Assembly (NCBI GenBank): GCA_947165465.1
Contig: CAMVAM010000002.1
Location: 1 to 64,000 of the forward strand
DNA from: an uncultured Candidatus Saccharibacteria bacterium
GTDB lineage: Bacteria; Patescibacteriota; Saccharimonadia; Saccharimonadales; Saccharimonadaceae
Length of the DNA stretch: 64,000 nucleotides
Reading direction: 5' to 3'
Shown: positions 1 to 64,000 of the stretch, one piece after another
Position numbering within the stretch: the first letter of the stretch is position 1
Layout of the letters: every line of letters starts with the position of its first letter
Made by a program: the position numbers and the translations under genes
Notes under the pieces: model-generated
Databases searched by the model: none
What the model saw: the letters and a program-made list of their open reading frames with translations, nothing else
Told to the model about the DNA's origin: nothing

Positions 1-8
1 GTACCACA

Positions 9-30
9 ATGACCGTAAGGTCATTTTTTT
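9..30 (+). terminator. Intrinsic terminator for a plus-strand gene left of the window
   Basis: ATGACC-GTAA-GGTCAT hairpin followed by seven T on the plus strand. The T run touches the stop codon of the convergent glycosyltransferase gene. On the minus strand there is no U tail, so it serves a transcript entering from the left. Confidence 0.75.
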
Positions 31-1510
31 ATACTGCTTTTAACTTCATCGCCGTGTGATGCTCGGTCTTCACTTCTTTAACTACGTCAAAGTTCCCCGC
101 CGGGAGTTTCTCCGGATTTTCCGTCACATACCAGAAAGTTTTATTCTCTGCTAGAAAATCATCCAGCGTTTTATAGACTTGCGATTTCGCTCGGTCTAGT
201 TTTCCCTCGTAATATTTCATCGGTTCCTCCGAACCCCAACCATTCGTAAAGGTCGTCTCAAGCGTCCCATAAACCGGATTCTCTTCGCTCGTATAAATCG
301 CCGCACCAAGGAACACCCAAATATCGTCCGCAAGAATCGGCGTGTCATCTTTTTCATCCTGTACTGTCCTCACAATGTCCGCGACATAAGATTCCGGTTT
401 TCGATCTAGCACGTTAAGAACCCCCACTCCAGCCGTAAGTAACACTACAAATGTTGCAAAACCAATTACGCATCTTTCACACACTTTTTTAACCGGACAA
501 AATGCGAGAGACACACCAATAATCACCCAAGCAATTATACTAGACGGCACTAAGTATCTATCCACAAACATCGGCTTATAAACGAGCGAAACTCCAAGTA
601 GTGCGAGCGGTGGCAACACGAACATCAAAAACAGAAACAGATAATACTTTCTATCCGCTTTCGCAATTTCCTTGTACGCTTTTTTCGTCACTAGAACATA
701 AACCCCAACAAACAGAATCGCGAGCAGTACACTCCACCCTACTAATTCCCCGGCACTCTTAAATAGAAAAATGTTCGTGAGAAAACTCACCGGCGTTTCC
801 CCAGTCACCGGCGGAATCCAGAACCCACCAGAGATCGAATCCATCTGCGAAAGAAGCGACGGAATCCAAGGAACATACAGAACCACCGCACCAACATATG
901 ACAAAACCGCCGGCACTAGTCGCTTCGCATCTTTCCTAAAGATAAACAGTAAATACACTACATGTGTGAGCCAAACGCACGCCGTGAAATAATGCGTGTA
1001 CATTCCAAGCGCCACCAAAATCGCATAAAACACCCAGTATCTCTTCTGGTTTTTCTCCACTGCGAGTGTCAGCATATAAGATGCAAGTAGTACGATGAAG
1101 AGTATCACCATATACATCCGCATTTCCATACCATAGCGAATCAGAAATGGCGACACTGCCATCAGAAGCGACGCAAACATCGCTGGCTTTTTGCCAAACC
1201 AATGTTTCACCAGGAAGAATAGCAACACAATCGACGCCACTCCAAAGAATACAGACATCGCCCTCATCGCAATGAGAGACGTGCCAAACATGAGCGACCA
1301 AATTTTCAGAAGATAGTAATAAAACGGCGGATGTACATCCACGGCCGTGAGCCCCCAGATTTCACCAAAGTTCCCTTTTACGAGATACGCCGAATATCCT
1401 TCATCAAACCAAATCGGAAAATTAATTCTTTTCAGCACCAAAGCCAAAAACACCAGCACCGAAAACCCTAATACAAGATATGGACTATATTTAGTAATCT
1501 TATCCTTCAT
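29..1510 (-). CDS. Multi-pass membrane glycosyltransferase, GT39/ArnT-like (PMT superfamily)
   Basis: About 493 residues with a GT-C layout: an N-terminal membrane segment, a short first loop with an acidic motif (WFDEGYSAYLVKG) followed by DVHPPFYYYLLKIWS, then roughly ten more hydrophobic segments and a soluble C-terminal tail. The WFDE...HPP loop is the typical active-site loop of enzymes that use polyprenyl-phosphate sugars as donors. It probably glycosylates a lipid, glycan or surface protein outside the membrane; the acceptor is unknown. I start at the Met 13 codons inside the longest frame because a TGA-TATCAT -10 box lies 7 nt before it, implying a leaderless mRNA. Confidence 0.8.
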   Translation of the reverse strand: MKDKITKYSPYLVLGFSVLVFLALVLKRINFPIWFDEGYSAYLVKGNFGEIWGLTAVDVHPPFYYYLLKIWSLMFGTSLIAMRAMSVFFGVASIVLLFFLVKHWFGKKPAMFASLLMAVSPFLIRYGMEMRMYMVILFIVLLASYMLTLAVEKNQKRYWVFYAILVALGMYTHYFTACVWLTHVVYLLFIFRKDAKRLVPAVLSYVGAVVLYVPWIPSLLSQMDSISGGFWIPPVTGETPVSFLTNIFLFKSAGELVGWSVLLAILFVGVYVLVTKKAYKEIAKADRKYYLFLFLMFVLPPLALLGVSLVYKPMFVDRYLVPSSIIAWVIIGVSLAFCPVKKVCERCVIGFATFVVLLTAGVGVLNVLDRKPESYVADIVRTVQDEKDDTPILADDIWVFLGAAIYTSEENPVYGTLETTFTNGWGSEEPMKYYEGKLDRAKSQVYKTLDDFLAENKTFWYVTENPEKLPAGNFDVVKEVKTEHHTAMKLKAV

Positions 1511-1517
1511 ATAATAA

Positions 1518-1526
1518 ATGATATCA
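1518..1526 (-). promoter_or_regulatory. Extended -10 promoter of the glycosyltransferase gene
   Basis: TGA-TATCAT on the minus strand, 7 nt before the chosen ATG (1510). There is no Shine-Dalgarno sequence. The hexamer has one mismatch to TATAAT, so this is weaker than the other leaderless promoters here. Confidence 0.45.
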
Positions 1527-1532
1527 TAATAG

Positions 1533-1583
1533 AAAAATAATACTAACACTGAGGATACTTTCCGAATTGTCTCCGTCTACTAG
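1533..1583. repeat. Degenerate copy of a tRNA-associated hairpin repeat (copy A1)
   Basis: Carries the left arm and the loop core (CTTTCCGAATTGTC) of the full hairpin just to its right, but has lost the complementary right arm. A similar partial copy sits beside the second full hairpin at 57748-57790. Confidence 0.7.
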
Positions 1584-1584
1584 C

Positions 1585-1648
1585 AAAAAATAATACTAAT
1601 TCTGAGAAGACTTTCCGAATTGTCTTCGAAGAATTAGTATTATTTTTT
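1585..1648. repeat. Long palindromic hairpin repeat beside tRNA(CAU), likely terminator (copy A2)
   Basis: Outer 18-bp perfect stem (1585-1602 with 1631-1648), a small internal loop, an inner 6-bp stem GAAGAC/GTCTTC and a 10-nt loop TTTCCGAATT. It lies 9 bp past the encoded CCA of the tRNA and ends in a T run when read on the minus strand, so it should terminate the tRNA transcript. The same architecture with compensatory base changes recurs at 57791-57852 beside tRNA-Ser. Confidence 0.85.
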
Positions 1649-1657
1649 ACTCTTGCA

Positions 1658-1734
1658 TGGTGGTACCGGGTGGGATCGAACCACCGACCTCGGGCTTATG
1701 AGTCCCACGCTCTAACCTGCTGAGCTACGGTACC
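1658..1734 (-). tRNA. tRNA with CAU anticodon (elongator Met, or Ile2)
   Basis: 77 nt including encoded CCA. The acceptor stem GGTACCG/CGGTACC closes, the D arm is GCTC/GAGC, the anticodon loop is CTCATAA (CAT at 1698-1700) and the T arm is GGTGG-TTCGATC-CCACC. The paired G1:C72 argues against initiator tRNA. Elongator Met and lysidine-modified Ile2 cannot be separated by eye. The anticodon stem has one A-G mismatch next to the loop. Confidence 0.93.
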
Positions 1735-1761
1735 ACGTTTTTTCATTATAACACAAAATCA

Positions 1762-1770
1762 TGCTATAAT
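1762..1770 (+). promoter_or_regulatory. Extended -10 promoter, leaderless prepilin gene
   Basis: TGC-TATAAT, 6 nt before the ATG at 1777. There is no Shine-Dalgarno sequence and no convincing -35 box. Confidence 0.65.
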
Positions 1771-1776
1771 AAAGAT

Positions 1777-2169
1777 ATGAAATCGAAAAAGGGCTTTACC
1801 GTCTTAGAAATTATCATCGTAGCCGTCTTTGCATCGCTACTTCTTATTCTCTTCTTTATCCAAAAAGCAAACCTCGATGCCATGCAGCGTGACGAAGACC
1901 GCAAGACCGCCATCAACGCCATGTACTACGCTCTCGAGGAAGGCTATTACAAAGAGCACAAATATTATCCGGAAGAAATCAACGAAGAAGTCATCCCTTA
2001 CATCGACCCAGCTCTCTGGTCCGATCCATTTGGCGCTAACGTCGGCGACAGTGCTAGCTCCTACTCTTATACCCCAGCCAATTGTGAAAAAAGTCACTGC
2101 AAAGAATACGTCTTAAAGGCCGAACTCGAAAAAGAAGACGCCTACATCAAAAACAGTCGCAACCAATAA
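1777..2169 (+). CDS. Type IV prepilin-like protein
   Basis: 130 residues. A short basic leader (MKSKKG) is followed by the class III signal FTVLEIIIVAVFASLLLILFF, the prepilin peptidase site G|F with Glu at +5. The soluble remainder is short and acidic with two Cys near the end (NCEKSHC) that may form a disulfide. It should be processed by PilD and assembled into a pilus or pseudopilus. No other type IV pilus gene is in the window, so it stands alone. Preceded by an extended -10 with 6-nt spacing. Confidence 0.8.
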   Translation: MKSKKGFTVLEIIIVAVFASLLLILFFIQKANLDAMQRDEDRKTAINAMYYALEEGYYKEHKYYPEEINEEVIPYIDPALWSDPFGANVGDSASSYSYTPANCEKSHCKEYVLKAELEKEDAYIKNSRNQ

Positions 2170-2171
2170 AA

Positions 2172-2735
2172 CTAATCTTTTTGCTTCTTCGACGAAATCA
2201 ATTTTGATACTGCTTTAAGCTCAGACGGTGTGATGTCAGAAAATGGGAATGTATAGGTCGTTTCATCACCCACGGTTGAAAGCCTAAGCGTACCATACTT
2301 AAAGAAGGTTTGTAGCACACCACTTTGTGAATAGCTCGCATCTTCCACCGACACTAAATCAATAATATTTACAGATGTCGCGAGTGGCGATTTCATAATA
2401 TACTGAACCGCATGCTTATTTGTAAGGAATAATTTATTCCCTTTAAACACCATCGTCGCCACATAAGCCGCAATTAGCGCCGTTATCACCAAAATAGCGA
2501 GGAGAATATACATAAAGTTTCGGCCCATCGGATCAATCGTCGCCTGGCTCATAATTACAAGTAGAAACACTGCAAGCACCACGATTAATCCTGCCGCTAC
2601 CCCACCAAAAATCAACATAAAGCAGATTTTCGCACGCTTAAATGCGAATTCCACATATTCGTCTTCCTCTAATTTCAGATACGGAAAATCTTTCACGCTC
2701 CTGTCATGTCGGATTTGAATTAGATTTTTGTCCAT
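2172..2735 (-). CDS. Membrane protein with bacterial PH-like domain
   Basis: 187 residues. About 25 N-terminal residues precede two membrane segments (roughly 38-60 and 75-98), then a C-terminal domain ([38 protein letters not shown]...) resembling bPH_2/DUF304 domains that follow a TM pair. Function unknown; such proteins are envelope-associated. It overlaps the end of ruvB by 16 nt and its Shine-Dalgarno sequence (AAAGGAGATAAATG) lies inside ruvB, so it is translationally coupled. Confidence 0.7.
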
Positions 2736-3742
2736 TTATCTCCTTTCAAATGGTTTTTTCCTTTTTCGGTTACTACTCGACCTCTCGGTGTCCTGGCGAG
2801 TAGCCCCAGTTGCAAAAGATACGGTTCATAATAATCTTCAATCGTCGTTGCCTCGTCCCCCGTAAGCGCCGCAATCGTAGTTAGCCCCACCGGCTTATCT
2901 CCATAATTATCAAACATGAGTCTCAGCATGTTTCTATCCGCCGGATCGAGCCCGAGATAATCAATTTCCATAAGTTCCAAAGATTTTTCCGCAATCTTTG
3001 TATCAATAATACCATCTCCATTCACATCGGCATAGTCACGCACGCGTTTAAACAAACGATTCGCAATACGTGGCGTCAGTCTCGAACGGGTTGCAAGAAG
3101 CGTCGTCGCATCCGGACTAATCTCAGTGTTTAAAATCCCAGCCGTCCTTTTAATAATTTGCTCAATCTCCGGCTCTTTATAGTATTCCAGACGATGAATA
3201 ATCCCAAACCTATCGCGAAGTGGTCCGGCTAATGAACCCGTCCTCGTAGTCGCACCAATCACGGTAAAATGTGGGAGATCTAACCTTACGCTACGAGCTG
3301 CCGGGCCTTTACCAATCACGATATCGAGCTTATAATCTTCCATCGCAGAGTAAAGCACTTCTTCCACCGCTCGGCGCAGTCTGTGAATTTCATCAATAAA
3401 CAGCACGTCACCGTCTTTTAAATTCGTGAGAATCGATGCAAGGTCCCCTGCCCTTTCAATCGCCGGCCCCGAAGTAACTCGTAAAGACGCACCCAGCTCG
3501 TGCGCAATCACACCCGCCATCGTTGTTTTGCCAAGTCCCGGTGGACCATATAATAATACGTGATCAAGCGAGGCCCCATCATTCCTCTTTTTTACTGCAT
3601 CAATCGCAAGTTTAAGATTATTCTTGAGATGCTCCTGGCCAATATACTCTTTAAAAGTCGTTGGACGAAGCGAAATCTCAATCTTCGCCTCTTCGGAATC
3701 ATTTTCAGCCGCTGTCGGTTCCACTAGCCTCTCAATTGCCAT
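2720..3742 (-). CDS. ruvB: Holliday junction branch migration DNA helicase RuvB
   Basis: 340 residues, the normal length. AAA+ ATPase with Walker [13 protein letters not shown], Walker [12 protein letters not shown], sensor GATTRTG with arginine finger LRDRFG, then the C-terminal winged helix ([15 protein letters not shown]). It drives branch migration with RuvA; ruvA and ruvC are not in the window. The GTAATAA-like start region shows TGG-TATAAT 6 nt before the ATG, so the mRNA looks leaderless, while the downstream PH-like gene has its own Shine-Dalgarno sequence. Confidence 0.97.
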
Positions 3743-3748
3743 ACCTTA

Positions 3749-3757
3749 ATTATACCA
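3749..3757 (-). promoter_or_regulatory. Extended -10 promoter, leaderless ruvB
   Basis: TGG-TATAAT on the minus strand, 6 nt upstream of the ruvB ATG, with no Shine-Dalgarno sequence between. Confidence 0.65.
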
Positions 3758-3779
3758 TATAATCTATAAAAATACTTAA

Positions 3780-3806
3780 TTAGCACTATTGACAAATGAG
3801 TGCTAA
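3780..3806 (+). promoter_or_regulatory. CIRCE operator 1 of dnaK
   Basis: TTAGCACTA-N9-GAGTGCTAA, one mismatch to the CIRCE consensus. The nine-base spacer TTGACAAAT contains the -35 hexamer, so HrcA bound here would directly block sigma-70 polymerase. hrcA itself is not in the window. Confidence 0.93.
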
Positions 3807-3817
3807 TTTACTACAAT
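3789..3817 (+). promoter_or_regulatory. dnaK promoter
   Basis: -35 TTGACA (3789-3794), 17-bp spacer, -10 TACAAT (3812-3817). Near-consensus sigma-70 promoter flanked by two CIRCE operators. Confidence 0.9.
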
Positions 3818-3826
3818 AGAGGAAGA

Positions 3827-3853
3827 TTAGCACTCACACACTACGAGTGCTAG
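3827..3853 (+). promoter_or_regulatory. CIRCE operator 2 of dnaK
   Basis: TTAGCACTC-N9-GAGTGCTAG, one mismatch to consensus, located just downstream of the expected transcription start and upstream of the GTGAGGA ribosome-binding site. Confidence 0.92.
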
Positions 3854-3878
3854 ACATATTAAAGAAAGTGAGGATAAA

Positions 3879-5765
<1,887 letters not shown>

Positions 5766-5775
5766 TCCTTTCTAC

Positions 5776-5807
5776 AAAAATGACCCCCGGTAAGGGGGCC
5801 ATTTTTT
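5776..5807. terminator. Bidirectional terminator between dnaK and the DUF4282 gene
   Basis: CCCCC-GGTAA-GGGGG stem inside an AAAAATG/CATTTTT outer stem, giving T runs on both strands; serves both convergent genes. Confidence 0.85.
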
Positions 5808-5814
5808 ATTCAAT

Positions 5815-6408
5815 TTAAGCTTCTGGCTTTGGTTCTTCTGGTTTTGGTTCCGGCTTCACTTCTGCCTTCGCGAGCACTGCGGCCCTCTTTTCTTCAACAC
5901 GTTGCCTTGCACCAACTACCGCGCCACGAATGTCAGCCGTGTTTTCCCAAAGGCCGACCATTAGCATGGTCATTTCAAATGTTAACCTTAGTGAAATTGG
6001 TCCGACAATCATCGTACCAAGACCAACCAAAATCATGATACCCGGTTCGCGACCTTCCCAGAAACCATAGATCATGAGAGCAATACCGCCAAAGATACAA
6101 AGTAGTGAGCCGAAGATATAAACAAACTTCATAATTCCGGCAATCCAAATCTTGCGGAAGTTCAAGAATTCCTTCCACCACTTGGCAAATCCAGATTCTG
6201 GATCCTTCTTTCTAATTACTAAACCAAAGAAAAGGATTAGTGCAACGACAAGCGATAAAACTACCGTCACAATCCCAGCTGGGAGCAAGAACTGATCCGG
6301 CTCCTTATTAAAACCGCTACGTGGCGTATCATCCAACTCTTCGATGATACCGGTTACTACTTCATCCTCCCAGGAATCTACTGGTAACGACACAGCTTCT
6401 TTGTGCAT
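5815..6408 (-). CDS. DUF4282-like membrane protein
   Basis: 197 residues. A 40-residue acidic N-terminus, a first membrane segment (about 44-65, LLPAGIVTVVLSLVVALILFFGLV), then a DUF4282-like module (FLNFRKIWIAGIMKFVYIFGS..., glycine-rich TM pair, RLTFEMTMLMVGLWENTADIR) and a tail of PEPKPEEPKPEA repeats. DUF4282 proteins are small integral membrane proteins of unknown role. Ribosome-binding site AGGAGGAT lies just before the ATG. Monocistronic, convergent with dnaK. Confidence 0.65.
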   Translation of the reverse strand: MHKEAVSLPVDSWEDEVVTGIIEELDDTPRSGFNKEPDQFLLPAGIVTVVLSLVVALILFFGLVIRKKDPESGFAKWWKEFLNFRKIWIAGIMKFVYIFGSLLCIFGGIALMIYGFWEGREPGIMILVGLGTMIVGPISLRLTFEMTMLMVGLWENTADIRGAVVGARQRVEEKRAAVLAKAEVKPEPKPEEPKPEA

Positions 6409-6451
6409 AAAAATCCTCCTATTTCCCTCATTATGCCATAAGCATTATGCA

Positions 6452-6460
6452 TGTTATAAT
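6452..6460 (+). promoter_or_regulatory. Extended -10 promoter, leaderless small membrane protein gene
   Basis: TGT-TATAAT, 6 nt before the ATG at 6467. Confidence 0.65.
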
Positions 6461-6466
6461 AAAGCC

Positions 6467-6904
6467 ATGGAAAACGACAAACCAGAACGCCCTACTACTC
6501 TAAGCCCACTAGTTTCATTTAATACTGTTTTTGTTATTTCAGCCACAATATCACTAATATTGCTATTTTTTACTAATAGTTTAAATCTCTTAGGAGCCCT
6601 TGTTCTTTCTACCATCTTTGTATTTATTTCCGGTTTTCTCACTATAGTGCTCTGGCTAATTAACTTTTTTGCCTCGCTTAGTCGCATGGATAATATCCTG
6701 TTTCGCCACTCATTAGTTTATTGTATCTACGTAATTGCCGCTCCAATCATCGGCGGGCTAATACTTTTAATTGCCAATATTATTAACTTCGATTGGAATA
6801 TTGATCTTTTCCTCGAGGGGCTCGGAATCGCTACATTCGTAATAATCAATGTCGCCGGCCTCATCCATCTTGATTTGCTTCGCAAAAAGCAACCCCTTCT
6901 CTAA
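6467..6904 (+). CDS. Small membrane protein of unknown function
   Basis: 145 residues with four hydrophobic segments (about 15-37, 42-68, 82-105, 112-135) joined by short loops, and a short charged N-terminus (MENDKPERP). I recognise no family. The start was moved 41 codons inside the open frame because TGT-TATAAT sits 6 nt before this ATG and the upstream part reads through the promoter of the divergent gene. A separate promoter before pta suggests it is not strictly part of that operon. Confidence 0.6.
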   Translation: MENDKPERPTTLSPLVSFNTVFVISATISLILLFFTNSLNLLGALVLSTIFVFISGFLTIVLWLINFFASLSRMDNILFRHSLVYCIYVIAAPIIGGLILLIANIINFDWNIDLFLEGLGIATFVIINVAGLIHLDLLRKKQPLL

Positions 6905-6906
6905 TA

Positions 6907-6915
6907 TGGTATAAT
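6907..6915 (+). promoter_or_regulatory. Extended -10 promoter, leaderless pta-glmM-GNAT operon
   Basis: TGG-TATAAT, 6 nt before the pta ATG at 6922; no Shine-Dalgarno sequence. It overlaps the last codons of the preceding gene. Confidence 0.65.
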
Positions 6916-6921
6916 AAATTC

Positions 6922-7677
6922 ATGAGAGTTATTTTTCCTGAATCAGAAAATCCTATCATTAAAGAGGCCTTAGTTTCCTTCTCGGACATCGAAGTTGTGC
7001 CGGCGGATAGTCTCGAATCAGCTACGGACAAACTCGCTCGTGGCGAAGCCGATTCCATGATTTCCGGCCTCGACTATTCTTCTCGCGATGTCTTACTCGC
7101 CTACAAAGCAAGAATCCCCCTTAGTTCCCCATTTTTCTCTAGCTGTTTCGTTGGTAAAAAAGACGGCAAACGTCTCATCGTTGCCGATGGCGGCGTCAAC
7201 AAAATCCCGACAAAAGAGCAGCTCTACACCATCGTCGAAGACACCGCAAAGACCTGCGAACTATATCTCAAAGAAACTCCGCGCGTCGCAATGCTCTCCT
7301 ACTCTACTAAAGGAAGTGGTGGCAAAAATCCTGATCTCGAAAAAATCTACTTTGTGATTGATGAAATTAAAAAGAATCATCCGGAATGGAAAATCGACGG
7401 CGAAATGCAACTCGATGCCGCCATCGATCCACGTGTTGGCGAGAAAAAAGTCGGCGCCTCCGAAGTCGCCGGACACGCCAACGTCCTTATCGTTCCCGAT
7501 TTAAACAGCGGCAACATTCTTTATAAAAGCATGGAGCATCTCGGCGGTTGGACCATGGCCGGCCCAATCATTCAAGGCTTCAACATCCCACTCGCCGATC
7601 TCTCTCGTGGCAGCTCTGTTGAAGATGTGATTTTAACCATCGATGTAATCGTAAAAATGTTAGAAAGGAACACCTAA
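6922..7677 (+). CDS. pta: Phosphate acetyltransferase-like protein (short form)
   Basis: 251 residues; the PTA_PTB family is usually about 320 or more. The start RVIFPESENPIIKEAL matches the family N-terminus, and the C-terminal half has the usual blocks (AMLSYSTKGSGG, GEMQLDAAIDP, NVLIVPDLNSGNILYK, GPIIQGFNIPLADLSRG). The missing residues fall inside domain I, between the start and GEADSMISGL. Expected reaction: acetyl-CoA plus phosphate to acetyl phosphate, feeding acetate kinase (AckA, 62364-63563) to make ATP. A butyryl specificity cannot be excluded. Stop overlaps the glmM start (TAATG). Confidence 0.85.
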   Translation: MRVIFPESENPIIKEALVSFSDIEVVPADSLESATDKLARGEADSMISGLDYSSRDVLLAYKARIPLSSPFFSSCFVGKKDGKRLIVADGGVNKIPTKEQLYTIVEDTAKTCELYLKETPRVAMLSYSTKGSGGKNPDLEKIYFVIDEIKKNHPEWKIDGEMQLDAAIDPRVGEKKVGASEVAGHANVLIVPDLNSGNILYKSMEHLGGWTMAGPIIQGFNIPLADLSRGSSVEDVILTIDVIVKMLERNT

Positions 7678-8993
7678 TGAAATATTTTGGTACTGACGGC
7701 ATCCGTCAAAAAGCCGACCAGTTCACTCCGGAATTTCTTTACAAAATCGCTCGTGGCCTCGTTGACTATGCCGGCGACACGGTAAAAGTTTTAATCGGTG
7801 GCGACACTCGCGAATCTTCCGAATGGATTATCCGCGACCTCGAATCCGCTTTCGAAAATCTCGGCGTCGAATATCAAACCATCGACGTCCTTCCGACTCC
7901 AGGCATTAATTATTGTTTCTATCAAATGGGTTTTGATTTTGCTGTTGATGTCACCGCCTCCCACAACCCTTATACCGACAACGGCATCAAAATCTTTGAA
8001 CGAGGCGAAACTTCCGGCACCAAACTTTGTGAAGCCGGTTGCGAAAAAATCGAAGAGTCTCTCGAAAAAGAATTATTCTACGATGCAGTCAGCGCTTCCG
8101 CTCGCGAAAATCTTCACGACGACGCCTTGGATCTCTACAAATCTCACCTCGAAACCTATCTCGGCGAAGCAGATTTTAAAGGCCTAAAAATCGGCATGGA
8201 CTGCGCCAACGGTGCGACTAGCGTTGTTAATAAATCCATTTTCGAAAAACTTGGCGCGAACGTTGAACTCATTAATGCAGACGCAGAATACGGCACCGGC
8301 ATTAATCACGACTGCGGCAGTACTCATCTCGAGAAGCTCCAAGAGCTCGTTAAAAACAACCAGCTCGATTTTGGCGTCGCCTTTGATGGTGACGGTGATC
8401 GTTGTCTTCTCGTTAACCACGAAGGCGAAGTTGTCGATGGCGACGAAATCATCGCTATTCTCGCAAACTACTTGAAACTTGGCAAAATCGCAATTACCGT
8501 CATGGCAAACCAAGGTCTATTAAACTGGGCTAAGGACAACAAAGTCCATGCCGAAATCACCGCCGTGGGCGATTCCAACGTCGCAGCCGCCATGCGCGAA
8601 CAAGATATTAAAATCGGTGGCGAACAATCCGGTCATATTATCCTCCCAGGCGAAGCTACCGGCGATGGTATGCTTACCGCCCTCATGATTACAAAAGTCG
8701 TGGCCGAAACTAAGAAATCTCTAAAAGACCTTGCTAGTATCATGACTAAATTCCCACAAATCATCGTGAACATGGATGCAACCCCAGAGCAAAAGAAAGC
8801 CTTGAAAGAAAAAGATGAAGCAAAAAATCTTCTTCTCGAATTCAACCAGAAACTCGATTCCGTCGAAGGCCGTTTGCTCGTCCGTCCATCCGGCACCGAG
8901 AATCTCATCCGCATCACAATGTGGGGCAACGATTCCGAAGCTATCGAAAAACTTGCTAACGAATTAAAAACTAAATTAGGAGAAGTTTTATGA
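7677..8993 (+). CDS. glmM: Phosphoglucosamine mutase
   Basis: 438 residues, four-domain alpha-D-phosphohexomutase. N-terminus YFGTDGIR; phosphoserine loop TASHNPYTDNGIKIF; metal loop FDGDGDRCLLV; sugar-binding loop GGEQSGHII, which favours GlmM over phosphomannomutase; phosphate-binding loop RPSGTENLIRI. Converts glucosamine-6-phosphate to glucosamine-1-phosphate for UDP-GlcNAc and peptidoglycan synthesis. GlmS, the preceding step, is at 18194-20017. Overlaps both neighbours (TAATG and ATGA), so it is translated from one pta-glmM-GNAT mRNA. Confidence 0.92.
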   Translation: MKYFGTDGIRQKADQFTPEFLYKIARGLVDYAGDTVKVLIGGDTRESSEWIIRDLESAFENLGVEYQTIDVLPTPGINYCFYQMGFDFAVDVTASHNPYTDNGIKIFERGETSGTKLCEAGCEKIEESLEKELFYDAVSASARENLHDDALDLYKSHLETYLGEADFKGLKIGMDCANGATSVVNKSIFEKLGANVELINADAEYGTGINHDCGSTHLEKLQELVKNNQLDFGVAFDGDGDRCLLVNHEGEVVDGDEIIAILANYLKLGKIAITVMANQGLLNWAKDNKVHAEITAVGDSNVAAAMREQDIKIGGEQSGHIILPGEATGDGMLTALMITKVVAETKKSLKDLASIMTKFPQIIVNMDATPEQKKALKEKDEAKNLLLEFNQKLDSVEGRLLVRPSGTENLIRITMWGNDSEAIEKLANELKTKLGEVL

Positions 8994-9427
8994 TTGTAAA
9001 ACCACTAGATAAATATACTCCGGAAGTTGCCGCTCGCGTCCGTGAACTTCTAATTCAACTTTCACGTAGCGGCAAAGACAAAGGCGAAATTCCAGAAGAC
9101 TGGTTCACTGATATCATTAATTCCCCGTGGCACGATCTTCTCGTCGCCGAAGAAGACGGCAAGATTCTTGGCATCGCAAGCGTCAGTGTCACCATGGGTC
9201 CAGGCATCAGAAAAAACGCCTACTTAGAAGATTTCGTGACAGATGCCGAAGTCCGCGGTAAAGGTGTTGGCACTGCCATTTGGAACGCTTACGAAGCTTG
9301 GGCCAAAGAAAAAGGTTGCAAGAACCTCGAATTCACCTGTGGCCATGGCCGTGAAAAATCCCAAGAATTCTACAAGAACCACGGTGCCGAAGTTTACGAT
9401 ACTAATTTTTTCCGTAAGGCATTATAG
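8990..9427 (+). CDS. GNAT-family N-acetyltransferase, possibly acting on amino sugars
   Basis: 145 residues. GNAT fold with the acetyl-CoA pyrophosphate loop VRGKGVGTAIW after the beta strand AYLEDFVTDAE and a C-terminal EFYKNHGAEV motif. Coupled to glmM by an ATGA overlap. The LEDFVTDAEVRGKGVG block loosely resembles glucosamine-phosphate acetyltransferases, and the neighbourhood (acetyl-CoA chemistry plus GlmM) fits acetylation of an amino-sugar phosphate, but that is inference; substrates of GNATs cannot be read from sequence. Its 3' end overlaps the convergent O-antigen ligase-like gene by 26 nt. Confidence 0.8.
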   Translation: MIVKPLDKYTPEVAARVRELLIQLSRSGKDKGEIPEDWFTDIINSPWHDLLVAEEDGKILGIASVSVTMGPGIRKNAYLEDFVTDAEVRGKGVGTAIWNAYEAWAKEKGCKNLEFTCGHGREKSQEFYKNHGAEVYDTNFFRKAL

Positions 9428-10838
9428 CCGGAATCAAATATAAGTGAATCACATTTGGAAGCCCTGCAAAAAATAGCAGGGTTATTCCATATCCTATCAG
9501 CACAGTCGAAATCATTTCAAAATGTTTGGATTTCTTTAATGACCTTAAAACCACCACGCCGGTCATAATTAAAATCGCGATTCCAGTGAGACCAGTTTCA
9601 AGTAGTAGGCTCACATATTCATTTTGTACAATTTCCTTCGGCCAATCTGTGTTGCCAGCATCATACATTGCTTGCCCGGCCCCACCAATGCCAACACCAA
9701 ATAGAATCGTACCCGGATCTTTGGCCCAAGTTTTGAGCGCTGCGCCGGTTAACTGCATCCTAATATTAGTCGAATCTTCTACATAACCATCAAACGAAGA
9801 CCTCCTCTTTTCAGCCTCCGCTTCTTCCCTTATCCTTTTTTCTTCGTTCGCCTGCGCATTCTCATCCGGACCCAGTGTCTCTGCCGGATCTCCCTCAGTT
9901 ATCAAATCCCCGGACGTCGCCCCTACATTACTACCATCTTTTGTTCTCACATCAATAATCCCAAGTGATAAATGATTCAAAGCTTTTGCCACACCGGAAA
10001 AATACGTATCATCCGTTGGCGAAACCATGGCAAAAATGCCTTGTAAGTTCAAAGTGAATAAGAACGACAAAACCACCACCGACCAAATGATAAGTGCCTT
10101 GGCTTTTTTCGTCTGCACAATTTTCATGGCAGTAAAGAAAATCAGCGCGACAACAAGCGCATAAATCGCCCCACGTGAAAATGTCAGAAACACTCCGCAA
10201 AGAAACACAAAGAATAATATCATCATCTTCTTCGAGTGCTCTTTAAACATAAAGATACCGGTCATCAGTGTTGGCGCAAGTAAAAGATTCCCCATGAATT
10301 GTGGCTCAATTGCAAATCCATTCGGATGTGGGAAGCCAAACGAAAGCGACGTGCATCCTTCGCACATCAAAGTACATTCTCTCGGCACACCAAACACATC
10401 AAGAATGCATTGAAGCAAACACCACGCCACCATCACAAGCGAAGTACTAATAAAAATCCGCCACAAATTCTTCCAAAACTTTTCGCCTTTCAGCTCTTCC
10501 CGTAATAAATAGAACGACAACGCTGCAAAGAAAATCAACCACAAAACCCCTACCGTAAGTAATCCACGAATTCTATTAGCAGACCAAATCAAACTAAGAA
10601 GCGTTAGAATCGGAAACAAGAAATATTGCCATTTCGAAAACATCTCACTAAGCTTTTTCTGCTTCAAGATCAACACAAAAGAAGTAACGTCAAACACCAC
10701 GAGCCATATGAGTGGCAAAGAAATATCAAAATTCATCGACTCACTTGATCCAAGCGAAATCACCGGATAATACGAAAAATACAGCGCTATCGGCAGTATA
10801 TATAATAATATACAGTAAAAACTATGCTTTCTTCTCAC
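9402..10838 (-). CDS. O-antigen ligase/polymerase-like membrane protein
   Basis: About 478 residues with some ten to twelve membrane segments and a large outside loop (roughly 270-370, acidic, with DENAQANEEKRIREEAEAEKR) before the typical C-terminal region (LFGVGIGGAG...EYVSLLLETGLTGIAIL). This is the Wzy/WaaL (Wzy_C) pattern: polymerisation or transfer of undecaprenyl-linked glycan. It ends a three-gene glycan operon on the minus strand. The start is uncertain: I use GTG at 10838, preceded by GGGGTG; a TTG seven codons upstream is also open. Either start overlaps the previous gene. Confidence 0.75.
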   Translation of the reverse strand: MRRKHSFYCILLYILPIALYFSYYPVISLGSSESMNFDISLPLIWLVVFDVTSFVLILKQKKLSEMFSKWQYFLFPILTLLSLIWSANRIRGLLTVGVLWLIFFAALSFYLLREELKGEKFWKNLWRIFISTSLVMVAWCLLQCILDVFGVPRECTLMCEGCTSLSFGFPHPNGFAIEPQFMGNLLLAPTLMTGIFMFKEHSKKMMILFFVFLCGVFLTFSRGAIYALVVALIFFTAMKIVQTKKAKALIIWSVVVLSFLFTLNLQGIFAMVSPTDDTYFSGVAKALNHLSLGIIDVRTKDGSNVGATSGDLITEGDPAETLGPDENAQANEEKRIREEAEAEKRRSSFDGYVEDSTNIRMQLTGAALKTWAKDPGTILFGVGIGGAGQAMYDAGNTDWPKEIVQNEYVSLLLETGLTGIAILIMTGVVVLRSLKKSKHFEMISTVLIGYGITLLFFAGLPNVIHLYLIPAIMPYGKN

Positions 10839-11931
10839 CTTTTTTACACCCCGCAACAAAATCGGTTAATTCTTTGTCAAATCTTTCACAGCTAAAGCCA
10901 TACGCAGATTCACTCACCTTCTTTCGGTCGAACTTAATCTTCTCAAATTCAAGAATCGCGTCTGCAAGCGACTTAGCCGTCTGTTTCTCGAAAAGTAGTC
11001 CGTTCTTTTTATCAAACACATAGTCCGTCGCGCCACCATCCTTAAATGCAATCACTGGGCATCCCGTTACCAGTGCTTCTACCGGTGCAATTCCAAACGG
11101 TTCCATGCTCGGGAATAAGTATCCTCTCGCATGCGACAAGTATTTCTTCAAATCTTTCTTACCCATGAGCGGCAAGAATTTCACCAGTGGGGAACCGTTC
11201 GCCATTCTCACTAAATTCCTATGCTCAGATCCTTCCCCAATAATCAGTAATTTCCTTTCGGTCTTGAGACACGCTTCCACCGCAAGATCAATTCTCTTCC
11301 AAGTCACCTGTCTTGAAGATACAATATAATAGTCCTCTGCATCATCAAAATTATCAACTTTAAAATCATCAACTTCTACCGGCGGGTGCACCACCACCGC
11401 ATCACGTTTGTAATATTTCTTAATCAAAGCTTTCGCATAATCCGAAATCGTCACAAAATAATCGACATTTTGCGCAGACTTAAAATCTTTTTTACGAAGT
11501 GGCTTCACGAGTAACTTAAGGAAGAACCGAACGAGAGGATTCAAAATCCCAAACCCCGGATTTTTTACATAGTCATCATACATCTGCCAATAATACTGTG
11601 TCGGTACGTGGCAATACGAAACATGAATTCCGTTTGGTACCTTCACAGCTTTTGCTTCAGCACCCGTCACCGAAATCACCAAATCATAGTCTTTGAGGTT
11701 CAAATGCGAAAACCAGCGTTGGCGAAATACGCCGAGAAACCTGCGTAAACCCGTTGGGAAAATCTGAAGCCAGCCTGTTCTAATGTCGGCATCTTTAAAC
11801 CAATCAATTCCCTTTGGGTCATATTTCGATGTATAAATCGGCGCATCCGGATAAAGTTTATGAATAGCAAGTAGTACCTTCTCAGCACCACCTACATTCG
11901 TTAGCCAATCACATACAATCGCTACTTTCAT
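10822..11931 (-). CDS. GT4-family glycosyltransferase
   Basis: 369 residues, GT-B fold. N-terminal domain starts KVAIVCDWLTNVGGAEKVLLAI; C-terminal nucleotide-sugar domain has YYIVSSRQVTWKRIDLAVEAC, LLIIGEGSEHRNL and the EX7E-like motif EPFGIAPVEALVTGCPVIAF. A retaining cytoplasmic glycosyltransferase that extends a lipid-linked glycan. It overlaps the upstream sugar transferase by ATGA and the downstream ligase-like gene, so the three are co-translated. Confidence 0.88.
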   Translation of the reverse strand: MKVAIVCDWLTNVGGAEKVLLAIHKLYPDAPIYTSKYDPKGIDWFKDADIRTGWLQIFPTGLRRFLGVFRQRWFSHLNLKDYDLVISVTGAEAKAVKVPNGIHVSYCHVPTQYYWQMYDDYVKNPGFGILNPLVRFFLKLLVKPLRKKDFKSAQNVDYFVTISDYAKALIKKYYKRDAVVVHPPVEVDDFKVDNFDDAEDYYIVSSRQVTWKRIDLAVEACLKTERKLLIIGEGSEHRNLVRMANGSPLVKFLPLMGKKDLKKYLSHARGYLFPSMEPFGIAPVEALVTGCPVIAFKDGGATDYVFDKKNGLLFEKQTAKSLADAILEFEKIKFDRKKVSESAYGFSCERFDKELTDFVAGCKKGEKKA

Positions 11932-13352
11932 TTTGCACCGTCTCGCTTAATTACTGCCGCAATCGTCTTAAAGAAAATCTGCACATCAAGTAACAGCGAC
12001 CAGTTCATCACATAATAAATATCAAGCGCTCTGCGTTCTTCGAATGAAATGTCCCTTCTACCGGACACCTGTGCAAATCCGGTAAGACCGGATTTCACGG
12101 TAAGAAGAAGCGACCTATCACCATAATCCCGCAGTTCACCCGGAAGAAGAGCTCTTGGCCCAATTAAAGAAATGTCACCCTTCAAAATATTTACGAGCTG
12201 CGGTAATTCATCGAGTGAAGTCTTACGGATGAATTTACCAAACTTCGTAATTCTCGGATCATCTTTTAGATAATCCCCGTCTTTACGGTACTTCTTGATG
12301 AGTTCCGGCTTCCCCATTTTCGTAAAGGCTTCTTCTGCCGTCATGCCACTATATTCCGTTTTCATCGAACGGAATTTATAACATTTAAACTTACGGTTAA
12401 ACTGTGTCAACCTTTCGTCTGCATAAATCGCATTGTGTTTAATATCGGAAAGTTTAATCACGAGATATACAATTAGCATCGGAATTGCCGCAAGGATTAA
12501 TCCAATGAGAGAAAGCAGAATATCGCAAACTCTCTTCACTACGGCCGAACCACCTGTGAGCGGTGTAAGTTTCACTAACACTGCCGGCGTATTACCAACA
12601 AGCTCAAGCTCACCAAAGTGTGACGAGAGTGCCGTCTCGCTTGGCACGAAATAATACAGCATGTGTTGATTAATCGCCTGGCGATAAACATATTCCGTAG
12701 ATTTCTCGTCCGTCTGGAAAATCACATCCGGATGTGCACGGCGAAGTGCGTCTTTTAAAGACGAGAATTGCTTATTTCTTAAATCTTCTGGGATATATTT
12801 CCTAGCCGATACTACACCCACCAACCTATAGCCACTTTCTGGCGACGAAGAAATATAGTTAGCAAGATATTCGGTACTCTTGTTATTTCCGATAATCACC
12901 ACTCGCTTTGTGCCGTAATCCTTCCGATAAATCAGCTTCACGATAGCTCTTACTATCATACGTTCTAAGAATAGGAATAGGAACGAAAGTAAAACAGACA
13001 TGAGTGCCACGATTCTCACCGGGAACAAATTGTTGTCCGTAAAGAAATCATAAACGATAAGCGCCGCAACACTTAAGATTGCCGCGAGTATGAGTCTCCC
13101 AACTTCCGGCATCCTAGACTTACCAAGAAATACAGATTTCTTGTAAAGCCCGAGTGCTGCCAAGATGATAATGAGAAACGGAATCACCCACAAAATTTCT
13201 AGAGTGAATAGCAAAAGTGTCGAGTTAAATTCATACGGCCTCGGATCCACGTGTACACGAATGAAATACGCCATCGCAAAAGATAGCACCAGTGCCACCG
13301 CATCACCTAGGATTAAACAAACTCTCAGGATATAATCAGACTTTTTCCGCAT
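11928..13352 (-). CDS. Polyprenyl-phosphate sugar phosphotransferase (WbaP/WcaJ-like)
   Basis: 474 residues. Four N-terminal membrane segments (about 8-30, 45-70, 80-105, 112-132), a Rossmann-like CoA_binding_3 domain (RVVIIGNNKSTEYLANY), one further membrane segment (about 275-297) and the catalytic bacterial sugar transferase domain (KCYKFRSMKT, TSLDELPQLVNILKGDISLIGPRAL, KSGLTGFAQVSGRRDISFEER). It places the first sugar phosphate on undecaprenyl phosphate and so initiates the glycan finished by the next two genes. TGA-TATAAT lies 6 nt before the ATG (leaderless). Confidence 0.93.
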   Translation of the reverse strand: MRKKSDYILRVCLILGDAVALVLSFAMAYFIRVHVDPRPYEFNSTLLLFTLEILWVIPFLIIILAALGLYKKSVFLGKSRMPEVGRLILAAILSVAALIVYDFFTDNNLFPVRIVALMSVLLSFLFLFLERMIVRAIVKLIYRKDYGTKRVVIIGNNKSTEYLANYISSSPESGYRLVGVVSARKYIPEDLRNKQFSSLKDALRRAHPDVIFQTDEKSTEYVYRQAINQHMLYYFVPSETALSSHFGELELVGNTPAVLVKLTPLTGGSAVVKRVCDILLSLIGLILAAIPMLIVYLVIKLSDIKHNAIYADERLTQFNRKFKCYKFRSMKTEYSGMTAEEAFTKMGKPELIKKYRKDGDYLKDDPRITKFGKFIRKTSLDELPQLVNILKGDISLIGPRALLPGELRDYGDRSLLLTVKSGLTGFAQVSGRRDISFEERRALDIYYVMNWSLLLDVQIFFKTIAAVIKRDGAK

Positions 13353-13358
13353 ATCAAA

Positions 13359-13367
13359 ATTATATCA
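13359..13367 (-). promoter_or_regulatory. Extended -10 promoter, leaderless glycan operon
   Basis: TGA-TATAAT on the minus strand, 6 nt before the ATG at 13352, no Shine-Dalgarno sequence. Confidence 0.65.
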
Positions 13368-13395
13368 TTTACACCTCTCATAATCAAATTCATAA

Positions 13396-16300
13396 CTACT
13401 TCAGGTCTACCACTAGACTGTTAGACAGGTGATACTCTCCACCAGTCGTATATACTACCGGTTCAATCTCGTAATTGCCAGGAGCCGTTACATAAAGTGG
13501 AATCCTAATCACCGTGTTCTTATAGTTCTCCGACAATGACAACTTCACATATTCATTATTGTTGCGAATCAAATACAGCCCTTCTACGCCATCAAAGGTT
13601 GCCGAGAACTTTAGACCAGCCGGCAGAGCCAAGTTGATTTCGCCATTTCTCTTGGTGCCGGTTAATTTCGAAACATCGAGCACCAATGTCGCCGTGGTAT
13701 TTCTATTCAAATTACCCTCCAGCTTCATACCGAGATCAGTAACAACTCCATCTTCAAGTTCAGACAACTTGCCTTGATAGTAATACGTTGTTAATAATTC
13801 ATCCGATGAAGTATTAAAGCTTAGATCCTTAAGCTCATCCATATAGAGTATTCTCTTTTCAACCGTCAGTGGAGTTACCTCAATCTTTTCTTCGCCGGCA
13901 CTCGTCTTAATCACAACTTCGTGTTTCTTATCCAATTCTTCTTCGTTGTAAATGAAATACGAAATAATGGCGAAATCCAAGTAATCTGCTGATGGTTTTG
14001 ATTCAAGCACTAAATTGATTTGGTTCTCTGCATCTTCCTTATCAATCATCGTTTTTAGAACTGCCACTAAATCAGCTTGTTCGTTATCATATACATACTT
14101 CGAGTAGCAATCTTTCGCGCCATCATAATCGCCAAGCATTGCAAATGCCAACGCCAGGTTCAAATAGTCTTCGTTTTTTTGATGGACCTTAGCTGCGGCT
14201 TTCAAATCAAGTAGTACCGGTTCCTTAAAGCTCGCCAGAAGCATCAGCTTCTTAATCGCAACTGAAGAATCGTCATCAATCTCCAAACTATAATTCGATG
14301 CTTTAAGGTCAAAGTAGCTCGGCGCATAGAAGTTAGAAAGCGCCGTCAGCACCAAGTCACCTTGCGCATTCTCAAGCGGCTTCAACACTTTATCCGGCAT
14401 TAAATAGCCACTAAAGTCTGGTTTAACTAATGATGAATTTTCTTTATAGTACTTATCACTAAATTCAAGTGACTTGTAATAAGCAATCTGCGTATCCAGA
14501 CGAACCGTGAGGTTATTTCTCAAATGATCAAGGTAATTCAAATACTGCTTCGTATTCTTATCGTAAATCTCAACTATAATCGGGTTCTTGACCGGAGTGA
14601 TTGTCGTATCGCTATTTATCTCCATAGTCTTTTTAATTGCGACTTCCTGCGCCGTCTCAACCACAGTCAACTCTTGCACCATATGGTCTTCATTACCGTC
14701 AGAATCATGACCTTTGATGTGCACTGTGTATTTGCCGACTTCTAGCTTACCGAAATTCACATAAACGCTTCGCCCAACCTCAGCTTTAGCATTCACCGTC
14801 TTATCGATTTCATCGATATAGAATTCGTATTCAACTTCTTTACCACCAGCAACGATTGAAGTTGCATTTAATACGACATCATCTGTATTTTTTACTTTCT
14901 TCGGCATGACAGTCGAAATCGATAGCGGCAAATATGATGCAATCGTGTGCGTACCGGCACCGGCATTAATCACATCGCCATTTTCAACCGCAATAGCCGT
15001 CAGGCGGAATGAAGTAATCGAATCATTGAGCTTAAAATCAAACTCCACTTCACCATTAGCCATGTTCTTTGAGTCAAAGTAAAGTGTATCGCCAAAATCG
15101 GCACGTCCACCGAAGGCCGATCCGAGCCCACCATCTTCGGTATATAGAGCATAGTCATAATAGGTAGACATCGAATAAACCATATAACTCTTGTTGGCAT
15201 ATACCTTGCTGAGAATCGACGTGTCGTCATCCATCGCATTGAAGATTGCTTCATTTACGACAGACATATTGACTCTTGCATTATCAACGCGTGTTCCATC
15301 TGCACGCTCGATAGTAACCTTCGCCTTTACGGTATTGCCAGGTTCGTATGATTCTTTATCGGTTGTAATCTTAATCTTCAGTTCAGAATCAGCTTCATTA
15401 TAGTCATGATAGTATGGCGCAATACGATAGAATCTTCCATCTACGAAATATGCCCCTACGACCGCCACACCAGGATAATGGTTAATATCAAACTTCAAAT
15501 CAAATGTATTTTCACTAAACACGTTCGTACTTACGATGTTTTCTTTGAGTGCAACGGCTAGTACTTTACCTTTATTCTCGATATTCGTTCCATTTACATC
15601 ATGAAGCCCAAATCTAATAGAATCATCAACCGAATACTTATTAGTAGAACCCATGCCATACTTCCAGTTTGTATTGGTCGTGCTCGTAACATCCTTTAGG
15701 CCAAAACGATAGTAATAGTATTGCGCACCAAGACGTGGACTGCTCACAGAATAAGAACCGAGAATTGCATTGTAATCAGAAGGCGAACTATTGCCTAGAT
15801 AGTTCCCTTGATGATAGATTACTCTACTTGAAGCGGCCGGACGTCCAGTTGTATCCGTAGTTACAAGAATTGCATAGTAGTTATAATAAACATTCTCTTC
15901 TGATTCTTTAAAATCAGTGCTATATGTATATTTGGCTACACCATCTTCAAATGTAACCGGCACAGTTCCGAGCAATGTTTCCATATAATCGGTCTTATAG
16001 ATTGGAACTTGTTCCTTTGTATAATTATTGTAGCTATAAGACGTAATACGGCGACTAACTTTTTGCTCATATAGCTTCAAAGTAGCATTCCCAGAATAAT
16101 TCGATTGTTCCAGATTCTTATAGCTGAAATCAGTCTTTACTTTTTTACTTAAATCAAGCGACTTTGCATTAAAGACAATTTCATTACTACCGGCATTCGG
16201 CGCACCACTTATTATCAAGTTGTTTTTAAAAATGTAAAACCTAGCATAATTAGTATATTTGCCATATTCAGCACCACCGGATTTTACTTCAACATCCTCA

Positions 16301-18123
16301 TAATCAAGATTACTGGTTGATTGCTCCGTTACCATCACTTTGTCAGTTGGGAATGTAAAGCTAGCCTCTCCAGCACCATTAGTAGTAGCATAATAGTCAT
16401 GCTTCTTATATGTTACTACTAAGTCTTTATTCACAGCCGGGAAGCCGGTGACATGCTCAACTTTAATCTTTACATTGATGTTTTCGCCAGCATTTACATA
16501 GTTCTTATCAGCGATAAAAGTATAATTATAATTCTCAAGCGTGTAATCCTCAACCTCAACATTTTTATAAGCTAAAGTCTTATCGTTATAGCCAAGCGAT
16601 AATCCGCCCTTCGTATCTTTGTAATTATCAAGTACGATTTCCGTTGAGAAAAAACCATCTTCATCAACCGAAACGGTCTTTTTGATGGTACCGAATGTCA
16701 CACTAAAATTATTTCGATTCGGAGCATCACGGAAAAACTTTAGTGGCACAAAGCCCCAAACTTTAATTGTGTCAGTCGGTTTATAAAGTGGCTTATCAGA
16801 ATAAATGAAGCCATTTGGATAAAGACCATTCTCAAAGTTTTCTATCGCGATAGTCAACGGCTGATCAAAGTCGCCAACCTTGACATAGTCAATCTTCTTT
16901 GAAAAATCGGAAACATCTTTAATTGTAAGCAGCCCACTATTATCGGTTCGATAATCTTTACCCTTAAAATTCACCTTCACGTCCGATGCCAGCTCGCCAT
17001 CCTTAGCAACCCATACCAAAACATCGCGTTCTGACTCCATTGCATATGCAACCATATTATTAATCTGAACGTTTGCTTTATATGCCAACTGGCCGGCATT
17101 GTCTTTAAATTTAAAGACATAATAACCAGTCGAAAAATTGTTATCCGCTGTTATCATCGTAGTTGCAATATAAGAATTTCTCGTTTGCGATGTCTTTTTA
17201 AAAGCAAAGTCACCAATTTCTTCACCAGTAATACCGGTATCACCATTTAGGTATTTAATATAGTCATCGACACTATTAATCTTTTCAACAGTTAGTTTCG
17301 TTATGCTATCAAATGCTTTTTGATTATCTACATAGATTATCGGGTTTTCTTTTTCAGTAAATGTTACAACATTGTCGAGTGTTAACCCATAATTGTAACT
17401 TTGTTGATATGACACAGATGAAGAAGTCATCGTCGAAAAAGTCGAATGAAAATCATTTTTCATAACTTCTTCGCCGTATTTTAATCCTGCAGTAATAGTA
17501 ATCTGATACGAAGCATCCTTGCTAAGTGGCGTACTTGGTTTAAAACGCCAAATCCTACCATCTTTTGTTAACTGGCCCTCTACCTTTGGACTAATCGAAA
17601 AATGTGACTCAACACCCTCTACATCAGGATAGGAGAAAGAAAACTCAATTACGGAATTCTCCGATACATAGCTTGCGCCATCCCTCGGATAAATCTTCGA
17701 CACCGATAGATCCTTCTTGGTCTGGAAGGCCCACTTGTAATCAATCACTTCATTGCTAACAGAATCAATGTTTAGAAGCAGATTATCAGAAAGGCTAGAA
17801 GTCGGGATGATTTCATATAACGATCCGGCAACTTTTTCTTCAATCTCATAATCGATAGCCGGCTCTAGATACACGGCTTTTCTTACAGCATCAACTGAAC
17901 CATTTTCAGCTTTCACCAAAAAATGCGAATCGGATTTTACCACCCCGTCAATCAAGTCTGTTGCTTCGACACTTAAAATTTTAGTTTTTCCATATGCCCA
18001 TGGAGCATGACCAGAAATAACTAAAACCAATAAAATAGCAATTACCGCTATCGCCATTAGTTCAAAAACGAACAAAAACTTAAAGCGGCGCAAATCGCCT
18101 TTTTCTTCTTTTACTTCTTCCAT
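13396..18123 (-). CDS. Large membrane-anchored alpha-2-macroglobulin-like surface protein
   Basis: About 1575 residues. A charged cytoplasmic start, one membrane segment (about 20-40, FLFVFELMAIAVIAILLVLVISG), an Ig-like block (SKIYPRDGASYVSENSVIEFSF...), then MG-type domains including IYSDKPLYKPTDTIKVWGFVP (MG2) and a second YEPGNTVKAKVTIERADG block, followed by LNDSITSFRLTAIAVENG typical of the alpha-2-macroglobulin region before the thioester domain. No CGEQ thioester motif is present; a helical region (ALAFAMLGDYDGAKDCYSKY) is retained. Family members trap proteases or help adhesion; here covalent trapping is unlikely. Start chosen at the ATG after AAAGGAAAAAGGG. Confidence 0.8.
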   Translation of the reverse strand: MEEVKEEKGDLRRFKFLFVFELMAIAVIAILLVLVISGHAPWAYGKTKILSVEATDLIDGVVKSDSHFLVKAENGSVDAVRKAVYLEPAIDYEIEEKVAGSLYEIIPTSSLSDNLLLNIDSVSNEVIDYKWAFQTKKDLSVSKIYPRDGASYVSENSVIEFSFSYPDVEGVESHFSISPKVEGQLTKDGRIWRFKPSTPLSKDASYQITITAGLKYGEEVMKNDFHSTFSTMTSSSVSYQQSYNYGLTLDNVVTFTEKENPIIYVDNQKAFDSITKLTVEKINSVDDYIKYLNGDTGITGEEIGDFAFKKTSQTRNSYIATTMITADNNFSTGYYVFKFKDNAGQLAYKANVQINNMVAYAMESERDVLVWVAKDGELASDVKVNFKGKDYRTDNSGLLTIKDVSDFSKKIDYVKVGDFDQPLTIAIENFENGLYPNGFIYSDKPLYKPTDTIKVWGFVPLKFFRDAPNRNNFSVTFGTIKKTVSVDEDGFFSTEIVLDNYKDTKGGLSLGYNDKTLAYKNVEVEDYTLENYNYTFIADKNYVNAGENINVKIKVEHVTGFPAVNKDLVVTYKKHDYYATTNGAGEASFTFPTDKVMVTEQSTSNLDYEDVEVKSGGAEYGKYTNYARFYIFKNNLIISGAPNAGSNEIVFNAKSLDLSKKVKTDFSYKNLEQSNYSGNATLKLYEQKVSRRITSYSYNNYTKEQVPIYKTDYMETLLGTVPVTFEDGVAKYTYSTDFKESEENVYYNYYAILVTTDTTGRPAASSRVIYHQGNYLGNSSPSDYNAILGSYSVSSPRLGAQYYYYRFGLKDVTSTTNTNWKYGMGSTNKYSVDDSIRFGLHDVNGTNIENKGKVLAVALKENIVSTNVFSENTFDLKFDINHYPGVAVVGAYFVDGRFYRIAPYYHDYNEADSELKIKITTDKESYEPGNTVKAKVTIERADGTRVDNARVNMSVVNEAIFNAMDDDTSILSKVYANKSYMVYSMSTYYDYALYTEDGGLGSAFGGRADFGDTLYFDSKNMANGEVEFDFKLNDSITSFRLTAIAVENGDVINAGAGTHTIASYLPLSISTVMPKKVKNTDDVVLNATSIVAGGKEVEYEFYIDEIDKTVNAKAEVGRSVYVNFGKLEVGKYTVHIKGHDSDGNEDHMVQELTVVETAQEVAIKKTMEINSDTTITPVKNPIIVEIYDKNTKQYLNYLDHLRNNLTVRLDTQIAYYKSLEFSDKYYKENSSLVKPDFSGYLMPDKVLKPLENAQGDLVLTALSNFYAPSYFDLKASNYSLEIDDDSSVAIKKLMLLASFKEPVLLDLKAAAKVHQKNEDYLNLALAFAMLGDYDGAKDCYSKYVYDNEQADLVAVLKTMIDKEDAENQINLVLESKPSADYLDFAIISYFIYNEEELDKKHEVVIKTSAGEEKIEVTPLTVEKRILYMDELKDLSFNTSSDELLTTYYYQGKLSELEDGVVTDLGMKLEGNLNRNTTATLVLDVSKLTGTKRNGEINLALPAGLKFSATFDGVEGLYLIRNNNEYVKLSLSENYKNTVIRIPLYVTAPGNYEIEPVVYTTGGEYHLSNSLVVDLK

Positions 18124-18146
18124 CCCTTTTTCCTTTTGTATGACCA

Positions 18147-18177
18147 TTACATTAAAAATAAAATGTATTTAATGTAA
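18147..18177 (-). promoter_or_regulatory. Inverted repeat next to a -10 box before the macroglobulin-like gene
   Basis: Perfect 10-bp arms TTACATTAAA and TTTAATGTAA separated by 11 nt, immediately downstream of TGC-TATAAT on the minus strand. It covers the expected transcription start and ends just before the chosen start codon. It could be an operator or a leader hairpin. Confidence 0.6.
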
Positions 18178-18193
18178 TTATAGCACAAGCTTT

Positions 18194-20017
18194 TTATTCT
18201 ACCGTCACTGATTTTGCCAGATTACGTGGCTGATCTACGTTGTAGCCCTTCGCCACCGTCATGTAATAAGCAAATAATTGTGAAACGAGATTCATCAGCA
18301 TCGGCGCAAAGAGTTCGATCTCGCCAGGAATCTTAATCACGTCTTCTACCGGCAAATCGAAATCGGTGTTCGTGACCACAATCACATGACCACCACGGGC
18401 TAACACTTCCTGCACGTTCGAAATTGCTTTGTCATAAAGTGGACCCTTTGGTACGAGTGCAAATTCAAGGAACCTGTCATCAATTAATGCAAGTGGGCCA
18501 TGCTTCAATTCACCAAATGCATAAGCATTCGCATCCACATATGAAATCTCTTTGAGCTTCAGTGCCCCTTCCATTGCGGCCGGATAAGCCGTATCGCGAC
18601 CAAGATAAATCGCATGCTCATAAGACTTGTGTGCTTCCGCCACACGCTTCACATCTTCGTGTACAGTATCAAGAGTCTTTCTAATCATTTCCGGAAGTGA
18701 TGCAATCTCCTTAATGTATGGATAAAGCATACCTGGTTTCACGCCCTTAGCCTGTGCAATCGTAAGACCAAACATCACCATCGCAATCATTTGCGAAGTA
18801 AAGGCTTTGGTTGAAGCCACGGAAATTTCCGGGCCGACGTGTACATAAGTACCGCCATCCACTTCGCGTGCAATCGTTGAGCCAATCGCATTCACGATGC
18901 CAATCGTTGGGATGCCCTGCTTCTTGATTTCACGAAGGCAAGCGAGTGTATCTGCCGTCTCGCCGGATTGCGACACGATGAGTGCCACTGAATCCTTTGG
19001 AATGTAAGCCGAACGATAACGATATTCGGATGCAATCACCGTTTCAATCGTAATCTCCGGCGTGAATTGCTCAATGTAATAACCGGCAAGAAGCCCAGCA
19101 TGATAAGCCGTACCACAGCCTACAATCACAAGATGTTTAATCTTCCTAAGTTTTTCTTCTGACAGTCCTGGACCACCTAAATGTACAGTTCCCGTTTCGA
19201 GATTCACACGACCGCGAAGCGTCTCCGTGAGAGATTCCGGCTGTTCCATGATTTCCTTAAGTAGGAAATGTTCGTAGCCACCCTTCTGAATTGCCGCGAG
19301 ATTAGTTTCAATCATCTCCACTTTTGCCGATACCGGCTCAGCATTGAGCGTCTTAATCTCGATGCTATCTTTGTGAATCAAAGCTACTTCACCGTCATTC
19401 AAATAAATCGCCTGCTTGGTGTGACCAACTAGCGCTGAAGCATCAGAAGCAATCAAAGTTTCATCATGCCCCACGCCAATCACGAGTGGAGAACCGGCCC
19501 TTGCTACGACAATCTCATCCGGCGCCTTAGTCGAAACGACCGCGATACCATAGGTACCTTTCACGAGTTTTAGTGCCTGCACTACTGCATTTACTAGTGG
19601 ATGTGCACCACCTTGGTAGAATGATTCCACGAGTGCGGCGAGAACTTCAGTATCAGTCTCGGACTTAAACTCATGTTCAGTTAAAGTTGCCTTTAGCTCC
19701 TTGTAGTTCTCGATAATCCCGTTATGCACTAAATAAATATCGCCGGCTTGGTGCGGATGCGCATTCGTCTCGCTCGGCTCACCATGTGTAGCCCAACGTG
19801 TATGCCCAATTCCAATCGTGTCCTCGCGTTTGTTCTTCGCGAGTTTCTCCTCGAGGTTAATGATCTTACCCTTCGCACGGAGCAAAGTCGCTTTACCATC
19901 TTTATCTAATGTAACGATACCGGCCGAATCATATCCTCTATATTCAAGTCGTTTTAAACCGCTAATCAAAAAGTCCTGTGCATTCTTGTTCCCTACATAG
20001 CCAACAATTCCACACAT
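18194..20017 (-). CDS. glmS: Glutamine-fructose-6-phosphate aminotransferase (isomerizing)
   Basis: 607 residues, full length. N-terminal glutaminase domain starts MCGIVGYVG with catalytic Cys2 and has GIGHTRWATHGEP; two SIS isomerase domains follow (HLVIVGCGTAYHAGL, SQSGETADTLACLREIKK, ASTKAFTSQ) and the conserved C-terminus ends AKSVTVE. It makes glucosamine-6-phosphate for GlmM. Ribosome-binding site AAGGAG. No glmS ribozyme-like leader: the start lies only some 30 nt below TGA-TATAAT. Confidence 0.97.
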   Translation of the reverse strand: MCGIVGYVGNKNAQDFLISGLKRLEYRGYDSAGIVTLDKDGKATLLRAKGKIINLEEKLAKNKREDTIGIGHTRWATHGEPSETNAHPHQAGDIYLVHNGIIENYKELKATLTEHEFKSETDTEVLAALVESFYQGGAHPLVNAVVQALKLVKGTYGIAVVSTKAPDEIVVARAGSPLVIGVGHDETLIASDASALVGHTKQAIYLNDGEVALIHKDSIEIKTLNAEPVSAKVEMIETNLAAIQKGGYEHFLLKEIMEQPESLTETLRGRVNLETGTVHLGGPGLSEEKLRKIKHLVIVGCGTAYHAGLLAGYYIEQFTPEITIETVIASEYRYRSAYIPKDSVALIVSQSGETADTLACLREIKKQGIPTIGIVNAIGSTIAREVDGGTYVHVGPEISVASTKAFTSQMIAMVMFGLTIAQAKGVKPGMLYPYIKEIASLPEMIRKTLDTVHEDVKRVAEAHKSYEHAIYLGRDTAYPAAMEGALKLKEISYVDANAYAFGELKHGPLALIDDRFLEFALVPKGPLYDKAISNVQEVLARGGHVIVVTNTDFDLPVEDVIKIPGEIELFAPMLMNLVSQLFAYYMTVAKGYNVDQPRNLAKSVTVE

Positions 20018-20076
20018 TTTGTTTTCTCCTTAGTTAGTATATATATTATATCATGTCAAAAAATATTAGAAAAAGT

Positions 20077-20107
20077 AATACTCCCCTGCAAGTAGGGGAG
20101 TATTTTT
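20077..20107 (-). terminator. Terminator of the DUF5662 gene
   Basis: Eleven-bp stem AATACTCCCCT/AGGGGAGTATT with a 6-nt loop. T-rich on both sides, so it may also stop plus-strand transcription. Confidence 0.8.
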
Positions 20108-20625
20108 TATTCGGATTCGTCGATACTTTTTGCTGTGTTCACGAAAATTTGCTCAAGCTGGCGGTCAATCCTAAACCGTGCTGCATTGATTTCAATGCTC
20201 TTGAGGAGATTTCCGTTTTTGTTGCGCTTCGTGGCCGCTCGCCAGTCGCAGAACATTTCCACGATATCCACGAGCGTCATGTCATTGATGCCGTTGTCAA
20301 AATGCTCCGGATGATGACGATTCTTGGCGTAATGGTGATCAAGGGTAGTTTTCAACTCCTCGAGCTCACGATTGTAGGCATCCGAACCATATTCAAGATG
20401 CGCGAGCCTAGACGTGTGCTCGGCGAAAGCCTCCACTTCCGGCGATTCCAGTTTCGACCTGTCGTGACTCACGCCCCGGCTGGTCAACTTGTCGGTAAAC
20501 CACCGAATCGTCTTCCGGACTTCCTCAATGTGTTCAATCGTCTGCACCTTACATTCCGCAATGGACATGGGGCCGGTCTTAGGGACCTGTTTTTCCACCG
20601 TAGAAGCTGTTCTCTTCTCGGTCAT
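20107..20625 (-). CDS. DUF5662 family protein
   Basis: 172 residues from the ATG that follows a strong GGAGGTGG ribosome-binding site. The core HDRSKLESPEVEAFAEHTSRL, then LDHHYAKNRHHPEHF and MTLVDIVEMFCDWRAATKR, matches DUF5662, a helical His/Asp-rich family found in bacteria and phages. The conserved His-Asp pairs suggest a metal-bound HD-like fold, but the activity is unknown. It has the same promoter and 5'-hairpin leader as the ubiquitin-like operon. Confidence 0.75.
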   Translation of the reverse strand: MTEKRTASTVEKQVPKTGPMSIAECKVQTIEHIEEVRKTIRWFTDKLTSRGVSHDRSKLESPEVEAFAEHTSRLAHLEYGSDAYNRELEELKTTLDHHYAKNRHHPEHFDNGINDMTLVDIVEMFCDWRAATKRNKNGNLLKSIEINAARFRIDRQLEQIFVNTAKSIDESE

Positions 20626-20656
20626 GGATACCACCTCCGAATAATTTAGAATATAC

Positions 20657-20694
20657 AAAAACCGCCCACAGGTTTTTCGCTATATATTATAACA
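20657..20694 (-). promoter_or_regulatory. Promoter and 5'-terminal leader hairpin of the DUF5662 gene
   Basis: TGT-TATAAT (-10 at 20686-20691). Nine nt downstream, at the expected mRNA 5' end, AAAAACC-7 nt-GGTTTTT forms a hairpin (20657-20677) whose right arm doubles as a U run; the Shine-Dalgarno sequence follows. Confidence 0.6.
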
Positions 20695-20711
20695 TATTAT
20701 TAGCCAGAAGT

Positions 20712-21431
20712 CTATTTCTTCTTAACTTTGTCGGAAATAGAAATACCGCCAAAGCCACCGGCGCAGTCAATGTAAATCGTGTATTTGCCCTTACCGGTCT
20801 CGCCTTTTCTCTCGTCAGATGCACCACCGAAAACAAATCCGGATTTAATCTTCACCTGTACTTCTTCCGGCACCTTAATGTCAATGCCACCAAACAAGCA
20901 ACAGGCCTTAATCACAGTGTCTTTCGTAAATTTAGCTTTTCTTAGATCCAAATCTGCCCCGCCAAAAATCGCCACAATCGTGGAACCGGAGAAAACTTCT
21001 TCATTGTAAACCCTGTCGCTTCCGGAGAAAATCGCAATCTGTGAATCCATCGTCTTTTCGTCCTCAAGGTCTCTGATTTTCTTCTCGACTTCTTTGTCAT
21101 TCTTATTGCGGAATACACCTCTAAACACAATCCAAAGACCAAGGCATACGAGAAATGCCGCGAGAATCACCTTTCCTGCCACTTCCCAAGATTTTTCACC
21201 AAACACATGTTGCACCGCGAGTAATAATACTACACCAACTGCAAGCGTAAACAAAGCGGAAAACTTTTCTTTGTCGGTGATTAAACTCACTGCGCTCGGC
21301 ACGATGATAAACAGCGTCCACCATCCGTCAAAGAATAAATCAAAGTTGAATAGTCCTAGCGCATTGCCACCGAAGATTACACCCAGTGTCACAATCGCTA
21401 GCCCCCAAATGATTGCTTTAGCCTGCTTCAT
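20712..21431 (-). CDS. LiaF-like membrane protein
   Basis: 239 residues. Four membrane segments in the first 110 residues (AIIWGLAIVTLGVIFGGNALGLF is the DUF5668-like opening), a charged linker (NKNDKEVEKKIRDLEDEK) and a C-terminal beta-rich domain (SGSTIVAIFGGADLDLRKA...CLFGGIDIKVPEEVQVKIKSGFVFGGASDERKG) typical of the LiaF / cell-wall-active antibiotics response C-terminus. In Firmicutes LiaF restrains a cell-envelope stress sensor; no LiaRS-like pair is visible here. Ribosome-binding site AAAGGAG just below a TATAAT box. Confidence 0.75.
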   Translation of the reverse strand: MKQAKAIIWGLAIVTLGVIFGGNALGLFNFDLFFDGWWTLFIIVPSAVSLITDKEKFSALFTLAVGVVLLLAVQHVFGEKSWEVAGKVILAAFLVCLGLWIVFRGVFRNKNDKEVEKKIRDLEDEKTMDSQIAIFSGSDRVYNEEVFSGSTIVAIFGGADLDLRKAKFTKDTVIKACCLFGGIDIKVPEEVQVKIKSGFVFGGASDERKGETGKGKYTIYIDCAGGFGGISISDKVKKK

Positions 21432-21465
21432 AAAAAACTCCTTTTACCATTATTATACAACAAAC

Positions 21466-21494
21466 AAAAATCCTCCGCCTAAAATAGCGGAGGA
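21466..21494 (-). terminator. Terminator of the 408-residue unknown gene
   Basis: TCCTCCGC-8 nt-GCGGAGGA hairpin with a T run on the minus strand, just past the stop codon at 21501. Confidence 0.8.
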
Positions 21495-21500
21495 AATTCA

Positions 21501-22727
21501 TCAATTACTAGCCGTATTGCTCACAAGAGGGTTCATCGAAATCCGAGCGCGCGGGTCACCGTCAAAGTGCTCGTACAACTCTGCAAACAAAGCATAAAGC
21601 TGCGCAACATTTTTACCGGTAAACTCCACAGACATCCGATATTCCGGCGCCTTTGTCTTACTTGCCCGCATCGGACCCGGTCCGGTGTGGACGATTTCCT
21701 TATCGGGGCAAGCAAGTTCTTCTTTCGTTTCTTCTTTCGGTTCTTTCTTCGGTTCTTCCTTTTTCTTCTCGCCAACCATCCATTTATCAAATGCCTGGTT
21801 TTCAAGAAGATAAGGATTGTTCTTCTTCTGCATATTCTTCGGAGAAGGAACCCCAATTTTCTTGAACTTATCACCAAGAGTCGAATTGCTGACGGTTTTA
21901 TTAAAAAACACATCGGCCATCTTGATGTTCGAAACATGCGGGAAAAACGTCTTGAGACAACGCAGGTATTCGTCGTTGTCCCTTACCTTTTCCCAAACTC
22001 TGATGGGAACAATCGGACAACCCGAAACCACTCTGTCCACATCGGCCTTGGTCATTTTTTCGGCCGGCTTGCCAATGACATCTTCAATCGTTTTACAATT
22101 GCTCATTTCAAAAACCTCACATTCTTCAGTTTCAAATTCATAATCCGGGCAATAACGTTCGATGATTTCGTATAATCTCATCCGGATTTCATGGTTCGAC
22201 ATAAGATTTAAAATTGTCTCGCCTTTGATTTCTTCCTTGGTTCTGTAGATTTCCTCGTTAAGAAGTGCTCTGGCAGCATCATCGGTTTCATGATTCCCGA
22301 GCTGTTCATCGAGAAGGTTGATTCGCTCGAGGATTACCGCTTTTTGCGCATTTGTGAACGCGTCTTTCTCGCCTTTTATCAGGCCAATCAACGCCTTGCT
22401 GACGATAGCCCTTACCGAAACCACAATGTCGATTTTAACCTGTTGTTTCTCCAGAACCTCGTCTTCAATCCTTTGTGCTGCTTCGTAGAATCTGTAGGAT
22501 TCGTCAGATGTAAGAACATCACCTTCTGGCCCAAGTTCATACTTTTCGATAAGCTCATAGACCTTACCGATCTCGAGATCAAGTGCAACGCTCATCATCT
22601 GCGGATTACCACGCGTCATGACATTAAGAAATCTAAGATATGCTCCCTGCAAAACGCCGGTCATATCTAAGAATTCTTGCCGACTGGGTAAATCCTTGTA
22701 GTAAACTCGATAGGTATGAATAAACAT
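21501..22727 (-). CDS. Unknown 408-residue mainly helical protein
   Basis: No family recognised. No signal peptide or membrane segment. The first 200 residues look helical and charged (MFIHTYRVYYKDLPSRQEF..., LEIGKVYELIEKYELGPEGD), a middle part has five Cys including YCPDYEFETEECEVFEMSNC, then a Lys/Glu-rich linker (KKKEEPKKEPKEETKEE) and a C-terminal strand-rich piece (YRMSVEFTGKNVAQLYALFAELYEHFDGDPRARI). Start at ATG 22727 with AGGGAG upstream; a GTG three codons earlier is possible. Codon use looks GC-richer than the defence block, like the ubiquitin-like operon. Confidence 0.6.
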   Translation of the reverse strand: MFIHTYRVYYKDLPSRQEFLDMTGVLQGAYLRFLNVMTRGNPQMMSVALDLEIGKVYELIEKYELGPEGDVLTSDESYRFYEAAQRIEDEVLEKQQVKIDIVVSVRAIVSKALIGLIKGEKDAFTNAQKAVILERINLLDEQLGNHETDDAARALLNEEIYRTKEEIKGETILNLMSNHEIRMRLYEIIERYCPDYEFETEECEVFEMSNCKTIEDVIGKPAEKMTKADVDRVVSGCPIVPIRVWEKVRDNDEYLRCLKTFFPHVSNIKMADVFFNKTVSNSTLGDKFKKIGVPSPKNMQKKNNPYLLENQAFDKWMVGEKKKEEPKKEPKEETKEELACPDKEIVHTGPGPMRASKTKAPEYRMSVEFTGKNVAQLYALFAELYEHFDGDPRARISMNPLVSNTASN

Positions 22728-22877
22728 ACAAACCACTCCCTTCTAATACGCTCCATGGCTAGTTTTTAAGGTTCTTTTTTGCCGCCTCCCCAAATCGGCG
22801 ATATATACTATATATTATAGCACAAAACATCAAAAAAGTCAATATAACAGAAGCGTTTTTAACGTTTAACAGGAGTA

Positions 22878-25800
22878 TTACCAGATATTGTGGCTTCTTT
22901 TGTAGGCTCTCACTCCTACTATCACACCAATTACAATTGCGCTACTAAGACCAAATGCCACGACCACGGCCACCACCGGAATCGTAAAAGTTTCTTCCGG
23001 CTCAGCATCACGGCTAATAAATCCGGTATCCGGTTTCTCCGGCAAAACTCTCACGGTCTGTTTAGCCGAGCTTAAATCTTTATGAATCGCGATTAAATCA
23101 TCTTCAGTCAGTGGCACTTCCGGCGTAATTACTTCCTCGGTTTCTTCATCTTTTTCTTCTACAATCCATTCGCCGAAGTAAAGTTCTTCAAACACCACGA
23201 TTTCCCTGCCCGCCATGTTTTTAGTCTTGATTGCAAAGTCCATGTTTTCGGTGCCGTTTTCGCCCTCTGCTTCAAATACATGAATCACCTTAGTGGAGCC
23301 ATCCACCATTTCAATCACTTCGCCGTTCTTCTTGTCGCGAAGTTCACCTACGAGCGTATAGGTATTTCCGGCTACTAAACCTTCATATTTAATCTCGTCC
23401 GTAATCGTAACTTCAGCATTAAGCGCCAACTCCTTATGACCATCCTCTTTGTTGGTCGCAGTCGTCTGAATCTTTGGTGTTGAGACTTTAATCGTCTGCT
23501 TCGTATCGCTCGGATCCTTGTGCCAAGTAATCAAAGTGTTCGCGCCATTACTTTCAATGCGGTAAAGTTCCTCATAAACTACCAAATCCTTACCCGCAAA
23601 GGCTCTCGTATCAAAGGTAAATTCCATCTCGGCCGAGGTCGGAATCTCCGAAGCGGAACGTAAATCAATCACCTTCTCAGCCCGAATCGTCGTAGAGCTT
23701 CCGCCACCTACCGGTGCCACAATCGGCGTGTCTTCCGTGTTTCCGCCACTCTCACCTTTCTTCTCTACTACATAACCAATCAAACGATATCTTTCTTTAG
23801 ACAATCCTTCAAGGCTCACCGTATCCACAATTGTCGTCATGCCGGCACCCACCACGTGGTTGTTGTCACTCTTTTCTACTGCCGTCGTACCGATGCGTGG
23901 TCGTACCTTCACAGTTTGGTCCGTATCATTCAAGTCTTCGTGGCTAATCACGAGGTCAGTCAACTTCTCTTCCCAGTTCGAAGCTGATACCCCTTCCACA
24001 TATTCATAAAGTCTTTCATATACCACCAGTTCCTTACCCGGAATATCCGTCGCATTCACATTGAACCGCACCGTCGTGCTGCCTTCCACTGCCTCCGGCA
24101 TCGTAATCTTCGTCACAATCGCCGGGACTTCCGTGCCATTAATTCGAAGTACCTTGGTTTCGCCGGCTTCCTGGGTGGCAGCCTTGTCAATCAATCTTGC
24201 GGCCAGGATATAATCACGACCTTGTACCAAATTCTGATAAACCACCTGGTCCTTCACTATTTGGGCTCGAGTTGGCTCGATAATATGGTCATTATCAATG
24301 TCATCCGTCGCCGTAGTAGAGAGGCCTAAGTTTACCACCGTCACCGTCTGTTTAGTATTAGTAAAGTCTAGGTTGTGCTCCGTAAGTAGCAGCCATTCGT
24401 TCGAATTCTTCTTGTAAAGCTTCTGGATGATACCGAGCGTCTCGCCGATGTATTCCGTAGTATCAATCGTATCGAAGTGAAGATCAAAGCTACCGGAACC
24501 ACCGGTCCCCGCCGTAAAGTCATGCGTCTTCGTCGTAATCCTTACCTGCGGCGGATTAATCTTCCAAAGTTCCCCTTCCACGCGATAATCAGCCCCCGCC
24601 TGTAATCCACTGTAATTAGTATAGTCGGTCACACCAGCCGCATCATCAATTTCAATTTCCTTGTCACTAGCCGCCGGATTATTCTTGTCATCCGGATTAC
24701 TATTCGTATTTCTCGCAGTCGTGTCAATGAATGGCACATCCGTAAGCTCGTTTAGAACGGACTTTGTCACCGTCTGTCCCTGCGATGAAATCGTAATCGT
24801 AAAGGTCTCAAGCTCATATGCTTCGTTCATCGCCACCCGGTTCTCGGTCACCGTATAAGTACCATATAATATATTGTTTAGTGTCACCACACCATTACTG
24901 TCTGTCGCATCGGTCTGGTAAGCGATGTTGCTATCCGCATTGTTAACGAGTGTAAAGGTAATCCCGGCAAACGGAATATTAGACCAATCGTGCGTCACCG
25001 AAGTATAAATACTTCTCTGCTTTGTAATCGTAAGACTTCCACGAATCGGCGTATCCGCAAATGGTGAACCGGTCAAATCATAAATCACGCCGTCACTGCT
25101 TAGATAAAACTTCTTGCAACTCGTATCACTTAGATTATAACCAGGCCCAGCCGTAGTCTCCCTTACACAGTACCAGCTACCACCAGCCACCGGATCAATC
25201 GAAAGTGCCGAGGCAGAAGTCGTAGCATAACCGGTTGCATTCGCCGTGAGCGTTACACCCGTCGAGCTACCTACTGTACCATTCGAATCGGAATTATAAA
25301 CCGTAAATACCGTGCCTTCCACTTTTGCGGAACCTCTAGCGTTGCCATTATTCGTTTCCGAATCGATTTTTCTTACTCTCACGCCACCATGGAGCGATTG
25401 CATCGTATTACCAAGGTACACATAAACCGTAGAATTCCCCACAATCGTATTACATTTTGGCGTAGTATCCGGAACATAACCCGTAGGCGCGGAGGTTTCT
25501 ACGAAACAAATCGTCTTGCCGGCCTCTGCCGTATAAGCCGAAGTATAGCCGGTAGAATCAGTTGTCTTAGTTGCGAGCGTCGTACCACTATTTCCCTGTT
25601 CATAAAGCCGGAAAGTAGCGCCACTAAGTGGTGCGGATTGCCCGGTCGCCGCATCATATTTTAGAAGCCGAATCGTACCCGTCTGTTTGGTATTAGCAAG
25701 GCTAAGATAAGACGTCGAATTTGCCTGAATCGTCGCACACTGCGGATTCGTGTTGATATTATATCCATTCGGTGGGCTCGTTTCTACGAAACAAATCGTC

Positions 25801-26747
25801 TGCCCAGCGTCCGCCTCGTAAAGTGGCGTATAGCCGTTCGAACCAGTCGTCCTCGTCGCAAGCGTCGTGCCACTACTACTCTGATTATAAACTCTAAATG
25901 TTGCACCACTCAGCACACCGGTGCCATTAAGTGCTGCATTATATCCGGTCGCAGCGTCATATTTTAGAAGTTGGATATAGCCCTTTTGTACCACCGGAGT
26001 TGGAGTATAGCTTCCATAGAGCCAACCCACTGTCTGATGGCTCGAATCGTTCGGGTAGAAATTTACGAGAGTATATTGTGCCGGAGCATCCGAATAGTTT
26101 GAATTAAACCAGTTAATAATTGTCGCATAAGCCTGGAGGAAATAACTCGTGTATGAGCTATTAATCCCGGCAAACGAACCATAGGCATTATTGCCACTAA
26201 CATATGCTGTGCCCGTATAAGCCGCACCGGCCAGCACATGACCCACCACGAATGCTCTCGCCTGCCCTGCCGTATAAGTACCACCACCATAGCTCACGCT
26301 ACCGGTGCTGGTAATATATGAACCAAGCGATTCAAGATCCATCCCCGTCGATTTAAATGCATTATAAATTGTCGGGTTCACCGCCGCATCCGTTACGAGC
26401 ATAATCTTCACCACGTCCGGATTCGATCCATATCCAATCGAACCATAGTCACCCACGTGCGAAGCCTTAGTCGGTTCGAGACACATCGCGTGCGAAGTAT
26501 AACACCCGGAGCCATTATTCCAACACGGCGCCCCACCGGAACCATCATTTACACGATAAATATGAGTCGTGAGCGAACCGTAATTAATACCACCATTAGG
26601 CGTCGCACCTTCAAGCATTGGCGAGTCTGCAAGCACTGTGGAAAAACCGGCACTAATCCCGAATATTGTAAGCGCTACGAGCCCAACAACAACCAGACCA
26701 TTAACTGCCTTTACAAAAATCTCCCTGGTTTTTGTTTTTATGTGCAT
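22878..26747 (-). CDS. Giant sortase-type adhesin with thioester-like, SpaA and VaFE repeat domains
   Basis: 1289 residues. Signal peptide (about 1-40), an N-terminal domain with MCLEPTK (Cys89) and SHQTVGW (Gln238) that resembles a thioester adhesin domain, two near-identical SpaA/Cna-B repeats (each ...LLKYDAATG...GATFR...), further prealbumin-like domains, then several VaFE/ester-bond repeats (TTATNKEDGHKELALNAEVTITDEIKYEGLVAGNTY pattern). The C-terminus has KPDTGF, a membrane segment (IPVVAVVVAFGLSSAIVIGVIVGV) and RAYKRS, a sortase signal. Likely cell-wall-attached and used to hold a host cell; no sortase gene is in the window. Confidence 0.85.
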   Translation of the reverse strand: MHIKTKTREIFVKAVNGLVVVGLVALTIFGISAGFSTVLADSPMLEGATPNGGINYGSLTTHIYRVNDGSGGAPCWNNGSGCYTSHAMCLEPTKASHVGDYGSIGYGSNPDVVKIMLVTDAAVNPTIYNAFKSTGMDLESLGSYITSTGSVSYGGGTYTAGQARAFVVGHVLAGAAYTGTAYVSGNNAYGSFAGINSSYTSYFLQAYATIINWFNSNYSDAPAQYTLVNFYPNDSSHQTVGWLYGSYTPTPVVQKGYIQLLKYDAATGYNAALNGTGVLSGATFRVYNQSSSGTTLATRTTGSNGYTPLYEADAGQTICFVETSPPNGYNINTNPQCATIQANSTSYLSLANTKQTGTIRLLKYDAATGQSAPLSGATFRLYEQGNSGTTLATKTTDSTGYTSAYTAEAGKTICFVETSAPTGYVPDTTPKCNTIVGNSTVYVYLGNTMQSLHGGVRVRKIDSETNNGNARGSAKVEGTVFTVYNSDSNGTVGSSTGVTLTANATGYATTSASALSIDPVAGGSWYCVRETTAGPGYNLSDTSCKKFYLSSDGVIYDLTGSPFADTPIRGSLTITKQRSIYTSVTHDWSNIPFAGITFTLVNNADSNIAYQTDATDSNGVVTLNNILYGTYTVTENRVAMNEAYELETFTITISSQGQTVTKSVLNELTDVPFIDTTARNTNSNPDDKNNPAASDKEIEIDDAAGVTDYTNYSGLQAGADYRVEGELWKINPPQVRITTKTHDFTAGTGGSGSFDLHFDTIDTTEYIGETLGIIQKLYKKNSNEWLLLTEHNLDFTNTKQTVTVVNLGLSTTATDDIDNDHIIEPTRAQIVKDQVVYQNLVQGRDYILAARLIDKAATQEAGETKVLRINGTEVPAIVTKITMPEAVEGSTTVRFNVNATDIPGKELVVYERLYEYVEGVSASNWEEKLTDLVISHEDLNDTDQTVKVRPRIGTTAVEKSDNNHVVGAGMTTIVDTVSLEGLSKERYRLIGYVVEKKGESGGNTEDTPIVAPVGGGSSTTIRAEKVIDLRSASEIPTSAEMEFTFDTRAFAGKDLVVYEELYRIESNGANTLITWHKDPSDTKQTIKVSTPKIQTTATNKEDGHKELALNAEVTITDEIKYEGLVAGNTYTLVGELRDKKNGEVIEMVDGSTKVIHVFEAEGENGTENMDFAIKTKNMAGREIVVFEELYFGEWIVEEKDEETEEVITPEVPLTEDDLIAIHKDLSSAKQTVRVLPEKPDTGFISRDAEPEETFTIPVVAVVVAFGLSSAIVIGVIVGVRAYKRSHNIW

Positions 26748-26772
26748 TCTCTATATGACCTTTTACAAAGCC

Positions 26773-26801
26773 ATTATCACACTTGTGCTTAAAGTTGTCA
26801 A
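26773..26801 (-). promoter_or_regulatory. Promoter of the adhesin gene
   Basis: -35 TTGACA (26796-26801), 17-bp spacer, -10 GATAAT (26773-26778), followed by AAAGGT before the ATG at 26747. Confidence 0.8.
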
Positions 26802-26807
26802 GCACAA
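26783..26807. promoter_or_regulatory. Operator-like inverted repeat over the adhesin -35 box
   Basis: TTGTGCTT-N9-AAGCACAA, perfect 8-bp arms; it overlaps the -35 hexamer. Same geometry as CIRCE (arms plus 9-nt spacer) but a different sequence, so it should bind another repressor. Confidence 0.6.
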
Positions 26808-26812
26808 AATAA

Positions 26813-27328
26813 TTATTTTTTCTTTTTTGAAAACCTATACAAAGCAATCGCAGTCGAAATGATAGTCAGTACGTTCGACACTGCGAAGAAATATGCGCCT
26901 ACCGTGAGATCAAACACTAGCCATAGCGACTGGTTTAAAAGCATTAACCAGCGAATGTTCTGTTCGTTCTTGGTAAGAAGCGTGGCACAGAATATCAGAG
27001 CACAAACAATCGGAATTACATCGAGTGGCCCGGTAAACGAAATCGCACCAAGCGCAATGTTCACCGCCACGTAGATAAGCACCACCACGAGCAGCACCCG
27101 TTTCTTCTTCCGCTCAAACAGATAATTAATCAGCATCTCAAAGACAGCAAAGAAGCAAACGTATGCACTCGCCATCGAGCCAAGAAAGACAAAGTTTAGT
27201 GCCGAGAACAGATTTAAAAGCAAAAGTGCGATAAAAATCTGTTTTCGTTTTTTAAACTGCATCGAGCATACGCTCGCAATAACGCCAAGCACACCGAAGA
27301 TTTGTGCGACAACGAAATTAGTATCCAT
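26813..27328 (-). CDS. YgjV-like inner membrane protein
   Basis: 171 residues with five or six membrane segments; MDTNFVVAQIFGVLGVIASVCSMQFKKRKQIFIALLLLNL is the characteristic Imp-YgjV opening. Function unknown. The start was moved 13 codons because TGT-TATAAT lies 7 nt before this ATG, leaving no leader. Confidence 0.75.
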   Translation of the reverse strand: MDTNFVVAQIFGVLGVIASVCSMQFKKRKQIFIALLLLNLFSALNFVFLGSMASAYVCFFAVFEMLINYLFERKKKRVLLVVVLIYVAVNIALGAISFTGPLDVIPIVCALIFCATLLTKNEQNIRWLMLLNQSLWLVFDLTVGAYFFAVSNVLTIISTAIALYRFSKKKK

Positions 27329-27335
27329 TAAGCTA

Positions 27336-27344
27336 ATTATAACA
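27336..27344 (-). promoter_or_regulatory. Extended -10 promoter, leaderless ygjV-like gene
   Basis: TGT-TATAAT, 7 nt before the ATG at 27328, directly after the terminator of the upstream transcript. Confidence 0.6.
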
Positions 27345-27352
27345 CTAGCGCT

Positions 27353-27377
27353 AAAAAAAGCCCCCAAATGGGGGCTT
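27353..27377 (-). terminator. Terminator of the SPFH lipoprotein operon
   Basis: AAGCCCCC-AAAT-GGGGGCTT stem with seven U on the minus strand, just past the stop of the 178-residue gene. Confidence 0.9.
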
Positions 27378-27381
27378 GAGG

Positions 27382-27918
27382 TTAGGTGCGATTTTTTTCC
27401 GAAGTATTCGTGTCGATTCCTAGAAGTTCCGAACCATTAAACGAACTAATCGTGTATTCTCGGAAGATTTTATCTTCCTCATACTGATAAAGAATCTCGA
27501 TTTCCTGCCTCGTGGTATTCGTGTCCGGCATCTTGCATCTTTCACGCTCGTAGCCGGAAAACAGTGTTTCGCCACTGGCATTAAAGACTTTCGTCTCCAC
27601 AGTTTTGATTGCGTCACCACTATTATCATAATATTGGTAGACAACCGTCTGGTGAATCCGAGTTACTGCCTCTTCATCACTAGAATCACTGTAGATATAT
27701 TCTTTGTTCGTCCCGTCATAGTTCGGGTTCACGGTCAGCTTCGTCGTTGGGATAACCTCGACTATCTCCGGAGTCTCTTCTGGCGGCCGGAGCCAGCGTT
27801 TAATCATCGAAGGAAAAAACTCTTCTCCGTGGGTCGCATAATAATAAAAGCGAAAACCAGAAAGCGCCAGAAGAATCACGAACAGAATAATAAGTAGCGC
27901 TTTTCGTCCTCGTCTCAT
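27382..27918 (-). CDS. Membrane-anchored protein of unknown function, cotranscribed with SPFH lipoprotein
   Basis: 178 residues. Basic start (MRRGRKA), one membrane segment (about 8-24, LLIILFVILLALSGFRFYYY) and an outside, strand-rich acidic domain (YSDSSDEEAVTRIHQTVVYQYYDNSGDAIKTVETKVFNASGE). No family recognised. Start at the ATG following GAGGTGG; a GTG three codons upstream is also open. It begins 15 nt after the SPFH lipoprotein stop, so the two are one operon ending at a strong terminator. Confidence 0.6.
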   Translation of the reverse strand: MRRGRKALLIILFVILLALSGFRFYYYATHGEEFFPSMIKRWLRPPEETPEIVEVIPTTKLTVNPNYDGTNKEYIYSDSSDEEAVTRIHQTVVYQYYDNSGDAIKTVETKVFNASGETLFSGYERERCKMPDTNTTRQEIEILYQYEEDKIFREYTISSFNGSELLGIDTNTSEKNRT

Positions 27919-27933
27919 CTTTGCCACCTCACT

Positions 27934-28779
27934 TTAGGAGCCGTCTTTCAAAGCTTCTGTGATATAGTATTCAATCAGCTCTTCCATCGGGCTTCCGGGA
28001 GTACAATGACCATCCCATTTTTCGATAATGAGATAGGCTGCGACTTCAGGGGTAAATTTCTCACTGAGCTCTTCCCAGCCGGCCGTTAAGCGTTCGGCTT
28101 CATACTTAGCCAGCTCCGCCTGCGTTTCCGCGCTTGCGATGTTGGTTTCGTATTCCAGCTTGTCGTTTTCGGCACGTTTCGTGAGGATTGCTCCGCGCGA
28201 GAGTTCTTGGTCGTACGCCGCTTCCGGCGACAGATTGCCAATCGAGACCGAAGTCACAGTGATAAGCGTAGTGTCTTCGCCATCATGATACCCAAGGTAT
28301 TCATTGATTCTCTTCTGGAGTATCTCCTTAAAGATCGGTTCCACATAAACACGCTTCGTCACGTTCTTCGCTTCCACTTCGAGAAGCGCGTCCTTCAGGG
28401 CGTTCTCCACGATAGACTGCGGCACGATGTTTTCTCTGTCCGAGATGTTTTTCACCAGCCATACCGACTTCGCACCACCGCCAATTCTATAGCTAAAGCT
28501 ATAGCCAGAGGCGTTGATGATGACGTCGTCCTTACTCTGCCCCTCAATGGTATTAGCATAAGAAGCAGTCTTAATCTTGTTGTCTACGATTACAATCGAG
28601 GTGTGCATACCGTCACTGGTAGTGTGACGTCCGGGTTGCAAGTATTCGTCCGAAACAATTCCGTCGTGTACCACGACGCCGGTTGCGCCATCCGGCACCA
28701 CCGTCTCGCTGCATCCTGCTAGGAGCAGCATCACCATTAATACCAGGCTCACGACTACTATCTTCTTCAGTGTCTTCAT
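27934..28779 (-). CDS. SPFH/Band 7-type lipoprotein
   Basis: 281 residues. Lipobox LLLAGC after a 21-residue signal places it as a lipoprotein. The body has a Band 7/prohibitin pattern: VPDGATGVVVHDGIVSDEYLQPGRH, a strand region (VIINASGYSFSYRI), then a coiled-coil-like helix (AENDKLEYETNIASAETQAELAKYEAERL). SPFH proteins form membrane rings; a lipoprotein version would sit outside the membrane, which is unusual. First gene of a two-gene operon with the 5'-hairpin leader. Divergent from the M15 peptidase gene. Confidence 0.75.
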   Translation of the reverse strand: MKTLKKIVVVSLVLMVMLLLAGCSETVVPDGATGVVVHDGIVSDEYLQPGRHTTSDGMHTSIVIVDNKIKTASYANTIEGQSKDDVIINASGYSFSYRIGGGAKSVWLVKNISDRENIVPQSIVENALKDALLEVEAKNVTKRVYVEPIFKEILQKRINEYLGYHDGEDTTLITVTSVSIGNLSPEAAYDQELSRGAILTKRAENDKLEYETNIASAETQAELAKYEAERLTAGWEELSEKFTPEVAAYLIIEKWDGHCTPGSPMEELIEYYITEALKDGS

Positions 28780-28798
28780 TCATTTGCACCATCCTTTT

Positions 28799-28838
28799 AA
28801 AAAATACTTTGGCTGACGCCAACCCTGTTATTTTAACA
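28799..28838 (-). promoter_or_regulatory. Promoter and 5'-terminal leader hairpin of the SPFH operon
   Basis: TGT-TAAAAT (-10 at 28830-28835). Eight nt downstream TTGGC-GTCA-GCCAA forms a hairpin (28809-28822), then six U, then AAAAGGATGG before the ATG. Confidence 0.6.
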
Positions 28839-28898
28839 CATTTTGCAAAATAATGCAAGTATTATTAGGGCTATGCCATTTACTTTTTACCAATTTTA

Positions 28899-28925
28899 TG
28901 CTATAATTATTAAACTCATTTGAGT
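28899..28925 (+). promoter_or_regulatory. Promoter and 5'-terminal leader hairpin of the M15 peptidase gene
   Basis: TGC-TATAAT (-10 at 28902-28907). At the expected start, ACTC-ATTT-GAGT forms a small hairpin (28914-28925) followed by a U-rich stretch and AGGGGGTG. Confidence 0.6.
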
Positions 28926-28949
28926 ATATTTTATAGGGGGTGTACCTTA

Positions 28950-29666
28950 ATGAAAAAATGGTTATTCTGTCTAGCAGTCGTTCTCTGCTTCGCGCTTTTA
29001 TTTAGTATCAGCGCCCTGGCCGAGAACAAAGAGCCCGCCACAGATGAAGAAGATGAGTTCTACATCACCGTGATTACGGACGAACTCTTCGACCGAATCT
29101 ATGGCAAATCATTCAAGACCGATTGTACGGTCTCGCGCGATGACCTTCGCTATCTACATCTACTCCATGTCGATTTAGACGGCAAAACCCATGAAGGCGA
29201 AATGATCGTGAACTACCACATCGCAGATGCCGTCCTCGACATCTTCTACAAACTCTACGAAGCGAAATACCCGATTGAAAAAATCCGCCTCGTAGACGAA
29301 TACGATGCGGACGACGAGACCTCGATGCGCGACAACAACTCGTCCAGTTTCAACTTCCGTTTCATCTCGCACACTACACGTGTTTCGAAGCACGGCCTCG
29401 GCCTCGCCATTGATATCAACACGCTCTACAATCCTTACGCCAAGGTCGTAGATGGTGAACGAATCATTGAACCGGCGACCGGCGAACCGTATCTGGATCG
29501 CGACGCGGACTTCCCGTACAAGATTGATCACGACGACCTCGCCTACAAGCTTTTTACGGAAGCCGGCTTCGAATGGGGTGGCGACTGGACCGACCGCAAG
29601 GACTATCAGCACTTCGAAATCCCGACTGACGTCATCGAATCCTGGTACCCCGAAAACACAGCATAA
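28950..29666 (+). CDS. Secreted M15-family D,D-/L,D-carboxypeptidase-like protein
   Basis: 238 residues from the ATG after AGGGGGTG. Signal peptide (MKKWLFCLAVVLCFALLFSISALA). Peptidase motifs SKHGLGLAIDIN (first metal ligands His and Asp) and DYQHFEIP (third His and catalytic Glu) identify the M15 zinc peptidase fold, with WGGDW before the last motif as in VanY/endolysin relatives. It probably trims peptidoglycan stems, of self or of a host cell. Has its own terminator; shares the 5'-hairpin leader type with the divergent SPFH operon. Confidence 0.85.
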   Translation: MKKWLFCLAVVLCFALLFSISALAENKEPATDEEDEFYITVITDELFDRIYGKSFKTDCTVSRDDLRYLHLLHVDLDGKTHEGEMIVNYHIADAVLDIFYKLYEAKYPIEKIRLVDEYDADDETSMRDNNSSSFNFRFISHTTRVSKHGLGLAIDINTLYNPYAKVVDGERIIEPATGEPYLDRDADFPYKIDHDDLAYKLFTEAGFEWGGDWTDRKDYQHFEIPTDVIESWYPENTA

Positions 29667-29671
29667 CCACC

Positions 29672-29698
29672 AAAGACCCGCAGGAAGCGGGTCTTTTT
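29672..29698 (+). terminator. Terminator of the M15 peptidase gene
   Basis: AAAGACCCGC-AGGAA-GCGGGTCTTT hairpin plus T run. Confidence 0.9.
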
Positions 29699-29728
29699 CA
29701 TCACAAAATTCTAGAGTTGTAAAAACTA

Positions 29729-29757
29729 TTGACATAACACTTATAATATGATAATAT
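29729..29757 (+). promoter_or_regulatory. Promoter before the AIPR leader
   Basis: -35 TTGACA (29729-29734), 17-bp spacer and -10 TAATAT (29752-29757). An alternative TATAAT at 29742-29747 has no matching -35. Confidence 0.6.
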
Positions 29758-29763
29758 CTTGAT

Positions 29764-29963
29764 AAGCCTATCTGATTTCTCATGCAGAATCAGTCATTAG
29801 TAGGAGAGATGCCTTTAGGCTACCCCTTCTGTAATGTTTCGTAGCATCAGCTCGAGAAGGTGTTTAGTTATTCTAACATCATATTTCTTGTTTTTGGACA
29901 ACTAGATATGCATGAAACCGCATTTTGCGAGTATCATTTTACTAATTATTAAGGAGACAAACT
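29764..29963 (+). other. Structured 200-nt leader of the AIPR gene, possible regulatory or guide-like RNA
   Basis: No ORF. Pairings seen by eye: AGCCTA (29765-29770) with TAGGCT (29816-29821), enclosing CTGATT/AATCAG (29772-29793); CCTTCT (29825-29830) with AGAAGG (29854-29859); CGCA/TGCG at 29919-29929. A ribosome-binding site AAGGAG precedes the ATG. It matches no RNA family I know. Long leaders are otherwise absent in this window, which makes this one stand out. Confidence 0.4.
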
Positions 29964-31154
29964 ATGTCAATTACAAAAATCAATCTACCGGTGGTATCAT
30001 TCCGCCGCATTAATACCCCCTTCGAACAAGAAGGAAAAAGAATCTATTTAGCAGTAATGAAAGCGAAAGATCTACCAGAGGAATTCGAAAGCTGGCGAGA
30101 GATTAATCCTAGAGACCCAAAAACAACATCAGGTGTCGCAAAAAGAATTGCGGAATCTCTTCAAAACCAACCGGAGTGTTTCTTGTTTAGAAACCGCGGG
30201 CTAACATTACTTTCAGAAAATGTTACGTTTAATAACGAGTCAAATCTAGTATCTATCGAGTTTTCAGACAAATCTATGCATGGTCTTCTCGACGGAGGAC
30301 ACACTTATGCTGTAATACGCGATGCATTTGATTCACTTGCAGAAGACGAAAAAGAAGAATCTAATCTCAATAATGCCTATGTGAAAATCGAAATTCTCGA
30401 AGGCATTACCTCAAAAGAAGAAACAACCGAAATCGTTGGGGCACGAAATACTTCCACCCAAGTTAAAGATCAAAGTCTTGCCAATTTACTCCAGCATTTT
30501 GACAAAATCAAGGAAGTTCTAGCAAACGAACCTTATGCCGACCGCATCGCATATAAAGAAACAGAATTGAATTTAGATGGAAGCCAAAAAGATATTGATA
30601 TCAAAGAAATCCTGTCCTATTTAATCTGTTTTGATCGTGAAGGTTTCGGCGACAATACTCATCCAGTTATTGCCTATTCTGGAAAATCATCAGTACTAAA
30701 ATATGCCGATGCTGAACAGAACAGAAATAGACTTCAAAAATACCTTCCGTTATTACCGGAAATACTAATGCTTCGTGACGAAATCTATGAACAAATGCCA
30801 ACTACTTGGAATGACGAAGGTGGAAGATTTGGCAAACTAGAGGGTGTAAATGTCAAAAGTCAAGATAGCGTAGAACTCCCATTCAAAAATGCTAGAACAA
30901 ATTATGTAATACCAAATTCATTCATCTACCCTATTCTTGCCTCGATGCGTGCCTTAGTTGAAGTGAATGACGACGAATGCAAATGGAAAGTATCACCAGT
31001 TGGTTTTTTCAACGATCATAAGAAAGAATTAGTAAGAAGGCTAGTTGAGCAAGCCCTAGTCTTTAAGAACCCAAATAAACTAGGCAAAGAAAAAACCGTC
31101 TGGCAGTCCTGTTATGATTATGTCGTCTTGACCTCACTAAAGTCCGGTTTATAA
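29964..31154 (+). CDS. AIPR-family protein (abortive infection phage resistance)
   Basis: 396 residues. FLFRNRGLTLLSENVTFN followed by FSDKSMHGLLDGGHTYAVIRDAF, then VGARNTSTQVKDQSLANLLQHFDKIK, matches the AIPR core (an R/N-rich GIT-like strand, then the NGxQT-like helix, here DGGHTY). Proteins of this family are linked to abortive infection against phages; the biochemical activity is not well defined. It is transcribed alone from a TTGACA promoter with a long structured leader. The AT-rich sequence differs from the flanking genes, suggesting transfer. Confidence 0.75.
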   Translation: MSITKINLPVVSFRRINTPFEQEGKRIYLAVMKAKDLPEEFESWREINPRDPKTTSGVAKRIAESLQNQPECFLFRNRGLTLLSENVTFNNESNLVSIEFSDKSMHGLLDGGHTYAVIRDAFDSLAEDEKEESNLNNAYVKIEILEGITSKEETTEIVGARNTSTQVKDQSLANLLQHFDKIKEVLANEPYADRIAYKETELNLDGSQKDIDIKEILSYLICFDREGFGDNTHPVIAYSGKSSVLKYADAEQNRNRLQKYLPLLPEILMLRDEIYEQMPTTWNDEGGRFGKLEGVNVKSQDSVELPFKNARTNYVIPNSFIYPILASMRALVEVNDDECKWKVSPVGFFNDHKKELVRRLVEQALVFKNPNKLGKEKTVWQSCYDYVVLTSLKSGL

Positions 31155-31160
31155 ATCATT

Positions 31161-31198
31161 CTAACAAAAAAGACCATTAATTTGGTCTTTTTTGTTAG
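31161..31198 (+). terminator. Terminator of the AIPR gene
   Basis: Fifteen-bp stem CTAACAAAAAAGACC/GGTCTTTTTTGTTAG around an 8-nt loop; can act in both directions. Confidence 0.85.
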
Positions 31199-31257
31199 TC
31201 TAAGTATAATCCACTAGAACCAAGAATCCACATTAAATATAGCATCAGCCCACATAC

Positions 31258-31419
31258 CTAAATTCTAGCAGCTTCTTCTAAAACTCTTTGTTGATCCTTG
31301 CTGGCATTTACGAGTGAAACACGAAAAACCAAATCGGTATCGCCATTTGTATCTGCCTTCACTACATCATCTAAAGTTGGTTTCTTCCTCATTAGCTTTA
31401 GTCTCATATTATCACTCAT
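31258..31419 (-). CDS. 53-residue ORF coupled to the zeta-like kinase
   Basis: Reads MSDNMRLKLMRKKPTLDDVV...QQRVLEEAARI. Its ATG overlaps the kinase stop (ATGAGTGA), a typical coupled start. Basic N-terminus, helical C-terminus. No family recognised; it could be an antitoxin or partner, but known zeta antitoxins (epsilon) are longer and lie upstream. May also be a chance frame. Confidence 0.4.
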   Translation of the reverse strand: MSDNMRLKLMRKKPTLDDVVKADTNGDTDLVFRVSLVNASKDQQRVLEEAARI

Positions 31420-32104
31420 TTATATACTCCTCTAAAGTTTCTTTATTATAATATTTCTTTATCAAATTGTCAATACCGTCTATCTGTACATTCTTGATTC
31501 TATCACCAACATTATTGTTTTCATCCTTCATAACAACATCCAATACTATTTTATCATAATCTTTATACTTATACATAACCTCTTTAAGATTCTCTATAGT
31601 TGCAAAGTATGAATTAATGAACCCATTCATATCTATTGCGCGATGTTCAACTTTTTCCCTTGCGAGCGTAAAATGCCAAGCGATCTTAGGATCTTGAATA
31701 ATATAAATGATCTTTATGCTATAATTGCGTTTTAAAGCACGCTCGATATTTGAAAGAGCATAATCACTACTAAATGTTCCATCCATAATGAAATCTAGTT
31801 TCTTTTTCAACACTTCATCAAACAATCTGTTCAATAGCTCAGAAGCAGCTTCTCTATATTCATTCGCTATTTCTGGGCGATAGCCATCAATCATTGTAGC
31901 CATTTCGTCCATATCTAAACGAATAACTTTTAATGCCGAGGTTTTTATCAAGTTTTTTGTAAATTCAGTTTTCCCAGAACCGGGCAAACCAGCCATAAAT
32001 ACTGCAGACGAAACACTATCAGCGACAACACCGGAATCGCTGATTATTTTATCAACTAAGCTTCTCTTATGTGTTTTTACCCATTTCCTCTGCTCACTCA
32101 CCAT
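31412..32104 (-). CDS. Zeta-toxin-like P-loop kinase
   Basis: 230 residues. Walker A AGLPGSGKTEF (about 42-52), then VIRLDMDEMATMIDGYRPE, an acidic substrate segment, FIMDGTFSS, and ARE in FTLAREKVEHRA, all in the order seen in zeta toxins and related kinases. Zeta toxins phosphorylate UDP-GlcNAc and block wall synthesis; other P-loop kinases of this type modify tRNA or small substrates, so toxicity is not proven. I start at MVSEQRK because TGA-TATACT lies 7 nt before that ATG. Confidence 0.75.
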   Translation of the reverse strand: MVSEQRKWVKTHKRSLVDKIISDSGVVADSVSSAVFMAGLPGSGKTEFTKNLIKTSALKVIRLDMDEMATMIDGYRPEIANEYREAASELLNRLFDEVLKKKLDFIMDGTFSSDYALSNIERALKRNYSIKIIYIIQDPKIAWHFTLAREKVEHRAIDMNGFINSYFATIENLKEVMYKYKDYDKIVLDVVMKDENNNVGDRIKNVQIDGIDNLIKKYYNKETLEEYINE

Positions 32105-32111
32105 ATAAACC

Positions 32112-32120
32112 AGTATATCA
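32112..32120 (-). promoter_or_regulatory. Extended -10 promoter, leaderless zeta-like kinase
   Basis: TGA-TATACT, 7 nt before the ATG at 32104; no Shine-Dalgarno sequence. Confidence 0.55.
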
Positions 32121-32207
32121 TGGTGTTGTAATGTAGTTACTAACAATCTAACATTTTTATATTTTAATTCTTGTTCTAAATGACAATTTAGAGAATATAA
32201 AACCCAA

Positions 32208-32237
32208 CAAAAAAAACGATCTCCACTATCTAATCGT
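32208..32237 (-). terminator. Probable terminator of tRNA-Lys
   Basis: ACGAT/ATCGT five-bp stem, 12-nt loop, then eight U on the minus strand downstream of the tRNA 3' end. Short stem, so moderate support. Confidence 0.5.
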
Positions 32238-32260
32238 CCTTTAGCTTACTAATTTCATTT

Positions 32261-32337
32261 TGGTGAGCCGGGAGGGACTCGAACCCTCGACACCAAGCTT
32301 AAGAGGCTCGTGCTCTAACCAGCTGAGCTACCGGCCC
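32261..32337 (-). tRNA. tRNA-Lys (anticodon CUU)
   Basis: 77 nt with encoded CCA. Acceptor GGGCCGG/CCGGCTC (one G-U pair), D arm GCTC/GAGC, anticodon stem CGAGC/GCTTG with loop CTCTTAA (CTT), T arm GAGGG-TTCGAGT-CCCTC. It sits in the middle of the defence-like block, a usual integration site type. Confidence 0.94.
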
Positions 32338-32418
32338 GCTCACCGTTCAAAAAGAACTCCACTTATTATATCACATATCTATATCTTTTACAATATCATC
32401 TTCAAATCAAAACCGCTG

Positions 32419-32424
32419 TATAAT
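32419..32424 (+). promoter_or_regulatory. -10 promoter element, leaderless mazG-like operon
   Basis: TATAAT, 7 nt before the ATG at 32432. No extended -10 TGn and no Shine-Dalgarno sequence. Confidence 0.55.
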
Positions 32425-32431
32425 AATAGAT

Positions 32432-32746
32432 ATGGAAAAGGTTCAATCTGAAATAGAAAAGTTCAATAAGGAGCGGGATTGGGATCAATTTCATAGCCCA
32501 GAAAATCTCGCTAAATCAATCTCAATTGAAGCCGGCGAATTGCTTGAATGCTTTCAATGGAATAACAACTACAACAAACAGGAAGTCTGCGATGAATTGG
32601 CAGACGTATTTAATTATTGCTTCCAACTAGCAACCAAACTCGAAGTAAATCCTGAAGAAATCATCCTAAACAAGTTAGAGAAAACCAGACAAAAATACCC
32701 TATCGAAAAAGCCAAAGGTACTAGTAAAAAATATACGGAGCTTTAA
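32432..32746 (+). CDS. MazG-like nucleotide pyrophosphohydrolase
   Basis: 104 residues. The MazG/RS21-C6 signature is clear: LAKSISIEAGELLECFQW (ExxE) and EVCDELADVFNYCFQLA (ExxD), all four acidic metal ligands present. All-alpha NTP pyrophosphatase that hydrolyses (d)NTPs to monophosphates, for example to remove modified nucleotides or lower dNTP pools. Only 5 nt separate it from the helicase gene, so the two form an operon, which suggests a joint defence or repair role. Confidence 0.88.
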   Translation: MEKVQSEIEKFNKERDWDQFHSPENLAKSISIEAGELLECFQWNNNYNKQEVCDELADVFNYCFQLATKLEVNPEEIILNKLEKTRQKYPIEKAKGTSKKYTEL

Positions 32747-32751
32747 TCAAA

Positions 32752-34470
32752 ATGCCAGAATTATCAAAAGAATATCCATTTAATAGAACAACTGGGCTAG
32801 AACTAGATGATTATAAATATGGAAAAGAATGGCCAGCTGTTTACATGATTTTTAATAGCGAAGAAGCTTATATTGGCGAAACTGTAGATGTCAGAACAAG
32901 ACTAGCACAGCATTGGATGGCTCCAGAAAGAAGAAAACTAGAAAGAGTCAGAATTATTTCAGATGACACCTTTAATAAGTCAGTGGTTCTTGATCTTGAA
33001 GCATTTCTAATCTCACATATGCAAGCCGACTCACGTTTTAGAACACTCCAAAATGGAAATGCTGGTCATCAGAAACATAATTACTACCAAAAAGAGTACT
33101 ATGAAAAACAATTCGAAGAAATCTGGGAAGGTCTGCGCCGTTATGGACTAGCCGTTCAAGAAATAAAGAAAATCGAAAACAGCAATGTTTTTAAGTATTC
33201 TCCATACAAATCTCTCACTCCAGACCAATACTCTATCACGATGACAATTCTTGATTCCCTAATTCGTGATCTTAGAATCAAGAAAAAAAGATCATTCATT
33301 GTAAACGGCGGGCCAGGCACCGGCAAAACAATTTTAGGTATTTATTTAATGAAATTGCTGACCACTCCACTAGAAGAAGATTTAGGTTCAGATGATGAAA
33401 AACTGATCGAGAATCTTCACACCATAAAACAGTTACTTCCAAATATGAAAATCGGAATAGTTGTTTCAATGGAAAATCTTCGAAAAACCCTAAAAGATAT
33501 TTTTAAATCAACCTATGGGTTAAATAGCTCAATGGTTTACGGACCCAGCGAAATTGCCAACTCACACGAAAGATTTGATTTATTAATCGTTGATGAAGCC
33601 CACAGACTTAAAGCGACTCGTGCAGTAGGTACAGAGATTGGCAGCATGCAAAAAGCAAATATCAAACTTGGGTTTGGCAAAAATACAGGAACACAGCTAG
33701 ACTGGATTTTAAAGAAAAGCGATTATCAAATATTCTTCTATGATGAGCTGCAATCTATTAGAAAGGCTGACATTGATGCCTTTCGATTTGATGAATTACA
33801 AAAATCTGGGGCAAGGTCGTTTACTCTAACCTCACAAATCAGATGTAAAGAAGGTGGAGACGAATATATTAAATACATCAGAGACATTTTCAGTGACCAT
33901 CGTCCAGAAAAGAAGAAGACTTTTGGTAAATACGAACTAAAACTATTCACCGACGTTCGAAAAATGACTGATAAGATTAAAGCCATGGACAATAATCCTG
34001 ATATTAGTCTCTGCAGAAATGTTGCGGGATATGCGTGGCCATGGAATACACACGACAAAATATCACCACAAAACGAAAAAGATACCGAATATTATATCAA
34101 TAACGGATTATATGATATTGAAATAGACGGAAACAAATACATTTGGAATGTTACAAGAAAAAGCTGGATTAGTATGCCAAACTCAATCAATGAAATCGGC
34201 TGCGTCCATACAATTCAAGGCTTTGACTTAAATTATGCTGGCGTAATTATCGGAAAAGATCTCAGATATGACGAAAAACTAGACAAACTATACATCAATA
34301 AAGATTCCTACTATGATAAAAAAGTTCTCACTGATGATGAGGCATTAAAACAATACATATATAATATATACGCCGTGCTCTGTACTCGTGGCATCAACGG
34401 TACATACATCTATGCTTGTGATGAGGGATTAAGAAACTATCTCAAGAAGTTTATTGAAGTCGCAGAATAA
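32752..34470 (+). CDS. GIY-YIG nuclease fused to DUF2075/Schlafen-3-like helicase
   Basis: 572 residues. N-terminal GIY-YIG-type domain (about 25-110: PAVYMIFNSEEAYIGETVDVRTRLAQHW with the catalytic Arg and later Glu in VVLDLEAFLISH), then a superfamily 1-type helicase of the DUF2075 family: Walker A IVNGGPGTGKTILG (about 184-197), Walker B FDLLIVDEAHRL, FFYDELQSI, SQIRCKEGGDEYI and the late motif IGCVHTIQGFDLNYAGVIIG. It probably cuts and unwinds nucleic acid. With the MazG-like partner it makes a plausible anti-phage or stress module; the function is inferred. Confidence 0.85.
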   Translation: MPELSKEYPFNRTTGLELDDYKYGKEWPAVYMIFNSEEAYIGETVDVRTRLAQHWMAPERRKLERVRIISDDTFNKSVVLDLEAFLISHMQADSRFRTLQNGNAGHQKHNYYQKEYYEKQFEEIWEGLRRYGLAVQEIKKIENSNVFKYSPYKSLTPDQYSITMTILDSLIRDLRIKKKRSFIVNGGPGTGKTILGIYLMKLLTTPLEEDLGSDDEKLIENLHTIKQLLPNMKIGIVVSMENLRKTLKDIFKSTYGLNSSMVYGPSEIANSHERFDLLIVDEAHRLKATRAVGTEIGSMQKANIKLGFGKNTGTQLDWILKKSDYQIFFYDELQSIRKADIDAFRFDELQKSGARSFTLTSQIRCKEGGDEYIKYIRDIFSDHRPEKKKTFGKYELKLFTDVRKMTDKIKAMDNNPDISLCRNVAGYAWPWNTHDKISPQNEKDTEYYINNGLYDIEIDGNKYIWNVTRKSWISMPNSINEIGCVHTIQGFDLNYAGVIIGKDLRYDEKLDKLYINKDSYYDKKVLTDDEALKQYIYNIYAVLCTRGINGTYIYACDEGLRNYLKKFIEVAE

Positions 34471-34472
34471 AC

Positions 34473-35078
34473 CTACGTCAAATACTTCCACCCCACACTT
34501 CGCCAGAAGTCCATCGCGTCTGGCCAGCCAAATACTTTTGAGCCAAGCAGATTATATATTTCGTCTACCATCACAATCGTGAATAACGAAATCGCGAGTG
34601 TCAGGAACGCCCTCCGGCTCATATGTATCGCAAGCCACCTGCATACCGGCACCACTGCGTACACCAGAAACAACGCCGAAGCTCCAAAGAATAGCACTGA
34701 TCTAAGACACACGAATCCCCCAATATTCCCAAAGTTCAAAATCTCTTTATTATAATCCCAATATCTCGCCCCGAATAATTTAAACACCAGCCACCCGGCC
34801 ACTAGTTCTAGTAGCCCCGTCACTACCATCGACACTAAAAACACCAACCACCATCTATCTCTAAACCGCCAACAAGTTAAAAGAATCAGCATCGCCCCAA
34901 TCGCATAAATATTAATCCACGGCAAGAAGTTCCCTCCCTGCATATAAAATTCCCCTGTCCCACCATCAAAGAAATAAAAAATCATTTCATAAACCCAACC
35001 AAAGAATCCCGCAAACACAACAACCAGTAACATTATCCCCACCTTCTGGTATTTTTCTAACGGCTTGTGTTTAACCAT
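34473..35078 (-). CDS. CmpB-like putative ABC-transporter permease, membrane protein
   Basis: 201 residues with six membrane segments. GWVYEMIFYFFDGGTGEFYMQGGNFLPWINIYAIGAMLILL and NFGNIGGFVCLRSVLFFGASALF match the PF06541 (ABC_trans_CmpB) pattern. No ATPase partner is adjacent, and transport is unproven for this family. I start at MVKHKPLEK because TGG-TATAAT lies 6 nt before that ATG. Confidence 0.65.
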   Translation of the reverse strand: MVKHKPLEKYQKVGIMLLVVVFAGFFGWVYEMIFYFFDGGTGEFYMQGGNFLPWINIYAIGAMLILLTCWRFRDRWWLVFLVSMVVTGLLELVAGWLVFKLFGARYWDYNKEILNFGNIGGFVCLRSVLFFGASALFLVYAVVPVCRWLAIHMSRRAFLTLAISLFTIVMVDEIYNLLGSKVFGWPDAMDFWRSVGWKYLT

Positions 35079-35084
35079 ATTCCA

Positions 35085-35093
35085 ATTATACCA
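35085..35093 (-). promoter_or_regulatory. Extended -10 promoter, leaderless CmpB-like gene
   Basis: TGG-TATAAT, 6 nt before the ATG at 35078. Confidence 0.65.
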
Positions 35094-35117
35094 CCGCAAC
35101 CCCTAGCATAACCGCAT

Positions 35118-35147
35118 AAAAAAGGGCCGAGCATTGCTCGACCCTTG
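35118..35147 (-). terminator. Terminator of the ubiquitin-like operon
   Basis: On the minus strand GGGTCGAGC-AAT-GCTCGGCCC forms a stem (one G-U pair) followed by six U. Confidence 0.88.
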
Positions 35148-35163
35148 CATGAAAAGACGATAA

Positions 35164-35409
35164 TTAGCCGTTTGCCGGCCTACCGGCAACCACAATCGTG
35201 TCACCGGGCTTCACGTGCGTGTTCTTCGGATTAAGCACACGCACTTTGCCGAGCGTCGGAGACTTGTCGGACGTGTAGATCACGTCCGCCCGCTTCAGCA
35301 CGCTGTCCACCGTATCGCCCTGCTGCCACGTCACCTCAATGGGCTTCGTGCCGGCGCCGACGGCGATATACACCTTGTCACCCTTCACTCTCGATACTAC
35401 TTTAGCCAT
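35164..35409 (-). CDS. Ubiquitin-like beta-grasp protein (modifier)
   Basis: 81 residues from the ATG after AAGGAGGATATAG. Strand-helix-strand pattern of the ubiquitin/ThiS fold: KVYIAVGAGTKPIEVTW (two strands), GDTVDSVLKRADV (helix), GKVRVLNPKNTHV and PGDTIVVAG (late strands), ending in a terminal Gly (RPANG) that could be adenylated by the E1. Size matches ubiquitin (76). It is the last gene, 13 nt after the E1-like gene. The family call is by pattern only; lack of GG at the end is a caution. Confidence 0.7.
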   Translation of the reverse strand: MAKVVSRVKGDKVYIAVGAGTKPIEVTWQQGDTVDSVLKRADVIYTSDKSPTLGKVRVLNPKNTHVKPGDTIVVAGRPANG

Positions 35410-35422
35410 CGCTATATCCTCC

Positions 35423-36091
35423 TTAAATATTACGGGAAAGGTCCCGCATGATATTAAACTCAATCTCTTCTCCGCGGATGAAGCGGGTGAGATTGTAGCT
35501 TACGATAGTTGCGATGTACGTCGCAATGTAACCGATGTTCCTGGCTCCGCACTCCAGCTTGCTTGCTTCCGTGTCGTTAAACAGCCAGGTCTCGTACGCT
35601 TGCACATCTTCCGAGTCAAACGGTACAACCGAGAGAACCTGAACTTCTTCTCCGGCCGATCGCGCATCGATATAAAGCGGAATATCGACAAAATTCGCCT
35701 GGATAGCATCCCAGATTTCTTCTCTGCTCTTCATTGAGTCCACGCCACAAATCACGTAGCCGGTTAGCTCCGTATCCTTTGTCACGCGCTCATTGTGAAG
35801 CACGAGTATCACACTGTCTCCGACCAAGTGTTCGACAATATCCCTCGCGGCCTCTACTTTCGGCTGCCCCACCAGCGCTTCGCTGTAGGCAACTTCAGTG
35901 GGGCCGTTTCGGGCCTCGAAAATGTCGTCATCCCATACGTGGATTTCAGGAAATCCCATTTTGGCGAGAAGCTGTACCAGCATATTGCCGATGCCGCCAG
36001 CGCCAATAATGTGCACGGGATAACCAACTTTTTCCGGGTCAAACAACTTGGTCTGGTCCGAAAAAACCCTTTCCGAAAAGGTCTTCGCCAT
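35423..36091 (-). CDS. ThiF/E1-like ubiquitin-activating enzyme
   Basis: 222 residues. Rossmann adenylation domain: VHIIGAGGIGNMLVQLLAKMGF (GxGGxG at 30-35), acidic HVWDDDIFEARN, then VICGVDSMKSREEIW and IDARSAGEEVQVL; a Cys in LECGARNIGYIATYIATIV (Cys181) is a candidate thioester acceptor. Single-domain, ThiF/PRTRC-like. It would adenylate the C-terminal Gly of the neighbouring modifier. Starts inside the JAB gene (overlap 53 nt). Confidence 0.88.
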   Translation of the reverse strand: MAKTFSERVFSDQTKLFDPEKVGYPVHIIGAGGIGNMLVQLLAKMGFPEIHVWDDDIFEARNGPTEVAYSEALVGQPKVEAARDIVEHLVGDSVILVLHNERVTKDTELTGYVICGVDSMKSREEIWDAIQANFVDIPLYIDARSAGEEVQVLSVVPFDSEDVQAYETWLFNDTEASKLECGARNIGYIATYIATIVSYNLTRFIRGEEIEFNIMRDLSRNI

Positions 36092-36626
36092 GGAACACTT
36101 CCCCCTTCTTTAAAGCGTCTCTTTTAATAATCGTGACTTTCTTCGCCATTTCATCCCGGCATTTTTTCGTCAGCCGACTATCGAAGTAGTCAAACACGAC
36201 TTCAAGCGGGATATTCTCGATACGAAACGGACGTTTCATATCAAGGCGTGCGAGTCTTTCGCCACGTCCGTTAATCACCAGGTTTACGACATAGTCACTG
36301 GTCTCACTTCTGATATCCATCACATCCACGCCGGAAAAGAACACTGCTCCCATTCCGTGTGAATGCCAACGAAACTTCAGCTTCTCCACGTCATCCTTCC
36401 GGCCTTCTTCAATGAGGTCGGTAATGATTTCGTGAAGTCCGGTTTCGCCGAATTGCGAAAAGGCCGGTTCTACACTCTGCGTCGGCAAGAAGATTTCTCT
36501 CACCCGAAAAGTGTCCAACCCACGATTCAGCTCGATGATGCCGTTACCCGTCACCTCATTCGGCAAACAGATTTCGGCATAATTCATCATCTGAATCCAG
36601 ATTTTGATCGGAATTACAAGCTTCAT
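36039..36626 (-). CDS. JAB/JAMM metallopeptidase (deconjugating enzyme)
   Basis: 195 residues. Contains LPNEVTGNGII (candidate Glu24) and RWHSHGMGAVFFSGVDV, i.e. HxH-x7-SxxD with His88, His90, Ser98 and Asp101: the complete JAMM zinc site. JAB proteins in such operons release or mature ubiquitin-like modifiers. The gene starts right after the stop of the E2-like gene (TAA then ATG) with GGGAGGG inside that gene as its ribosome-binding site, and it overlaps the E1-like gene downstream. Confidence 0.88.
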   Translation of the reverse strand: MKLVIPIKIWIQMMNYAEICLPNEVTGNGIIELNRGLDTFRVREIFLPTQSVEPAFSQFGETGLHEIITDLIEEGRKDDVEKLKFRWHSHGMGAVFFSGVDVMDIRSETSDYVVNLVINGRGERLARLDMKRPFRIENIPLEVVFDYFDSRLTKKCRDEMAKKVTIIKRDALKKGEVFHGEDLFGKGFFGPDQVV

Positions 36627-37895
36627 TTAGTTCCCTCCCTTTTCTTTCAAAAGCTTCCTTCTGACTCGCTCTTCCACTTCAACCTCACGAAAACAGTACG
36701 GGATCTTTGCTTCCACTTCGGCGTCATTCACACTGTGAAGACTGTCAATCATCAGTGAGATTGCCTCGAGATAACGTCCATTGCAAACATAGTCCGCAAT
36801 CGTCCGCCTTCTCGAACCAAAGCAAAAGCCAGAAGGTTCATTGTAATCCGGCGCCGTCGAAGATGCATCCATCCGGACTCCGGAACGAACTCTCGTGCAA
36901 GAATATTCTCGTCCATCTATCCGGATTTCGTAATCGCCAAAGTCATACAGCTTGTTTTTGTACGGCACCCGCACATCCACCTGTATGACAAGACCTTTCA
37001 CCTTCTTCCGCCGTTTCCGCGCGTAAACTCTGGAAACCCCCCGCATATGACGGATGGCATTCCATTCATTTATCGCGCGTTCGCGTGTTGCACTTTCCTG
37101 TTCAACGAGTTCGTACTTCTTTAGCTCGGCAAGGATTTCGCTCTTTCTTTTTTGCGCTTCGCGAAGCGACCGTCCATAGTTCGCCAAACGGTTTTCTACG
37201 TCGGTCTTTTGCTCCTCGAGCTCTTTTAAGTGCGATTCCCTCGCCTGTCTACTTCCGCCAACCACGTATTTCACGTAGGTCGCTTCAGCTTTTTCGTTTG
37301 CCCTGCCAATTAATATCGGCGAAGGCTGCTCTTTGTCGATTTCGCGCTGGATTTCTTCTCTCAGTGCCTTTTTCTCTGCAAACTTTAACCTGATAACTTT
37401 AATCATCATTATTATCAAGCTCACAACAAGCACCGGATAAAAAGGTATCAGCGCCACGAGGAGTAGTCGCCCAATCCATGAGCTAAGCGGTAAATCTGCC
37501 ATATGGTATCGCCACGTTTTGCTTTTCAGATACTCTATAAATACTCCGATTGAATACGTTACATAGAGTATCCCCAGCAAAATATACCAAACTTTAGCTA
37601 CATGTCCCCAGTAAGATATTTCGTCCTTTTCGCGCAGTGTAAAAGTGGTTGAATCTTCCGGCAGCTCATACTTCAAAAATGGCGCCGCCACCTCACGATC
37701 GTGTTCACTTAACGCATTAAATGCTTCTGCGTATTCATTAAAAGCAGCGATTGACTTTTGATCGTCCGTTAAAATCGGCCAACCAAGCAAAAGAAAAAAC
37801 GCCATAATAATGAATATCGCGGCCACATAACATAGTGGTTTGATGAACACCTCGTCCGTTTCAATGTCCTTTACGTAACCATTCCTCCGGTACAT
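36627..37895 (-). CDS. Membrane-anchored coiled-coil protein with E2-like C-terminal domain
   Basis: 422 residues. Membrane segments near 22-42, 102-123 and 143-168, an Arg/Glu coiled coil (about 200-260) and a C-terminal domain (about 295-400): helix AINEWNAIRHM, strands LVIQVDVRVPY and YDFGDYEIRI, then TAPDYNEPSGFCFGS with Cys358, and helices ADYVCNGRYLEAISLMIDSL. The Gx(I/F)C(L/F)G motif after a Pro-rich turn is what prokaryotic E2 enzymes show around the active Cys. The fold call is by eye. Start at the second Met of MEMYRR, 7 nt after GGGGG. First gene of the operon. Confidence 0.6.
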   Translation of the reverse strand: MYRRNGYVKDIETDEVFIKPLCYVAAIFIIMAFFLLLGWPILTDDQKSIAAFNEYAEAFNALSEHDREVAAPFLKYELPEDSTTFTLREKDEISYWGHVAKVWYILLGILYVTYSIGVFIEYLKSKTWRYHMADLPLSSWIGRLLLVALIPFYPVLVVSLIIMMIKVIRLKFAEKKALREEIQREIDKEQPSPILIGRANEKAEATYVKYVVGGSRQARESHLKELEEQKTDVENRLANYGRSLREAQKRKSEILAELKKYELVEQESATRERAINEWNAIRHMRGVSRVYARKRRKKVKGLVIQVDVRVPYKNKLYDFGDYEIRIDGREYSCTRVRSGVRMDASSTAPDYNEPSGFCFGSRRRTIADYVCNGRYLEAISLMIDSLHSVNDAEVEAKIPYCFREVEVEERVRRKLLKEKGGN

Positions 37896-37927
37896 TTCCA
37901 TACCCCCTAAATTATCGTCTAAACTGT

Positions 37928-37970
37928 AAAAAAACATTGAGGCATAACCTCAACTCCATATATTATATCA
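37928..37970 (-). promoter_or_regulatory. Promoter and 5'-terminal leader hairpin of the ubiquitin-like operon
   Basis: TGA-TATAAT (-10 at 37962-37967). Nine nt downstream TTGAGG-TTATG-CCTCAA forms a hairpin (37937-37953), then seven U, then GGGGG before the ATG. It could stabilise the mRNA 5' end or act as an attenuator. Confidence 0.65.
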
Positions 37971-37993
37971 TATCTTTTTATTCTTGTAAAACA

Positions 37994-38020
37994 AGAAAAA
38001 CCTCCCCAAAGGGGGAGGTT
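37994..38020 (-). terminator. Terminator of the coiled-coil gene
   Basis: AACCTCCCC-4 nt-GGGGAGGTT hairpin with a U run on the minus strand; it separates this gene from the E2-like operon. Confidence 0.9.
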
Positions 38021-38024
38021 TAGT

Positions 38025-38852
38025 TTAATGCCCACCACCAAGTTGGACAGCACCGGCCTGTTTCATCCTTTCTTCAAAGGAAGCTCCTTCGGCCGGAGGA
38101 GCGGCGCTGTATGCTTTTTGATACCGCTCTACGTACGTCATGATGTCGCCGTCTCGCTCTTTTTTCAGTTGTTCTTCGATTTCTTCTTCGGTCTGCTGAA
38201 TCACGTTTTCGAAGATTTCCGTGAGCTTATCCAGCTCTGCCGCCGACGCGAGGTCGGTCACATGGATCGACGTCTCGTCATCGTTAACCTTCGCGAGATA
38301 CTCACTCATCGCCGTATAAAACTTGTCGAGTGAAGCGAGGATTACCCGGTTGTCTTTGGCGATGTCAATAATCATCGCCTTGTATTCTTCCTGGTTGCTT
38401 TTCAGCTTAGAACTCCACAGGCTCTCAACGACCGACACTACCTCGCGCCGGTTGTCCGAATAGGCATCAAAGCACCGCTGCAAAACTGCAAACGTGAACT
38501 TCGGACGCTCCATCTTGAGCCGCCGTACCAGCGGCACAATCTGATCATACAAAAAGTTGATTCTGCGTTCCTGGGTTCTTAATTCATCCAGGGCCTCTTT
38601 CACATCCGACAGTTTGCCATAGTCCTTCACTTCGCTGAGAAAACCGAGATAATCGATGGTTGCTCCGTCCGTAAAGGTATCGCTTACCACATACGGACTA
38701 GACTTGTACTTCAGTACACCTCTTTCTTCCTCCTCAAGCTGTCGCTCGAGGGCTTCTCTTTCCTGTCTTCTTTCCCGTGCTTCCTTGAATAGTCGTCCAA
38801 AAAAGACTGCACTGCCAAGCGTCACCAAAGTGATCATAATGAACGAGAACAT
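38025..38852 (-). CDS. Membrane-anchored coiled-coil protein of unknown function
   Basis: 275 residues from the ATG after AGGAGGG. One N-terminal membrane segment (MFSFIMITLVTLGSAVFFG), a long charged coiled coil (about 20-50), then helical, acidic sequence to the C-terminus (EEEIEEQLKKERDGD) ending GAVQLGGGH. No family recognised. It lies just upstream of the ubiquitin-like operon, has its own promoter and terminator, and shares the 5'-hairpin leader type, so it may belong to the same regulon or serve as a substrate or scaffold; this is inference. Confidence 0.6.
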   Translation of the reverse strand: MFSFIMITLVTLGSAVFFGRLFKEARERRQEREALERQLEEEERGVLKYKSSPYVVSDTFTDGATIDYLGFLSEVKDYGKLSDVKEALDELRTQERRINFLYDQIVPLVRRLKMERPKFTFAVLQRCFDAYSDNRREVVSVVESLWSSKLKSNQEEYKAMIIDIAKDNRVILASLDKFYTAMSEYLAKVNDDETSIHVTDLASAAELDKLTEIFENVIQQTEEEIEEQLKKERDGDIMTYVERYQKAYSAAPPAEGASFEERMKQAGAVQLGGGH

Positions 38853-38874
38853 GCTATCCCTCCTATTAATGTAC

Positions 38875-38909
38875 AAAAAATTGCTATCCCTAGCTTTACT
38901 ATTATAGCA
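38875..38909 (-). promoter_or_regulatory. Promoter and 5'-terminal leader hairpin of the coiled-coil gene
   Basis: TGC-TATAAT (-10 at 38901-38906). Seven nt downstream GCTA-GGGA-TAGC forms a hairpin (38883-38894), then six U. The hairpin sequence GGGATAGCA is repeated exactly at the ribosome-binding site just before the ATG. Confidence 0.6.
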
Positions 38910-39028
38910 TATTTTCCTTGCAAAATCAATGCAGCAGCTCCGAGCAATGATCGAGGGCAGCAAGTATCGTTCCTAGGACGGCTCCTTCTCCATCATCAAC
39001 TGTCACAAGAAATAAATCCCCACTGCAT

Positions 39029-39060
39029 CAAAAATCCCCGCTTCTCGCGGGGACTTTTTT
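39029..39060 (-). terminator. Terminator of rny
   Basis: TCCCCGC-5 nt-GCGGGGA hairpin with T runs on both strands. The interval 38910-39028 upstream of it holds no gene or repeat that I can see. Confidence 0.85.
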
Positions 39061-39065
39061 ATGAA

Positions 39066-40583
39066 TTACTTTGCGTATTCAACCGCACGTGTTTCGCGAA
39101 TCACATTCACTTTGATGACGCCTGGATAGCTCATCGTTGCTTCAATCTTGTTTGCAATATCGCGGGCAAGTTTAAGGGCAGAAAGATCATCAATCTGCTT
39201 TGGCTCCACAATCACGCGAATTTCCCTACCGGCTGAAATTGCATAGGCCTTGTCAATGCCCGGGAACCCGGTTGCAATATTCTCAAGGTCACGCATACGT
39301 TCGGCAAAATTCTCTGCTGAAATATTGCGTGCACCCGGACGCGCTGCGCTCATCGCATCACAAATCTTAATAATCACGGCTTCTGGCGTCGTTGCTTCGA
39401 TATCATCATGATGTGCTGCAATTGCGTGAACCACATCGTCCGGCATGCCATATTTCTTCGCAAGTTCTGCGCCAATATCCGCATGCTTGCCTTCAATCTT
39501 GTGCGTCACGGCCTTACCCATGTCGTGCATGAGAGCTGCCGTCTTCGCTACACGCTTATCCGCGCCAATTTCTTCTGCAATCATCCCGGCTACATGTGCC
39601 ATTTCAATTGAATGTAGAAGCACGTTCTGTCCATATGAAGTACGGAATTTAAGCTCACCGATTAAGTGTACGAGTTCGCGTGGAATACCTACAAGTCCAA
39701 CTTCACGTACTGCGTCTTCACCGGCACGTACGACTTCCTTTTCAATTTCTTTTTCGCCCTTAGACACTGCTTCTTCAATCGAAGCTGGATTAATACGACC
39801 ATCCTTCATAAGGCGTTCAAGTGCATATCTTGCCACCTGACGGCGAATCGGGTCAAATGACGAAAGTACTACCATACCTGGTGTATCATCCACCATGATA
39901 TCTACACCGGTTGCACGCTGCAAAGACTGGATGTTACGACCTTCCTTACCGATAATACGACCTTTCATATCATCATCCGGGAGTTTAAGAGCCGTCACAG
40001 TTCTATCGGCCGTCACTTCAGAAGACATACGCTCCATTGCTGTAAGAAGCATCGCCTGTGCAGTTTCATCAATATCGTGTTTAATTTCCTTTTGTTCTTT
40101 TGCGACCAAATTCACGAGGTCTTGCTTGATGTCGTTTTCGGTCATTTTCATGAGCTTATCACGCGCATCCTCTTTTGATAGCCCGGCAATCTTTTCAAGT
40201 TTCTCGTGTTGCTTATCGCGAATCTCGCGAATCTCAACTTTAAGTTCTTCAATTTCCTTTTCTTCGCGATTTAATTTTTCGCTCTTTTTCTCGAGCTGAT
40301 CGAGTTTTGCATCGAGTGCCGTTTCGCGTTCCGCCAAACGATTTTCCGTGCGCTTCCATTCTTTGCGACGTTCGTTTTCTTCGCTTTGCGATTTTTCCGC
40401 GATGGAAGTTGCTTCTTTTTTCGCATTGAGAACGATTTCCGAAGCTTCGTGTTTTGCCTTGCGTACGAGATCGTCGGCCTTATCTTTACCTCCGTTCTCG
40501 TTGTGTTTGTTGTACGCAAAAATGCCTCCCGCACCAGCCGCAATACCTACCACTGCGGCAACAATTGGGATGACTATCTCCAT
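39066..40583 (-). CDS. rny: Ribonuclease Y
   Basis: 505 residues. N-terminal membrane anchor (IVIPIVAAVVGIAAGAGGIFAY), long coiled coil (about 35-200), KH domain (GRIIGKEGRNIQSLQRATGVDIMVDDTPGMVVLSSFDPIRR) and HD phosphodiesterase domain (ALMHDMGKAV...AAHHDDIE). Membrane-bound endoribonuclease that starts mRNA decay; its known preference for 5'-monophosphate RNA makes the 5'-terminal hairpins described here functionally interesting. Transcribed alone from TGC-TATAAT at 40670-40678 with a roughly 90-nt leader. Confidence 0.97.
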   Translation of the reverse strand: MEIVIPIVAAVVGIAAGAGGIFAYNKHNENGGKDKADDLVRKAKHEASEIVLNAKKEATSIAEKSQSEENERRKEWKRTENRLAERETALDAKLDQLEKKSEKLNREEKEIEELKVEIREIRDKQHEKLEKIAGLSKEDARDKLMKMTENDIKQDLVNLVAKEQKEIKHDIDETAQAMLLTAMERMSSEVTADRTVTALKLPDDDMKGRIIGKEGRNIQSLQRATGVDIMVDDTPGMVVLSSFDPIRRQVARYALERLMKDGRINPASIEEAVSKGEKEIEKEVVRAGEDAVREVGLVGIPRELVHLIGELKFRTSYGQNVLLHSIEMAHVAGMIAEEIGADKRVAKTAALMHDMGKAVTHKIEGKHADIGAELAKKYGMPDDVVHAIAAHHDDIEATTPEAVIIKICDAMSAARPGARNISAENFAERMRDLENIATGFPGIDKAYAISAGREIRVIVEPKQIDDLSALKLARDIANKIEATMSYPGVIKVNVIRETRAVEYAK

Positions 40584-40787
40584 GTTTGCCTTTCTAATTG
40601 TTTTTGCCGATATTTTTCTCTATACCAGCGGGTTAACAAATAACATCAAATTATAAATTTCCACTCTCAATTATAGCACAAAAAGTGGAAAATTTGAACC
40701 CTTGAAACCTTGCTAATTAACCATAAAAACTATATAATATTTACAGAGTGTGGTTTAGATAAACAAAAAACTACAAAACTTAATGGG

Positions 40788-43700
40788 ATGGTGGTAAAAC
40801 CATTATTTACCTTGTCCCCAAAAACCAAAGTGAAAACAATAATAAATACCAAAAGTTTAATTAAAACCTACAAAAACATCCGCATCAGCGGCGTGGTTTC
40901 TTGTGCTATTTTAATTGTTTTGACTTTCTTCGCCTGCTTCCCTGGTCACAAAGAAACTGATACACTCGCAGCCGGTCATGCCGCAACTGCGAGTGTTATT
41001 TCATTTAATTCCGTTCGCAACATCGCGAGTGTCACCATCGATCCAACCTCAACCGGCGTCTTTGGCTCCAGTGATAATAATAGCAATATTAGTTTCTCAA
41101 TCAGCAGCAACAACTACACCGGCTACACCTTGACCGTCCGCTCAAACAAAACCACCTTGGACAATGGTGATAATTCCTTCTCACCACTTGCATCAAACGT
41201 TACCGCCACCCAATTTGCCGCTTCCGGCAATACAACCTTAAACAATCGTTGGGGCTACCAACCAAACTATTACAACTCCACCGCAAACACTAACTATCTC
41301 GTTCCGCCATCCAGCACTTCCGTAACTCTTGATGCTACGACTACTGCAAGTACCACAGCCAAAAATTACACCATCAATCTTGGTGCCCGCGCCGACACTT
41401 CCATCGCCTCCGGCACCTATTTAAATAGCACTTTCATCCTCGAATATATCGCCAATCCGGTTCCGTACACCATCAACTTTAATGATAACGCCACGGGCGA
41501 CATCGCTTCCAATATTCCAAACACCATTTCTGGTAATTCCGTCACCGCAAGTACCATCGCTCTTCCGGCCACCGTCCCAACTCGTGCGAATTATACTTTT
41601 GCCGGCTGGTGTACCGGTACCGTCACTCATGTTGCTGGTGGCGACCATTGTTCAAATTACGATTATTACCAGGCTGGTGATGATTATGGTATTGACTATA
41701 CCGGCACTAACACCGCAACGCTTACCGCCATGTGGACTTCAAATGAAGGTTGCAATAAAGTTGCTACCACCATCGCGACCGGCGTTGCTTCAACCGATGC
41801 TGTCTGTATGCAAGACATCAACGACGCCGTGATTTCCACCATGGTAGCCGGCACCCAGTACACTTTAAAAGATATGCGTGACGGCAAATCCTATTACCTT
41901 GCGAAACAAGCAGATGGCAAAGTCTGGATGACGCAAAATCTCGATTACGATTTAAACACTTCTACTACTCTAACTTACGACAATACCGACCTTGGTCACG
42001 TTACCGGTGACAATACCACGACTTGGACTTCCAGTACAAGCTCCATTGTTAATGCTTCAGTCTGGAACATGAGCAGCCAGAATCTTCCGTATTCGTTTAA
42101 TCCTGGCGATATTTATTATTACACTTCCGGAAGCACATCGGACGATACACTTTATTCTTCGACCAGTGCCTGCACCACCGCTCATAATGATGGTTCTTGT
42201 GCACACTATCACGTTGGTAATTATTACACTTGGACCGCCGCCGCTGCTTCAAATGATTCCAACTCCATCGTTTCTTCCATCGATCACGTAAATCAATCAG
42301 TCTGCCCGGCCGGCTGGCGTTTACCAAGAGGTCAAGACGTCTACGCCTTTAGTGAAGTCAATAATCTTCTATACAAAGTCGGTGCCGTTAATAGATATGT
42401 CGCAACCGTTGCCGGTAGTAGCGCCGATTGGACCACGAATGGCTTTAACAATGTTCGCACCACTCCACTTTATTTCAATCGAACTGGTGCCATCTGGACT
42501 TCGTCAGTTAGCTACGCTGGAACCAACGGTTATTATTGGAATGATAACGTTGCCTCGGAAATCAGCGCCACCGCTTCTTACTTTACCAAAGATTCCTTTA
42601 ACGTGAGTGGCACTTTAACCAGACGCAATGGTTTCCCGATTCGTTGTGTTGCCAGAATGAATACCGGCACCACTACAGTAAACTTCAATGGCAATGGCGC
42701 CGAAAACACCATGTCACCGGTCACCGTCGAAACCGGCCAGGCCGTTAAACTAACCAACATTTTTAAAAGAACCGGATACCAATTCACCGGCTGGAACACC
42801 GCCGCTAATGGCTCCGGCACCAGCTATTCGGACACCGACGCCATCGTTGACACTCCACCAAAAACTGTCACTGTCAATCTTTATGCCCAGTGGAATCCGG
42901 TCTTCCGCATTACCTACGACGGCAATGGCGCCGATAATCCTGATGCCATGCCAATTAAACACGAAGTAGCCGAGAACGCTTCAGTTACCTTAGTTGCTAA
43001 CAACTATACTCGTGCAGGCTACGGTTTTGCTGGTTGGTCTCAAACTCAAATTGATGGCGACGCTGCCGATGTCCAGTCGCGCATCGCTCTTGCTAAAGTC
43101 TATGGCCCAAACGAAACCATCACCGCCTCCGCTTCGGAACTTGGCAAATCCTTCCCGAACGACTTCACTCTCTATGCTGTCTGGGTTAAGTCTGAAGGCA
43201 ATATCCAAGATTGGAAAGGCTGTACTTCTCTCGGCGCCGGCAATGTTACTGCTCTCACCGACACCCGTGACAACGAAACCTATGCCGTCGGCAAACTTCC
43301 GGATGGCCAGTGCTGGATGATTGAAAACCTTCGCTTGAACGACGCCAATTCTGCCTACAAGAGTAATTCTTCACAGGGTTTTGGCGGCGTCTTTGTGGGA
43401 CTTCCGTCCTCCGAAGTCGTTACCTTCTCCTACAATACTCAAACCAATTCCCGCTACACTTTTGATCAAGATAGCACCACTCTTCAAGTTATTTCCGGCA
43501 ACGCCGTATCGAATCGTATGCCACATTACAATGGCCAACACACCACCAATGCCGCGAGCTCCATCTATTATAATACTCAAAACAACCGTGGCTACGGCAA
43601 CTATTATAACTGGGCATCCGCTATGGCCAGCACCAACGAATTCACGAGCTCCACTACGTCCGAAGCTGCCGGCACTTCCATTTGCCCATCCGGCTGGCGC

Positions 43701-46214
43701 CTTCCAACCGGTACTTCTTCTGGTGAATTCGAAAACTTAAATACCCTTCTCGAATCTGGTGCCACCAATACTTCCACAAAATTTACTAAATTCCCGCAAA
43801 ACATGGTTCATGCCGGATATATTTGGAACGGTACGCTTTATTCGCTCACTACTACATATTATTACTGGTCTTCCTCCAATTCACACCAAGGCTATTCCTA
43901 TGCACTTGGTTCAGGCAACACTCCTCATTCCGGCACCAATAATAACGTCGGTGCATCCGTTCGTTGTATCGCCGAAAATCGTGTCGAAGTCCGACTCTAC
44001 GCCAATGACGGCTCCGGCCGTGTCGCTAGACTCTACGGCAACGCCGGCGACACTCTTACCCTTCCTTCTCCATCCTTCCAAAACATCGACCACGAAAACA
44101 AAACCATTACTTCCTGGAACACCAACTCCGGCGGCACCGGTACTTCGTATACCACCACCTACACCATCCCAACCGGCTCTTCTGTGTTCTCACTTTATGG
44201 CATTTGGTCGAACACTTACACCATTAGATATAACGGCAATGGTAGCACCGGCATCACCACGATGGACGCCGCTAGCCAAACCGGTATCGTAAACGATAGT
44301 TCTGTCCGACTCCTTGCTAATGGCTATTCTCGTGGTGGTTATGGCTTTGTCGGTTGGTCCAGAACTCAAATCGACCCGAACTCTTCTAATTATTCAACCC
44401 TTCTTGCGAACGCCAAAGTCTATGGGCCAAACGAATTAGTTACGGCCAACTCAACCAACTTTGGTGCCACTGCTCCAAGCACCGTCACTCTTTATGCCGT
44501 CTGGATTAAATCTTCCGGCAACCTCCAAGGCTGGACCGGCTGTGGCAGTCTCACTATGGCTACATATAATAACGGTACGATTACACCGGGTAGCATTATC
44601 GGCCTCACCGACACTCGTGACACCAGAGTTTATGCCGTCGCTCGTCTCACCGACGGCAACTGCTGGATGATTGAAAACCTCAAACTTGGAAGCACCGGCT
44701 CTACCGACAGCACCAAAGCTCGTGGTTTCGGTGGCGTCTTCTCTGGCCTTGCCACTTCCGAAAATGCCAACTTTGCTAACGTCACCACTGCAAACACACT
44801 CTATAGCACCACCAACATTACCGGTGACAATGTCGCCTATCGCTTCCCAAGACATAATAGCAAAAATACTGATATTATTAGCCCAAGTTATGATTCCGGT
44901 GGCGAAGTCTTTGGCTACGGCAATTATTACACTTGGGCCGCCGCCATGGCAAATACCAGTGATCTAACCTCCTATCAGGCCTCCGACGCCACCGGTACAT
45001 CCATCTGTCCAACTGGTTGGGATGTCCCACTCGGCTACACTCGTATGACTAACCTTGCCTATTCATATCTCGATACCACCATCGGCGGCACCGGTGTCGC
45101 TCAATATAGCACCACTCAGCTAGAAAAGTGGCATCAATTCCCATTCAACCTCATAAATTCCGGTTACATGTCTGGCGCATCCATTTCCGGCCGTGGCACC
45201 ATGGGCTATAATTGGTCCAGATCCGCCACCAGCACTACAAACGCTGCAGCCATTGGCATAACATCTACTTACGTCGCTCCTGGTACCAATAATCTCTCCA
45301 AGACCTTTGGTTTCACCCTCCGTTGTGTTATCGCCGGCACCAGTAGCATGACCATTTCAAATATCTCCACCATGCAACAACTCTCTACCATCACTATTAA
45401 CGATAGAAACTCCGTCATTAATTCCATGACCACCGGCGCCCAATATCAACTAAGAGATACTCGCGAAACCAATAAATATTACTATGTCTCCAAACTCGCC
45501 GACGGCAAAGTCTGGATGACTCAGAACCTCGACCTAGACTTAAGTACCAGCAAAACCTTAACTCACGAAGATACCGACCTTGGTTGGGATTTGTCATCGT
45601 CTGTTCGGAGCTGGACTCCGTCAAGAAGTACTATCAATGCCACCGGTGTTAATAATAACTACATCACTGGTTGGGCCGAAAGCGACACCACGCCATATTC
45701 CGTCGACCCAGGTGACTGGTACTGGGATAACACCTGGTACACTTCCAGTTCGTACTACAACTATCTCGGCGGCACTGCCAGCCCGAAGTTCGCCACCTCC
45801 GCCTTCTCCGGAAACGGCGTTCATGGTCATGTTGGTAACTTCTATAACTGGAGCGCCGCCATCGCTACAAACGACTCCTCTTCCATCTCTTCTTCTGTCC
45901 TCGCGCCAAATTCTATCTGCCCAGCCGGTTGGAAACTTCCTTCCGCCTCCGACTACTACTCTCTCATGACAAACTACGGCAGTCCGACCACCGACCAAAC
46001 CTTTACTTCATCACCGCTCTATTTCCTTCGCGCCGGCGAAGTCAACGCTTCTTCACAACTAAATGGCCCTGGCTACAATGGTGGCTATTGGCAAAGCCAA
46101 GGTAGCAGCAGTACTCAGTCTATCTATCTCACCTTCACCAGTTCCTACATCGGAAACTATCTCTCCGATAGAGACATGGGGCACAACATCCGTTGCGTAC
46201 TCAGAGGCGAATAA
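40788..46214 (+). CDS. Giant surface protein with four FISUMP modules and InlB-like repeats
   Basis: About 1808 residues. Membrane/signal segment (about 34-54), a Ser/Thr/Asn-rich strand region, then four FISUMP modules (about 357-622, 823-1063, 1272-1515, 1553-1808), each running from (L/M)RDTRD..Y..(K/R)L.DG..WM..NL to S(I/V)CP.GW.(L/V)P and ending RC(V/I). Between them lie Listeria-Bacteroides (InlB-type) repeats (VNFNGNGAENTMSPVTVETG..., YRRGYGF.GWS). No C-terminal anchor. Probably displayed on the surface for adhesion or carbohydrate binding. Start uncertain: chosen as the first ATG after the TATAAT at 40733; no clear Shine-Dalgarno sequence. Confidence 0.8.
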   Translation: MVVKPLFTLSPKTKVKTIINTKSLIKTYKNIRISGVVSCAILIVLTFFACFPGHKETDTLAAGHAATASVISFNSVRNIASVTIDPTSTGVFGSSDNNSNISFSISSNNYTGYTLTVRSNKTTLDNGDNSFSPLASNVTATQFAASGNTTLNNRWGYQPNYYNSTANTNYLVPPSSTSVTLDATTTASTTAKNYTINLGARADTSIASGTYLNSTFILEYIANPVPYTINFNDNATGDIASNIPNTISGNSVTASTIALPATVPTRANYTFAGWCTGTVTHVAGGDHCSNYDYYQAGDDYGIDYTGTNTATLTAMWTSNEGCNKVATTIATGVASTDAVCMQDINDAVISTMVAGTQYTLKDMRDGKSYYLAKQADGKVWMTQNLDYDLNTSTTLTYDNTDLGHVTGDNTTTWTSSTSSIVNASVWNMSSQNLPYSFNPGDIYYYTSGSTSDDTLYSSTSACTTAHNDGSCAHYHVGNYYTWTAAAASNDSNSIVSSIDHVNQSVCPAGWRLPRGQDVYAFSEVNNLLYKVGAVNRYVATVAGSSADWTTNGFNNVRTTPLYFNRTGAIWTSSVSYAGTNGYYWNDNVASEISATASYFTKDSFNVSGTLTRRNGFPIRCVARMNTGTTTVNFNGNGAENTMSPVTVETGQAVKLTNIFKRTGYQFTGWNTAANGSGTSYSDTDAIVDTPPKTVTVNLYAQWNPVFRITYDGNGADNPDAMPIKHEVAENASVTLVANNYTRAGYGFAGWSQTQIDGDAADVQSRIALAKVYGPNETITASASELGKSFPNDFTLYAVWVKSEGNIQDWKGCTSLGAGNVTALTDTRDNETYAVGKLPDGQCWMIENLRLNDANSAYKSNSSQGFGGVFVGLPSSEVVTFSYNTQTNSRYTFDQDSTTLQVISGNAVSNRMPHYNGQHTTNAASSIYYNTQNNRGYGNYYNWASAMASTNEFTSSTTSEAAGTSICPSGWRLPTGTSSGEFENLNTLLESGATNTSTKFTKFPQNMVHAGYIWNGTLYSLTTTYYYWSSSNSHQGYSYALGSGNTPHSGTNNNVGASVRCIAENRVEVRLYANDGSGRVARLYGNAGDTLTLPSPSFQNIDHENKTITSWNTNSGGTGTSYTTTYTIPTGSSVFSLYGIWSNTYTIRYNGNGSTGITTMDAASQTGIVNDSSVRLLANGYSRGGYGFVGWSRTQIDPNSSNYSTLLANAKVYGPNELVTANSTNFGATAPSTVTLYAVWIKSSGNLQGWTGCGSLTMATYNNGTITPGSIIGLTDTRDTRVYAVARLTDGNCWMIENLKLGSTGSTDSTKARGFGGVFSGLATSENANFANVTTANTLYSTTNITGDNVAYRFPRHNSKNTDIISPSYDSGGEVFGYGNYYTWAAAMANTSDLTSYQASDATGTSICPTGWDVPLGYTRMTNLAYSYLDTTIGGTGVAQYSTTQLEKWHQFPFNLINSGYMSGASISGRGTMGYNWSRSATSTTNAAAIGITSTYVAPGTNNLSKTFGFTLRCVIAGTSSMTISNISTMQQLSTITINDRNSVINSMTTGAQYQLRDTRETNKYYYVSKLADGKVWMTQNLDLDLSTSKTLTHEDTDLGWDLSSSVRSWTPSRSTINATGVNNNYITGWAESDTTPYSVDPGDWYWDNTWYTSSSYYNYLGGTASPKFATSAFSGNGVHGHVGNFYNWSAAIATNDSSSISSSVLAPNSICPAGWKLPSASDYYSLMTNYGSPTTDQTFTSSPLYFLRAGEVNASSQLNGPGYNGGYWQSQGSSSTQSIYLTFTSSYIGNYLSDRDMGHNIRCVLRGE

Positions 46215-47108
46215 TTAGCCCCAAAACCCACGCTTTTTGTTGCTCTTAAATTCTTCAAGCAGTTCTTTTTGCCTGCGACTGAGGTTCTTTGGTGTCTCTA
46301 CAATCACCGTCACAATATGCGGACCTCTATCGCCATCTGAGCGATATGGCACACCATGTCCAGAAAGTTTAAATGGCGTACCGGATTGTGTCCCGGCCGG
46401 CACCTTCATTGTAATCTTACCGTCCACCGTTTCAACATCAATTTCACAGCCGAGTGCCGCATCTACCATATCAATCTTTTGTTCAGACAGAATAATCACA
46501 CCTTCACGTGTCAAAGTCTTGTGTGGCTTTACGCGCACGCGCACATACAGATCGCCACGCTCCGTCGCACCTTCTGGTGCTGGACCGCCCTTGCCAGCCA
46601 GTCTAATGCTCATACCGTCATCAATTCCGGCCGGGATTTTCACTTTAAGGTCTTTCCCGTCCACTTCAATCGTTTTAGTCGTACCAAAAATCGCTTCTTC
46701 AAATGTGAGCGTCACATTCGTCTGGTAATCCGCGCCCCTACGTGGCCTTCTAGCATTACCAAACCCGAACAAACTGCCAAGAATATCGTCAAAACCACCG
46801 GCTCCACCAAAGTCAAAGTTGAATGTCTGTCCGTTGAAATTGAAATTACCACCGGCAAATGGATTGCCACCACTGGCACCGCCGCCCACACCGGCATGTC
46901 CGAATTGATCGTAGCGTGCACGTTTTTGCTTGTCACTTAGGACCTCGTGCGCTTCCGATACTTCCTTGAACTTTTCCTCGGCTTCTTTGTCGCCCGGGTT
47001 TTTGTCCGGATGGTATTTAATCGCAAGCTTCCTGTAAGCTTTCTTAATCTCATCATCAGATGCGTTCTTTGGAACACCTAAAACTTCATAATAATCACGT
47101 TTTGCCAT
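46215..47108 (-). CDS. dnaJ: DnaJ-family co-chaperone without zinc finger (type B)
   Basis: 297 residues. J domain ([39 protein letters not shown] present), Gly/Phe-rich linker (about 72-115), then the two beta C-terminal substrate domains ([42 protein letters not shown]). The CxxCxGxG zinc-binding repeats of canonical DnaJ are missing, as in CbpA/type B proteins. It is the only DnaJ in the window and carries a CIRCE operator. The stop abuts the FISUMP gene end (convergent, no gap). Confidence 0.9.
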
Positions 47109-47115
47109 ATATTAT

Positions 47116-47144
47116 ATTGTAACAAATTAGCACTTCTATGTAAA
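47116..47144 (-). promoter_or_regulatory. dnaJ promoter (leaderless)
   Basis: -35 TTTACA (47139-47144), 17-bp spacer, -10 TACAAT (47116-47121), only 7 nt before the ATG. The -35 lies in the CIRCE spacer. Confidence 0.75.
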
Positions 47145-47153
47145 GAGTGCTAA
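47127..47153 (-). promoter_or_regulatory. CIRCE operator of dnaJ
   Basis: TTAGCACTT-N9-GAGTGCTAA, one mismatch to consensus; it contains the -35 box in its spacer. Confidence 0.92.
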
Positions 47154-47180
47154 TTTTTTCCCCCCCATATATTATATATA

Positions 47181-49016
47181 TTATTGTTGCTGCCCGACTT
47201 GCGGCTTCGCGTTTGGATTCGTCGTAATCAAACCTTCCTCAGTTTCAGAAGCAATCACCTGAATATGCACGTGGTTCTGCCCGGCAAAGAATAGACCTTG
47301 CCCCACCGGGAAGTTCGAGAGCCTTCTCTTCTCTTCTTCAGTCAGTTTAAACACATCCGATAGCACATCCACTGCAGCTGAGGATTGTTTCAAAAGTAGC
47401 TGCATCGAAGAGTTCGCTACAATTGCACGGCCCATCTTTGAACCCATGAAATCTTCCACGTCCTGTGTAATCGTCGTGAGACCAAGATAATATTTACGTG
47501 CGCGCTTCGCGAGTGAGAACAAGAAGTTTGCCGAATCATCATATTTCATGAGCTGCCAGGCCTCATCCACGATGAGTAGGCGTTTCTTCTGATGTGCTCT
47601 CACAATATTCCAAATGTGTGACAGCACGATGTACATTGCGACTGGCCTCAGCTCATCTTCAAGATCACGAATGTTAAACACCACCATCTGGTTGTTAATA
47701 TCCACGTTCGATTGTTGCGAGAAAATACCTGCAAACGTACCGGTCGTATACTTGCGAAGTCTCTGTGCGAGCTGCGGACCGGTTCCTTCCATGTGAAGAA
47801 GCGTATCGTAAAGATTTAAAATCGTTGGCGGAGTAGATTGGTGCGTTAATGGATCCGACGTAATTCCGGCTCTTGCATAAGTATCAATCAGTGCCTGGTC
47901 AAGGTCTGCTTCTTCATTTGCCGTGAGTGCCGGCACCACTTGCCCACCACCAGAAACCTGATTACCGCCAAGCATCAATCTAAATAGACCATGTAGCGTC
48001 ACGAGGTTTGCACGAAGTGCATCATTGGCATCTTCCGCATCCACCACTTTCGGTAAATCAAACGGGTTAATACGCACATCAGAGTTTAAGGATAAACGAA
48101 TATACGAGCCACCCACTGCATCACAAAGCTTCTGGTATTCGTTTTCTGGGTCGATAATCAGAATCTCAGCACCCACCATCATCGAGCGGAGCGCCTCCAG
48201 CTTCACTGTAAACGACTTACCTGCACCAGACTTTGCAAATACCACCATGTTCGCGTTTTCAAGCGAGAACCGGTCGAAAATCACGAGACCATTGTTGTGC
48301 ATATTGATGCCATAAAGAATACCTTTATCCTGTGTAAGATCTGCCGATGTGAATGGGAACGAAGTCGAAATTGCGCCCGTGTTCATGTTGCGGCGAATCT
48401 GCAGTTGATCCATACACTGTGGCATGATGGAGTTTAGACCTTGCTCTTGTTGCGAATTTGCCACCTTCGAGAAAATCATCTGCTGGCCGAAAATCGTTTC
48501 AATCTTTTGCTGCACAAACTTTAATTCGTCTAAAGAATCAGCCCACAGCGTCACATAAAGTCCAAAACGGAAGAATCTTTCTGCACCTACCTGGAGCTGA
48601 TCACGAAGTTCCTCAGCATCGTTAATTGCCGCTTCAAGCTCTGGGTCACGGACACGTCCTTTCTCCATGTTTAAGCTCATCGTTGCTTCGAGCTGCGTCA
48701 CCTTCGTGCGGAGGTTTTTCATCACCACCTGTGATTCAACCGGATAAATATACATCGATACATCGAGGACTTCATCAATATTAATAATCGGTGAAATCCA
48801 GCCGGTATAAAGCGAACGTGGGTAGCCATAAACATACATGGTCCTACCATATTTAGTACCAAGCCTAAAGTAATCCGAATGAATCTCAATTGCACTTGGC
48901 GAAATCAAATCACGAAGTGTATTTGTACCTTGCTCAAATGCACGCTGAATTTCGGCCGCTTCCATCGCTTCGGCTTGCGCCGCGATTTGCGCTGGTGACA
49001 TCATCCTTTTAGCCAT
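47181..49016 (-). CDS. VirB4/TraC-type conjugation ATPase
   Basis: 611 residues. N-terminal region (ISPSAIEIHSDYFRLGTKYGRTMYVYGYPRSLYTGWI) followed by the ATPase: Walker A FAKSGAGKSFTVK (about 258-270), IDPENEYQKLCDAVGGSYIRLSLNSDVRINPFDLP, Walker B RLLIVDEAWQLM, and TITQDVEDFMGS. It energises the T4SS; no VirD4 coupling protein is in the window. It overlaps the upstream gene by 8 nt (ATGGCTAA). Confidence 0.92.
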   Translation of the reverse strand: MAKRMMSPAQIAAQAEAMEAAEIQRAFEQGTNTLRDLISPSAIEIHSDYFRLGTKYGRTMYVYGYPRSLYTGWISPIINIDEVLDVSMYIYPVESQVVMKNLRTKVTQLEATMSLNMEKGRVRDPELEAAINDAEELRDQLQVGAERFFRFGLYVTLWADSLDELKFVQQKIETIFGQQMIFSKVANSQQEQGLNSIMPQCMDQLQIRRNMNTGAISTSFPFTSADLTQDKGILYGINMHNNGLVIFDRFSLENANMVVFAKSGAGKSFTVKLEALRSMMVGAEILIIDPENEYQKLCDAVGGSYIRLSLNSDVRINPFDLPKVVDAEDANDALRANLVTLHGLFRLMLGGNQVSGGGQVVPALTANEEADLDQALIDTYARAGITSDPLTHQSTPPTILNLYDTLLHMEGTGPQLAQRLRKYTTGTFAGIFSQQSNVDINNQMVVFNIRDLEDELRPVAMYIVLSHIWNIVRAHQKKRLLIVDEAWQLMKYDDSANFLFSLAKRARKYYLGLTTITQDVEDFMGSKMGRAIVANSSMQLLLKQSSAAVDVLSDVFKLTEEEKRRLSNFPVGQGLFFAGQNHVHIQVIASETEEGLITTNPNAKPQVGQQQ

Positions 49017-49884
49017 TTTGTGTATTCTCTCCCTTCTTCACGTACATTGTTGCGAGTTTCGTAAAATCAACTAATGGTTCCCTCACGGCTGTATCCGGGT
49101 TGTTAAAGTTGTAGTACAGCTCTGCAAGTTCCCTCGTATTAAGTCTCACTGAATGAATTCCAATTTGGAACAAACCGGAAATCACTGTATCAACACGTGT
49201 ATTAAGTTCTGAAAGTGCTTTATCGTAAGTCGCGCGGTCAATTCTGGTTACTTCCGGACCCTTTGCTCTCGAGAATGACTTAAAGAAATTCTTAGTCTGT
49301 TGGAGTTCCTTCTCCGCTTCTGCCGATGAATAGTACGGCAAAATGATGAAGAATGATTTATCCATAATGTTAGCTTCTTGTGAAAGCACATCGATAAAGT
49401 TGATATAGTCATCCATCAATACGCCAAGAAGCATGTTATCGTTATTGCGACGAATATCGAGAAGTCTCTGTAAGTATGGTCCAATATCTACACGTTGTGA
49501 ACGAATTAAAATCTGCGTTGTGAATTTAAGTGAGTTCAAGAAGTTCTGGTATGAATATTCCACACCTTCACGCTCCATATCAGACATAAGATCAAAGTTA
49601 ATCGACTTACAAGCTACCACGGCGCGGAAAGAACCATCCTTCATAATCACCACATTATCGCGAAGCTCGGAAATGAGGAGTGTTGCCTGCGTCGAAGTTG
49701 GTGAATCATGATTCGGCGACACCGGCATCATTTGTTGTGCATTCATCGCAGCCGAGCCAATGCTCTGCATTTGTTGTGGTTGCATCATTTGTTGTTGTGG
49801 CATCATCATTTGAGGCTGTTGTCCCGGCAAAATCATTTGCGGGTTACCCATCTGTCCATTCTGGTAGTATTGCTGTGGATTCAT
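49009..49884 (-). CDS. T4SS protein, VirB4 N-terminal-like (TraC-type)
   Basis: 291 residues. Gln/Met/Pro-rich opening (QQPQMMMPQQQMMQPQQ), then a domain (LLISELRDNVVIMKDGSFRAVVACKSINFDLMSDMEREGVEYSYQNFLNSLKFTTQILIRSQRVD) like the N-terminal CagE/TrbE/VirB part of VirB4, here encoded separately and coupled to the ATPase gene. It may form a complex with VirB4. A true fission of one ancestral protein is possible but the next gene already has its own N-terminal region. Starts 2 nt before the PrgI gene ends. Confidence 0.7.
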   Translation of the reverse strand: MNPQQYYQNGQMGNPQMILPGQQPQMMMPQQQMMQPQQMQSIGSAAMNAQQMMPVSPNHDSPTSTQATLLISELRDNVVIMKDGSFRAVVACKSINFDLMSDMEREGVEYSYQNFLNSLKFTTQILIRSQRVDIGPYLQRLLDIRRNNDNMLLGVLMDDYINFIDVLSQEANIMDKSFFIILPYYSSAEAEKELQQTKNFFKSFSRAKGPEVTRIDRATYDKALSELNTRVDTVISGLFQIGIHSVRLNTRELAELYYNFNNPDTAVREPLVDFTKLATMYVKKGENTQNG

Positions 49885-49885
49885 A

Positions 49886-50926
49886 TTAGTGTAACGAGAC
49901 GAAAACCTCGCCCTCCTCCTTTTTATTTAACCGGTTAGCTTCTTTTGCGATGGTCGCAACAGTAAAATCAGGATTATTAGCTAATTCTATTATACTAGCA
50001 TTTGGTGCTTCTGTGGAAACTTTTTTCGGCTCCGGTTCTGGTTCTTTCACTGGCTCCGGTTCCGGTGCTGGTACCGGTTTTTCTTCCGGCTTCTTGCTCA
50101 GCATTCCACGGTTGTTCTGAATCATTGCACCACTCGTGTCTACATCATTACCACGACTAATCGCCGCCTTCATCGATGCAATTGCATCTTCGTGTTCCGC
50201 ATTCAAGCGATGTAATTCTTCTTCACGTAATTTAAATTCTGCTTCTTCACGTTGACGTTTTTGCTCTGCCAAGATTCTCTGCTGTTCCTCCTGCTGACGA
50301 CGTTGCTCTGCTTCTTGGGCGGCACGTTGCTCGTCTTCGCGATTCTTTAGTGCCGTCTGCATTTCTTGCATCGCCACTTGTCTTTGCGTAGTCTTGTTTT
50401 GATCAATCACGCGGTTCAAATTCTCTGAATTATAAGAATCAAACATATCGCTCTGTGCATTTGCTTCCGCGACTAAATCTTCGCGCATCGAAGAATTCCC
50501 CGCACCTTTAATCGCATAGCCTTCAGAATCCACGAGATTCGCGAGGAATGACAATCTATGCGTCGCTTCCTCACCAGAAATATCGCGCGTCCTAATATCT
50601 TCTACAATCTTCGGAGCGGTAATTAAAATAGTTGAGTCACGTTGTCCCGGCATCCATACTCTCGTGTGTGGCTTAAGATAATAAGTCACCATTGCCGCGA
50701 GATATGTTTCCATCGGCTGGTCTTTTTTAAGTGGAAGTGCGAGTACCAAAAACAGGAATACCGGAGGTAGGGGGATTAATGCAAGCAGCGGAAATAGTTG
50801 AAACAAACCCACCGCTAAAGCAATTAAACCGGCCGCTACTAGAAGGTATACAAACTGCCGAAAACTAAACGGCCCAATCAGTTTGTCATCTGCCTCAACG
50901 TCTTGAGGCACCTTATATTGCGCCAT
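49886..50926 (-). CDS. PrgI-family T4SS membrane protein with coiled-coil tail
   Basis: 346 residues. The first 90 residues have the PrgI pattern: YKVPQDVEADDKLIGPFSFRQFVYLLVAAGLIALAVGLFQLFPLLALIPLPPVFLFLVLALPLKKDQP with two membrane segments, followed by KPHTRVWMPGQ. A Gln/Glu/Arg-rich coiled coil (about 190-260) and a Pro/Glu-rich repeat (APEPEPVKEPEPEPK) follow. A membrane component of Gram-positive-type T4SS. Start supported by TGT-TATAAT 9 nt upstream and the position after the VirB6-like gene. Confidence 0.85.
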   Translation of the reverse strand: MAQYKVPQDVEADDKLIGPFSFRQFVYLLVAAGLIALAVGLFQLFPLLALIPLPPVFLFLVLALPLKKDQPMETYLAAMVTYYLKPHTRVWMPGQRDSTILITAPKIVEDIRTRDISGEEATHRLSFLANLVDSEGYAIKGAGNSSMREDLVAEANAQSDMFDSYNSENLNRVIDQNKTTQRQVAMQEMQTALKNREDEQRAAQEAEQRRQQEEQQRILAEQKRQREEAEFKLREEELHRLNAEHEDAIASMKAAISRGNDVDTSGAMIQNNRGMLSKKPEEKPVPAPEPEPVKEPEPEPKKVSTEAPNASIIELANNPDFTVATIAKEANRLNKKEEGEVFVSLH

Positions 50927-50935
50927 ATACTAATT

Positions 50936-50944
50936 ATTATAACA
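50936..50944 (-). promoter_or_regulatory. Extended -10 promoter before the PrgI gene
   Basis: TGT-TATAAT, 9 nt before the ATG at 50926; at most a 2-3 nt leader. Confidence 0.5.
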
Positions 50945-50970
50945 TATCAAAACGGATATGATAAAGGGTT

Positions 50971-53900
50971 TTAATAGTTATCTGGATCGTTCAAAAGGTC
51001 GCAAAGGAACTCTTTTAGTGCATGGCTATCCGCATATGGATCGTCATCATGGAACTTCTTGTATTGAGTTGCAATAAAGCTATCTGCACCAAGCGTTTCT
51101 TTAACATAATTGTATGACTCGTTAAAGAATGCATCGTCATCGTCACGGTTGTCATGCCAGAGGTCTTCCACGTTCGATACAAATGTTGCTCTATCCGTCT
51201 CCGAGTAGACTCCGCCGGAAACCTCTTCATCTTCCACTGGAGCATCCGACTCACGGCGAGCCTCATTCATTCTGCGTTTAGCTTCTTCAAATTCACGCTT
51301 CTCACGCAATTTGTCTTTTTCAAGCTTCACATTAATCGCCACTTCATTATCAAGATCGGCAAGTTCACGGACCCAGTCTTTCGCGTTGTTAGCGGCACCG
51401 GATCTACGGGTGCGGTAAATCTGGTTGAGTTTGCCCTTAGAGTCGAGCAAGCTTCTAAACTTCACACCGGCCATCTTCATCCTGACCTTCTTCACCTCAG
51501 CCTCGTAATTCTTCTTAGCCTCATCGGTTGAAAGATCACCATACTTAGTCTGAATCTCAGCCAGCTCACGCTCATATTCACGGCGTTCAGCCTTCTGCTC
51601 ATCCGTCCAGCCTTCCATATTATCCTCTTCGTAAGCATCAGAAAGGTGGTTGATGAGTGCATCCTTATAGTCTGAACGAAGACCAAGAATCTGTGTTGGC
51701 GTCTGGTCGGTCAGGTAGTTAAGCGTCTTCTTCTGGTAGTACTCACGAAGCTCTTCCTCATGGCCGGCAAAATCTTTATCCGTTTCCCAAATTGGGAGCA
51801 TCTCATAAGTACCATCGGCCTTCTGCTTTGGCGCATAACCGGTCTTTGCCTTCACGGCAGAAACTAGCTGTTCGCTACCAGACAAGAACTTAAGGCTTGC
51901 CGAAATAAATGACGGCTCAAATGATTTCTCGATTTCTGCTCTCTTCTTGATGTAGCCATCGAAATCAAGCTTACCGTCTGCACCTGTATATGCTTCGCGA
52001 ACGCTCTTATCAAAGTTATCGAGCGCCGTACGCTCAATACCATCAAGTGGCGTACCTTCCATGAGTTCACGCATGCCCTTCTTGGCATACATTACCTGGC
52101 CATCCGGCTCAATGTGGTAGCCTCTCACGTATTCATCGTAAGTCACCTTCATTTCTTGGCGCTCGTTCTTATTATAAACACGTGCCGTCTCAAGGTTGAG
52201 ATATTTGCCAAAGCGTCTCATCCATGGGTCTGCGTCCTTCACTTCAAACATGAGGAAGCTTGCGAGGGACTGTGAAGCATGTGAGCCAAGATCCACACCC
52301 TGGTTCAAAATGTTTACGAGCTGTTCACGCACAAGGTCAGTATCACCACGTTGATTGAGCACACGTAGACCTGGCAAAATCATATCGATATTATCCGGTG
52401 CATCAGCACTCTTCGTCATTTCCGAAATTCTATTCACATTCATTACAGTTGGAGGTACGAGCTCAAAGTACTTCTGCATCTTATTTTCCACAATCTTACG
52501 TTGCGTATCGTATGAAAGTGCAGCGTTAGCGGCAGCAAATTGTACATCGTTAAGATTACCTTCCATCACCTTAGCAGCCATGTTGTAGCGGTCGAGTGCA
52601 GACTGGCGATCAGCATCCGAAGCGAACGTCGTCTTGTAGTCTTTCTTAAGCACGCGATTACCGGCCTCATCCGTAGTAAAGCCATACTGCTCATCCATAT
52701 GTGCATTGACAGCAGCTTCCATACGCTTGTGGAAGCCTTCGGCATTTTCGTAAGCAATCTTCTCACCACGCGCAGCCTCAATCTTCAGCTTATCTGCCGC
52801 CTGAACCGTTTGCTGGTCAAGTTTATCGAGACGTGCTCTTTGTGCCGTACCCTCCTTAGCGAGGTAACCCATGCCCTTATTCATCTGGTTCTGATGCTTC
52901 ATAATATCGCTCTGGTATTCCAGATTCTGTGCCTGCTCAGCGTAAGCCTTCTCACCTTCCTTGGTTGGCGAACCGTCCCTCTTGTAATGCTTATTTGCCA
53001 CATATGCAAGACCACGATTTCTCACGGTTGCTGCATGCTCTTTCGTTTCTTCATCACGAGCAATCTTTCTATTCGACATAAACTGCATCAAAGCTGCCGA
53101 TGGTGTATATACGTTTCTACGTGCCAAAGTTCTCTGCTTCGTGAGTTCGCGACGTGAATCCGCCCAGCTGCGGTTGGCTGCCAGTGGTCTCGAAGCGAGG
53201 CCACGAATTTTGCTGTTGACCGTCGAAAGGAACGTACCGGACATCTTCATGAGGCTTACTGAGAAGAAGAGTGGGAAAATCTGCACTGCAATACCGAGTA
53301 GCAAGCTAAATCCGTCTTGCGCATTTGTAATAATTGCCCAACCGGCGAGGTTCGACGCACCAAAGAGTAGCGAGAACATCGGGTAAAATACCAACATTTT
53401 CACGAATAGGTTTTTCCATTTCGTGAAATACTGATCCGTGTTTGGCAGCATATTCGCCACAAATGCCATCGGTGAAATCATAATAAGTAGTGCCACCACC
53501 GCCTGACGCATTGAAATCGTAATCAGACCGGCGACCACCGCTACGATACCACCAAGTACTAATGGAATTAACATCCAAATCGTACCCGTTTCAAAGGCGA
53601 TTACTGCTGCACCAACTGCGATTACGGAACCACCGGCCAGCGCACCATAAAGCTCCGCCATCGAAGTACCAGAGAATGTTCCGGCCGTAATCGAACCGGC
53701 CGTCGATTGCTCAATCGAAGTAAATAAACCTCTAAGGCTATTACCCACGATGTTCGACACATCCACCGCTAGTGAACAAATCACAAAGCTAAGGTTGATG
53801 AGAATCGCCGTTACAATCAGCTTCGGCAGTACTTTCTTAATTCCGTAGTTTGAAATCCCATACCCGGTAATCTGCGAAATCACCACAATCATAAAGAAGA

Positions 53901-54381
53901 TGATGAATACAATATTCGTAAATCCGCGTATGTATTTCCAAATTTCATAGATCGGAGCTCCATCCTTTAATTCCACCGGGTTAATCTGTAAAATGTTCTC
54001 GATCTTTCCGTAAATCCAGTCGATTGCTTCTGACAATTTCCCAGTTGTCGGACATACTAACCAGCCGAGTGCCCCAAGACTTTCTTCACAGGTTACACCT
54101 TTTTTCTGGGTGTTATTGTTTGCGTTCTGGCTATTATTGTTCTTATTCTGTGTATTATTTGCATTCTGCGTAGTAGTTTGTTGCTGATTGGTCGCTGCAG
54201 TCGCGATGGTCGTTACCGGATTCGCAGTCGCTACCGTGATAAATGATTCTTTTTCTCGTATAGAGGTAGCTTCAGCATTTTGTGGCAATAAAATTGCCAG
54301 CCCAAACATAGCCATAATACCAAAAAGACAGCCCAAAATGGCTTTTCTCAGACGATTATTTGAGTGTCTCTTTAATATCAT
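50971..54381 (-). CDS. VirB6/TrbL-like polytopic T4SS protein
   Basis: 1136 residues from the ATG 10 nt after GGGAGG. Signal/membrane start (LRKAILGCLFGIMAMFGLAILL), a Gln/Asn/Thr-rich linker, then six or so membrane segments between about 150 and 390 (VFIIFFMIVVISQITGYG, LIVTAILINLSFVICSLAVDVSNIVGNS, MRQAVVALLIMISPMAFVANMLPNT) in the TrbL/VirB6 pattern, and a very long hydrophilic helical tail (about 400-1136). It likely forms the inner-membrane pore of the T4SS; the tail may act in the cytoplasm or be exposed. Confidence 0.8.
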   Translation of the reverse strand: MILKRHSNNRLRKAILGCLFGIMAMFGLAILLPQNAEATSIREKESFITVATANPVTTIATAATNQQQTTTQNANNTQNKNNNSQNANNNTQKKGVTCEESLGALGWLVCPTTGKLSEAIDWIYGKIENILQINPVELKDGAPIYEIWKYIRGFTNIVFIIFFMIVVISQITGYGISNYGIKKVLPKLIVTAILINLSFVICSLAVDVSNIVGNSLRGLFTSIEQSTAGSITAGTFSGTSMAELYGALAGGSVIAVGAAVIAFETGTIWMLIPLVLGGIVAVVAGLITISMRQAVVALLIMISPMAFVANMLPNTDQYFTKWKNLFVKMLVFYPMFSLLFGASNLAGWAIITNAQDGFSLLLGIAVQIFPLFFSVSLMKMSGTFLSTVNSKIRGLASRPLAANRSWADSRRELTKQRTLARRNVYTPSAALMQFMSNRKIARDEETKEHAATVRNRGLAYVANKHYKRDGSPTKEGEKAYAEQAQNLEYQSDIMKHQNQMNKGMGYLAKEGTAQRARLDKLDQQTVQAADKLKIEAARGEKIAYENAEGFHKRMEAAVNAHMDEQYGFTTDEAGNRVLKKDYKTTFASDADRQSALDRYNMAAKVMEGNLNDVQFAAANAALSYDTQRKIVENKMQKYFELVPPTVMNVNRISEMTKSADAPDNIDMILPGLRVLNQRGDTDLVREQLVNILNQGVDLGSHASQSLASFLMFEVKDADPWMRRFGKYLNLETARVYNKNERQEMKVTYDEYVRGYHIEPDGQVMYAKKGMRELMEGTPLDGIERTALDNFDKSVREAYTGADGKLDFDGYIKKRAEIEKSFEPSFISASLKFLSGSEQLVSAVKAKTGYAPKQKADGTYEMLPIWETDKDFAGHEEELREYYQKKTLNYLTDQTPTQILGLRSDYKDALINHLSDAYEEDNMEGWTDEQKAERREYERELAEIQTKYGDLSTDEAKKNYEAEVKKVRMKMAGVKFRSLLDSKGKLNQIYRTRRSGAANNAKDWVRELADLDNEVAINVKLEKDKLREKREFEEAKRRMNEARRESDAPVEDEEVSGGVYSETDRATFVSNVEDLWHDNRDDDDAFFNESYNYVKETLGADSFIATQYKKFHDDDPYADSHALKEFLCDLLNDPDNY

Positions 54382-54537
54382 CAAATATTTCCTCCCTGTT
54401 TTGAGGGGTGTTATAATTATAGCACACATAAGCTTTTTTGTCAAGGTATTTAACAGAGATTACAACGCTTATGACTTCCTTTGTCGTTTTAAAAAAAATA
54501 TGCTATTATAAAATCAAGTTAACAAATGGATTTTTAA

Positions 54538-55278
54538 ATGAAAAAAATACTGTCTAAACTCTTCGTCGCCGTGCTCATGCTCTTCGCGACACTATCAATT
54601 ACGACGTCATTATCTACAAGCCAAACATACGCCACTAACCAAGGACCACAGACGCAACAAACCGGCAATTGTACACAATTTCTCGGCATGAATTCATGGA
54701 ATTGTGGTTTAAAGGACTGGAACGTTGAAGGCAATATCAAAGAAAACATACAAAAAATCATCTTAAACATTGGTGATGCCGGTGTCACGATTGTCGGCTA
54801 TGTCGCACTTGGCTTCATCATTTACGGTGGCTATCTCTATATGACATCTTCCGGAGATGCAGGAAAAATCGCCTCCGGCAAAAAGACTATCACCCGTGCC
54901 ATTATTGGTCTCCTCATTGTCGCTTGCGCCAAAATGATTTTCGGTGCCATTCTTTCCGCCATGGGTACTCGTGCTCAGGTCGGTGCCGGTCAAGAAACTG
55001 CCGTCATTATGCACGCCATTAACTGGGTCATCGGTGTCGCTGGTATCGTTTGTGTTATTTATATCGTTATCGGCGGTGTTGGCTACATGACTTCAGCCGG
55101 CGATGTAGGAAAACTCCAACGAGCCAAAAACACAATTCTTTATGCCATCATCGGTCTTATCATTGTTGCTCTTTCCTTTGCTATTACGAATTTTGTCATT
55201 TCGAGACTCGCAAATGGCCAGCAATCTTATTTAAATGAACCAAGTAGTCTAGCAATTAATATATCAAAGAAAGGATAA
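54538..55278 (+). CDS. Tandem VirB2/TrbC-like pilin
   Basis: 246 residues. Signal peptide (about 1-34), a short outside part with three Cys, then two pilin-like modules: each is a membrane segment, (I/V)xGG(Y/V)xYMTS(S/A)GDxGK, a basic loop and a second membrane segment (AIIGLLIVAC..., AIIGLIIVALSFAITNFVIS). VirB2 relatives form the T4SS pilus. Duplicated modules in one chain are unusual. First of three plus-strand pilin genes, divergent from the VirB6-like gene. Confidence 0.85.
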   Translation: MKKILSKLFVAVLMLFATLSITTSLSTSQTYATNQGPQTQQTGNCTQFLGMNSWNCGLKDWNVEGNIKENIQKIILNIGDAGVTIVGYVALGFIIYGGYLYMTSSGDAGKIASGKKTITRAIIGLLIVACAKMIFGAILSAMGTRAQVGAGQETAVIMHAINWVIGVAGIVCVIYIVIGGVGYMTSAGDVGKLQRAKNTILYAIIGLIIVALSFAITNFVISRLANGQQSYLNEPSSLAINISKKG

Positions 55279-55280
55279 AA

Positions 55281-55589
55281 ATGGACTTACTAAAAATCTA
55301 CGCAGACGCTATTACTGGTGGTGGCGGTATTGATCCAATACCTGGCGGAGAAGAAGATCTCCCAACCAAAGTCATCAATATCATCAACGTCGTAGTTGGA
55401 GTCCTCGGTATCGTTGCTGTTATCGTGGTCGTTATGGGTGGCATCACCTATATGACCTCAGCCGGCAATCCAGAAAAAGTTAAGAAAGCCAAGAATACTA
55501 TCCTATATGGCGTAATCGGTCTTATCATCTGTGCCCTTGCCTTTGCTATTGTCAATTTCGTGATTAAAAACATCATCGGCGCAGCCTAA
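55281..55589 (+). CDS. VirB2/TrbC-like pilin
   Basis: 102 residues. Short N-terminus without a clear signal peptide, then VINVVVGVLGIVAVIVVVMGGITYMTSAGNPEKVKKAKNTILYGVIGLIICALAFAIVNFVIK: the two-segment pilin module with the YMTSxG-KVKKAK-TILY signature. Two nt after the tandem pilin stop, so same operon. Likely a T4SS pilus subunit. Confidence 0.85.
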   Translation: MDLLKIYADAITGGGGIDPIPGGEEDLPTKVINIINVVVGVLGIVAVIVVVMGGITYMTSAGNPEKVKKAKNTILYGVIGLIICALAFAIVNFVIKNIIGAA

Positions 55590-55653
55590 AGATACCCGTT
55601 GATTTTTTAAAAAAATAATTATACAATTAAACTAAATTAACAAAAGGATTAAA

Positions 55654-55947
55654 ATGAATCAACTAGTTTCAACAGTTGCTACAACGATCAACAACGTCGG
55701 CGACGAAAGTGGACTCGAAGACAAAATCATCGGCATCCTTAATGCTGTGATTGCAGTTCTCGGTATCGTTGCTGTTATCGTTATCATCATGGGTGGTATC
55801 GGCTACATGACTTCTTCTGGCGATGCCGGCAAAGTTAAAAAAGCCAAAGACACCATTCTTTACGGTGTTATCGGTCTTGTCATCGTTGCCCTTTCGTTCG
55901 CAATTGTGAACTTCGTCATTGGCAACATCATTGGTGGTGCTCAATAA
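55654..55947 (+). CDS. VirB2/TrbC-like pilin
   Basis: 97 residues, very like the preceding pilin: GVLGIVAVIV...MGGIGYMTSSGDAGKVKKAKDTILYGVIGLVIVALSFAIVNFVIGNIIGGAQ. Own ribosome-binding site AAAGGATTAAA. Ends before a UUCG-loop terminator. Probably a recent duplicate of the 55281 gene. Confidence 0.85.
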   Translation: MNQLVSTVATTINNVGDESGLEDKIIGILNAVIAVLGIVAVIVIIMGGIGYMTSSGDAGKVKKAKDTILYGVIGLVIVALSFAIVNFVIGNIIGGAQ

Positions 55948-55954
55948 AATCCAG

Positions 55955-55984
55955 AATATCTCCCTTCGGGGAGATATTTTTTAT
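55955..55984 (+). terminator. Terminator of the pilin operon
   Basis: AATATCTCCC-TTCG-GGGAGATATT with a stable UUCG tetraloop and T run. Confidence 0.92.
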
Positions 55985-55988
55985 CCAA

Positions 55989-56020
55989 GAAAAAAGCGTC
56001 CCGCGAGGAGACGCCTTTTT
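55989..56020 (-). terminator. Terminator of hsp20
   Basis: GCGTC/GACGC stem with a 9-nt loop, flanked by A and T runs; read on the minus strand it is followed by six U. Confidence 0.75.
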
Positions 56021-56028
56021 AAAGTCAA

Positions 56029-56544
56029 TTATTGAACCTGGATTTTCTTTGGTTCTTCGCTCTTCTCTTTATCGAAGGTAATCGTAAGAACGCCGTCTTT
56101 CAGCTCTGCTCTTACACTGTTCTCGTCCTCGCGTACTGGAACAGGTAGTGCAATCGTTCTCGAAAATTCGCCCCAATAGCATTCTTGGATATGCCAGCGA
56201 GTCGTTTGCTCGTCTTCACCACCAGAAAGCACACCGGAAATCGTCAAAATGTTATCGGAAATACTGACATCGAGATCTGACTTCGAAATGCCAGCGGTGC
56301 GAGCCTTAACTACTAATTTGTCGGCGGTTTCGTAGACATCTACAGCGAGTTGTCCCGGAAAATCGTCGGTATCCCCCCACCCACCATCTTCATCTTCGAC
56401 TGGTTCGCTGGTTTCTTCTTGAGGAGCCTCTTCGGTCACCTCTGCTGGTTCTTCTTTCGAAGGGGTGAGTTCTTCATCGCCTCCGAGAAAAGCAGCGGCG
56501 AGATCATCCTCCATCAGCAAATCGTCACTGTTATTACGAGCCAT
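56029..56544 (-). CDS. Small heat-shock protein (Hsp20/alpha-crystallin)
   Basis: 171 residues. Long acidic N-terminus (EELTPSKEEPAEVTEEAPQEETSEPVEDEDGG), then the alpha-crystallin domain: LAVDVYETADKLVVKARTAGISKSDLDVSISDNILTISG, CYWGEFSRTIALPVPVREDENSVRAELKDGVLTITFDK and the C-terminal KKIQVQ (IxV-type). ATP-independent holdase. Ribosome-binding site GGAGGAAAT. No CIRCE seen at this promoter. Confidence 0.93.
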   Translation of the reverse strand: MARNNSDDLLMEDDLAAAFLGGDEELTPSKEEPAEVTEEAPQEETSEPVEDEDGGWGDTDDFPGQLAVDVYETADKLVVKARTAGISKSDLDVSISDNILTISGVLSGGEDEQTTRWHIQECYWGEFSRTIALPVPVREDENSVRAELKDGVLTITFDKEKSEEPKKIQVQ

Positions 56545-56568
56545 ATTTCCTCCACTTATATTGTTATG

Positions 56569-56585
56569 CTTTATTATAAAGCAAG
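56569..56585. promoter_or_regulatory. Palindrome between hsp20 and comF
   Basis: TGCTTTATTATAAAGCA, perfect around a central T. It contains the TATAAT of the hsp20 promoter on the minus strand. May be only a -10-rich palindrome, or an operator. Confidence 0.4.
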
Positions 56586-56607
56586 ATTAAAGTAAAATCA
56601 AGAGAAT

Positions 56608-57297
56608 ATGCTCTTAAATGTAAAAAATACAACAGTTATGAATCCCCTAGACTGGCTCGCACCTCACACCTGTAGGGGTTGTGGGCTTATCGGTAACGTT
56701 CTTTGCGCCCGTTGTAAAAAATACATAAGCACAAATTTTTCTAACATTTGTCCAGTTTGTAAACACGAAAAATCCGGCTTAAAATGTCCTCATTGCCCAG
56801 ACTTTCCGGAATGCTTTTGCCTTGGTAAACGCGAAGATATCCTCGCTTTACTCATCCACGATTTCAAATACAATTCCACCCGCGCCATCGGCGTTACGCT
56901 TGCCAGCCTTCTAGCCGAACGCCTGCCAGACTTCCCCGAGAATTCTTGCTTCGTTCCCCTTCCAACTTCCACTCGCCATGTTAGAGAACGTGGTTTTGAC
57001 CACACCTATTTCATCGCCAAACGCGTCGCAAAGAAAAAACATCTAAAAGTAAAGCGGCTCTTTGTTCGCACCGCCAACACTGTCCAGGTTGGTTCAGATC
57101 GAAACACCCGCCTCGCCCAAGCCGAACACGCCTTTGCTATTAATCCAAAGGTGGCAATCAACGAAAACACCACTTACATTCTTTTCGACGATGTCTGGAC
57201 TACCGGTGCCAGTATGAACGCTGCTATAAAAAAGCTCCGGGATGCCGGAGCTCGTAAAATCGTTGTTACATTACTTGCAACTAGTAGTCTGGACTAA
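56608..57297 (+). CDS. ComF-family phosphoribosyltransferase-like protein
   Basis: 229 residues. N-terminal zinc ribbon (CRGCGLIGNVLCARC...CPVCKHEKSGLKCPHC), then a type I PRTase domain with FVPLPTSTRHVRERGFDHTYFIAKRVA and the PRPP loop YILFDDVWTTGASMNAAIKKL. ComF acts in DNA uptake in competent bacteria. Start uncertain; Met 11 (NPLDWLAPHTCRGCG) also fits the family N-terminus. Its last 60 nt include the terminator of the convergent pilin gene, and the two genes overlap by 27 nt. Confidence 0.88.
   Translation: MLLNVKNTTVMNPLDWLAPHTCRGCGLIGNVLCARCKKYISTNFSNICPVCKHEKSGLKCPHCPDFPECFCLGKREDILALLIHDFKYNSTRAIGVTLASLLAERLPDFPENSCFVPLPTSTRHVRERGFDHTYFIAKRVAKKKHLKVKRLFVRTANTVQVGSDRNTRLAQAEHAFAINPKVAINENTTYILFDDVWTTGASMNAAIKKLRDAGARKIVVTLLATSSLD
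57228..57252 (-). terminator. Terminator of the minus-strand pilin, inside comF
   Basis: AGCTCCGG-GATG-CCGGAGCT perfect 8-bp stem, followed on the minus strand by six U. These bases encode KKLRDAGA of ComF on the plus strand. Confidence 0.8.
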
Positions 57298-57699
57298 AGC
57301 GCCAGAAGTCTTTGTCGTGCTTGATGGGAGTGAAGAAATCACGAAGTTCACGATTGCAAATGCGAGGAAAGAAATAATGAGACCGATAATTGCATAAAGC
57401 ACGGTGTTCTTTGCATCCGTCACCTTCTTTGAATCACCACCGGAAACCACATACTTGATACCACCGATAATAAGCATAATCACAGCAATAATACCTACAA
57501 TGTAAAGAATCGTGTTGGTTACCTGCTTGAATACACCGGTATCACCGAAAAGATCACTTGGACAGCCAGTACACTGCGCTGCTTTTGCACCATCCGCTAA
57601 TGATGTGAATTGTGTCGCCGAAGCGATGTTAGAAAAACCAGTCAGCGCCACAAACGCACAGATTACAAACGATAATAAAACCTTAATAACTTTTTTCAT
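57271..57699 (-). CDS. VirB2/TrbC-like pilin with signal peptide
   Basis: 142 residues; start at MKKVIKVLLSF after moving 74 codons into the open frame. Signal peptide (VLLSFVICAFVALTGFSNIASA), short domain with two Cys (AAQCTGCPSD), then the pilin module TILYIVGIIAVIMLIIGGIKYVVSGGDSKKVTDAKNTVLYAIIGLIISFLAFAIVNFVIS. Fourth pilin gene of the region, on the opposite strand. The part of the open frame upstream is repeat and non-coding sequence. Confidence 0.85.
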   Translation of the reverse strand: MKKVIKVLLSFVICAFVALTGFSNIASATQFTSLADGAKAAQCTGCPSDLFGDTGVFKQVTNTILYIVGIIAVIMLIIGGIKYVVSGGDSKKVTDAKNTVLYAIIGLIISFLAFAIVNFVISSLPSSTTKTSGALVQTTSCK

Positions 57700-57747
57700 A
57701 CTCTTATTATACCACAATACTCCACACTTGCCAAGAGGCCTAGGCAT

Positions 57748-57790
57748 AAAAATAATACTAATTCTGAGGAAACTTTCCGACTTCCAAGAT
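57748..57790. repeat. Degenerate copy of the tRNA-associated hairpin repeat (copy B1)
   Basis: Left arm and loop core (CTTTCCGA) of the hairpin at 57791-57852, matching copy A at 1533-1583 closely, without a right arm. Confidence 0.7.
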
Positions 57791-57852
57791 AAAAATAACA
57801 CTAGTTCCGAGGATACTTTCCGAACTGTATCCGAGGAGCTAGTGTTATTTTT
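57791..57852. repeat. Palindromic hairpin repeat beside tRNA-Ser (copy B2)
   Basis: Outer 14-bp stem (57791-57804 with 57839-57852), internal loop, inner GGATAC/GTATCC, loop TTTCCGAACT. Same layout as 1585-1648, with compensatory changes in both stems (for example ATACTA/TAGTAT against ACACTA/TAGTGT). Confidence 0.85.
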
Positions 57853-57867
57853 ATCCAAATGTAAGCT

Positions 57868-57889
57868 TGGCGGAGGGTGGGAGATTCGA
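57868..57889 (-). repeat. Duplicated 3' tail of tRNA-Ser
   Basis: A 22-bp exact copy of 57931-57952, which is the CCA end, acceptor and start of the T arm of tRNA-Ser, 63 bp further along. It is the type of sequence left when an element integrates at a tRNA 3' end or when a tail is duplicated. Confidence 0.85.
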
Positions 57890-57930
57890 TTCGAAGAACG
57901 AATCATCTTTTTGACTACCACTCCGTGGTA

Positions 57931-58023
57931 TGGCGGAGGGTGGGAGATTCGAACTCCCGCGCCAGGTCGCCCCAGCCTAACGATTTAGCAAACCGTCCCC
58001 TTCAGCCACTTGGGTAACCCTCC
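57931..58023 (-). tRNA. tRNA-Ser (anticodon GCU)
   Basis: 93 nt with encoded CCA and a long variable arm. Acceptor GGAGGGT/ACCCTCC, anticodon loop TTGCTAA with GCT, T arm GGGAG-TTCGAAT-CTCCC, long variable arm as expected for Ser. Reads AGY codons. Confidence 0.94.
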
Positions 58024-58065
58024 ATTCTTGTTATTCTACCACATTTAGCACTTTTTTGTAAAACA

Positions 58066-58074
58066 TGCTATAAT
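58066..58074 (+). promoter_or_regulatory. Extended -10 promoter, leaderless 155-residue gene
   Basis: TGC-TATAAT, 6 nt before the ATG at 58081. Confidence 0.65.
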
Positions 58075-58080
58075 CACCTT

Positions 58081-58548
58081 ATGGTTAAGACTCTGCAACC
58101 CGTCTCTTGGGAAGCCGAAGAATATATCGTTAGAGACCATAACGTTCTCTGGTATATCGGTCTTTTTCTCGTTGCTGGCGGTCTCTCCGCCATTGCTATC
58201 ATCTACAAAGGCTGGACTTTCCTCGCTCTCGTCATTGTGATTGTTATCACTATTCTTGTTTATTCCCTGCGTCCACCGCGTAAGATTAAATACACCCTAG
58301 ATAATAAAGGCCTTACCGAAGAAGGTAATCATCATTCATACGAGAATTTCCGCGCCTTCGGTATCCTAAAAGAAGACAAGCACTATTCTGCCATCCTCAT
58401 CCCAAAAAAGCGCCTCGGCATCAGTGTCAAAGTTTATTTCCCTAAAGGCAGCGGTGAAGAAATTGTCGACATGCTCGGCAACCACTTGCCAATGGAAGAA
58501 GTCAAGCTAGATTTCCTAGATAAAATCGTAAATTTCTTGCGTATATAA
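58081..58548 (+). CDS. Conserved-looking membrane protein with PH-like C-terminus
   Basis: 155 residues. Soluble start (VSWEAEEYIVRDHNVLW), two membrane segments (about 24-44 and 47-66), then a strand-rich domain (RKIKYTLDNKGLTEEGNHHSYENFRAFGILKEDKHYSAILIPKKR...) like a PH-type domain after a TM pair, similar in plan to the 2172 gene. Function unknown. Transcribed from a 6-nt leaderless promoter just right of tRNA-Ser. Confidence 0.6.
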   Translation: MVKTLQPVSWEAEEYIVRDHNVLWYIGLFLVAGGLSAIAIIYKGWTFLALVIVIVITILVYSLRPPRKIKYTLDNKGLTEEGNHHSYENFRAFGILKEDKHYSAILIPKKRLGISVKVYFPKGSGEEIVDMLGNHLPMEEVKLDFLDKIVNFLRI

Positions 58549-58597
58549 AAAATCTGTGCTAAAATTAATCATAAGTATAATATAAAAGGTGGGCAAA

Positions 58598-59218
58598 ATG
58601 GACCAAAATCAACCTGTAGATAACGATCTACAAAAAGCAATCGACGACATCGCAAATACGACTAATACAGACCCGGTATTTTCTGACCCGGTCGCAGCTC
58701 CTTCTTCAGTACCAGAAGGTGATACTGGTGAACTCGCCGAAGCAATTGGACCATTTCCTGCTCCAGAGCCGGAACCGGTCGCTCCTGCACCTGCACCTAC
58801 GGTCGAGATGGTCGCTCCTGCCCCAGAGCCGATTGCCCCGATTGAAGAGATTAAGATTCCAAATCTCGAAGTCCCTGCCCCAGAGCCAGTGATGCCGGCC
58901 TTTGAACCAGCACCTGCTCCAGTCATGCCACCAGCCCCAGAGCCAGTCATGCCAGCCTTCGAGCCAATCCCAGTTGCTCCAGCCCAGGGTCTTGATACTC
59001 GTCAAGTCAAGCAAGCAGCTCTCCGCGATTTGATTCCGTTAGTAGATCATCTCAACATGAATGCTTCCCAGAAATTCAATTTTTATCGCAACATCTTCGA
59101 CGATTTGCACGATTACACCGTGCTTGAGCCGGCTTATCATGCTGCTAAAGAAATTGCCGACGATACCGAACGTGCTGAAGCGCTTCTCTATCTCGTCGAA
59201 TCAATCGACAGAATGTAA
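58598..59218 (+). CDS. Proline/alanine/glutamate-rich repeat protein
   Basis: 206 residues from the ATG after AAAGGTGG (a GTG three codons upstream is in frame). The middle third is Pro-rich with repeated (P)APEPVMPAFEP units; the C-terminus (about 140-206) is helical and acidic (LRDLIPLVDHLNMNASQKFNFYRNIFDDLHDY). No membrane segment. Repeat regions may be a spacer or an extended linker. No family recognised. Ends before a shared terminator with groEL. Confidence 0.6.
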   Translation: MDQNQPVDNDLQKAIDDIANTTNTDPVFSDPVAAPSSVPEGDTGELAEAIGPFPAPEPEPVAPAPAPTVEMVAPAPEPIAPIEEIKIPNLEVPAPEPVMPAFEPAPAPVMPPAPEPVMPAFEPIPVAPAQGLDTRQVKQAALRDLIPLVDHLNMNASQKFNFYRNIFDDLHDYTVLEPAYHAAKEIADDTERAEALLYLVESIDRM

Positions 59219-59225
59219 TTAGAAT

Positions 59226-59256
59226 AAAAAAATAGCCCCCGAAGGGGCTATTTTTT
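59226..59256. terminator. Bidirectional terminator between the Pro-rich gene and groEL
   Basis: TAGCCCC/GGGGCTA stem with A and T runs on both sides. Confidence 0.88.
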
Positions 59257-60871
59257 AGTACATTCCGCCCATGTCCGGAGCGGCTGGTTTTTCTTCTGGG
59301 ATTTCCACAATTAATGCACCCATCGTAATTGCAGTCGCAGCAATCGAAGTTGCATTCTTTACAGCTTCCTTCGTCACCTTAGCTGGATCAATTACGCCGG
59401 CTTTCTTAAGATCAATCAAACCTTTTTCTGGCGCCATCACGTTCACACCATAACCTTCCTTAGTAGACTTTTCCACTTCATGAAGCAGTGCTTGTGCATT
59501 AAGTCCGGCATTTTCCATAATATGAACAAATGGGGTTTTGAGAGCATTCTTTACAATCTTATGACCAGCATCTTCTTCCGAAAGTTTCGAAGCGAGATTC
59601 ACGAGCGTTACGCCACCACCGGTCACGATGCCTTCAGCAAGTGCTGCCTTGGTTGCGGCTACCGCATCATCCACGCGGAATTTCTTCTCGTCGATTTCGG
59701 TTTCGGTCGCACCACCCACCTTGATCACTGCTACTTTACCAGAAAGCGCTGCGGCTCTCTTCTCAAACTCTTCACGTTCATAATCGGACTTTGCCATTTC
59801 AGCTTGTGCATGGATGAGTTCAATTCTCTTTGCCACCGCCTTGGCATCGCCGGCACCCTTAATAATCGTCGTTTCATCCTTCGTTGCAATCACTTTTGAA
59901 GCTGAACCGAGCACTTCAAGACCAACTTCTTCAAGCTTGAGTCCCTTATCAGCAGACACTACCGTAGCGTCAGTGAGGATGGCAATATCTTCCATGATTT
60001 CCTTGCGCCTATCACCAAATGACGGAGCCTTGAGAACCAATGAATTAAATACACCTTTCAATTTGTTGAGTACGAGTAACGACAACGCCTCACCACTGAC
60101 TTCCTCGGCAATAATCACAAGATCCTTACGACCGGCCTGTGCGCACTTCTCAAGAAGCGGCAAAATATCATTTGCAGCCGAAATCTTTTTGTCCGTCACG
60201 AGTATGAGTGGTTTATCAAAAGTCGCTTCTTGGCGGTTCACATCTGTCACAAAGAATGCTGACGCATAGCCCTTGTCGTAGCTAAAACCTTCCACAATTT
60301 CCTGCTCCATCTCGAGCCCTTGGCCGGCTTCCACCGTTACTACGCCATCCTTACCAATCTTTGAAATTACTTCCGCGATTAGCTTACCAATCGTCTCATC
60401 ACCGGCTGAAATCGTTGCAACTTCTGCGACCTTCTTTGAATCACCTTCAATCTTTTCTGCAGACTTTTCAATACCAGCTACAATCTCTGCCCCGGCCTTT
60501 TCGATTCCACGGCGAAGTTCCATCGGGTTCATTCCAGCAGCAATCAATTTGTTCGCTTCATTTAAAATATTGTACGTAAGAACTGTTACAGTCGTTGTCC
60601 CATCGCCAGCGACTTTGTTAAGCTTTTGCGCAGCCGTCTTAATCAGTTTTGCACCGACCGCTTCACCAAGCTTCTCATCCTTATTTGGTAGCTCCACTGC
60701 TTCAGCCACCGTTACGCCATCATGCGTAATCACCGGTGCCCCATATTCTTTTTCAATAATCACATTCTTGCCTTTCGGGCCAAATGTCACCTTCACGGCA
60801 TCATAGAGTTGCTTTGCCCCGGATAAAACTTTCTCACGGGCTTCTGCTTCATAATAAATCTTTTTTGCCAT
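59255..60871 (-). CDS. groEL: Chaperonin GroEL
   Basis: 538 residues. Equatorial KVTFGPKGKNVIIEKEYGAPVITHDGVTVAEAVELPNKDEKLGEAVGAKLIKTAA and GDGTTTVTVLTYNIL, apical domain, and the C-terminal ATPase motif VTGGGVTLVN...GLIDLKKAGVIDPAKVTKEAVKNATSIAATAITMGALIVEIPEE, ending PDMGGMY in place of a long GGM tail. Forms the folding chamber with GroES. Ribosome-binding site GGAGATAAA. Second gene of the groESL operon. Confidence 0.98.
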   Translation of the reverse strand: MAKKIYYEAEAREKVLSGAKQLYDAVKVTFGPKGKNVIIEKEYGAPVITHDGVTVAEAVELPNKDEKLGEAVGAKLIKTAAQKLNKVAGDGTTTVTVLTYNILNEANKLIAAGMNPMELRRGIEKAGAEIVAGIEKSAEKIEGDSKKVAEVATISAGDETIGKLIAEVISKIGKDGVVTVEAGQGLEMEQEIVEGFSYDKGYASAFFVTDVNRQEATFDKPLILVTDKKISAANDILPLLEKCAQAGRKDLVIIAEEVSGEALSLLVLNKLKGVFNSLVLKAPSFGDRRKEIMEDIAILTDATVVSADKGLKLEEVGLEVLGSASKVIATKDETTIIKGAGDAKAVAKRIELIHAQAEMAKSDYEREEFEKRAAALSGKVAVIKVGGATETEIDEKKFRVDDAVAATKAALAEGIVTGGGVTLVNLASKLSEEDAGHKIVKNALKTPFVHIMENAGLNAQALLHEVEKSTKEGYGVNVMAPEKGLIDLKKAGVIDPAKVTKEAVKNATSIAATAITMGALIVEIPEEKPAAPDMGGMY

Positions 60872-60908
60872 TTTATCTCCTTTTATTTATCCACAGTTTT
60901 TCCACAGA

Positions 60909-61163
60909 CTACAAGATAGCCAGGACATCCTCTTCTTTTACGATGACGTAATCTTTCTCGTCCATTTTAATCTCAGACTGGGAATATTCTTTGTAAATAA
61001 TCTTATCTCCCTTCTTTACTTCCTTGACTTCCGGTCCGACCGACTCCACCACCGCATAAGCTGGTTTTTCTTTTGCTTCACCGAGTAAAATTCCAGATTT
61101 AGTTTTTTCTAGTGGCTTTTCCACCACGGCCACAATTCTGTCTTTTAATGGTTTCATGCCCAT
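60909..61163 (-). CDS. groES: Co-chaperonin GroES
   Basis: 84 residues from the ATG after AAGGAGATATT (MGMKPLKDRIVAV); the upstream ATG lies in the -10 box and is not used. MKPLKDRIVAVVEKPLEKTKSGILLGEAKEKPAYAVVESVGP, then GDKIIYKEYSQSEIKMDEKDYVIVKEEDVLAIL. Mobile-loop region present. Caps the GroEL cage. First gene of the CIRCE-controlled operon. Confidence 0.96.
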   Translation of the reverse strand: MGMKPLKDRIVAVVEKPLEKTKSGILLGEAKEKPAYAVVESVGPEVKEVKKGDKIIYKEYSQSEIKMDEKDYVIVKEEDVLAIL

Positions 61164-61185
61164 AATATCTCCTTTTTCTACCTCC

Positions 61186-61213
61186 ATTATAGCACAAAAA
61201 TTAGCACTGTAAA
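61186..61213 (-). promoter_or_regulatory. groESL promoter
   Basis: -35 TTTACA (61208-61213), 16-bp spacer, -10 TATAAT (61186-61191). Confidence 0.85.
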
Positions 61214-61227
61214 CATCCGAGTGCTAA
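61201..61227 (-). promoter_or_regulatory. CIRCE operator of groESL
   Basis: TTAGCACTG-N9-GAGTGCTAA, one mismatch; the -35 overlaps its spacer, and the element also contains the stop codon of the TetR-like gene. Confidence 0.92.
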
Positions 61228-61793
61228 TTTTCCATTATCGGTGCGAGTCGTGTTCGAAAAGACTTTGTCAGATACAAAATATTCTTTAAAAGCCCCTTCA
61301 TTTTTTCTTCTTTAAAGCCGTCTTTTCCCCATTCATCTAATAATTCCACCACCTCTACTGCATATACATTAAACATTCTCTTCGAATTCTTCGGGAGTCC
61401 CACGCCTCTTTCAATTGGTGGCCTTAGCATCTCAATCATCTTCCGGTATACCGTCGGATCACCTGTATATAGTGCTATCTCAAACAGCTTCTTATTTTGC
61501 ATCATAAATAAAAGCGTAATTTCAAACACCGTTTCTATCTTCGCATCCTCCTTATTTACTATCCTTTTCAAGGTTTTCTTGTATATATATAATATATAGT
61601 GCTGATAATCGCTCGGAATCCCAGACACCCTGTGATGATGAAAATATACTGTCGTTCTGGCGATACCTGCCTTCTTCGCGAGTTTACAAATACACTTGCA
61701 TTCTCCTTCAAAAAAGACCTTTAGAATCTTTTCTTCGGTCTTTTTGAAACGGCGATTATTTAATCTTTTCTCCGTTATCACACACCTAATCAT
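61224..61793 (-). CDS. TetR/AcrR-type transcriptional regulator
   Basis: 189 residues. N-terminal HTH: KTEEKILKVFFEGECKCICKLAKKAGIARTTVYFHHHRVSGI fits the TetR HTH (helices with A-GIA-TTVY), though the recognition region carries three His and the first helix is short. C-terminus helical (ligand-binding). Coupled to the upstream methyltransferase by the ATGATTAG overlap; its stop lies in the groESL CIRCE. Target unknown. Confidence 0.65.
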   Translation of the reverse strand: MIRCVITEKRLNNRRFKKTEEKILKVFFEGECKCICKLAKKAGIARTTVYFHHHRVSGIPSDYQHYILYIYKKTLKRIVNKEDAKIETVFEITLLFMMQNKKLFEIALYTGDPTVYRKMIEMLRPPIERGVGLPKNSKRMFNVYAVEVVELLDEWGKDGFKEEKMKGLLKNILYLTKSFRTRLAPIMEN

Positions 61794-62361
61794 TTATAAT
61801 AATCATACTCTGGAAAGTATTTTGCTTTACCTGTTTATCAATTAACCATTCATCCACCGCTTTTTTCACGCCCGGAAGTGCCGGATTCATATAATCGTGC
61901 ACCACGATGATTCCCCCTTCCACCATTTTGCCGTCAATCAGCTTCAAAGAGTCCCTAATTGATTCATAAAAATCCCCATCGAGAAACGCAAAAGCAATTT
62001 TCTCCGGCAAGTCTTCATCTGTTAGTTCATTAAACCAAGCCTTTTTAATTACCGGAAGCTTCAGCCCCGCACGGAGGAACCTTTCTTTTACTTCTCTTTT
62101 CGTGACATAGAGTTCCCCGCCCTTGAAATTCTCGCCAAGCGCCGACTCGTCGTTCCCGGTTTTCTGCGGCAACCCCTCAAATGAATCATATATATATAAT
62201 ATATGGTCGGTATTCTTGAGTATTTCCGCAATTAAAAGTGACGTATCACCCTTATAGCACCCGAGCTCAACAAAATCTCCAGAGCTTTTAAGACTATTTC
62301 TCGCAAGCTCCAGGATTTTATCGGTCTCAAGACTATTTACTTGATCGTTTTTCCAAGTCAT
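61786..62361 (-). CDS. TylF-like class I SAM-dependent methyltransferase
   Basis: 191 residues, shorter than typical TylF proteins. GDFVELGCYKGDTSLLIAEIL is the SAM loop (motif I); YIYDSFEGLPQ, FAFLDGDFYESIRDSLKLI and GGIIVVHDYMNPALPGVKKAVDEWL are TylF-family blocks (Asp-dependent, sugar O-methylation). It may modify a surface or cell-wall sugar. Start follows the ackA stop by 2 nt with no clear ribosome-binding site; probably re-initiated after ackA. Coupled to the TetR-like gene. Confidence 0.75.
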   Translation of the reverse strand: MTWKNDQVNSLETDKILELARNSLKSSGDFVELGCYKGDTSLLIAEILKNTDHILYIYDSFEGLPQKTGNDESALGENFKGGELYVTKREVKERFLRAGLKLPVIKKAWFNELTDEDLPEKIAFAFLDGDFYESIRDSLKLIDGKMVEGGIIVVHDYMNPALPGVKKAVDEWLIDKQVKQNTFQSMIIIND

Positions 62362-62363
62362 TT

Positions 62364-63563
62364 CTATTTAATAGCGTCAACGAGTTCGCTTGCCTTGGTA
62401 ATCATGTAAGCAGCTTCGTTGGTTGGAATTACATAAATTGGCTTTGAATCTTCTTCGGCCACATTTACAAAGCCCTTGGATTTATCGAGCTTGGCGTCTT
62501 GCTTAATCTTAAAACCAGCAAATTCAAGTTTTGAAATAATCGAATTACGTACTGGAATTGAACGTTCGCCAATCGTGGCAGTAAAGACGATCGCATCAAT
62601 ACCACACATCTTAGCAGCAAATTCACCAATCTTGCCAGCCACGCCGTCGATAAACATGTTGTAGGCCTTAGTAGCGTTCTCTTCACCATCTTCAAGTCCG
62701 GCAATGATCTCACGCATATCCGAAGAACCCGCAAGTGCCACGAGACCAGAAACCTTGTTCATAACTTTAATTGCCTCAGCAGCGCCAAGCTTTTCACCAA
62801 GTAGCGCACCGATCGTTGGGTCAATCGAACCGGTACGAGTCGAAGACATTAAACCTTCAAGTGGAGTTTCACCCATCGAAGTATATGCTGGCTCACCGTC
62901 GACAAATGCCGTTACTGAGCAACCAGAGCCAAGATGACAAATTACCATCTTCTTTTCTAGAATACCGAGCTCTTTAATCTTGCCCATCACATAGCCATAT
63001 GAAGAACCATGTGCACCCCAACGGCCAAGGTCGAATTCTTCAATAATTTCCTTCGGGAGAGCATATTCGGCATCTCTACGTGAATCGCGGGTAAGCGCTT
63101 CAGAATCACTCATCGTCATTACTGGAATACCAGGAAATGCCTCTTGCGCATTCTTTACACCACGGATTGCGCCCGGCACGTGAAGTGGGTAAGTGAGCTT
63201 TGCTTTCTCAAGTTCATCAAAAGTTTCATCAGTTACAATGTGGTGCTTTGAGAAATAAGTACCGGCAGCTGGTGTACGTACCAAGATACCATCAAGTGGA
63301 TGCGACTCGTTAATGAATCCTTCCTTCTCGAAGATTGCCTTAGCTTCCTTGAATGCGTCGTTGAGCGAATCCCAAGTCTTATTCACCTTTTCCTCTGAAC
63401 CATCCGCCTTTGAAACCGTGCAAATATATTTCTTCTTGCCATCAATTTCTACGCCCTCAAAGTAAAGCGAACAAACTTCATCTTGCCCTTCATAGAGTGA
63501 GAACTTCTCCGAACTAGAACCGGAATTTAAAACTAGAAAAATTTTAGTGATATTTGTTGCCAT
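62364..63563 (-). CDS. ackA: Acetate kinase
   Basis: 399 residues. FLVLNSGSSSEKFSLYE (N-terminal ASKHA loop), VICHLGSGCSVTAFVDGEPAYTSMGETPLEGLMSSTRTGSIDPTIGAL and FTATIGERSIPVRNSI. Converts acetyl phosphate and ADP to acetate and ATP, the second half of the Pta-AckA route with the short Pta at 6922-7677. Ribosome-binding site AAGGAG. Starts an operon with the methyltransferase and TetR-like gene. Confidence 0.96.
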   Translation of the reverse strand: MATNITKIFLVLNSGSSSEKFSLYEGQDEVCSLYFEGVEIDGKKKYICTVSKADGSEEKVNKTWDSLNDAFKEAKAIFEKEGFINESHPLDGILVRTPAAGTYFSKHHIVTDETFDELEKAKLTYPLHVPGAIRGVKNAQEAFPGIPVMTMSDSEALTRDSRRDAEYALPKEIIEEFDLGRWGAHGSSYGYVMGKIKELGILEKKMVICHLGSGCSVTAFVDGEPAYTSMGETPLEGLMSSTRTGSIDPTIGALLGEKLGAAEAIKVMNKVSGLVALAGSSDMREIIAGLEDGEENATKAYNMFIDGVAGKIGEFAAKMCGIDAIVFTATIGERSIPVRNSIISKLEFAGFKIKQDAKLDKSKGFVNVAEEDSKPIYVIPTNEAAYMITKASELVDAIK

Positions 63564-63581
63564 TATTTCTCCTTTGCCTTA

Positions 63582-64000
63582 TTATAACATTTTTTTCAGG
63601 TATTCACCAGTTGGCGTCTTTGCAGACTTCGCAAGATCTTCCGGTGTTCCCTCAGCACAGATTTCGCCGCCCTTTAATCCACCTTCTGGGCCCATATCAA
63701 TCACCCAGTCGGCGCTCTTAATTACGTGCAAGTTATGTTCAATAATAATCATCGAGTTGCCACCATCCACGAGTTTATTGAGAATCGTAAGTAGTCTCTT
63801 TACGTCATCCGTATGAAGTCCAGTCGTCGGCTCATCCAAGATATAAAGTGTTTTACCGGTCGAACGACGCGAAAGTTCCGTCGCAAGTTTAATACGTTGT
63901 GCCTCGCCGCCCGAGAAAGTTGTTGCCGGTTGACCTAACCTAATATAACCGAGACCAACCTCTTGAATCGTGCGAAGCTTCGGTGCAATCGACGGGATGT
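63582..64000 (-). CDS. uvrA: UvrA excision nuclease subunit A, C-terminal part (cut by window edge)
   Basis: The last ~138 residues. ABC signature [18 protein letters not shown], Walker [14 protein letters not shown], and the D-loop/H-loop [24 protein letters not shown] are UvrA-specific. ATPase that recognises DNA damage for nucleotide excision repair. The rest lies beyond 64000; it ends just before the ackA start region. Confidence 0.95.

Follow-up and report, generated by a model that had tools for sequence, protein, structure and literature searches.

The cassette described here probably encodes a self-contained and reversible ubiquitin-like conjugation system, with a conjugating enzyme tethered to the cytoplasmic membrane. 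It is located in a window of 64,000 nucleotides from an uncultured Candidatus Saccharibacteria bacterium (contig CAMVAM010000002.1). This reading is carried by the four protein families present, their intact catalytic residues, the membrane segments, the gene order and the correlated divergence of the proteins, next to the predicted folds of the modifier and of the E2 domain. The features are the following:

37962..37990, minus strand: candidate sigma-70-like promoter, TTTACA-17-TATAAT, 11/12 with extended -10 TG (consensus match only)
36627..37937, minus strand: E2-like protein with a membrane tether, 436 aa when read from the first ATG (ORF, AF2 domain model, fold match, profile links)
37758..37856, minus strand: hydrophobic segment 1 of this protein, residues 28-60 (hydropathy; conserved in TM-type relatives)
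37524..37592, minus strand: second hydrophobic segment, residues 116-138 (hydropathy; retained by relatives of the TM type)
37371..37481, minus strand: third hydrophobic segment, residues 153-189, leading into a basic stretch and a coiled coil (hydropathy; retained by relatives of the TM type)
36663..37070, minus strand: predicted E2 (UBC-like) domain, about residues 290-425 (predicted fold and profiles)
36822..36824, minus strand: codon of the predicted catalytic Cys372 (homologue alignment, in register with the E2 active-site Cys)
36039..36626, minus strand: JAMM/JAB peptidase, 195 aa (family profile, invariant catalytic residues)
35423..36091, minus strand: E1-like adenylating enzyme, 222 aa, a bare ThiF-type domain (Pfam ThiF, profile, invariant columns)
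35164..35409, minus strand: ubiquitin-like modifier (Ubl), 81 aa, ending in ...PANG (Gly81) with no tail for removal (ORF, AF2 model, profiles)
35122..35146, minus strand: intrinsic terminator-like hairpin of 11 pairs plus T-run, 3' of the modifier gene (sequence-based)

The genes for the E2-like protein, JAB, E1/ThiF and modifier form one unit at 35164-37937, where the first-pass annotation had placed four overlapping or near-touching minus-strand genes; those for E1 and JAB overlap by 53 nt. Its own promoter-like and terminator-like sites enclose exactly these four genes, about 2.8 kb, and the promoter-like site is placed exactly between the E2 gene and the terminator-like site of the upstream gene. 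Judged from its sequence, the cassette is a single transcription unit. The upstream gene encodes a 312-aa protein without a family match in Pfam and NCBIfam scans and is nearly unique to the source genome in a comparison of congeners; the gene for CmpB is widespread in the genus, in varying contexts. Congeners differ by too much rearrangement in the flanks to allow a clean empty-site comparison.

The modifier gene runs from the ATG at 35409 to the stop at 35164. Single-protein family scans with the window's modifier (Pfam, NCBIfam, PADLOC) returned nothing usable. Its AF2 model (pLDDT 83.8) has a beta-grasp fold with MoaD, SAMP1 and ThiS among the top fold matches (Z 8-9), members of its family match Pfam SAMP2/ThiS, and the family profile finds the SAMP2 structure 5lda at 1.2e-9. 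The earlier proposal of an 81-residue beta-grasp modifier ending in Gly is thereby borne out. The column of the C-terminal Gly is invariant (31/31); the modifier ends in NG in the window and in GG in Chloroflexi, Methylomirabilota and most phage relatives, and some relatives carry 1-2 extra residues after this Gly.

The E1-like enzyme, already described as ThiF-like, is matched by Pfam ThiF at 7.7e-20, which is the sole PF00899 match in the genome, and its family profile reaches the NEDD8 E1 at 7.5e-19 and BubCD at 7e-9. It contains GxGGxG, D54, D56, N62, K78, D118 and Cys181; the invariance of the latter suggests that it is probably the thioester site. Where N-L-x-R-Q is usual, the enzyme reads N-x-P/A-T/S and lacks the Arg. 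For the peptidase, the complete HxHx7SxxD site seen earlier is present as HSH-x7-S-x2-D (H88, H90, S98, D101) together with the MPN Glu24, and the catalytic residues are invariant in 14 homologues. Pfam Prok-JAB matches it at 0.0018, under the cut-off, and its family profile finds RPN11 at 5e-7 and, weakly, BilC (E 0.055).

The E2 family goes unrecognised by Pfam or NCBIfam, and single-protein scans (Pfam, NCBIfam, PADLOC) gave nothing usable; family-level profiles alone helped. As a profile search including the coiled coil returned coiled-coil matches, the query was cropped to the core, for which UBE2L3 is the best match in the PDB (0.025; PDB profile E 0.02-0.05). The AlphaFold (AF2) model of the domain (pLDDT 94.1) consists of a helix, a four-strand meander, the Cys and two helices, i.e., the UBC topology, around the residue that the first-pass annotation had called Cys358 in third-ATG numbering and that is Cys372 in first-ATG numbering. 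Foldseek returned E2s as top matches of this model (E 0.1), the VIA rows were mostly UBC/UEV/RWD with the bacterial CdnG-E2 among them, and the fold matches reached Z 5-6. The Cys of the GFCFG motif is kept in 43/43 homologues. A distant branch of the family has the motif HPH...G.PC[L/W]G; its profile against all PDB sequences gave 39/39 matches that are E2s, its Cys is in register with UBE2L3 HPNIDEKGQVC, and hhalign joins it to the window's branch with 97.8% (E 7.6e-13). Through these HPH-type relatives, Cys372 aligns with the E2 active-site Cys. The HPN/HPH motif itself is lost in the Saccharibacteria (CPR) branch, the window reading P-D-Y-N...FCFG, so that E2 chemistry is not assured. Single-sequence and single-family scores are weak, and the E2 assignment relies on their agreement. 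An E2 fold of the C-terminal domain of the three-TM coiled-coil protein is supported by the predicted structure and the profile alignments.

Hydropathy recovers the three membrane segments that had been reported together with the coiled coil and the GFCFG motif, and with the folds and profiles it supports the earlier view of a complete Ubl/E1/E2/JAB set with a membrane-tethered E2. A ribosome-binding-like GGGGG fits the ATGs at 37901/37895 better than the first ATG, making 37901 or 37895 the likely start. TM anchors are present in 15/26 CPR E2s examined, where they are retained at low overall identity, versus 0/18 outside CPR; the family can do without the anchor, since some relatives have no membrane segments.

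E1 and E2 matches occur together in 14/295 sampled Saccharimonadia genomes (about 5%), sporadically, with about 95% lacking the set; by their record titles, many of the carrying Saccharibacteria are associated with gut or rumen. As in the window, relatives keep the order E2-JAB-E1-Ubl, at about 20-50% protein identity. Together with the ThiF and RPN11 matches, this conserved order places the finding far above chance expectation. All four proteins diverge in correlation (Mantel r 0.64-0.86, 0/2000 permutations). Chloroflexi, further CPR bacteria and phages also carry the same gene set, in part incomplete; the closest kin form a separate family spanning CPR bacteria, Methylomirabilota, Chloroflexi and phages. 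Some phage-borne gene sets combine GG-ending modifiers with HPH E2s.

The cassette had been regarded as a reduced variant of the Bil or PRTRC type. This was rejected, since defining features that were tested for either system are missing. PRTRC likewise encodes Ubl, E2, JAB and E1 as separate single-domain proteins within one operon, and its B-A-ThiF order equals the E2-JAB-E1 order of the cassette. The operons of row 6d in Iyer/Burroughs/Aravind 2006 (Ubl, JAB, E1 and E2 with a helical protein and ParB) we take to be the PRTRC system. However, PRTRC has ParB, E and F genes that the four-gene cassette lacks, and the matches of JAB and E1 to PRTRC are weak (PRTRC_A 21 bits vs a cut-off of 101.8, with the JAB match running from position 74 onward only; PRTRC_ThiF 23 vs 144.75). 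With the NCBIfam models no PRTRC B or C match was found in the cassette, and hhalign of its E2 family against PRTRC protein B gave 0.3-1.1% with a shallow 4-sequence profile. By eye, the cassette E2 looks similar to PRTRC B in a motif, YFN..G.[IV]C.G. The modifier family ends in NG/GG, whereas the PRTRC C proteins examined end otherwise, and PRTRC ThiF keeps an N..RQ motif that the cassette E1 lacks. Plasmid matches of a distant E1 of the cassette family were all PRTRC ThiF.

Bil systems also distribute Ubl, E2, JAB and E1 over four genes, but BilA has two Ubl domains, BilB a CEHH motif, and BilD inactive and active adenylation domains plus a Cys domain (PMC11354881). The cassette modifier, in contrast, is a single beta-grasp domain of 81 aa, its E2 has R, I and C at C+6, +8 and +13 with no conserved E/H/H there in the family, the BilD model matches the bare 222-aa E1 at 211-321 of 453 only, and the membrane anchor sets the E2 apart from Bil. 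Bub systems (Citrobacter BubCD) follow the same bacterial E1/E2/JAB/Ubl logic, yet the solved BubCD chain, on which the comparison was made, has 458 aa with the E1 match C-terminal, whereas the E1 and JAB of the cassette are separate short proteins. CBASS type II (Cap2/Cap3) shares the E1 + E2 + JAB chemistry, and PADLOC E1-E2 models match the cassette E1 weakly; it has a fused E2-E1 beside a CD-NTase, whereas the cassette has unfused E1 and E2 and a modifier gene, with no nucleotidyltransferase (CD-NTase) or effector gene recognised adjoining it. Among eukaryotic E2s, Ubc6/UBE2J are membrane-anchored by one C-terminal tail with the catalytic domain in the cytoplasm; the cassette E2 resembles them by analogy only, its anchor being three N-terminal segments and a coiled coil.

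A literature search, drawing mainly on open-access papers, found no such system described for CPR bacteria or crAss-like phages; an earlier description may exist. The chances appear evenly balanced that the cassette belongs to a class of ubiquitin-like conjugation in bacteria that is new to the literature and uses an E2 family of its own (HPH/FCFG type), found in CPR, several free-living phyla and large phages, in which the CPR branch made the E2 membrane-tethered and tags at the cytoplasmic membrane.

For the chemistry, we infer that the E1, a homodimer of the MoeB/ThiF-like type, would use ATP to adenylate Gly81 of the modifier and then bind it as a thioester, probably on Cys181, before the modifier moves to Cys372. 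The E2 domain would hang into the cytoplasm on the coiled coil below the three membrane segments and, with no dedicated E3 in the operon, may itself join the modifier to amino groups, the targets being proteins that lie in the membrane or next to it. The JAMM protease would take the modifier off its targets and, in relatives with 1-2 residues past the Gly, would also mature the precursor. Because hydrophobic segments are absent from modifier, E1 and JAB and the E1 needs ATP, conjugation most likely acts on the cytoplasmic side of the membrane; the cell-surface targets considered earlier are unlikely.

Some Ubls, such as SAMP2 and Urm1, serve as both sulfur carrier and conjugated tag, and the folds of modifier and E1 are close to ThiS/MoaD/SAMP and ThiF. 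A system in which the ThiF-like enzyme makes a ThiS/MoaD-like thiocarboxylate for biosynthesis or tRNA thiolation, with the E2-like protein and JAB as accessories, is nevertheless very improbable: searches of the 98% complete genome, with positive controls, gave no match to ThiG, MoaE or rhodanese, an E2-fold protein with an invariant Cys shares the operon with JAB, and the set is sporadic with copies in phages. It is also rather unlikely that the E2-like domain acts as a scaffold of the UEV/RWD-like kind and is inactive, with the E1 passing the modifier straight to targets or to another enzyme. The lost HPN/HPH motif and the weak similarity scores would fit, as would the known polyUbl operons with an inactive E2 (Iyer 2006, PMC1779556, row 6e), but the Cys is kept in all 43 homologues, at the E2 position, while a UEV-type domain could lose it freely, as the second E2-like repeat of G294 did.

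As to the purpose of the proposed conjugation system, phage defence is a setting in which Bil and Bub systems are active in protein tagging. An anti-phage role is conceivable though short of an even chance; here the membrane-bound E2 would tag proteins of phage or host at the membrane while the phage enters or assembles. Such a role has a precedent in CBASS Cap2 (PMC10097602), and it is consistent with the sporadic presence across several families, with AIPR, zeta-toxin-like, MazG-like and AbiO/Nhi-like SLFN helicase neighbours in the window and with the phage-borne related genes, which could be counter-defence. Against it, no defence partner recurs among the 123 neighbouring ORFs of 13 relatives, which include many housekeeping genes, and PADLOC recognised the cassette by generic E1 matches only. 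Somewhat less likely is a role in control or quality control of the cell's own membrane proteins, e.g., for host-cell attachment or exchange. The anchor kept in CPR E2s and absent from other lineages and the many gut- or rumen-associated carriers would suit this role, but the absence of the cassette from most sampled Saccharimonadia means that it does not serve a core function, no membrane-protein partner is conserved among the neighbouring ORFs of the same 13 relatives, and a proteasome match is absent from the genome.

Although Saccharibacteria rank among the bacteria with the smallest genomes, about one in twenty of the sampled genomes devotes 2.8 kb to a complete ubiquitin-like cycle. With the E2 built into the membrane, bacterial protein tagging would have a fixed place in the cell, with membrane proteins or proteins arriving at the membrane as the expected targets. 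Moreover, the related phage gene sets could reveal whether phages and their hosts turn the same tag on each other.

The four genes that the first-pass annotation had proposed as a membrane-linked ubiquitin-like (Ubl) system were borne out as a cassette on the minus strand, running head to tail at 37937-35164 in the order E2, JAB, E1 and modifier. The source genome is 785 kb in size and 98% complete, and the window is the start of one of its contigs (113 kb). The cassette looks like a single transcription unit of exactly four genes, since promoter-like and terminator-like sites bracket exactly these:

38021-37998: terminator-like site of the gene upstream of the cassette
37990-37962, minus strand: promoter-like site TTTACA-17-TATAAT (11/12 positions)
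35146-35122, minus strand: strong terminator-like hairpin at the downstream end of the cassette

At the E2 gene start, a GGGGG Shine-Dalgarno-like stretch fits the ATGs at 37901/37895; counted from the first ATG, the E2 cysteine formerly numbered Cys358 is Cys372. Further upstream, a 312-aa protein (38025-38963) has no family match and is nearly unique to the source genome within the genus.

Of the four, E2 was the one in doubt. No family in Pfam or NCBIfam recognises it, and its homologues were traced via E1, through which the relatives' loci were found. Three lines of evidence agree on its identity. The counterparts in distant relatives (HPH-type branch) carry the classical E2 arrangement, HPHI..G.PC[L/W]GN, its Cys aligned with that of HPNIDEKGQVC in UBE2L3, and a profile of this branch alone searched against the PDB (E up to 10) retrieved 39 sequences, 39/39 of them E2 enzymes. 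The Saccharibacteria branch aligned with the HPH-type branch over 134 columns (97.8% probability, E 7.6e-13), placing its FCFG on PCLG. Moreover, the AF2 model of the E2 domain in the window (pLDDT 94.1, pTM 0.78) shows a helix, a four-strand meander, the Cys and two helices, and UBC, UEV and RWD domains account for the top Foldseek matches and for most of those from VIA; because the scores are modest (Z 5-6), the model and these matches are insufficient as proof alone. The Cys is retained in 43/43 sequences, which counts against an inactive UEV. One relative's E2 gene (L052, 12620-13945) carries a duplicated E2-like domain, the second copy without the catalytic Cys motif. Human UBE2W, which has an HPH motif, modifies N-terminal amino groups; the motif of the counterpart E2s at loci L078, L085 and L093-L113 resembles it, and by analogy this may hint at N-terminal tagging.

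As a single sequence, JAB gave a Prok-JAB match below threshold; its family profile matches RPN11 (5e-7), AMSH and, weakly, BilC, and residues E24, H88, H90, S98 and D101 are all invariant in homologues. E1 (222 aa) belongs to the ThiF superfamily (Pfam 7.7e-20) and is the sole PF00899 match in the source genome; a profile built from its family hits the catalytic subunit of the NEDD8 E1 at 7.5e-19. GxGG, D54, D56, N62, K78, D118 and Cys181 are among the positions that do not vary across 14 homologues, and N-x-P/A-T/S-x replaces the usual N-L-x-R-Q motif, an apparent peculiarity of this family. The modifier as a single sequence has no significant family match; within its family of 31 members there are Pfam matches to ThiS, SAMP2 and Ub-Mut7C, and the family profile matched a SAMP2 structure at 1.2e-9 as well as ThiS/MoaD structures. 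Its AF2 model (pLDDT 83.8) has the order beta-beta-alpha-beta-beta, with MoaD, SAMP1 and ThiS among the best structural matches (Z 8-9). The terminal Gly column is invariant, the C-terminus being NG in the CPR branch and GG in Chloroflexi, Methylomirabilota and most phage members read. Some members carry one or a few residues after the Gly (Q, QI, C, R), as would be expected of precursors trimmed by JAB; the window modifier has no such tail. A sulfur-carrier role of modifier and E1 is argued against by the source genome, in which no match to ThiG (thiamine), MoaE (Moco) or rhodanese was found. It likewise gave no proteasome match.

Hydropathy places three segments in E2 (28-60, 116-138 and 153-189), after which come a basic stretch and a coiled coil; E1, JAB and the modifier have no such segments. 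At least two hydrophobic segments occur in 15/26 CPR E2s examined and in 0/18 E2s from Methylomirabilota, Chloroflexi, Rubrobacter, Verrucomicrobia and viral contigs. E1 depends on ATP and the modifier is not an exported protein, so the E2 domain should lie on the cytoplasmic side. At locus L054 (5978-7278), close to topA in a genome that lacks an E1 match, two adjacent stand-alone proteins match only the membrane part of E2, one with 44% over residues 34-104; they may be either the remains of a cassette or a membrane module in its own right.

E1 and E2 matches occur together in 14 of 295 sampled Saccharimonadia genomes, the 14 being spread over at least four families, and most of these carriers keep the order E2-JAB-E1-Ubl. 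Related sets, in which all four genes were not always found, are present in Nomura-, Uhr-, Ryan- and Vogelbacteria, Methylomirabilota, Chloroflexi, Rubrobacter and one Verrucomicrobium, and IMG/VR contigs as long as 230 kb carry related sets too. A related ThiF is also encoded by crAss-like phages, both cultured and uncultured, with JAB alongside where the region was read. In one of them (L136, 1005-5148) ThiF and JAB adjoin two ORFs, one with an N-terminal beta-grasp-looking stretch and one with a possible H-x-H...PC motif; judged by eye, this resembles the module in a phage form. A second cassette in relative genome G148 (L045, 7459-10576) encodes a 432-aa fusion of two E1 domains together with a JAB and an E2 that has no membrane segments. 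The four proteins of the cassette show correlated pairwise distances (Mantel r 0.64-0.86; 0/2000 permutations), as expected for genes travelling together, a correlation that cannot tell co-function from shared ancestry.

The cassette follows the logic of the bacterial Ubl operons in Iyer et al. 2006 (PMC1779556), its gene set being closest to row 6d. Membership in Bil or PRTRC did not hold for the features tested, and E2 appears to be a distinct, separate family; E2, JAB and E1 do share their order with PRTRC. Row 6d we take to be PRTRC. A search of the open-access literature, with the main Bil and Bub papers outside its reach, returned no description of this system.

Beside the cassette lies a defence-like cluster:

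29964-34470: AIPR protein, zeta-toxin-like kinase, MazG-like protein and GIY-YIG/SLFN helicase

The GIY-YIG plus SLFN-g3 helicase gave AbiO/Nhi-like PADLOC matches. The window also encodes a 1289-aa surface protein (22878-26747), likely an adhesin, in which SpaA repeats are combined with four TQ ester-bond domains. An 1834-aa protein (40710-46214), probably a large surface protein, has Fib_succ_major and Listeria-Bacteroides repeat domains. From analogy and the patchy distribution, a defence role of the cassette is plausible, and only that, because the neighbourhoods of 13 relatives hold no recurring partner and many housekeeping genes. Leaving targets and purpose aside, the best-supported reading is that the cassette serves reversible conjugation at the membrane.
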